A DNA stretch of 24,799 bases, taken from the IMG/VR virus record IMGVR_UViG_3300030106_006834, positions 1 to 24,799 of that record; one strand, given 5' to 3'. How positions within the stretch are numbered: the stretch's first letter is position 1; each line of letters begins with the position of its first letter. The notes under the pieces were generated by a model. That model was not told the origin of the DNA. It did no database searches and was given only the letters and a program-made list of their open reading frames with translations. The stretch is from a virus. Made by a program: the position numbers and the translations under genes. Below, piece after piece: positions 1-24,799 of the stretch.

Positions 1-2
1 AA

Positions 3-341
3 TCTAGAGTCCCTATTGAGCAATTAAAGTTCATTAGAAATGACCCCAACGAAAAAGGTGGAAAAGGTGCGAGAATGATTGATTTCGTAGAGCATCAGAA
101 GGATATGATGGATCTAATTAAAGTTCAATGTGCTCTTGTACAAATAACAACTTCTACTCAGGGAACTCAAAGCTTTGATTTACCTCCAACACTCAGAAAA
201 CAAAAAGGTGCTGACAAAGCTAGAAAAGACTCTTATTCAGCTTTAGTGTTAGGTAACTGGATGATGAATATTTACTATGATATGCAAGACTTTAATGAAA
301 ACAATAATCAAGCTACATTCACCCCTATGTTTATTTCTTAA
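3..341 (+). CDS. terL: Terminase large subunit, C-terminal end (5' truncated by window edge)
   Basis: The reading frame is open from base 3 to the TAA at 339-341, so about 112 residues of a larger protein are present; the ATG at 75 is internal, because codons upstream (RVPIEQLKF...) read on without a stop. The large terminase subunit is the ATP-driven packaging motor and nuclease that cuts and pumps DNA into the prohead. The motif GADKARKDSYSALVLGNWM near the end resembles the last part of the RNase H-like terminase nuclease domain, where the Asp of RKDSYSAL would be the final metal ligand. Its place directly before a portal gene supports the call. The ATPase domain lies outside the window, so Walker motifs cannot be checked. 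Family call is good; assignment of the catalytic Asp is inference. Confidence 0.82.
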   Translation, partial: SRVPIEQLKFIRNDPNEKGGKGARMIDFVEHQKDMMDLIKVQCALVQITTSTQGTQSFDLPPTLRKQKGADKARKDSYSALVLGNWMMNIYYDMQDFNENNNQATFTPMFIS

Positions 342-366
342 CTTTTAAAAGTTGAAAGTTAACTTT
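340..366. repeat. Two adjacent perfect palindromes between terL and portal
   Basis: AACTTTTAAAAGTT (340-353) and AAAGTTAACTTT (355-366) are each perfect palindromes, separated by one G, so the half site AACTTT/AAAGTT appears four times in alternating orientation. They begin in the terL stop codon and fill most of the 47-base gap before portal. The arms contain almost no G+C, and no U-tract follows, so this is not a usual terminator. It could be a protein-binding site, an mRNA hairpin affecting portal translation, or an accident of base composition. Confidence 0.4.
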
Positions 367-388
367 AAGTGTAAAACAAAATATTGTT

Positions 389-2359
389 ATGGCTAAGAGA
401 AAATATACCAAACGTTCAGAATATTGGAATAAATTCAACAAAGAGACAAGAACATATGTCCCTGTAGGAGAAAATGGCAAAATAGAACCTGATTTATTAG
501 GTGAGCCTTTTTACACATCTGATGCGTCTTTTAATGAAGTATCTAAGGCTAGGAGGCAGTCTGCTAGCACTAGCTCTTTTTCTGGATCAAGGAGAAATAG
601 AGCAGCGCTTGTAAATCTTAGGAATAGATTTTCTAGCATTGCTGTAGGAATGCTTCCTTATGAATATTCATCTGACGGAGTAAATGTTCGTGACGCTATA
701 GAGCTTTGCCAGAAAGCATATGCAAATGTAGCAGTTTTTAGAAATGCTATTGATATAATGTCTGAGTTTACGAATACAGATGTCTACTTAGAGGGTGGGT
801 CTAGAAAAAGTAGGGAATTTTTTGAAGAGTGGTTTAGGAGGATAAACCTCATAAATATAAAAGATCAGTATTTTAGAGAATATTATCGTAGTGGAAATGT
901 ATTCTTGTACAGAATGGATGGAAGTTTTAAGGCTGATGACTATGCAAAAATTATAAATCAAGTTGGTGCAATTAATCCCGCTGGGAATAGGTTGCCTTTA
1001 AAATATGTCTTACTTAATCCGTATGATATAACAACTAAACGTTCATCAACCTTTTCAAGTAACGCGTATGAAAAGGTCTTGTCTGAATATGAGTTAGCAA
1101 GACTTAGAGACCCACAAACAACTGAAGAACAAGCTTTATTTGATAGTTTTGATGAGCGCACTAAAAAACTTATAAAAGATGGCGGATATACAACTAGGGG
1201 TGTCAGTATGCATCTTGAAGGAGAAAAATTATCCTACTCATTTTATAAAAAACAAGATTACGAGCCTTTTGCTGTGCCTTTTGGTTTCCCAGTTTTAGAT
1301 GACATAAATGCTAAAATGGAACTAAAGAAAATGGATCAAGCAATTACAAGAACTGTAGAAAATGTGATTTTGCTTATCACTATGGGTTCTGATCCAGACA
1401 AGGGTGGAGTTAATGCTAATAATTTGGCAGCCATGCAGAACTTATTTAAAAATGAGAGTGTCGGCAGAGTTTTAGTTTCTGATTACACCACCAAGGCAGA
1501 ATTTATAATACCAGAGCTTAATAGAGTCTTGGGGCCAGATAAATATAAGATACTTAATGAGGATATAAAACAAGGACTACAGAATATAGTTGTAGGCGAA
1601 GAAAAATATAACTCTACTCAAGTTAAAGCTCAAATATTTATTGATAGATTAAAAGAGTCTAGAAATGGATTTTTAAATGATTTTTTACAGAAAGAAGTAA
1701 AAAGAATCGCATCTGAGCTTGGTTTTAGGTCTTACCCACAAGTAAAGATGAAAGATATAGATATGAGGGATGAAACTCAATTAATGAGAGTTTCCACCAG
1801 ATTGATGGAGCTTGGTATACTTACGCCGCAACAGGGCATGGAAATGTTCCATAATGGTAGGTTCCCTGAGGCAGAGAACATCTCTCCAGCACAAGAAACA
1901 TTTATCGAAGAGCGGAAAGAGGGTTTCTATAATCCTTTAGTTGGGGGTGTTCCTATGATGGAATCTGACGGCCCAAAAACAAAAACTCCTAGTCAAGCTG
2001 GCAGACCTGAGGGTACAGTAGATATACCCGTTTCAAGATCGACATACTCTAGAAAAAATATACAAGGAACACTATACAAAATAGATGATTTTATAAATGA
2101 ATCTAGAGGAAAACTTGCAGAAAAAAGCGCAAAAGGTGAAATCTCTGAATCAATGGAGAATGTTCTATCTGAACTGTGCGAATCCATAGTGTGTTCTGAA
2201 AATGAAGAATCTTGGGCCGAAAGGTTTGATTCCTGTGTAAATAACCTTGATGAGATAGAAAATCTAGAAACTTTGACAGAGGTTTTATCAATATCTGCAA
2301 AGCATAATCTAGAGTTATATCCATCTGCAATTTTACATCATAGTACGAAAGAATCTTAA
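389..2359 (+). CDS. Portal protein
   Basis: This 656-residue protein is called the portal, the dodecameric ring at the capsid vertex through which DNA enters and leaves and to which the neck is attached. It lies directly after the terminase and directly before the protease/scaffold gene, the standard slot. Size is within the upper range for portals. Features include a basic N-terminus (MAKRKYTKRSEY), a mixed helical core with IDIMSEFTNTDVYLEGG and YFREYYRSGNVFLYRMDG around residues 120-175 (the YRSGNVFLY stretch is typical of portal wing regions), and a long helical central part. The C-terminal 120 residues are acidic and helical, possibly the barrel. The ATG at 389 has no clear Shine-Dalgarno sequence. 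The stop codon shares its last base with the next start (TAATG), so translation is probably coupled to the protease gene. Confidence 0.85.
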   Translation: MAKRKYTKRSEYWNKFNKETRTYVPVGENGKIEPDLLGEPFYTSDASFNEVSKARRQSASTSSFSGSRRNRAALVNLRNRFSSIAVGMLPYEYSSDGVNVRDAIELCQKAYANVAVFRNAIDIMSEFTNTDVYLEGGSRKSREFFEEWFRRINLINIKDQYFREYYRSGNVFLYRMDGSFKADDYAKIINQVGAINPAGNRLPLKYVLLNPYDITTKRSSTFSSNAYEKVLSEYELARLRDPQTTEEQALFDSFDERTKKLIKDGGYTTRGVSMHLEGEKLSYSFYKKQDYEPFAVPFGFPVLDDINAKMELKKMDQAITRTVENVILLITMGSDPDKGGVNANNLAAMQNLFKNESVGRVLVSDYTTKAEFIIPELNRVLGPDKYKILNEDIKQGLQNIVVGEEKYNSTQVKAQIFIDRLKESRNGFLNDFLQKEVKRIASELGFRSYPQVKMKDIDMRDETQLMRVSTRLMELGILTPQQGMEMFHNGRFPEAENISPAQETFIEERKEGFYNPLVGGVPMMESDGPKTKTPSQAGRPEGTVDIPVSRSTYSRKNIQGTLYKIDDFINESRGKLAEKSAKGEISESMENVLSELCESIVCSENEESWAERFDSCVNNLDEIENLETLTEVLSISAKHNLELYPSAILHHSTKES

Positions 2360-3846
2360 TGGAGTATAAATACAAAACAACTTTTGAGTGTCCAATTTCA
2401 ATTTGTGAGATAAACAAAGCCTCTCTAATATCTGAGGCTTCATTGAGTAATCTAGCACCACTCGTGCCAAAAGATATAGATTACAAAAGTAATGTTGATT
2501 TATTGGGTGTGGCTTTTAATGCGGCTGTTGTAAATAAATTTAATAGAAATGGCGATGGAATGTCAACCGCTACCGCTATTGAGTATACTCCAAATTTCGT
2601 TCATAAACCAACAAACATAGAACATAATAAACAGAAAATAGTTGGGCATATCGTAGATGCTGGATTTAGCAATATTGAAACTAATGAAATTTTAACTGCC
2701 GAAGATATTAAAAATAAAAAAAATCCTTTTAATATAGCTTTAGGAGCAGTTATTTACAAATCAGTAAACAGAGATTTCACTAATCTTGTAGAAAAATCTT
2801 TAGATCCAGAAGACCCAGCTTTTCAAAAAGTTTCTGCGAGTTGGGAGGTGGGATTCAGCAATTTTGTTTTAGCTGTAGGTAGTGATAATCTTGAGGATTC
2901 AAAAATAATCTCAGACCCTGAAAAAATAGATGAAATGAAGGGTTTTTTAAGAAGCTATGGCGGCAATGGTAAAACCGATAAAGGTGAGGATATATATAGG
3001 CTTATCACTGGTAAAATATTTCCTTTAGGCATTGCTTATACTATGAACCCAGCCGCTGATGTAAAAGGCTTATATTCTGATAAAGCCGAGACAGAGAAAA
3101 TTTTTATAAACGATAAACGTGATAAAATTTCACAAAATTTAAATTTAAATGTAAACAACCAAAAGGATATACACGCTATGGAACTAGAAAACACTATTTC
3201 AGAACTTAAAGAGCTTCTAATTGAAAAGAAATTTTCACAAGAAGCTATCGCTTCAATGACTGACACTTTCTCTAATGCAATTAAACAACGGGATGAGCAA
3301 TACCGTGCAGATATTGAGGAAGCTAAGAATCAAAAAGAAACAATCGCTAAAGAATATGAGGATCTAAAGTCTTCAGTAGCCGAGCTTGAGGAAAAATTAG
3401 GAGAAGCAAATGAGCGCATCTCTGTTTTTGAAAGCGAGAAAAAGGCTGAGGAAGCTATAGCTCGATTCAATGAGAGAATGGATTCTATTGATCAGTCATA
3501 TGATCTTGACGACCAAGACCGTGAATTTTTAGCTAATGAGCTTAAAAGCCTCGGTGGAGATGAAGAATTCACTTCTTTTGCTTCAAAATTAGAAGTTCTT
3601 TGGAGACATAAAAATAAAGAGGCTCAAGCTTCAATTCAGGAAGATATCGAAAAGCGTATCGACGAAGAGGTCGCTAAAAGAATCTCAAATGCTTCTGAGG
3701 AAGTTGAGGTTGAAAAAGCACTTGATGACGCTGAGATAACTGATTCTGAAATTCCTAATGGGAATGAAGCAGTCGCATCTGAAGATAAATCTTTGGTTGA
3801 AAAATTCAGAGATGCCTTCAAGCGTGAAAATATTGAAATTTCTTAA
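2359..3846 (+). CDS. Prohead maturation protease fused to capsid scaffold
   Basis: This 495-residue protein has two parts. Residues 1-245 look like a phage prohead serine protease: conserved-looking His residues in HKPTNIEHNKQKIVGHI (82-98) are followed by FQKVSASWEVGFSNF (155-169), in which Ser159 or Ser161 is the likely nucleophile. Residues 275-495 are charged, coiled-coil-rich and end in a very acidic stretch (EEVEVEKALDDAEITDSE), as expected for an internal scaffold that is digested during maturation. The order portal - protease/scaffold - decoration - major capsid supports this. A good ribosome site precedes Met274, so the scaffold may also be made alone (listed separately). Start is coupled to the portal stop by TAATG. 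The His/Ser pair is my assignment by pattern; which His is catalytic is uncertain. Confidence 0.78.
   Translation: MEYKYKTTFECPISICEINKASLISEASLSNLAPLVPKDIDYKSNVDLLGVAFNAAVVNKFNRNGDGMSTATAIEYTPNFVHKPTNIEHNKQKIVGHIVDAGFSNIETNEILTAEDIKNKKNPFNIALGAVIYKSVNRDFTNLVEKSLDPEDPAFQKVSASWEVGFSNFVLAVGSDNLEDSKIISDPEKIDEMKGFLRSYGGNGKTDKGEDIYRLITGKIFPLGIAYTMNPAADVKGLYSDKAETEKIFINDKRDKISQNLNLNVNNQKDIHAMELENTISELKELLIEKKFSQEAIASMTDTFSNAIKQRDEQYRADIEEAKNQKETIAKEYEDLKSSVAELEEKLGEANERISVFESEKKAEEAIARFNERMDSIDQSYDLDDQDREFLANELKSLGGDEEFTSFASKLEVLWRHKNKEAQASIQEDIEKRIDEEVAKRISNASEEVEVEKALDDAEITDSEIPNGNEAVASEDKSLVEKFRDAFKRENIEIS
3161..3180 (+). promoter_or_regulatory. Internal ribosome binding site for a nested scaffold protein
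   Basis: AAAAGGA (3161-3167) lies 10 bases before an in-frame ATG at 3178 (Met274 of the protease/scaffold). The arrangement closely matches that of the major capsid gene (AAAGGA, 9 bases before its ATG). Starting here would give a 222-residue scaffold without the protease, ending at 3846. Lambda C/Nu3 is the known precedent for such nesting. Use of this start is inference. Confidence 0.5.
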
Positions 3847-3879
3847 CTAACTAAACTTTAATTTAACTAAAATAAAATT

Positions 3880-4545
3880 ATGGGATTACGAATTCTACCT
3901 TTCAGACAATACTCTGATCATGATGTCGTGAACTTATTTTCCGTTATCGGAAGTGATGTTCTCGACGCTACCACTGATAGTGGCGCTGGTGATGCTGGCG
4001 TTTTCGTTAAAGTGGCTGACGGTAACTTCGACAAAGAACCTGTTGAGTATCAAACAAATTCTTATTTGGGTGATAGCAGCTTTCCGTTCTTAGGTACAAC
4101 AAAAATGTACCCTGAAGTTAATCTTAAAATTACAGGAGCTAAAGATGAAGATCACGCCATTGGTATGACACTTCTTCAGACTGCCAAGAATGATGAAAAT
4201 GGCGAGAAATTGCTTTACAATCCGACTAAGCAAACTGAACTTCAAGCCGTTCTACCTGGACAAGCTGTACCTATCGCAACTAAAGGAATCTTTACTCTAA
4301 GTTCTTCTGCATTTGATGGGCCTATCACAAGTTATTCTCCAGGAAATAGAATTAAGCTTTCTTCAAACGCTGGTAAAATCACTGGTTTTTCCACTGTTTC
4401 TGCAACAACAATTACCACTGGTGATTTAGTAGATGAGGATAAAGTCTTCGGACACGTTCTCGGTACAGGAATTCGCGTAAGCGAAGGACCAACTACTGAT
4501 CAGTTCGCTGGCAATTACATCATAATCTCTTTTGATTGTAACTAA
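3880..4545 (+). CDS. Probable head decoration (capsid cement) protein
   Basis: This 221-residue protein is likely beta-rich, with many Gly, Thr and Ser residues and no signal peptide or membrane segment. It sits between the protease/scaffold and the major capsid protein, the usual slot for a decoration or head-stabilising protein such as lambda gpD. The last third (from about residue 145: GPITSYSPGNRIKLSSNAG, then KVFGHVLGTGIRVSEG) resembles the small beta-barrel tails of such proteins. The ATG has no Shine-Dalgarno sequence; the preceding 33-base gap contains no G on the plus strand, which should leave the start unpaired in the mRNA. Function rests mainly on position and composition; a minor capsid protein is the alternative. 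Confidence 0.62.
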   Translation: MGLRILPFRQYSDHDVVNLFSVIGSDVLDATTDSGAGDAGVFVKVADGNFDKEPVEYQTNSYLGDSSFPFLGTTKMYPEVNLKITGAKDEDHAIGMTLLQTAKNDENGEKLLYNPTKQTELQAVLPGQAVPIATKGIFTLSSSAFDGPITSYSPGNRIKLSSNAGKITGFSTVSATTITTGDLVDEDKVFGHVLGTGIRVSEGPTTDQFAGNYIIISFDCN

Positions 4546-4567
4546 TTTTTAGAAAGGATTTTACAAA

Positions 4568-5713
4568 ATGAAAATTACTTTAAAACGCACCCCAGAGCAG
4601 GTCGAGCTTGTAAAAGCAATGGCTTCTCGCAATAAAACTATTGCATATGAGGCTCAGGTTGCTCTTGCCGAATTTATCGGACCAGTTTTAGCTGAGGTTC
4701 TTAACCAAGCTCCAACTGTGAGTAATCTGTTCCAGTCACTTCAGTTTAATGCTGATGATAATCCAAGCATACCTTTAGACCTTTACTACAACATTTCTGA
4801 TGAAGATTATGTTCAGGTTTACAGTCAAAGTCATGCTGGTGGTCTCCCAACTAACCAAGTTCTTCCAACTGCATCTGAGTTGAAACTTGCTACTTATAGC
4901 CTTGATAGTGCTGTGAGTTTTGATCGTCGTTATGCTGCTAAAAGCCGCATGGACGTTGTAAGCAAGACTTTTACTCGTGTTGCACAGGAAATCTTAATTA
5001 AGCAGGAAACTACTTCAGCTACATTGCTTATGACCGCCGTAGCAAATGCTACTACAAACAGCAAAGCGCACGTTCAAACTAACCGAATTGCTGGCAAGTT
5101 TACACTTGCTGACATGAATGACCTTCTTACTCTTGCTAAGAGAATTAATACTTCATTCATTGGTGGTACTCCAACAACTCGTACAAAAGGTTTAACTGAC
5201 CTTGTTTGTTCACCAGAAGTTGTTCAAGATATTCGTGCTTTGGCTTATAACCCAATTAACTCTCAGGATGCAGACGGATCAGTCCCAGGTAGTACAGACG
5301 GTCTTGCAGCTCCTGATGAACTTCGTATGGACATTTTCCGTAACGCAGGTATTCCTGAGTTTTACGGTCTTGGAATTATGGAGATCAATGAGCTTGGAAA
5401 AAGCCAGAAGTTCAATACTCTATTTGACACTGCCGCTGGTTCAACTACTTATTACAATCCAGATGGATCATCTGTAGCTATCACTTTCAACACCGCAACT
5501 GATGATTTCATCCTTGGTGTTGATCGCGCAAAAGACTCGCTTATCCGCGCAGTTGCTGTTGACGAGGATAGTCCTAGTGAGTTTAACCTCATTGCTGACG
5601 ACCAGTACAGCATACGCCAGAACAAGATCGGATATTTCGGATCTATTGAAGAAGGACGAGTAGTTCTTGACAATAGAGTTCTTGTAGGTAAGATTATTGG
5701 AGCAGCTGATTAA
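4568..5713 (+). CDS. Major capsid protein (HK97-fold type)
   Basis: This 381-residue protein follows the decoration gene, has the strongest ribosome site of the head operon (AGAAAGGA, 9 bases before ATG) and is followed at once by a strong terminator, as expected for the most abundant virion protein. The N-terminal helical region, the central region with LTLAKRINTSFIGG and LVCSPEVVQDIRALAYNP, and the C-terminal stretch IRQNKIGYFGSIEEGRVVLDNRV fit an HK97-fold capsid protein, with the E-loop expected near residues 75-125 and the P-domain toward the C-terminus. It has no obvious long N-terminal delta domain, consistent with scaffolding by the separate protease/scaffold product. Codon choice looks richer in C-ending codons than its neighbours, in line with high expression. 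Identity is confident from context, though not verified by search. Confidence 0.85.
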   Translation: MKITLKRTPEQVELVKAMASRNKTIAYEAQVALAEFIGPVLAEVLNQAPTVSNLFQSLQFNADDNPSIPLDLYYNISDEDYVQVYSQSHAGGLPTNQVLPTASELKLATYSLDSAVSFDRRYAAKSRMDVVSKTFTRVAQEILIKQETTSATLLMTAVANATTNSKAHVQTNRIAGKFTLADMNDLLTLAKRINTSFIGGTPTTRTKGLTDLVCSPEVVQDIRALAYNPINSQDADGSVPGSTDGLAAPDELRMDIFRNAGIPEFYGLGIMEINELGKSQKFNTLFDTAAGSTTYYNPDGSSVAITFNTATDDFILGVDRAKDSLIRAVAVDEDSPSEFNLIADDQYSIRQNKIGYFGSIEEGRVVLDNRVLVGKIIGAAD

Positions 5714-5736
5714 TCTTCAATTGTTACTCATAACTG

Positions 5737-5769
5737 AAAGGTCACCTCGAAAGAGGTGGCCTTTTTTTT
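5737..5769 (+). terminator. Rho-independent terminator after the major capsid gene
   Basis: AAAGGTCACCTC pairs with GAGGTGGCCTTT (one G-U pair) around a GAAA tetraloop, a 12-base-pair stem, followed by a run of eight T (5762-5769). It lies 24 bases after the capsid stop codon and would end head-gene transcripts, so the next genes need read-through or their own promoter. Confidence 0.93.
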
Positions 5770-5788
5770 GTTTAAATTGTTAGTTAAG

Positions 5789-5806
5789 TGTATATAATAC
5801 TATATG
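5789..5806 (+). promoter_or_regulatory. Candidate promoter (-10-like box) upstream of 5804
   Basis: TATATAATA (5791-5799) contains a perfect TATAAT (5793-5798) in the only gap between the capsid terminator and the next gene. No convincing -35 box is seen. If used as a -10 box, transcription would begin at about the ATG (5804), giving a nearly leaderless mRNA, which would fit the absence of a Shine-Dalgarno sequence. The same nine bases occur at 10387-10395 before another plus-strand gene. Confidence 0.35.
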
Positions 5807-6244
5807 AGTGAAGAAAAAGAACCATATGATGAGGTCACTACAGGACAAGAGAAACCTGTAAAAAAAGGTATTGTTGAAGAGATTCAAGAAATGAGAGAGA
5901 GGGGCGAGATCAATACAGCTGCTTATAAAGAAAAAATAAAACAGCTTGAAATAGCTCTTGGAGTTCAACAATTAAGCCCTTTTAAAACTAATGAACTGGA
6001 TATCTTTGAAGATGAGCTTAAGACAATGAATCTAACTGACATGATGAGAATGGCTGAGAAAGCGGGTTTAAACCCTCATTTAGATAGGTCCAGATTAAAG
6101 ACGGCTTTGCTAAAAGAGTTTAAAGCTTATACAAGAAACAATCGGCGAAACATAATCCCAAACCCTGTAAAGCAGCCAGAGTTAGACCCTAATAATCCAG
6201 TTCATGCGAGCACTATTAAAATGCTACAAGATTTAGGTATTTAG
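5804..6244 (+). CDS. Hypothetical virion-module protein with SAP/HeH-like motif
   Basis: A 146-residue, hydrophilic, helical protein that I do not recognise as a named family. The region from about residue 72 (MNLTDMMRMAEKAGLNPH, then a charged second helix with LKTALLKEF) has the helix-loop-helix pattern of SAP/HeH-type nucleic-acid-binding motifs, where two short helices flank a G-L-x-(4,5)-S/R-x-x-L turn. It lies between the major capsid gene and the probable head-tail adaptor and is followed by that gene after 13 bases, so a head or connector role is possible. No membrane segment or signal peptide. No Shine-Dalgarno sequence; see the candidate promoter directly upstream. The motif call is pattern-based and weak. 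Confidence 0.55.
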   Translation: MSEEKEPYDEVTTGQEKPVKKGIVEEIQEMRERGEINTAAYKEKIKQLEIALGVQQLSPFKTNELDIFEDELKTMNLTDMMRMAEKAGLNPHLDRSRLKTALLKEFKAYTRNNRRNIIPNPVKQPELDPNNPVHASTIKMLQDLGI

Positions 6245-6257
6245 TGTAATAACTTAC

Positions 6258-6734
6258 ATGACCGCTTTAGAAGATTTAGCTTCAGGAATTGTAGAAACAG
6301 AGTTTGACAGTGACACTGGAATAGCCACAGTAGCCTCAGTTAGTGGATGGTTATTTGAAAATTTGGGTAGATTAAATAATTATATCTATACAGATTTTAA
6401 TGGTGCAACAGCAAGCGGCACGTATGGAGTAATTGATATTGAAGCTCAAAGCATATTAAAAGAGCTTTATCTTTACAATTATTATACTAAACAGTCAAGG
6501 AACGCTTTAAGAGGTATAACTGATTCTTCAGTTAGCGGAGATAATATTTTATCTTTAAAGGACGGAGAAAGCTCCGTATCGTTTATCAACCGTAATGAGG
6601 TATCAAAGGTCTATAGAGGGCTTGCAAACGATTCTCTGGCTAATATAGAGCGTTTATCGGCTAGTTACAATATTTATCAGGCACAGCCTAGACAACTGCA
6701 CGGAGTTGATGGCAGCGGTAGGTTAACTTACTAA
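6258..6734 (+). CDS. Probable head-tail adaptor (connector) protein
   Basis: A 158-residue, mostly helical protein in the position where head-tail adaptors (HK97 gp6 / SPP1 gp15 type) occur, after the capsid gene and before the neck genes. The pattern fits such small helical proteins: an N-terminal helix pair (GWLFENLGRLNNYIY), a central helix (AQSILKELYLYNYYTKQSRNAL, quoted in part), a beta turn with GDNILSLKDGESSVSFINRNEV, and a C-terminal helix (KVYRGLANDSLANIERL) ending in a long loop. Adaptors sit below the portal and start the neck. It ends at the bidirectional terminator. Start ATG without Shine-Dalgarno sequence. The call is by position and helical pattern, not by a signature motif. 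Confidence 0.55.
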   Translation: MTALEDLASGIVETEFDSDTGIATVASVSGWLFENLGRLNNYIYTDFNGATASGTYGVIDIEAQSILKELYLYNYYTKQSRNALRGITDSSVSGDNILSLKDGESSVSFINRNEVSKVYRGLANDSLANIERLSASYNIYQAQPRQLHGVDGSGRLTY

Positions 6735-6765
6735 TAAAAAACCCCGTCGTAACGGGGTTTGTTTT
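6735..6765. terminator. Bidirectional terminator between convergent gene blocks
   Basis: AAACCCCGT (6739-6747) pairs with ACGGGGTTT (6752-6760) around a CGTA loop. On the plus strand GTTTTATTT follows; on the minus strand the other side reads TTTTTTATTAG. It therefore can end transcripts from both the plus-strand adaptor gene and the minus-strand block, whose last stop codon lies only 4 bases beyond the stem. Confidence 0.88.
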
Positions 6766-7009
6766 ATTTAGCTTTTAATGAGGCTAGATCCTTTTTAAGT
6801 TGAATCTTAAGCTTTGCTTTTGTAGCGGCATCTTTTCCACCTGCTTCGGTAGCAAAAGCCTCAAGAAGTTCTCCTGCTGTTTTAGCTTTAGTAGGAGTCT
6901 TAGACTTAGGCTCAGGCTTAGCTTTAGGCTTAGCTTCAGTCTTAGGGGTTGCAGCTTTTTTAGGAGCTTGTTTTTTAACAACTGGGGTTTTTGTTTTCTT
7001 AATAGCCAT
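6764..7009 (-). CDS. Small basic Lys/Ala/Pro-rich protein (histone H1-like composition)
   Basis: The start is taken at the ATG at 7009, giving 81 residues beginning MAIKKTKTPVV. That ATG overlaps the stop of the upstream gene (TAATG) and is preceded by GGAGGAA, the best Shine-Dalgarno sequence in the window, 6 bases away; an in-frame ATG eight codons upstream is not needed. Residues 1-45 are a disordered tail rich in K, A, P and T, like bacterial histone H1-like proteins; residues 46-81 form an amphipathic helical end (TAGELLEAFATEAGG...LKKDLASLKAK). It could bind DNA, RNA or an acidic partner such as the Glu-rich protein encoded just upstream. It is the last gene of the minus-strand block, next to the terminator. 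Function unknown. Confidence 0.75.
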   Translation of the reverse strand: MAIKKTKTPVVKKQAPKKAATPKTEAKPKAKPEPKSKTPTKAKTAGELLEAFATEAGGKDAATKAKLKIQLKKDLASLKAK

Positions 7010-7287
7010 TATGAGTTCCTCCATATATCGCAAAGATCTAGCATTGCTGAATCAGTTTTTTCTATTCCAGCGATAGCGCAAATTTCTGCTACTTCTTCTT
7101 CAGTTCCTTTTTTAATTTTATTTTTTAAGTCTTCAATTAGAGGAAACATGTCTTTTAATGAGTCGCTTTTTAGTTGCTCAACAACTTCTTCGACCTCTTC
7201 GATCTCTTCGACTTCCTCAAATTCTTCTTCAAGCTCTTCTTCAAGCTCTTCTTCCAAAGAAGAATCTTTGTTAAATTTAAAATTCAT
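7009..7287 (-). CDS. Small Glu-rich acidic protein of the tail-tube cassette
   Basis: A 92-residue protein. Residues 9-38 consist almost wholly of Glu with spaced Leu, Phe, Val and Ile (EEELEEELEEEFEEVEEIEE), an extremely acidic, probably helical segment. Residues 42-92 look like a small folded helical domain (DMFPLIEDLKNKIKKG...EVAEICAIAGIEKTDSAML). It lies between the tail tube gene (20-base gap) and the basic protein (TAATG overlap). The acidic run comes from repeated GAA/GAG codons with short tandem repeats in the DNA. In other phages, small proteins between the tube and tape measure genes are tail assembly chaperones, but here separate chaperone-like genes exist. Not recognised; function open. 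Confidence 0.7.
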   Translation of the reverse strand: MNFKFNKDSSLEEELEEELEEEFEEVEEIEEVEEVVEQLKSDSLKDMFPLIEDLKNKIKKGTEEEVAEICAIAGIEKTDSAMLDLCDIWRNS

Positions 7288-7307
7288 ATTGTTTTTTGAA
7301 TTAAATC

Positions 7308-8417
7308 TTATTCAAAAGCTGTAGTAGTATTAGCTCCACTTACAAACAATCCAGCAGATGTATCACCTATTCCTCCAATTTGTGCAGAAAGAGTTAGATC
7401 TACACTTTTGTTAGATCCGATTGCTGATGACATGCTCTCACTATCAACTTTCGCTCCTTTTAGATCGAAAATCATTGCATCGGTTCCAGCAGTAGCGCCT
7501 GAACCTTTACTTTTAAGAGTTACTGTGGCGTTTGCAGCGGCAGCTGTTAATTTAGAAGCTAAATTCATAGCTTCTTCCTCATTAACTATCGCACTTACAG
7601 ACATACTTACATTGATTGGAAAATCAGGCTCACGAGCAAATGGGAATCTGCTTCCTAATCTCTGCAATGGGCTTCTTGAAAGAGGCATGTTTATTGAAAC
7701 ACTTTGAACATGAGCTGCTCCAGCGCCATTCAAATCAGCTATAGTATCGCCCTCAAAGTTAGATAAACTAACTGTTATATCTCCTGGGCGTAAAGCTTTA
7801 ATAGAGCTTGGTCCAGATGTAGGATCTGGTAGGCTAATTGTTCCAGCCATCGGTGTTCCTGCTTCCTGATCAACTGCTGGGTTATCAATAGCATCGGAAC
7901 TTGCATCGGAACGAACATTTGCAGCCTCTAAACTTACAGAGGCAGTTGGAATAGATCCTACTGCTAAATCAATAGTATAATCACTCACATAACAGTTTCC
8001 TATACCAATTGCGCTATCCTCAGTGCTGAGAGCGCCTTCTCCATTTAAATCTTTTCCTTCTGGACCTGTTATGATGAAAAGATTTTTTCCAGAACTTCCA
8101 ATCATGTGTCCTGATGCGAACTGAACGTCGTTAGTTCTCGATCCTCCACCAGTTTTTACGTAAAAGCCTAAAGCTCTTTCGTTAAAACCATCTGTTAGAT
8201 AGTATGAAAAATCTGTACTGACAGTAGGTGCGTCTAGTATAACTGAATCAATTCTAGCAAGCTCACCAAATTGGTTGATATCCTGTCTATTGATTGTATA
8301 GCTAAAATTAGCGCTCTGGACTCTTTCTACTTGTTTATGATTTCCCGCAGCTAATAATGATGCGTCTTCACTTATATAAAGTGCCTCTGATTGATAAATT
8401 ACTCTGTTTCTGGCCAT
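7308..8417 (-). CDS. Major tail tube protein
   Basis: This 369-residue protein is likely beta-rich with low Cys and is called the tail tube subunit, which stacks in rings around the tape measure. Two half-domains share a pattern: VQSANFSYTINRQDINQFG (33-51) and VQSVSINMPLSRSPLQRLG (238-256), each followed by FSYYL- or VSMSV-type strands. A central strand pair reads CYVSDYTIDLAVGSIPTASVSLEA (142-165, quoted in part). The C-terminus has LKGAKVDSESMSSAIGSNK then SVDLTLSAQIGG. The same layout occurs in the distal tail genes at 18854 and 20651, so the three are probably paralogues. It follows the probable tail terminator gene, the usual order, but the whole block is on the minus strand. The ATG is preceded by a weak AAAG. 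Confidence 0.72.
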   Translation of the reverse strand: MARNRVIYQSEALYISEDASLLAAGNHKQVERVQSANFSYTINRQDINQFGELARIDSVILDAPTVSTDFSYYLTDGFNERALGFYVKTGGGSRTNDVQFASGHMIGSSGKNLFIITGPEGKDLNGEGALSTEDSAIGIGNCYVSDYTIDLAVGSIPTASVSLEAANVRSDASSDAIDNPAVDQEAGTPMAGTISLPDPTSGPSSIKALRPGDITVSLSNFEGDTIADLNGAGAAHVQSVSINMPLSRSPLQRLGSRFPFAREPDFPINVSMSVSAIVNEEEAMNLASKLTAAAANATVTLKSKGSGATAGTDAMIFDLKGAKVDSESMSSAIGSNKSVDLTLSAQIGGIGDTSAGLFVSGANTTTAFE

Positions 8418-8465
8418 AATAAAAATTCTTTACTTTGTTTACAGTTTTAGTTGAAAAATATGAAA

Positions 8466-9314
8466 TTAGTTAAATCGGAATCTGTGTTTATGTATGTCAA
8501 AATCTATAAAACCCACGTACAATTCGTGCGCTAATGATTTCCTATCTCTATCGGTTAATTTAGAAGTTCTAACTGAATTTACATAAAATCCTTGTTCTGA
8601 TGAATAAGAATCTATAAATCCAGTATAATTATAAGAGCCGCCTTTTAAATCTCCTAGCTCTGTAATTGGATATCCAGTCATAGGAAGCTCTGTAATATCC
8701 TCATCTCTTGAGTCTGCAAAAATAGATAAAACTCCATCTAATTGATATGTATCTTCAGCTAAAACAACTGCTTTTACTGAGCATTGGGTTTCTTGCATGC
8801 CCCCAAAAGCAAATGGTACATTCTCCATAGTCGCAGTAGATATGAAAACAGCTGGCACTACATCGTCATAAGGTGCAATTGCGCCTTCTGCAGCAGATGG
8901 CAGTCTTGAATTTACAACATATTTATTTTCTATAATTAAATCTTCCTCAGTATCATTAGTGATATATACATTAAAATCTTTTACCGCAAACTCTCCAGTT
9001 ACGGTTAAATCAGTAGATGAACCTGATACTAATGACCTGCCATTGTCAAAATCTAAAACAACTCCATCATTTCTACCTGAAAAAGATCCACCTATGAAAA
9101 CTCCAGATGGTATGTTAGCTCCTGAGATTGAGGAGTCTGTAACCCATTGTTTGTAAGGGCTTCCAAAAGCTCTATATTTTGCGTCTAATCTAGGATCGGA
9201 ATAATAAAAAAGTTGACCTTCTTTATTAGAAAAAGCCTCTCCTTTGGTCAGCAAAAAGTTATCAAACCAAAGAAAAAATGATGTTGTTAAATTATGTTGA
9301 AATTGTGCTTTCAT
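8466..9314 (-). CDS. Probable tail terminator / neck protein
   Basis: A 282-residue soluble protein without signal peptide or membrane helices. It begins MKAQFQHNLTTSFFLWFDNFLL, continues with a beta-rich Gly/Ser centre, and has a second half with PFAFGGMQETQCSVKAVVL followed by YQLDGVLSIFADSRDEDI and a positively charged end (DIHKHRFRFN). The latter part, with its alternating strand and acidic loop pattern, recalls proteins of the neck in marine phages. Its position between the gp10-like gene and the tail tube gene is where the tail terminator is normally encoded, but it is longer than usual terminators (130-200 residues), so extra domains or another neck role are possible. It overlaps the upstream gene by 4 bases (ATGA), implying coupled translation. 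Confidence 0.5.
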   Translation of the reverse strand: MKAQFQHNLTTSFFLWFDNFLLTKGEAFSNKEGQLFYYSDPRLDAKYRAFGSPYKQWVTDSSISGANIPSGVFIGGSFSGRNDGVVLDFDNGRSLVSGSSTDLTVTGEFAVKDFNVYITNDTEEDLIIENKYVVNSRLPSAAEGAIAPYDDVVPAVFISTATMENVPFAFGGMQETQCSVKAVVLAEDTYQLDGVLSIFADSRDEDITELPMTGYPITELGDLKGGSYNYTGFIDSYSSEQGFYVNSVRTSKLTDRDRKSLAHELYVGFIDFDIHKHRFRFN

Positions 9315-9892
9315 TTTAAATTTCGAAACCTTTTCTCATATTTCTTTATAAATGATGATATATAAGCGGTATTTTTAAATCTACCCCCTCTTACCTTTAC
9401 ACGACTTTGAAGCGCAGCGCCCGATCTACCTTTACCTTTTTTTCTTAAAAGGAAGCCTAAACCAGAAATTCCTGTTTCTATCCCTTGCGCCCAACTCCTA
9501 CCAATAGCCCAAGGCATCGGTGTCATTGAAAATATTTGCTCAGCTGTAGGCAGTGTTACGATAAACTTTCCGCCTATTCTACGGCTCTCTTTTAGCTCTT
9601 TTGAATATTGTAATTGAGTTCTTTCTAAGGCATTTAATATAGGTGCTATAGGTTGATCACCCGCATCAAAACCTATAAAGGCAAATAGGCTCGTAAAACC
9701 ATTTAGTGTGCCACTTATATTTGGGGCATCAGGACCACCTAGAAGTTCTTGTGTTACAGGAAGACTTAAAAACTCCTGTATCATTTCTTTTTTAATCTTT
9801 TTAAATTTGGTATTTACCTCCTTTTTTAAAGCAGATTTACCAACTCTAGGTGCTTGTTTTTTTATAGCATTCTGTACTTCCCTATCAACCAT
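9311..9892 (-). CDS. Probable tail completion / neck protein (HK97 gp10-like)
   Basis: A 193-residue, very basic protein. The N-terminal helix is charged (KKQAPRVGKSALKKEVNTKF); a middle part holds PVTQELLGGPDAPNISGTLN and LFAFIGFDAGDQPIAPI; the C-terminus is strongly basic (KKYEKRFRNLK). HK97 gp10-like and lambda gpZ-like tail completion proteins are small, basic, start with a long charged helix and lie between the head-closure and tail-terminator genes, exactly the place here. Overlaps the next gene by 4 bases and follows the previous one after 2 bases, so it is in the middle of a tight operon. The ATG lacks a Shine-Dalgarno sequence, consistent with coupling. Family identity is inferred from size, charge and order. 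Confidence 0.52.
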   Translation of the reverse strand: MVDREVQNAIKKQAPRVGKSALKKEVNTKFKKIKKEMIQEFLSLPVTQELLGGPDAPNISGTLNGFTSLFAFIGFDAGDQPIAPILNALERTQLQYSKELKESRRIGGKFIVTLPTAEQIFSMTPMPWAIGRSWAQGIETGISGLGFLLRKKGKGRSGAALQSRVKVRGGRFKNTAYISSFIKKYEKRFRNLK

Positions 9893-9894
9893 AA

Positions 9895-10365
9895 TTATTC
9901 ATCAATCGGAGTAAGCAAAAAAGTAAAAAACCTATTGCTTGTTAACCCTCTAGGCTTTCCATCGCTCTTTATTGCAAATTTTCTGCCATCAAACTCAACT
10001 CTCCTAGCTTCTCTTATGAAGTTGTATGCAGTTTCTTTTACAACCATTTTTACGCTACCATCTGGCAGAATTACTTTATTTTGTGTGCCAACCTGTCCAG
10101 TTCCAGCCTCGTCAGCTAAATATTCTTTTTCTAAATCAACATAGTAAATTCTAGCATCGAAAGTATCTGAAATTGTAGTATATTCAACTGAAGTATTAGA
10201 TCCTGTATTTGTTCTTCTATATAGAGAGTTCCAAGAAGTAGTTGATGCTATTAGTGTTTTTTTAGCATTTTTGTACACAGTAATAGTTTGGGCAAATGTC
10301 GTATGAAGCGTGTCTGCCAAAGTATTAATTTTATTTATTTGATTCTCAGATAAAAACCCAGCCAT
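9895..10365 (-). CDS. Probable head closure (stopper) protein
   Basis: A 156-residue protein. After an N-terminal helix (SENQINKINTLADTLHTTF) it is beta-rich, with YTTISDTFDARIYYVDLEKE, then KVILPDGSVKMVVKETAYNF and RRVEFDGRKFAIKSDGKPRG, a pattern of short strands and loops like the beta-barrel of head-closure proteins (SPP1 gp16 / lambda gpFII type) that plug the portal after packaging. It is the first gene of the minus-strand block and is followed by the gp10-like gene, matching the usual neck order. Start ATG at 10365 has no Shine-Dalgarno sequence; a TATAAATA box lies 18 bases upstream. Assignment is by fold pattern and context only. Confidence 0.52.
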   Translation of the reverse strand: MAGFLSENQINKINTLADTLHTTFAQTITVYKNAKKTLIASTTSWNSLYRRTNTGSNTSVEYTTISDTFDARIYYVDLEKEYLADEAGTGQVGTQNKVILPDGSVKMVVKETAYNFIREARRVEFDGRKFAIKSDGKPRGLTSNRFFTFLLTPIDE

Positions 10366-10375
10366 GTAGATTTTT

Positions 10376-10390
10376 ACACTTTTATTTATA
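10376..10390 (-). promoter_or_regulatory. Candidate T4-type late promoter for the minus-strand block
   Basis: On the minus strand the bases at 10390-10383 read TATAAATA, identical to the T4 late promoter core recognised by the phage sigma factor gp55. Transcription would begin roughly 6 bases further, leaving a leader of about 11 bases before the ATG at 10365. It is the only exact copy in the window that lies between genes; five other exact copies fall inside reading frames, about what base composition predicts, so the match alone is weak and the position is what supports it. A sigma factor gene lies at 24279-24799. Confidence 0.42.
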
Positions 10391-10400
10391 TAATAAGATA
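10387..10400 (+). promoter_or_regulatory. Candidate plus-strand promoter in the divergent region
   Basis: TATATAATA (10387-10395), with TATAAT at 10389-10394, is the same nine-base word found just before the gene at 5804, and it overlaps the opposite-facing TATAAATA. It would serve the plus-strand tail operon that starts at 10411. No well-spaced -35 box is visible. Confidence 0.33.
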
Positions 10401-10410
10401 GTATTCTGCC

Positions 10411-10698
10411 ATGAACGCTAAAAAAAAATTATCCAAAGATTCTACATCTGAAATATCATCACTATTTAAATTAATGTTAATGATGGTTGAGGATATGAAG
10501 AAAGACCACGATTTTCATTATGAAAAGCTCTATAATGAAATACCAAACGAGTATCATTCAGTTTTGAGAGCCGCCGATCATTTCACAGATGACAAAGTTT
10601 CTTGGATTAGGAAAAGAATTTTAGACTTTGGCAATGAATCAATTAGAAATTTAGACTCAAAGTTAGATAATTATACTGTTACTTTCATATTTAAATAA
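10411..10698 (+). CDS. Hypothetical small helical protein, first gene of tail operon
   Basis: A 95-residue protein, largely helical and charged, with a basic start (MNAKKKLSKDST), a Met/Leu-rich helix (FKLMLMMVEDMKKDHDFHYE) and a C-terminal half with ADHFTDDKVSWIRKRILDFG. No signal peptide; the Met-rich helix is interrupted by charge and is not a likely membrane span. It is the first gene after the divergent promoter region and lies 11 bases before the chaperone-like pair. The ATG lacks a Shine-Dalgarno sequence. I do not recognise a family; a role in tail assembly is suggested only by its neighbours. Confidence 0.65.
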   Translation: MNAKKKLSKDSTSEISSLFKLMLMMVEDMKKDHDFHYEKLYNEIPNEYHSVLRAADHFTDDKVSWIRKRILDFGNESIRNLDSKLDNYTVTFIFK

Positions 10699-10709
10699 GG
10701 AAAAAGGCT

Positions 10710-11465
10710 ATGGAATTTAAAGAATTATATTCATTCTCCCTCGATAGAGAGGAAGAAGTAGAAAAAGAAACATCCAGAAAAGACAAAAAAACTGGCGATG
10801 TTATTAAAAAAATTAAAAAGGTAAAAGAAAAAGTACCTTATGTAATTAGATTAAAAAGACCATCAAGGAGAGAACTTGAGGAAGCTGAGCTTGAATACTC
10901 AGTTGAGATGAGCAAATGCGTCAAAAAAGGTATTCTAACAAGAGCTATGCTTTTCAAAAAATATAGCGACACTGGTGGAATGTATACCGATGATGAAAGT
11001 GAAAATTACGGTAAAATTTATAAAGATCTTTTAACTTTACAAAATGAGTATGTCAGAATGGATTCTGTTGAAAAGCCAACAGAAAAACAAAAAGAAAAGC
11101 TAGAAAAGATTAAAGATGATCTAGCCGTTTCAAAGAAAAAACTTGTCGAGTTTGAATCTAATATGCACTCCTTGTTTGACCATACAGCTGATACAAAAGC
11201 TCAAAACAAACTTTTGTTGTGGTATACTTTAATGTTAACTCACGTACAGAGTGAGTCAGACGAAGCTCCTGTGCCTTATTTTACAGGGGATGATTTTGAA
11301 GCAAAGACAAAAGATTATTATGATAAAGAGGACAGTAGTGACGAGTTTTACCAAGAAATAGTAAAAAAAGTTACAACAATTTTAGCTTTCTGGTTCTTTA
11401 ATCAGGCTTCAAAACCTGAGGAGTTTAATAACTTAATTGAACAAATGGAAAAAGGTGAGCTTTGA
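10710..11465 (+). CDS. Probable tail assembly chaperone A
   Basis: A 251-residue, highly charged protein with good Shine-Dalgarno signals (AAGGAAAAAGG). Residues 45-50 form a short strand (PYVIRLKRPSRRELEEAE), followed by a helical domain with GILTRAMLFKKYSD and YTDDESENYGKIYKDLLTLQNE, a Lys/Glu-rich coiled coil, and a hydrophobic second helical domain (KLLLWYTLMLTHV). The layout strand - R-(E/D) helix - G-x-x-T-x-A - (W/Y)T-x-DD - coiled coil recurs in the next gene, so the two are likely related. Two overlapping genes just before the tape measure gene are where siphophages encode the chaperones that coat the tape measure (lambda G/GT). Its stop TGA overlaps the TTG start of the next gene. 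Confidence 0.55.
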   Translation: MEFKELYSFSLDREEEVEKETSRKDKKTGDVIKKIKKVKEKVPYVIRLKRPSRRELEEAELEYSVEMSKCVKKGILTRAMLFKKYSDTGGMYTDDESENYGKIYKDLLTLQNEYVRMDSVEKPTEKQKEKLEKIKDDLAVSKKKLVEFESNMHSLFDHTADTKAQNKLLLWYTLMLTHVQSESDEAPVPYFTGDDFEAKTKDYYDKEDSSDEFYQEIVKKVTTILAFWFFNQASKPEEFNNLIEQMEKGEL

Positions 11466-12445
11466 ATGAAGAATTTTATATCTCTTTAATAGGCGAGGCT
11501 TTTGATGGTTATACTGAATGCAAAATAGATAAAAAAGATGTTTATCTAAAACACATAAGTATAAGAGATCAAAGGTATCTCCATAAGTATTATGAGAAAT
11601 ATAAAAAACTAGCCTTAGATCGAGGTTTAGAAACAGAGGCTGAAAGGATAGCTGCTGTTATTAAAGATGAGATTTGGACGGAGGATGACGATTCTCAAAT
11701 TGCATCACTAGAAAATGAAGTAGAGGGTTTAAAAGAAACAATAAAAGCCACTTTTTTGCCGTCCCAGAGAGAGGTTCTTCAAGATGATTTAAAAAAGCGC
11801 AGAGCTGAGCTTGCGGATCTTGCTATAAAAAGGAAAGAGATTGTAGGTAAAACTGCTGAAGATTACGCGCAAGTAAGAAGCGGCGATGAGCTTTTAAGAT
11901 GTTTACTTTATAAGGATGTTGATTTAAAAGATTATTTATATTCAGATGATCAATTTGCAGAGTTAGAAACTTGGGAGGTTTCAGATATAGCCAAGATACA
12001 ACAAGATATTGGATTAAAGTTTTCTGATTCAGTAATACAACAAGCTGTTTTAAGACCTTTCTTTAGCATGTATTTATCATCATGCGAAAACATGGCCCAG
12101 TTTTATGGTAGACCAGTCGTAGACCTTACTATTTATCAATTAAAAGTAGCCGCTTACGGAAGAATGTTTTTTAATATTTTTCAAAATGTTCCAGATATAC
12201 CAGACAATATAAAAGATAATCCTGAGCAGTTAATTGCTTTTAGCGATGCTCAGATGAATAAAAATAAAAACTCTGGCGGCATAGATGAGAATGCTGATGC
12301 AACAGCTGTCTTTGGAGCGACTAAGCAAGATATTGATACAGTCGCAGGAAAAGGCAAAACAGTTAGCTTATCTGAAGAGTTAGAAAAGCATGGTGGTAAA
12401 TTAAATATGGAACAAATGATGCGATTAGCGGGCCATGATGTGTAA
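11462..12445 (+). CDS. Probable tail assembly chaperone B (TTG start)
   Basis: A 327-residue protein started at TTG 11462, which overlaps the previous stop as TTGA; AAAGGTGAG ends 3 bases upstream and an in-frame TGA at 11456 rules out a longer form. Residues 20-95 share the layout of the previous protein: a strand (KDVYLKHISIRDQRYLHKYY), GLETEAERI, then WTEDDDSQIASLENEVEGLK. A Lys/Arg/Glu coiled coil (85-125) is followed by a helical domain (130-260) with LRPFFSMYLSSCENMAQFYG and LTIYQLKVAAYGRMFFNIF. The C-terminal tail ends EQMMRLAGHDV. It directly precedes the tape measure gene, so a chaperone for that protein is the likely role. No canonical slippery heptamer was found, so re-initiation rather than frameshifting probably links the two. 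Confidence 0.55.
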   Translation: MNEEFYISLIGEAFDGYTECKIDKKDVYLKHISIRDQRYLHKYYEKYKKLALDRGLETEAERIAAVIKDEIWTEDDDSQIASLENEVEGLKETIKATFLPSQREVLQDDLKKRRAELADLAIKRKEIVGKTAEDYAQVRSGDELLRCLLYKDVDLKDYLYSDDQFAELETWEVSDIAKIQQDIGLKFSDSVIQQAVLRPFFSMYLSSCENMAQFYGRPVVDLTIYQLKVAAYGRMFFNIFQNVPDIPDNIKDNPEQLIAFSDAQMNKNKNSGGIDENADATAVFGATKQDIDTVAGKGKTVSLSEELEKHGGKLNMEQMMRLAGHDV

Positions 12446-12482
12446 ATCCTTGTGTAATTAAACATAAAAGGTTTACGGACAT

Positions 12483-15400
12483 ATGGCAGCAGAAATAAAT
12501 GCAAAATTTGTAGGATTAGAAAAAAGCGTTCAAGACGCAGCTAAAGCTGCGGGCAGAAATCTTAAGATTAACGTAGGAGCGAACGCTAGAAGTGTTGAAG
12601 CTTTATCTCAACCGTTAGGTAGAATCACAGGAAAAGCTGATGAATTTACCAAATCAATGGAGGCTGCTAACGCCCGTGTTTTGGCTTTCGGTGCTTCTGT
12701 TGGAGTTTTAAGAAGCGTTACAAATAGCTTTAAAGAATTAGTTGTAGTAACAATTCAAGTTGAGAAACAGATGGCTGCCATAAATGCTATCTTGGGTGCG
12801 TCTACTGGGGAGCTAAGTAAGTTTAAAAAAGAAATTTTTGATGTCGCTAGAAATACTGAACAGTCTTTTGAAACTGTTTCGACTGCCGCATTAGAATTAA
12901 GTCGTCAAGGTTTAGCTGCTGAGGAAGTTGTTAAAAGGTTAAATGATTCTTTGATTTTAAGTAGATTGTCTGGACAGAGTGCGGCAGATGCGGTCGCTGG
13001 ACTTACTTCAGCGATAAACGGTTTTAAAACTGCGGGGATTACAAGTGCTCAGGTAGTTAATAAATTTTCAGAAGCCGCTAAAAGTGCAGCGGTGTCAGAG
13101 AGAGACTTGGCTGAAGCTTTTAAGCGAGCTGGTGCTGTTGCTGGACAGGCAGGAGTGTCGTTTGATGAGCTTGTTGGTATTGTTAGTGCCGTTCAAGAAA
13201 AAACTTCTAGAGGTGGATCAGTTATAGGTAACTCATTCAAGACGATTTTTACAAGAATACAAAGTCTTGATAAATTAACAACAATGGAGGATCTAGGTGT
13301 TACAGTCACTGATAGTGCTGGACAAATTTTATCTGCAACAAAAATTATACAGAATTTAGCAGGTGTCCTTCAATCATTTCCTGATGCAAGGCGACTTCAG
13401 ATAGCCGAGAACCTAGTTGGTAAATTCCAAGTTGCTCCGTTTATATCTCTTTTAGAGGATTATAATGATGAAACCTCAAAGGCTATAAAAATAACAGAAA
13501 TTTCCGCTAATGCTACGACAGCTGCTTATGAACGTAATGCAGCTTTGAATTTAACTCTCTCTGCTGCCATAAGTGAGGCTAGAGTAAACGTAGAGCAGCT
13601 TTTTGACACTTTAGGTAAAATAGGAATTACTGAGGGTTTACAAAATATTTTAGGATTTTTTAATACTTTAGTTTCAGATTTAAGAGGATTACTAGATGAA
13701 GAAACTGGAAGCGATATCGCCAAAGGTTTAGTAAAAGGTATAGGTAATGTAATATCTGGGCCTGGATTGGCTGTCTTTGCTGCTATTATCGGTAAACTAA
13801 CTAAGGATCTTGTTAGCTTTGGATTAGGCTCTATGAGGACTTTCTTTGGTTTAAATAAAGCCGCAAAAGAACAGGCTGCCGTACAAGGACAGATAGCCTC
13901 AACCCTTTTAGGTAATTCTGATATCCAAAAAAGAATTCTAGCTATAGAAAATTCACAACTATCAACAGAGGGAAAGAAACTTGCACAGACTAAGTTTTTT
14001 ACCACTGCTCTTAATGAACAGTTAGCTGTGATGCAAAGAATGCAGAACATAGCTAGCCGTGTAGCACCTGGAGTCATAGCTGGAACAAGAAAAGGCAGAG
14101 GCGCTGGAGGATACATTCCTAATTTTGCTGGAGGTTCAGCATTCGGGTCAGAGCAAGCCGATATCAATCGCGGTGTTGGCGGTGCTCCTCGTTCAGCTAG
14201 ACCTGTGTCTATACCTAATTTTAATTTTGGTGGCGGGCAGCGTGGCACAATGGTTGCCAATACAAGTGAATTTATTGTTCCTAATTTTGGTGGGGGTTCT
14301 GCTATATTTAATCAGAACATGGCGGCATCCATGGGACTTCCAGCTGGCGCTAGGCCAGTTGGAGCGGCTGGTGGATATATTCCTAACTTTGCTGCCTTTA
14401 AAAGCACAAGCGGTCAAACTAAAGGTCTTACCTTAGATCAAGCTATTGATAGTGGCCGTTTCAACCGCGGAGCTTTAACCGCAGGATTTGGAAAAGAAGC
14501 TGTAGATAAAAAACTAGGGCTAGTTAGTCAAGCAGGTAAGCCTGTTGCCAAAAAGAAATCTAATGCTGGCGTTTTAACATATGACGCAGATCATTTAGGT
14601 ATCCTGTCACTTTTCAAAGAGAAAAAAGATAATTCAACAAGTTTAACTCTATCTAGTAAAAAAGTATCTCAGACAAATGAAGGTGTTAAAGCTCTTAGAG
14701 CGATGGGTGTAAATCAAGTTGTTCTAAGGAATGTTCAGCTGCAAAGCGTGGATAATATGAAAAAGGGTTTTAGTGAAACAAGGAATAGACAAAAACTAGC
14801 TCAGTATTTTACTAAACCTTTGGTCCAATATGGATCTATGTTATTAGGGGGCGCTTTTAAAAATGATGAGCTTAAAGCGGCTAGATCTGAACTAGCAAAA
14901 TTAGCTAGAGGTAAAAGCTCAGCAGCCTTATTTTCTACATCAGGAGAGGGTGCTATATTAGAATCAGCCGTAAATCTAGTTACAAAGGGAGCAAAAGCAA
15001 TAAAAGAGTTTAAAACTACTGCAAGTGAAAGAGCGCCATTCGATTTTGAAGAGACTGGACCAGCTGGAGATGAATTTAAAACTGCTTTTAGATTTGATAA
15101 GGATTTACAGAAAGCTGATGCAAAAAGAACTGCTAGCGACTCGGCTGTTCGTAGTTTAATAACAAAAGCTTTAAGTGATGGCACTGAGCGGGGAAAAATG
15201 ATATTAGCAGCCGAGGCAGCGGGCTTTAAAAAGGCATCATCTGGATATATACCTAATTATGCTTCTAGTCCTTTAGATAAAGCTATCAATAGAGAAGTCG
15301 CAGCTGGCCTTCCTATCAACCAAGTAAGAATCAATCAAAAAGGCACACTAAGAAACTCAGCAAACCCAATGGGTCTTGCTGTTACTAATACTAGAGATGA

Positions 15401-18400
15401 ACCTACTGGAGCGATACCTGCTGCTGAAGGATTTATACCTAATTATATTGTTAAGTTTCCTGGAAAAAGAAAAGCTACATCAACCCAAGGTGTAGATAAT
15501 TTAGACCGTAAAGCAGGAAAAGCATCTGAAAGTATTGATGGCTTAGGAAAATCTTCAGATGAAACCACTACAGGTCAAAGAGATATGCTTGGTACTATAT
15601 TTGGGGTTCAAATGGGTTTAAGTTTATTGACAGGTGCAACTTCAGATGCTGAAGATGGTATATTTAAATTTGCAAATAGTTTATCAGGCGCTGCGTCTAC
15701 AATAACAACAAGCTTATTAGCTGGTCAAGCTTTAGGTCAATTAGGAGGAGGTATGGTAGCAAGCAAACAAAAGGGGTTTGTGGGCGGTCTTACTAGAAAA
15801 TCTGGTTCTTTGCTTGTAGGATTAGGAAAGTTAGGTATTGCTGTTGGAGTGGTAGCAGGTGGTTTTAAAGTATTTAATGATATATTTAGAGAAACATCAG
15901 GCTTAAATGATGCAAACAGTAAAGCACTAGATAAATTTACTGACCAAATAGAAAAATCTACTTTTGGTTTATCTCAATTTACAAAAGTTCAACAAAGTAG
16001 AATCAATGAACAGATTGAATCAGTAATTTCTGGGCAAGATCGTGACCCTAACAAAAAAATAAATAGAGGAGGTGTGCTTGGCTTTAATGAAGCTCTTACT
16101 GATGAAACATTAAGGCAAGCTTTAATATCTGGAGTTTTAAAAGGATTCGATGTTGATTCAGTTGTTAAGGCAATGAGGGATCAACGTGATAGAGGGCTGT
16201 TTCTCCCAAGCGGTGAAAAAAGACCTTTTGAAGAATTCAAAAGAATTAACGAGGAAGATCCAGATTTCTTTGATGATGCATTAACTAATACGGAAGAAAT
16301 AGAAAGAGCTTTAAGCGCTGTGGCAAACTTACCAGATTTGGCTGGAAAAGCTATGAAATTGGTAGAGAAGGCTAAGTTTGGAGCGCTCAGTGAAACAGGC
16401 TTGAAGGGTGCAATAAGAAATGCAGAGGCTGAGGCTATGGAGGAGACTTTATTTGTGAAGCAAATAAAGGATTTAGGTATAGAATCTCAAGAAGTTTTTG
16501 ATGAAATTATTCAAGCTTATAGAGATCGGAGAGATGCCGCTTTTGAAGCTAATAAAAAACTGGCAGATGCTGACCTAAAATTAATTAACAAAACTGAAGC
16601 TTTAGCGCGTGTCTTTGAAATTTCAAAAGGGGTTAGAGAAGGGCAAGCAGCTAGACAAAGAGGTCTTAATGCTAGAAGCGCTCTAATCTCAGCGGGTTTA
16701 GCTACATCTGACCAAAGATTTGGTGTATCTCGTGATAGAACAATTTTAAATCAAGAAATAGCAGACACTACAAGAATTAGAACCTTAGCTCAAAAAATAA
16801 TAAGCGAGAGTAAGGATCTTAAATTAAAAGATGCTCCTGAAGGAATTAAAAGAATTTTAAATTTAAATCCAAATGAACTTTCGATACAAGATTTGAGAGA
16901 CTTTTCTACAAGTCTTGCTACAATCGCTGAAAGAACAGAGGGTAAATTTAAAGAGGATATATTAAAATATAATATTGACACTTTTGAAAGCAATCTAAAA
17001 TTTGCAAATGAAATTGCAAAAATTGAAAGTGATCGAAATGCCGCTACTATGACTTTGGCAAAAGCTTCAAAGAAAGCTGCAATCGATGCTATAGATAAAT
17101 TAAATACTTTTGATCTACAGTTTCAAAGAGCCACGGCAACTGGTTTTGAAAGACGTAGGTTAACTAGAGAGATTGATTTTCTAGGTGAAATGGGTAAACT
17201 TAGGGATAAACCTGAGGATGAAAGACTTATTGGGCAAGCAGCGCTCATGAGAGCGAAAGAGCTTGGAGATGTTTTAGATGATGCATCTGAAAATTTTGTA
17301 GATTCAATAACTAACGGTTTAGTAGATGCAATTGTCCAAGGTAAAAGTTTAGGAGAGACTTTAAGATTAGCTGCTACAGATTTCTTTACTATGATGTCAA
17401 AAGCTTACATGAAGCAAGCTGTTGATAGTATCGTAGATGGCGGCGGCGGTGGCGGCGGCGGTAATATTTTATCAACTGTTTTAGGATTTATTGGATTAAA
17501 AAATAGCGGTGGAATGATAAGAGGTGGTTCTGGAACTAGAGATGATGTTCCTACTCTACTAACTGGTGGAGAGTTTGTAATGAGAAAAAGTTCTGTAAAT
17601 AAATATGGAACTGGATTTATGAGTGCTCTAAACCAAGGAGCTGTTCCAAAGTTTGCTAACGGAGGGATGTTTGTCCCAGGAAGTTATGGCCAAGGTGCAA
17701 TCACAGGAAAATCTAATTTGCTAGGATTTGCAACTCAAACTGGAACCTCTACATCGGCTGACAGAATGGTCAGTGGAGCTAATTTTGCAGCTATAGCTTT
17801 AGCCCCTGAAAGCATTGCGATGACGAGCTTAGGTAGATCTATGAGTCCAGCCTTCAAGAAAACTCAAGAGGCTAAATCTCAAGCATTTAATTTATTTGTA
17901 CAACAACTACAAGCAGACGAACAACGTAAAGAACAGCTTAGGCAACAAGCAGAAGCTAAAAAACAACAAAGAAAAGGATTACTTGCGTCTCTTGGAATGG
18001 CCGCTCTAAGTGGTTTTGTCTTTGGGGGTGGATTAGGTAATTTGTTTGGAGGTAGGAAAACTACAGCAGATCCTGTGCTTCAAAATTTTGGTTTCGACAG
18101 TGATTTTGCCCCACTGCCATCATCTGCTCCAAAAGGCATCCCAGTTGCTACAGCAGTAACACCAAAAGCATTACCTTTGATGGTGCAATCTTTTAAAGGT
18201 CAAGGTATGGGAGGACAAACAATCCTCCAAGGTGCAGGAGACATAATGTTTCAAGGGGTTAATTCTAAACCTATACCTAAATTTAATAGAAATCCATTTG
18301 CAGCACTAACAGGTGGACCAGCCCCATTTAAAAATCCATTTGCTCCTTTAAATAGTCTTATTGATCAAACTGTACCAAATCCATTTGCAGGTGCACAAAT

Positions 18401-18854
18401 AAAATCTCCACTGGGACACGGGCAATTTGTAGAGCCTCAATTGCCTGTAGGGCTAGGTTCTTTAAGTAATGCTTTATTTCCTACAGCTCGACCCATGGGA
18501 GGAATGATCCCATACATGGCTGGTGGAGGTGGAGTCGGTTACGCTGCTGGTGTTGACACGGTTCCAGCAATGTTATCTGGCGGTGAATTTGTAATGAACG
18601 CTGCTGCAACCTCAAGAATTGGGGCATCTAATTTACAAGCTTTAAATTCTGGAGCTTCTATGGGAGGTGGTAGCACCTCTATAACTAAAGGAGACACCAA
18701 TATAAATATAGTAGTTAATTCTAATGGATCTGTTAATCAAAATGCTTCAGCTGATGCAGGAGCTGCTGATAAAGGTTTAGCTGTGAGATTAAAAGATGCC
18801 GTTAAAGGGGTTATAGCTGACGAAACAAGACTAGGAGGAATGCTCTCAGCTTAA
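12483..18854 (+). CDS. Tail tape measure protein with repeat-bounded insert
   Basis: This 2123-residue protein is the tape measure, which fixes tail length inside the tube and is ejected into the host at infection. Residues about 60-340 match the phage-minor-tail core of TP901-type tape measures (FEVSTAALELSRQGL-like helices, AADAVAGLTSAINGFKTAG, GNSFKTIFTRIQSLDKL). Residues 543-989 form a Gly-rich region with six GYIPNFA-type repeats and an inserted globular stretch (about 640-915). Hydrophobic segments occur at about 1110-1131 and 1833-1855. Long coiled-coil regions cover 1160-1630. The C-terminal 450 residues carry two copies of a GGEFVM module (E1697, E2035), an eight-Gly run (1653-1660) and three NPFA motifs. 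At about 0.15 nm per residue the length implies a tail up to 300 nm, less if the insert is not extended. AAAAGG precedes the ATG; the stop overlaps the next start. Confidence 0.92.
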   Translation: MAAEINAKFVGLEKSVQDAAKAAGRNLKINVGANARSVEALSQPLGRITGKADEFTKSMEAANARVLAFGASVGVLRSVTNSFKELVVVTIQVEKQMAAINAILGASTGELSKFKKEIFDVARNTEQSFETVSTAALELSRQGLAAEEVVKRLNDSLILSRLSGQSAADAVAGLTSAINGFKTAGITSAQVVNKFSEAAKSAAVSERDLAEAFKRAGAVAGQAGVSFDELVGIVSAVQEKTSRGGSVIGNSFKTIFTRIQSLDKLTTMEDLGVTVTDSAGQILSATKIIQNLAGVLQSFPDARRLQIAENLVGKFQVAPFISLLEDYNDETSKAIKITEISANATTAAYERNAALNLTLSAAISEARVNVEQLFDTLGKIGITEGLQNILGFFNTLVSDLRGLLDEETGSDIAKGLVKGIGNVISGPGLAVFAAIIGKLTKDLVSFGLGSMRTFFGLNKAAKEQAAVQGQIASTLLGNSDIQKRILAIENSQLSTEGKKLAQTKFFTTALNEQLAVMQRMQNIASRVAPGVIAGTRKGRGAGGYIPNFAGGSAFGSEQADINRGVGGAPRSARPVSIPNFNFGGGQRGTMVANTSEFIVPNFGGGSAIFNQNMAASMGLPAGARPVGAAGGYIPNFAAFKSTSGQTKGLTLDQAIDSGRFNRGALTAGFGKEAVDKKLGLVSQAGKPVAKKKSNAGVLTYDADHLGILSLFKEKKDNSTSLTLSSKKVSQTNEGVKALRAMGVNQVVLRNVQLQSVDNMKKGFSETRNRQKLAQYFTKPLVQYGSMLLGGAFKNDELKAARSELAKLARGKSSAALFSTSGEGAILESAVNLVTKGAKAIKEFKTTASERAPFDFEETGPAGDEFKTAFRFDKDLQKADAKRTASDSAVRSLITKALSDGTERGKMILAAEAAGFKKASSGYIPNYASSPLDKAINREVAAGLPINQVRINQKGTLRNSANPMGLAVTNTRDEPTGAIPAAEGFIPNYIVKFPGKRKATSTQGVDNLDRKAGKASESIDGLGKSSDETTTGQRDMLGTIFGVQMGLSLLTGATSDAEDGIFKFANSLSGAASTITTSLLAGQALGQLGGGMVASKQKGFVGGLTRKSGSLLVGLGKLGIAVGVVAGGFKVFNDIFRETSGLNDANSKALDKFTDQIEKSTFGLSQFTKVQQSRINEQIESVISGQDRDPNKKINRGGVLGFNEALTDETLRQALISGVLKGFDVDSVVKAMRDQRDRGLFLPSGEKRPFEEFKRINEEDPDFFDDALTNTEEIERALSAVANLPDLAGKAMKLVEKAKFGALSETGLKGAIRNAEAEAMEETLFVKQIKDLGIESQEVFDEIIQAYRDRRDAAFEANKKLADADLKLINKTEALARVFEISKGVREGQAARQRGLNARSALISAGLATSDQRFGVSRDRTILNQEIADTTRIRTLAQKIISESKDLKLKDAPEGIKRILNLNPNELSIQDLRDFSTSLATIAERTEGKFKEDILKYNIDTFESNLKFANEIAKIESDRNAATMTLAKASKKAAIDAIDKLNTFDLQFQRATATGFERRRLTREIDFLGEMGKLRDKPEDERLIGQAALMRAKELGDVLDDASENFVDSITNGLVDAIVQGKSLGETLRLAATDFFTMMSKAYMKQAVDSIVDGGGGGGGGNILSTVLGFIGLKNSGGMIRGGSGTRDDVPTLLTGGEFVMRKSSVNKYGTGFMSALNQGAVPKFANGGMFVPGSYGQGAITGKSNLLGFATQTGTSTSADRMVSGANFAAIALAPESIAMTSLGRSMSPAFKKTQEAKSQAFNLFVQQLQADEQRKEQLRQQAEAKKQQRKGLLASLGMAALSGFVFGGGLGNLFGGRKTTADPVLQNFGFDSDFAPLPSSAPKGIPVATAVTPKALPLMVQSFKGQGMGGQTILQGAGDIMFQGVNSKPIPKFNRNPFAALTGGPAPFKNPFAPLNSLIDQTVPNPFAGAQIKSPLGHGQFVEPQLPVGLGSLSNALFPTARPMGGMIPYMAGGGGVGYAAGVDTVPAMLSGGEFVMNAAATSRIGASNLQALNSGASMGGGSTSITKGDTNINIVVNSNGSVNQNASADAGAADKGLAVRLKDAVKGVIADETRLGGMLSA
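14109..15449 (+). repeat. Six GYIPNFA-type protein repeats in the tape measure
   Basis: Short Gly-flanked repeats of the form G-(Y/F)-I-P-N-(F/Y)-A occur at residues 543-549, 631-637, 921-927 and 983-989, with looser copies SIPNFNF (576-582) and FIVPNFGG (597-604). In DNA they begin at 14109, 14208, 14271, 14373, 15243 and 15429. Degenerate forms may occur later (VPKFANGG at 1721, PIPKFN at 1930). The coding bases differ between copies (FNPI codons vary), so the constraint is on protein. They bracket an insert between 637 and 921. Confidence 0.85.
17508..18663 (+). repeat. Duplicated GGEFVM module near the tape measure C-terminus
   Basis: Residues about 1676-1719 (GGMIRGGSGTRDDVPTLLTG then GEFVMRKSSVNKYGTGFM) and about 2016-2060 (GGGVGYAAGVDTVPAMLSG then GEFVMNAAATSRIGASNL) share the frame GG..(R/Y)..G.(R)D(D/T)VP..L.GGEFVM........G...L..LN.G. 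Such VPAxLxxGEFV motifs are common in tape measure proteins; here two copies are about 338 residues apart. Confidence 0.8.
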
Positions 18855-19669
18855 TGTTTGGCACTAAATTAAATTACGATTCAAGGCTATTTTTAGAGGG
18901 CGAAGAGGTCTCTGGAATAAATACTGTTGATTTTTCGTATTCTAATTCTGTTAGTACAATAAATCCTTTAGGGTTTAGCAATGGTGTTACAACCGTCAAT
19001 GGAGAAACGCAGCAAAATTTTTCTTTTACTAGAGATTTAGTTTACAAATCTGTTGTAGCTTCTGGAGTTGGCGGAAGTAGTTCTTTTACTGGATCTAATA
19101 ACTTATCAGGCAGCATTCATTACAACGGAGAATCTTATGGATTTCAAAGTGGATACCTTAACAATTGGTCAATAAATTGTGCAGTCGGAGCACCTGTAAA
19201 AGAAACTTGTTCTTTTGTCGTTTATGATGAAATGAGAAGTGGCGCAAACGCTTCAGGCTCTGCTACAGCTCCAAGCTTAAGCATACCAAGTCAAGGCGGC
19301 ATTACTGCTACATGTGACAATAGCTCTACTAATAGAGTTATAGGCTTTGACTATGCAGTAACTTGCAATAGAAAACCTTACTATTCAATAGGTGATAAAG
19401 CACCCACAGAAGTTAAGTTTATACCTCCTTTAAATATTACTGCTGCGGTTCAAGTAGAAGTTGATGACGCTTTTATGGAAAATGGTAGAAATTTTTTAGA
19501 AACAGGTAAAAGCAGTAGGACAGTTAATTTAAAAGTAAATGGTAGAAATGGCGGCCCAACTCTTGTTGATGCCTCAGTGCCTAATGCTTGTTTAGTAAGT
19601 GAATCTTTAAGTGCATCTTCAGATGGAAGTTTGAGATTAACTCTTAATTATATGGGGCATACATCATGA
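18854..19669 (+). CDS. Tail-tube-fold paralogue, probable distal tail protein
   Basis: A 271-residue, probably beta-rich protein directly after the tape measure, its ATG sharing a base with the stop (TAATG). It has the same order of elements as the tail tube protein at 7308: INTVDFSYSNSVSTINPLG (22-40), a FSFT strand, GYLNNWSINCAVGAPVKETCS (100-120, quoted in part), then NRVIGFDYAVTCNRKPYYSIG (160-180, quoted in part) and PLNITAAVQVEVDD, and a C-terminal VNLKVNG...LVSESLSASSDGS-LRLTLNYMG. Its place after the tape measure suggests a distal-tail or baseplate-hub ring continuing the tube, comparable to where Dit-type proteins are encoded. It has six Cys residues, more than the tube protein. It overlaps the next gene by 4 bases (ATGA). 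Paralogy is from visual alignment. Confidence 0.6.
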   Translation: MFGTKLNYDSRLFLEGEEVSGINTVDFSYSNSVSTINPLGFSNGVTTVNGETQQNFSFTRDLVYKSVVASGVGGSSSFTGSNNLSGSIHYNGESYGFQSGYLNNWSINCAVGAPVKETCSFVVYDEMRSGANASGSATAPSLSIPSQGGITATCDNSSTNRVIGFDYAVTCNRKPYYSIGDKAPTEVKFIPPLNITAAVQVEVDDAFMENGRNFLETGKSSRTVNLKVNGRNGGPTLVDASVPNACLVSESLSASSDGSLRLTLNYMGHTS

Positions 19670-20649
19670 GTACTTTAACAGGATTAGAATCAGAAAATTT
19701 ACTTTACAACAGAGATAGAAATATTTCTGGGGTTACTGCGCCAGCAGATCTTACTGGTTTAAGCTTAACTCCAACTTATGGGTCAACAGCTCAGTTTCAA
19801 TCTAATTTGAACACTTTTATTACTGATGATTTTTACTATGATCTTGTGCCTTTATCTTTAAATAGTTTAATAGCTAATTTTAATGTAGGCTATTTAACTA
19901 ATGAAACTGATGCCAGAAAGCTGGCTAACTTTTTTGAAAGTAAGTCTGGATTTTTACCGATGGAGTTTAATGCTGATAACTCTGGAATATATAAAAATGT
20001 AACTGGGTTTTGTAATTCTTATCAAGTAACAGTTGAGAATAATCAAAACTTCAATGTGTCAGCGGCAGTGACAATTGATACAGCCCCCAATCTGTTGAAT
20101 TGGTCAGGTAATAATTTTACAAATATAGATTTCCAAAACTGGGTTCCGTCGAGAGGATATAAAAAATACGATGTTGTTTTTTCTGGTGTTAATACAAACA
20201 ACTTAAACAATTTCTTTTATTGTACTGAAGACCATACTTCATCCTCTGCTAATAGCCCGACTGGTGCATCAACTAGTTGGACTCAAAAGTTTTTCTTTGA
20301 GCCTGATCAAAACCAAGAATTTCAAGTGGGTATAAAATCAGATATTGTTCAATTTAATAATTCTTTTACTCAGAGATTAGGTGGAGATAAAAACACAAAA
20401 AATATAGCTAAATTTGATATAGCTTATAACTTCACCAACATATCTAATCATCAGCTAAAGTCCATGTTGCATTTTTTAGAAAATAAAGCTGGCTATAGGA
20501 GGTTTGAACATCAAATACCATCCGTTTATAACAGACCAAAAGTTTATTATTGTCCTACTTGGACTCATACTTGGGTATATAGTAACACAAATAATTTAAG
20601 TGTAAACTTTGTCGAAGATCCGTTAGGTGTAATTCCAACAGAGGTTTAA
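19666..20649 (+). CDS. Minor tail protein, two gpM-like domains around a carbohydrate-binding-like module
   Basis: This 327-residue protein appears to hold two copies of a lambda gpM-like tail domain. Copy one (about 46-140) reads FNVGYLTNETDARKLANFFE then SKSGFLPMEF; copy two (about 226-320) reads FDIAYNFTNISNHQLKSMLH then FLENKAGYRRFEHQI, both followed by a pair of strands. SFTQRLGGD in copy two recalls the YxQRxxxG motif of the phage minor tail (gpM) family. Between them, residues about 150-212 look like a CBM5/12-type chitin-binding module: NWV (W159), a GYKKYDVVFSG turn, FFYC, H190, P198 and STSWTQKFF (W205). It probably caps the tail end and may touch surface polysaccharide. It overlaps the previous gene by 4 bases and lies 1 base before the next. 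Confidence 0.62.
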   Translation: MSTLTGLESENLLYNRDRNISGVTAPADLTGLSLTPTYGSTAQFQSNLNTFITDDFYYDLVPLSLNSLIANFNVGYLTNETDARKLANFFESKSGFLPMEFNADNSGIYKNVTGFCNSYQVTVENNQNFNVSAAVTIDTAPNLLNWSGNNFTNIDFQNWVPSRGYKKYDVVFSGVNTNNLNNFFYCTEDHTSSSANSPTGASTSWTQKFFFEPDQNQEFQVGIKSDIVQFNNSFTQRLGGDKNTKNIAKFDIAYNFTNISNHQLKSMLHFLENKAGYRRFEHQIPSVYNRPKVYYCPTWTHTWVYSNTNNLSVNFVEDPLGVIPTEV

Positions 20650-20650
20650 A

Positions 20651-22114
20651 ATGTCAAGAGCTATAATACAGAGTCAAAAAGCAATAGTCGCCGCAAGTAA
20701 TGATACTGGATCATTTAAAACGACTAATATTGATTTAAATTTAATTAATAATGTTCAAAACGCCAGTTTTTCTATTGCCTTCCCTCATGAAAAATCAAAG
20801 CAGTTAGGCTCGCAGAACTTTAGTATTGATAATACTTTTATACAGCCAGATGTAGAATTAACCTTATCATATATACCAGAGGCTAAGTTACAGAATGAAA
20901 TAAATAGTAATTTTATAAGTGGGGGTAATTCTTACGCCACTAGCGTTCAAGCTCTTGCTGGTTCATTACCTAAAAATACTAATTTTTTAATTATAAATAG
21001 CCCCGATGATGGCAAAGATGCGCTAGATTCAGTTACAGTTGGTGGGTCAGCAGTAAACCTCGCTGGTTTTGAAGCTGCCGCTTTTGGAAACTGTTTTTTA
21101 ACTTCTTATGGATTAACTTATGGAGTAAACTCTTTACCAATTGTTACTACTTCCTATGTAGCATCAAACACAAAGTTTGAAAAATTGACTGGCACTAGTA
21201 TGGAATCGCCAGCTATAAATTTACTTGAGGGTAACAATAATAATGTAGGGCTTCTAAATTTTGTTTTTGATAATGGTACTAAAGATCCAAAAGTCCCAAC
21301 GCCGAATGATTCTAACAGTTCTATATCCTTTGAAAACTTGCAAGTAGGAGGTCAAGCTATCTCTGGCAGCCATTTAGTCCAATCTGTTGATATGTCAGTG
21401 GCTTTACAAAGAGTTTCTAATTATGGTTTTGGGAGTGATTTTTCTTATGATAGAAAAGCTGAAATGCCAGCTAATGGATCATTTTCTATATCATCATTGG
21501 TATCAGGTTATGGAAACGGTAATATAACTGGCGTTTTGGATACAGAACAAAAGTATAATTTTGATTTAATTTTAAGTGCTAGCAGCTCTCATGATTACGC
21601 CGTAGATGGAACTTTTTCTGAGGGGTACAGTAATTGGAGTTCTTCAGACGCTTCGAAAGTTACTATTATTTCTGCTTCTAATTTAGTGCACTTTAATACA
21701 CCAGATACACAAACTTTAACGCAGACAGATCCATTACCTTTAAGAGCAGTAAGAGTTTTAATTACATTTACAATATCAGATAGGACAGCAGGTGGAATCA
21801 AACTTACAATGCCTACTCCAGCAGCTGGAACTTTATTTAATTCTGATGGTACTTATCAAGTAGAGGTAACAACAAGCCCGCTTTTAGCTAATTATAATGA
21901 TATTCAGTTTACTAGTGTGGGCACTACTAATCTTAAACTAAGTAATGTTTCAGCTGTACAAGTCCCTGAAAAACTTAAATATTCAGTGTCCGATGCTAGA
22001 TTAGAATCTTACAGTTCATCAATTCCAGTAAATGGTATTATGTCTTTTGACGCTTCGTTTACATTCCCTGTAAATGAAACTGTAGGGCTTGCATTAAGCG
22101 GAACGCCGTACTAA
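20651..22114 (+). CDS. Tail-tube-fold paralogue with inserted jelly-roll-like domain
   Basis: A 487-residue distal tail protein with a good Shine-Dalgarno sequence (AGAGG, 6 bases before ATG). It aligns along its length with the tail tube protein at 7308: shared N-terminus (SQKAI.. versus SEALY..), VQNASFSIAFPHEKSKQLG (35-53), NFLIINSPDDGKDALD (111-126), FGNCFLTSYGLTYGVNSLPI (145-164), VQSVDMSVALQRVSNYGFG (243-261) and PANGSFSISSLVSGYG. Residues about 316-440 are extra: DGTFSEGYSNWSSSDAS, VRVLITFTIS and LKLSNVSAVQV recall CBM4/9-type or galactose-binding jelly rolls. After it the tube-like C-terminus resumes (KLKYSVSDARLESYSSSI to FTFPVNETVGLALSG). It may form a decorated tail-tip ring that binds host glycans. 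Its stop overlaps the converging gene by 4 bases. Confidence 0.6.
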   Translation: MSRAIIQSQKAIVAASNDTGSFKTTNIDLNLINNVQNASFSIAFPHEKSKQLGSQNFSIDNTFIQPDVELTLSYIPEAKLQNEINSNFISGGNSYATSVQALAGSLPKNTNFLIINSPDDGKDALDSVTVGGSAVNLAGFEAAAFGNCFLTSYGLTYGVNSLPIVTTSYVASNTKFEKLTGTSMESPAINLLEGNNNNVGLLNFVFDNGTKDPKVPTPNDSNSSISFENLQVGGQAISGSHLVQSVDMSVALQRVSNYGFGSDFSYDRKAEMPANGSFSISSLVSGYGNGNITGVLDTEQKYNFDLILSASSSHDYAVDGTFSEGYSNWSSSDASKVTIISASNLVHFNTPDTQTLTQTDPLPLRAVRVLITFTISDRTAGGIKLTMPTPAAGTLFNSDGTYQVEVTTSPLLANYNDIQFTSVGTTNLKLSNVSAVQVPEKLKYSVSDARLESYSSSIPVNGIMSFDASFTFPVNETVGLALSGTPY

Positions 22115-22497
22115 TCGTAATCAATTTTTACGTTTTTACTTTCGTAACCTTTTTCTTTTACTTGATTGATGTGTTTAGCTCCATTTCGAGCTTTTGAATA
22201 ATTTTCATAATATTTTTCTTTTACAGGATCAACCCCACCATTCTTTTGCGCTCGCTTTTCACTAAGCTCTTTAGAATAATCTAACATATCTCCCATAGTT
22301 CCTTTTTTTGCAGCAGTTGCATCTACAAACTGTCTACTATTAAATGGGTCAGCATCAGCATCGATGGACGCATTAGGAGCGAGAAAAACTCGCTCCCATG
22401 CTAAACCATCTTGTTCGTAAGAATGTTTATCATTCATACCTTGAATTATTTCAATATATTCTTCTTTGTCGGGATGTTTGTAAACGTAAATAGGCAT
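22111..22497 (-). CDS. FmdB-like family protein lacking zinc-binding cysteines
   Basis: A 128-residue protein starting MPIYVYKHPDKEEYIEIIQG, which resembles the beta-hairpin start of FmdB-type zinc-ribbon proteins (MPxYxYxC...) and the related proteins carried by marine T4-like cyanophages. The four Cys residues of the cellular family are absent. The rest is helical and charged, with GTMGDMLDYSKELSEKRAQK in the middle and a Lys-rich end. The ATG overlaps the Hsp20 stop (TAATG), so the two are translated together. In related phages the role is unknown; a regulator or small structural protein is possible. Its stop (TAG) overlaps the stop of the tail gene on the other strand. Confidence 0.6.
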   Translation of the reverse strand: MPIYVYKHPDKEEYIEIIQGMNDKHSYEQDGLAWERVFLAPNASIDADADPFNSRQFVDATAAKKGTMGDMLDYSKELSEKRAQKNGGVDPVKEKYYENYSKARNGAKHINQVKEKGYESKNVKIDYD

Positions 22498-22802
22498 TAA
22501 GTAATTTTTATTTGTTTACCTTCATTTACACCTTTTTTAGGTAATGTTAATTTCAATAAACCATGAGTATATTCAGCTACTATGTGATCTATAGAAACTT
22601 GATTAGCAAGTCTGACAATTCTTTTCTTAGAATCTTTTTTATTTTTAGCTTCCACAGTCAATAGGTTGTCCGTGGCGGTTATTTTTATTTGACTCTTAGA
22701 AAAACCAGCAAATGAAAGTTCAATTTCATAAGCATCTTTATTATCTGTCGATTCGACTGGGTATTGTATTTGTTCGTTTAGTAAATTAAATAGTGTGTTC
22801 AT
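22497..22802 (-). CDS. Small heat shock protein (Hsp20 / alpha-crystallin)
   Basis: A 101-residue protein that is essentially a bare alpha-crystallin domain: AYEIELSFAGFSKSQIKITA (25-44), LLTVEAKNK, and the family signature A-x(n)-G-L-L-x-L-x-L-P as EYTHGLLKLTLPKKG near residues 80-93. The N-terminal arm is short (about 20 residues) and the C-terminus ends IKIT, close to the I-x-I motif used for oligomer assembly. Such chaperones keep unfolded proteins soluble; Hsp20 genes are well known in marine T4-like cyanophages, where they may help virion assembly or host survival. It follows the glycosyltransferase after 36 bases and is coupled to the FmdB-like gene. Confidence 0.88.
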   Translation of the reverse strand: MNTLFNLLNEQIQYPVESTDNKDAYEIELSFAGFSKSQIKITATDNLLTVEAKNKKDSKKRIVRLANQVSIDHIVAEYTHGLLKLTLPKKGVNEGKQIKIT

Positions 22803-22838
22803 AATGCTCTATATATCAACATTAAATATGCCAATCAT

Positions 22839-23918
22839 TTAACCCTTAAAAACAAGGGATAAAATAGAATCAACAGTATTTTCATAGGTCAATTTGTCTC
22901 CCATTTTGACACCCTCTGTGTTAACTTGTCCCATCTTAGATTCAGCTAATTCCATCGCTGAAATAGCTTCATCTTCAGTCCAAGTATAAAAAGTCCCTTG
23001 GTTGAAAGCTTGGTTATCATTGAAAAATACCCCATCGCTAACCGCCATTTCTCCTGATGGTTCAATCAAAATTGAGTTATCCTTGTTTGCCCAATCTTTA
23101 TGGGAGGTAGAATTCAAAACAATACTCCATTTGCCAAGACAGGTTGCATTAAATGATGGTAAATTCCAACCCTCCCCACCAGAAAGGCCACCAAGATCAA
23201 TATCTATTGAATTTAAATATTCATTAACTTCTGAATTAGTGGCTAAATGTGGAAGAAAATTAATGTTGTTGTAATGATTCCCTTCCAAAGTTTGATTGAT
23301 CAAACCTTTCATTTGTTCTGGTTGAAAAAATGGATTGTTTATACAGCAAGTAAGTAAATATTTATTATTGTTGCCATATTTTTTTAACCAAGTCCTAATG
23401 ATTTTTTGGGTGTGTTTTCTATTTTCATACTTACCCATCAAACCAAAATGAATACAATCCTTCATATAAGTTTTGTTAGTGACTCTAAAGGAATCGTCAA
23501 AACCTAAAGGAACAGCGTCGCAATTGTCTAAACCCTTAGCTTCGAAATGGTCTCTTGCATAAGTTGAACTAAAGATCGCCTTTTGTTGATTACCAACTAT
23601 TGCAGATTCTATTTCAGTGGGCTGGTTACATTCATAGAATGTATATAAAAACTGATTTTTATTTTTTCTATTATCAGCGCCGTTTATATGCCACAGTTTT
23701 AACGATGGTATGTCCTCAGATAAAAACTTAAATCTGTCATTGACAGCATCTTCAATATATTTTTTAAGATTTTCATCTAAAGAAAAAGCATCTACTGAAA
23801 CATCTCCCATAGGGAAAAGCCCTATCTCAATGTTTTTTTTATATAATTCTTTTAGAATGTTTATAGAAACATTACCAAAACTTAAATTATTTAGAGGCGC
23901 TTCTAATAATACCTTCAT
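22839..23918 (-). CDS. Glycosyltransferase, GT4-like (GT-B fold)
   Basis: A 359-residue protein. The N-terminal half begins MKVLLEAPLNNLSFGNVSIN, the Gly/Asn loop of a GT-B Rossmann domain, and contains IFSSTYARDHFEAKGL and VPLGFDDSF (136-144), the usual hinge motif of GT4 enzymes. The second Rossmann domain opens with FGLMGKYENRKHTQKIIRTW (158-177), and GGLSGGEGWNLPSFNATCLG (243-262) matches the nucleotide-sugar site, with Glu at GGEG but Asn/Thr in place of the second Glu of the E-x7-E motif. It would transfer a sugar from a nucleotide sugar to a phage or host acceptor; DNA, a virion protein or a surface glycan are all possible. Its start overlaps the SSB stop (TAATG). Confidence 0.82.
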   Translation of the reverse strand: MKVLLEAPLNNLSFGNVSINILKELYKKNIEIGLFPMGDVSVDAFSLDENLKKYIEDAVNDRFKFLSEDIPSLKLWHINGADNRKNKNQFLYTFYECNQPTEIESAIVGNQQKAIFSSTYARDHFEAKGLDNCDAVPLGFDDSFRVTNKTYMKDCIHFGLMGKYENRKHTQKIIRTWLKKYGNNNKYLLTCCINNPFFQPEQMKGLINQTLEGNHYNNINFLPHLATNSEVNEYLNSIDIDLGGLSGGEGWNLPSFNATCLGKWSIVLNSTSHKDWANKDNSILIEPSGEMAVSDGVFFNDNQAFNQGTFYTWTEDEAISAMELAESKMGQVNTEGVKMGDKLTYENTVDSILSLVFKG

Positions 23919-24286
23919 TAAAAAGGAACTTCTTCGCCTACTTTTTCTTCTTTTGTAGTAGCAGTAGAATCATCAGACTCTTTTTTCTTAGATGAAAGGA
24001 ACTGTAAATCTTTACCTTTTATAAAATACCTACTAAAATTTTTACCATCTTTTTCCCAAGACGACATTGAAAGTTCTCCTTGAACAATAAACTCTCTACC
24101 CTTAGAAAGATATTTTTCAGCTATTTCAGCTTGTTTATCCCAATACTGGACATCAACGTAACATTTATCTTTTACATTAGATGATGAAATCCCAACTCTT
24201 AAATTTACAACTTTTTTACCAGTTGAAGTTGTTCTAGATTCTGGGTCTTTAACCAGATAAGCGGCAGCAGTTATTGAATTATACAT
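23918..24286 (-). CDS. ssb: Single-stranded DNA-binding protein (SSB)
   Basis: A 122-residue protein with a bacterial-type OB fold: NSITAAAYLVKDPESRTTST then GKKVVNLRVGISS, CYVDVQYWDKQAEIAEKYLSKG and REFIVQGELSMSSWEKDG, in the order of E. coli SSB (GNLG-, FSVA-, TEWH-, VYVEG-type strands). The C-terminal tail is acidic and ends EEVGEEVPF-like (GEEVPF), a close match to the DDDIPF tip that recruits replication partners. It protects single-stranded DNA during replication and repair. It overlaps the sigma factor gene by 8 bases and the glycosyltransferase by 1. The ATG lacks a Shine-Dalgarno sequence. It is shorter than the host protein (about 178 residues), mostly in the linker. Confidence 0.9.
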   Translation of the reverse strand: MYNSITAAAYLVKDPESRTTSTGKKVVNLRVGISSSNVKDKCYVDVQYWDKQAEIAEKYLSKGREFIVQGELSMSSWEKDGKNFSRYFIKGKDLQFLSSKKKESDDSTATTKEEKVGEEVPF

Positions 24287-24799
24287 ATTTAGTTTGTTTA
24301 TTAATTTTAGTTAAAAATTTATTATGAATATTTATACAGCCTTGAATGCTCATGTCAAGATCCTCAGCTATAATTTTCCAAGGTGTGAGCTTATGATTAT
24401 CGACATTATACCTTTTGTCAATTATTTTTTTTACTCTATCGTCAGTTTCTTTCTCTAAAAATTTTGAAAGTATATTTAAAATCTCGTGTTTGCTCAAGCT
24501 TTCTAAAAAAGATTCACAATGAGGTTCAATATAAAAATTATCATCCTGAAAAGAAATCTCTTGATGTTTTTTCTTTTTATTTAAAACTCCTAAACATTTC
24601 CATTTTGTGTGGTTAGCTAAATAAGTTGGAAACTTTGTATTTTTAGATGGGTCAAATTTCAAGGCGCACGAATATACCTCATGCACTTTTTCGTCTAAAA
24701 GAGTGTCTTTATCTGCGGTATTTCTGGGTCCAGAGAGAAAACTATTAACCATTGTATGATAAATGCCAGAGTGCCGATTGAGCAGCTCTAGCAAACTAC
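24279..24799 (-). CDS. Phage sigma factor (sigma-70-like, gp55-type candidate), 5' end may lie outside
   Basis: The frame is open to the window edge. The first possible start inside is TTG at 24794 (171 residues), an ATG occurs at residue 15 (MVNSFL), and the true start could be beyond 24799. Residues 34-71 match sigma region 2.1-2.2: DEKVHEVYSCALKFDPSKN then TKFPTYLANHTKWKCLGVL, the FDPSKNTKFxTYA motif that grips core RNA polymerase. Residues about 117-167 (TDDRVKKIIDKRYNVDN, then LTPWKIIAEDLDMSIQGCI) look like a region 4 helix-turn-helix. At this size it resembles T4 gp55, the late sigma factor, and could read the TATAAATA box at 10383-10390. It is first in a unit with SSB. Sigma identity is strong; gp55 equivalence is inference. 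Confidence 0.82.
   Translation of the reverse strand, partial: SLLELLNRHSGIYHTMVNSFLSGPRNTADKDTLLDEKVHEVYSCALKFDPSKNTKFPTYLANHTKWKCLGVLNKKKKHQEISFQDDNFYIEPHCESFLESLSKHEILNILSKFLEKETDDRVKKIIDKRYNVDNHKLTPWKIIAEDLDMSIQGCINIHNKFLTKINKQTKYV

Follow-up and report, generated by a model that had tools for sequence, protein, structure and literature searches.

Evidence for a single, ancient inversion of the neck and tail-tube operon in a clade of uncultured marine and freshwater siphophage-like viruses

The neck and tail-tube operon of a large clade of uncultured marine and freshwater siphophage-like viruses was very probably inverted in place once, in an ancestor of the clade, and has stayed inverted. 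Few features of tailed-phage genomes are as conserved as late-gene order; a diverse clade that as a whole deviates from it, at a single defined operon and with un-inverted counterparts still extant, makes it possible to ask what that order is needed for. The DNA analyzed, referred to as the window, is the whole of a metagenomic virus fragment of 24,799 bases (IMG/VR record IMGVR_UViG_3300030106_006834), which had no match at the nucleotide level in the phage collection. On its plus strand it carries, in order, the terminase end, the portal gene, genes in the protease/scaffold and decoration positions, the gene for the major capsid protein, and h1 and h2. Six consecutive minus-strand open reading frames then fill positions 6764 to 10365, after which the plus strand resumes with c0, c1, c2, the tape measure gene and three tail genes (Table 1). 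The left junction, between h2 and the block, is convergent; the right junction, between b1 and c0, is divergent and spans a 45-bp gap (10366-10410). A reading of the window made from its sequence alone (the sequence-only reading) had described six minus-strand genes within a plus-strand head-tail cluster, bounded by a bidirectional terminator on the left and a divergent promoter-like gap on the right, and both descriptions agree with what we found.

Table 1. Features of the window at and around the inverted block. Fractions are loci with the motif; chance is the number expected.
Feature	Position	Strand	Remark
b1	9895..10365	-	First block gene; head-tail stopper-type neck protein (predicted structure)
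b2	9311..9892	-	Conserved, orthologues in all clades; gp10-like tail completion by position
b3	8466..9314	-	Conserved, orthologues in all clades; tail terminator/neck by position
b4	7308..8417	-	Tail tube protein, T5 pb6/P74-26 type (predicted structure)
b5	7009..7287	-	Small acidic accessory gene; close relatives only
b6	6764..7009	-	Small Lys/Ala/Pro-rich accessory gene; close relatives only
h2	6258..6734	+	Head-completion (adaptor-position) gene; directly 5′ of b1 in un-inverted relatives
c0, c1, c2	10411..12445	+	Chaperone position; directly 3′ of b4 in un-inverted relatives
Tape measure protein gene	12483..18854	+	PHROG tail length tape measure families, best E 1e-40
Bidirectional intrinsic terminator, 9-pair hairpin AAACCCCGTCGTAACGGGGTTT	6739..6760	both	h2/block junction; terminator-like on both strands
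Terminator, major capsid gene to h1	5736..5765	+	Same place in many relatives
AAAAGTGTAAA element 5′ of b1	10373..10383	-	GTGTA at 10379-10375; near-invariant in divergent gap
TATAAT element 5′ of c0	10389..10394	+	Candidate promoter of c0-c1-c2
GTGTA before portal	369..373	+	55/60, chance 7.7
GTGTA before h1	5788..5792	+	53/72, chance 7.8
GTGTA before h2	6244..6248	+	60/73, chance 6.6
Two GTGTA before tape measure gene	12440..12456	+	66/67, chance 11.1; positions from matrix scan

Predicted structures point to the functions of two of the block genes. The AlphaFold2 model of b4 (pLDDT 77, pTM 0.79) resembles the tail tubes of T5 (pb6) and P74-26 (Foldseek E values of 3e-12 to 2e-10; VIA-align Z score of 19.8 over ~300 residues), and the two-domain tube fold spans the whole chain of the model. 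By predicted fold, b4 is a tail tube protein of the T5/P74-26 type, at an identity of ~10% to those tubes and without a match at the sequence level; neither the tube protein nor the capsid protein found a match in the phage collection. The model of b1 (pLDDT 72) comprises a helix plus a beta barrel, and its top Foldseek matches are the SPP1 gp16 connector, the T1 stopper and the lambda neck protein; neck proteins, with VIA-align Z scores of 8.6-9.8, occupy most of the top rows. With moderate confidence we assign b1 as a head-tail stopper protein with the stopper beta-barrel fold. Searches of PHROGs, Pfam and the PDB with the sequences of b1, b2 and b3 gave nothing usable, and neither b2 nor b3 has a family or PDB match; gene order suggests that b2 is probably the gp10-like tail completion protein and b3 probably the tail terminator or neck protein. 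The neck and tube names given in the sequence-only reading are thus backed by predicted fold for b1 and b4 and by gene order only for b2 and b3. The conserved core of the block consists of b1 to b4 only, b5 and b6 being restricted to the closest relatives. (Note that b6 has an ATG at 7009; the listed TTG start at 7033 would overlap b5.) Taken as a unit, the block looks like a neck/tail-tube operon with start and stop signals of its own. Tube-type genes also occur elsewhere: distant paralogues of b4 (~23-29% identity) lie 3′ of the tape measure gene in the window (t1, 18854-19669; t3, 20651-22114) and in G010 (at 28585), and two tandem tube-type genes (L293, 15312 and 16688) sit within the inverted block of G012, a 120-kb freshwater-type contig. 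T5 offers a parallel, its tail-tip proteins sharing the tube fold.

The signals at the block boundaries recur in relatives of the window. Of 79 distinct relatives, 45 carry the junction hairpin on the plus strand, 41 of them on both strands, in a scan that covered only the 120 bases 3′ of h2. In the divergent gap, GTGTA occurs within 40 nt of the b1 start at 74 of 78 loci, where dinucleotide composition predicts 6.7 by chance. The same motif, followed in the upstream alignments by an A/T-rich stretch and placed a short distance 5′ of the start codon, precedes the portal, h1, h2 and tape measure genes but is close to absent, over the same 40 nt, at b2 (0/81), b3 (1/81), b4 (3/81), capsid (0/70), decoration (0/69), c1 (2/75) and c2 (0/70). 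A GTGTA seen before b3 in 46 of 76 loci with a 100-nt window was discarded, as it was gone at 40 nt. With a scoring matrix built from the GTGTA-bearing sites of portal and h1, 31 of 53 gaps scored above the 99th shuffle percentile in the direction of b1 and 2 of 53 in the direction of c0; the window's own b1 site has a moderate score of 6.4, below its own 99th percentile. GTGTA is probably a late promoter, and as such represents a conserved, testable candidate element for an uncultured phage lineage without close matches in the searched phage collection. Because GTGTA stands before b1 and before the portal, h1, h2 and tape measure genes and is missing at b2 to b4, capsid and decoration, the pattern suggests that the block is a single operon and that its one promoter belongs to the general late class. 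On the c0 side of the gap, TATAAT, TATTAT or TATAAA occurs within 40 nt of the c0 start at 71 of 76 loci (chance 24) and is probably the promoter of c0-c1-c2. T4-type late promoters (TATAAATA) were set aside, since the window holds 6 with 3.3 expected by chance and relatives do not conserve the copy at 10383, and a sigma-70 scan of the window (27 sites, 23.7 expected) was uninformative. A sigma-like gene on the minus strand at 24279-24794, with a weak match to PHROG transcriptional regulators (E 7e-4) and none to Pfam, might encode the reader of the GTGTA promoters. Also on the minus strand, an Hsp20 small heat-shock gene (22497-22802) adjoins glycosyltransferase-like and single-strand binding protein genes.

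To judge how widespread the arrangement is, we gathered well over 200 related loci, using the tube and capsid proteins as queries, and called orientation by profile mapping of the window genes onto them. The block is opposite to the head genes in all 128 loci that hold both, with none mixed, and in 105 of the 128 it is also opposite to c0 through the tape measure gene. Note that part of the 128 loci represent the same contigs, and that 78 distinct inverted rows, by b3, entered the tree; the 128 were drawn from many different metagenomes. The fact that the orientation and both boundary signals are found again in dozens of distinct relatives argues that the arrangement is more than chance, and the fall in identity within the inverted set to 55% for the capsid protein and 34% for b3 argues that the inverted state is old. 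Moreover, within the inverted clade capsid distances correlate with those of b2, b3 and b4 (0.59-0.70), consistent with a common history of block and head proteins. The block is likewise inverted in two freshwater relatives (G006 and G011) that carry ~15 kb between h2 and b4, containing genes named fibre-, glycosyl- and methyltransferase-like from reading the sequences, with no family search behind the names; in G010, which has head and tail clusters at opposite contig ends, it is reversed relative to both. The inversion looks deep, fixed and clade-wide, and is most probably neither recent, reversible nor an artefact. The sequence-only reading had proposed a comparison of gene order and had counted this orientation in most relatives, from a deep ancestor, as evidence against it; the whole nearer clade does have the orientation from a deep ancestor, which speaks against a recent or local event.

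Un-inverted relatives, with head genes, b1 to b4 and c0 through the tape measure gene on one strand, were also identified (G001, G035 and G021, plus L304, L305 and L306 from later scans). The most complete order is that of L306 (IMGVR_UViG_3300005330_000014), in which protease, decoration, capsid, h1, h2, b1, b2, b3, b4, c0, c1, c2 and tape measure genes run contiguously, all on the plus strand. From h2 to the tape measure gene the order in L306, L305 and G021 (the head cluster of the last sitting at the other contig end) is that of the window after the block is flipped back, as the sequence-only reading of a fixed inversion of a functional unit had proposed; the orthologues of b1 to b4, c0 to c2 and the tape measure gene in G001 and G035 have the same relative order. 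Unlike the window, these relatives have b4, then a terminator, then c0 on a single strand, and in L306, L305 and G021 h2 abuts b1. The b4-c0 terminator was found in G001, G035, G021, L304 and L305; L306 has a T-rich hairpin-like stretch at this position and GTGTA before c0. The TATAAT element before c0 is present in un-inverted G001, G035 and L304 as well.

Trees of b1+b2+b3 (81 rows) and of b1 to b4 (42 rows) each separate un-inverted from inverted phages by one change of state, without mixing and with 100% branch support, for a small un-inverted sample of about six diverse lineages. Polarity is less firmly set, as no outgroup carrying b genes fixes the root of these block-protein trees, and in a tape-measure tree rooted on Staley-type sequences the branches are long and the groups weakly supported (71 and 34). 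Portal and tape measure find only weak matches in the phage collection, to Bacillus phages Slash and Staley and others; all the annotated genes of Staley, the nearest cultured relative by these two proteins, share a strand from terminase and portal through to tape measure. We favour the one-strand order as ancestral and the inverted order as derived, on the grounds of the common phage order and the Staley gene strands. The converse, that the inverted order came first, would suit the far greater number of inverted members in the sample and a tree that splits the two states without a firm root, but the one-strand order is the common siphophage order, is that of Staley and is common to about six diverse lineages, and we regard the converse as very unlikely.

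An un-inverted ancestor would have had the order h2-b1-b2-b3-b4-terminator-promoter-c0-c1-c2-tape measure, with one breakpoint in the h2-b1 interval and the other separating the terminator from the c0 promoter. That un-inverted phages have a terminator separating b4 from c0 argues that c0 could already start alone before the flip. After inversion of b1 to b4 with the terminator, each unit would still possess start and stop signals, kept or gained, which may be why the inversion was tolerated: b1 would now be under the GTGTA of other late units, c0 would have its TATAAT element, and a hairpin lying between h2 and b4 would end transcription arriving from either side. An alternative origin of the block, as a cassette that was gained or relocated and came to lie in reverse, would be in keeping with the variable small genes b5 and b6 and with a site beside b4 that takes other DNA, as in G006 and G011; such an origin is improbable, because the flipped-back block fits exactly between h2 and c0, as in L306, L305 and G021, and because block and capsid distances correlate. 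That the block is an invertible, phase-variable switch has nothing beyond its orientation to recommend it and is highly implausible. As the sequence-only reading had noted, inverted repeats with arms at the two block ends are absent (the best pairs listed for 6200-10900 are A/T-rich and lie elsewhere); the 128 loci show no mixing of orientation, and each assembly has one orientation. The block genes, moreover, are invariant neck and tube genes and not receptor-binding genes, which are what known phage switches vary. Misassembly, which the same reading had offered as a possible refutation and which might be suspected in a 24.8-kb metagenomic fragment, has a negligible probability, since the same junctions, with conserved motifs, recur in independent assemblies whose block-protein identities range from ~40% to 99%.

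The signals described above support separate transcription of the inverted operon, and to that extent the suggestion that inversion lets tube and neck proteins be expressed apart from other late genes is upheld. Separate timing is not indicated: the GTGTA of b1 is that of the portal, h1, h2 and tape measure genes, which is consistent with unchanged timing, and b4 and c0 were already split by a terminator in un-inverted phages. An earlier idea of ours, that the block was autonomous everywhere before the flip, was dropped because GTGTA is absent before b1 in G021, L305 and L306, where b1 abuts h2. It is present before b1 in G001, G035 and L304 (in G001 a minus-strand gene block lies 5′ of b1), and this difference suggests that loss of the h2 link goes together with a GTGTA before b1. 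It is conceivable, though doubtful, that the inversion was favoured for uncoupling neck and tube dosage from the head-completion operon, with a new late promoter at b1 making good the lost h2 link and the same element appearing whenever b1 is cut off from h2, whether through inversion or through other genes 5′ of b1, as in G001, G035 and L304.

The inversion is of a known kind and is notable for its depth and extent. The common siphophage late-gene order, as in SPP1 (PMC6316719; the order is discussed in PMC2147016), has the same portal-protease-capsid-neck-tube-chaperone-tape measure set as the window, in which the neck/tube operon is on the opposite strand. The siphophage SPP1invmir tolerates an inverted genome segment (PMC6316719), but it is a cloning-derived mutant whose segment holds replication and not virion genes, rather than a natural, clade-wide state. 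In phage 0305phi8-36 the virion gene orf205 lies in the opposite orientation to its neighbours and is transcriptionally isolated (PMC2147016); that is one gene, thought to have been inserted, whereas in the clade of the window a four-gene operon is inverted in place. We found no published account of such an arrangement in open-access text.

Two further observations concern the relatives. One inverted block lies in a contig binned in a Verrucomicrobiales MAG, and the contigs of capsid relatives L297 and L298 were binned as Patescibacteria and Verrucomicrobiales MAGs; a host assignment from two MAG contigs was dropped because the bins disagree. Finally, the start-to-start spacing of portal and protease genes is 4-5 kb, in place of ~2 kb, in G021 and in marine relatives L185-L217, which suggests an insertion or a longer portal gene.
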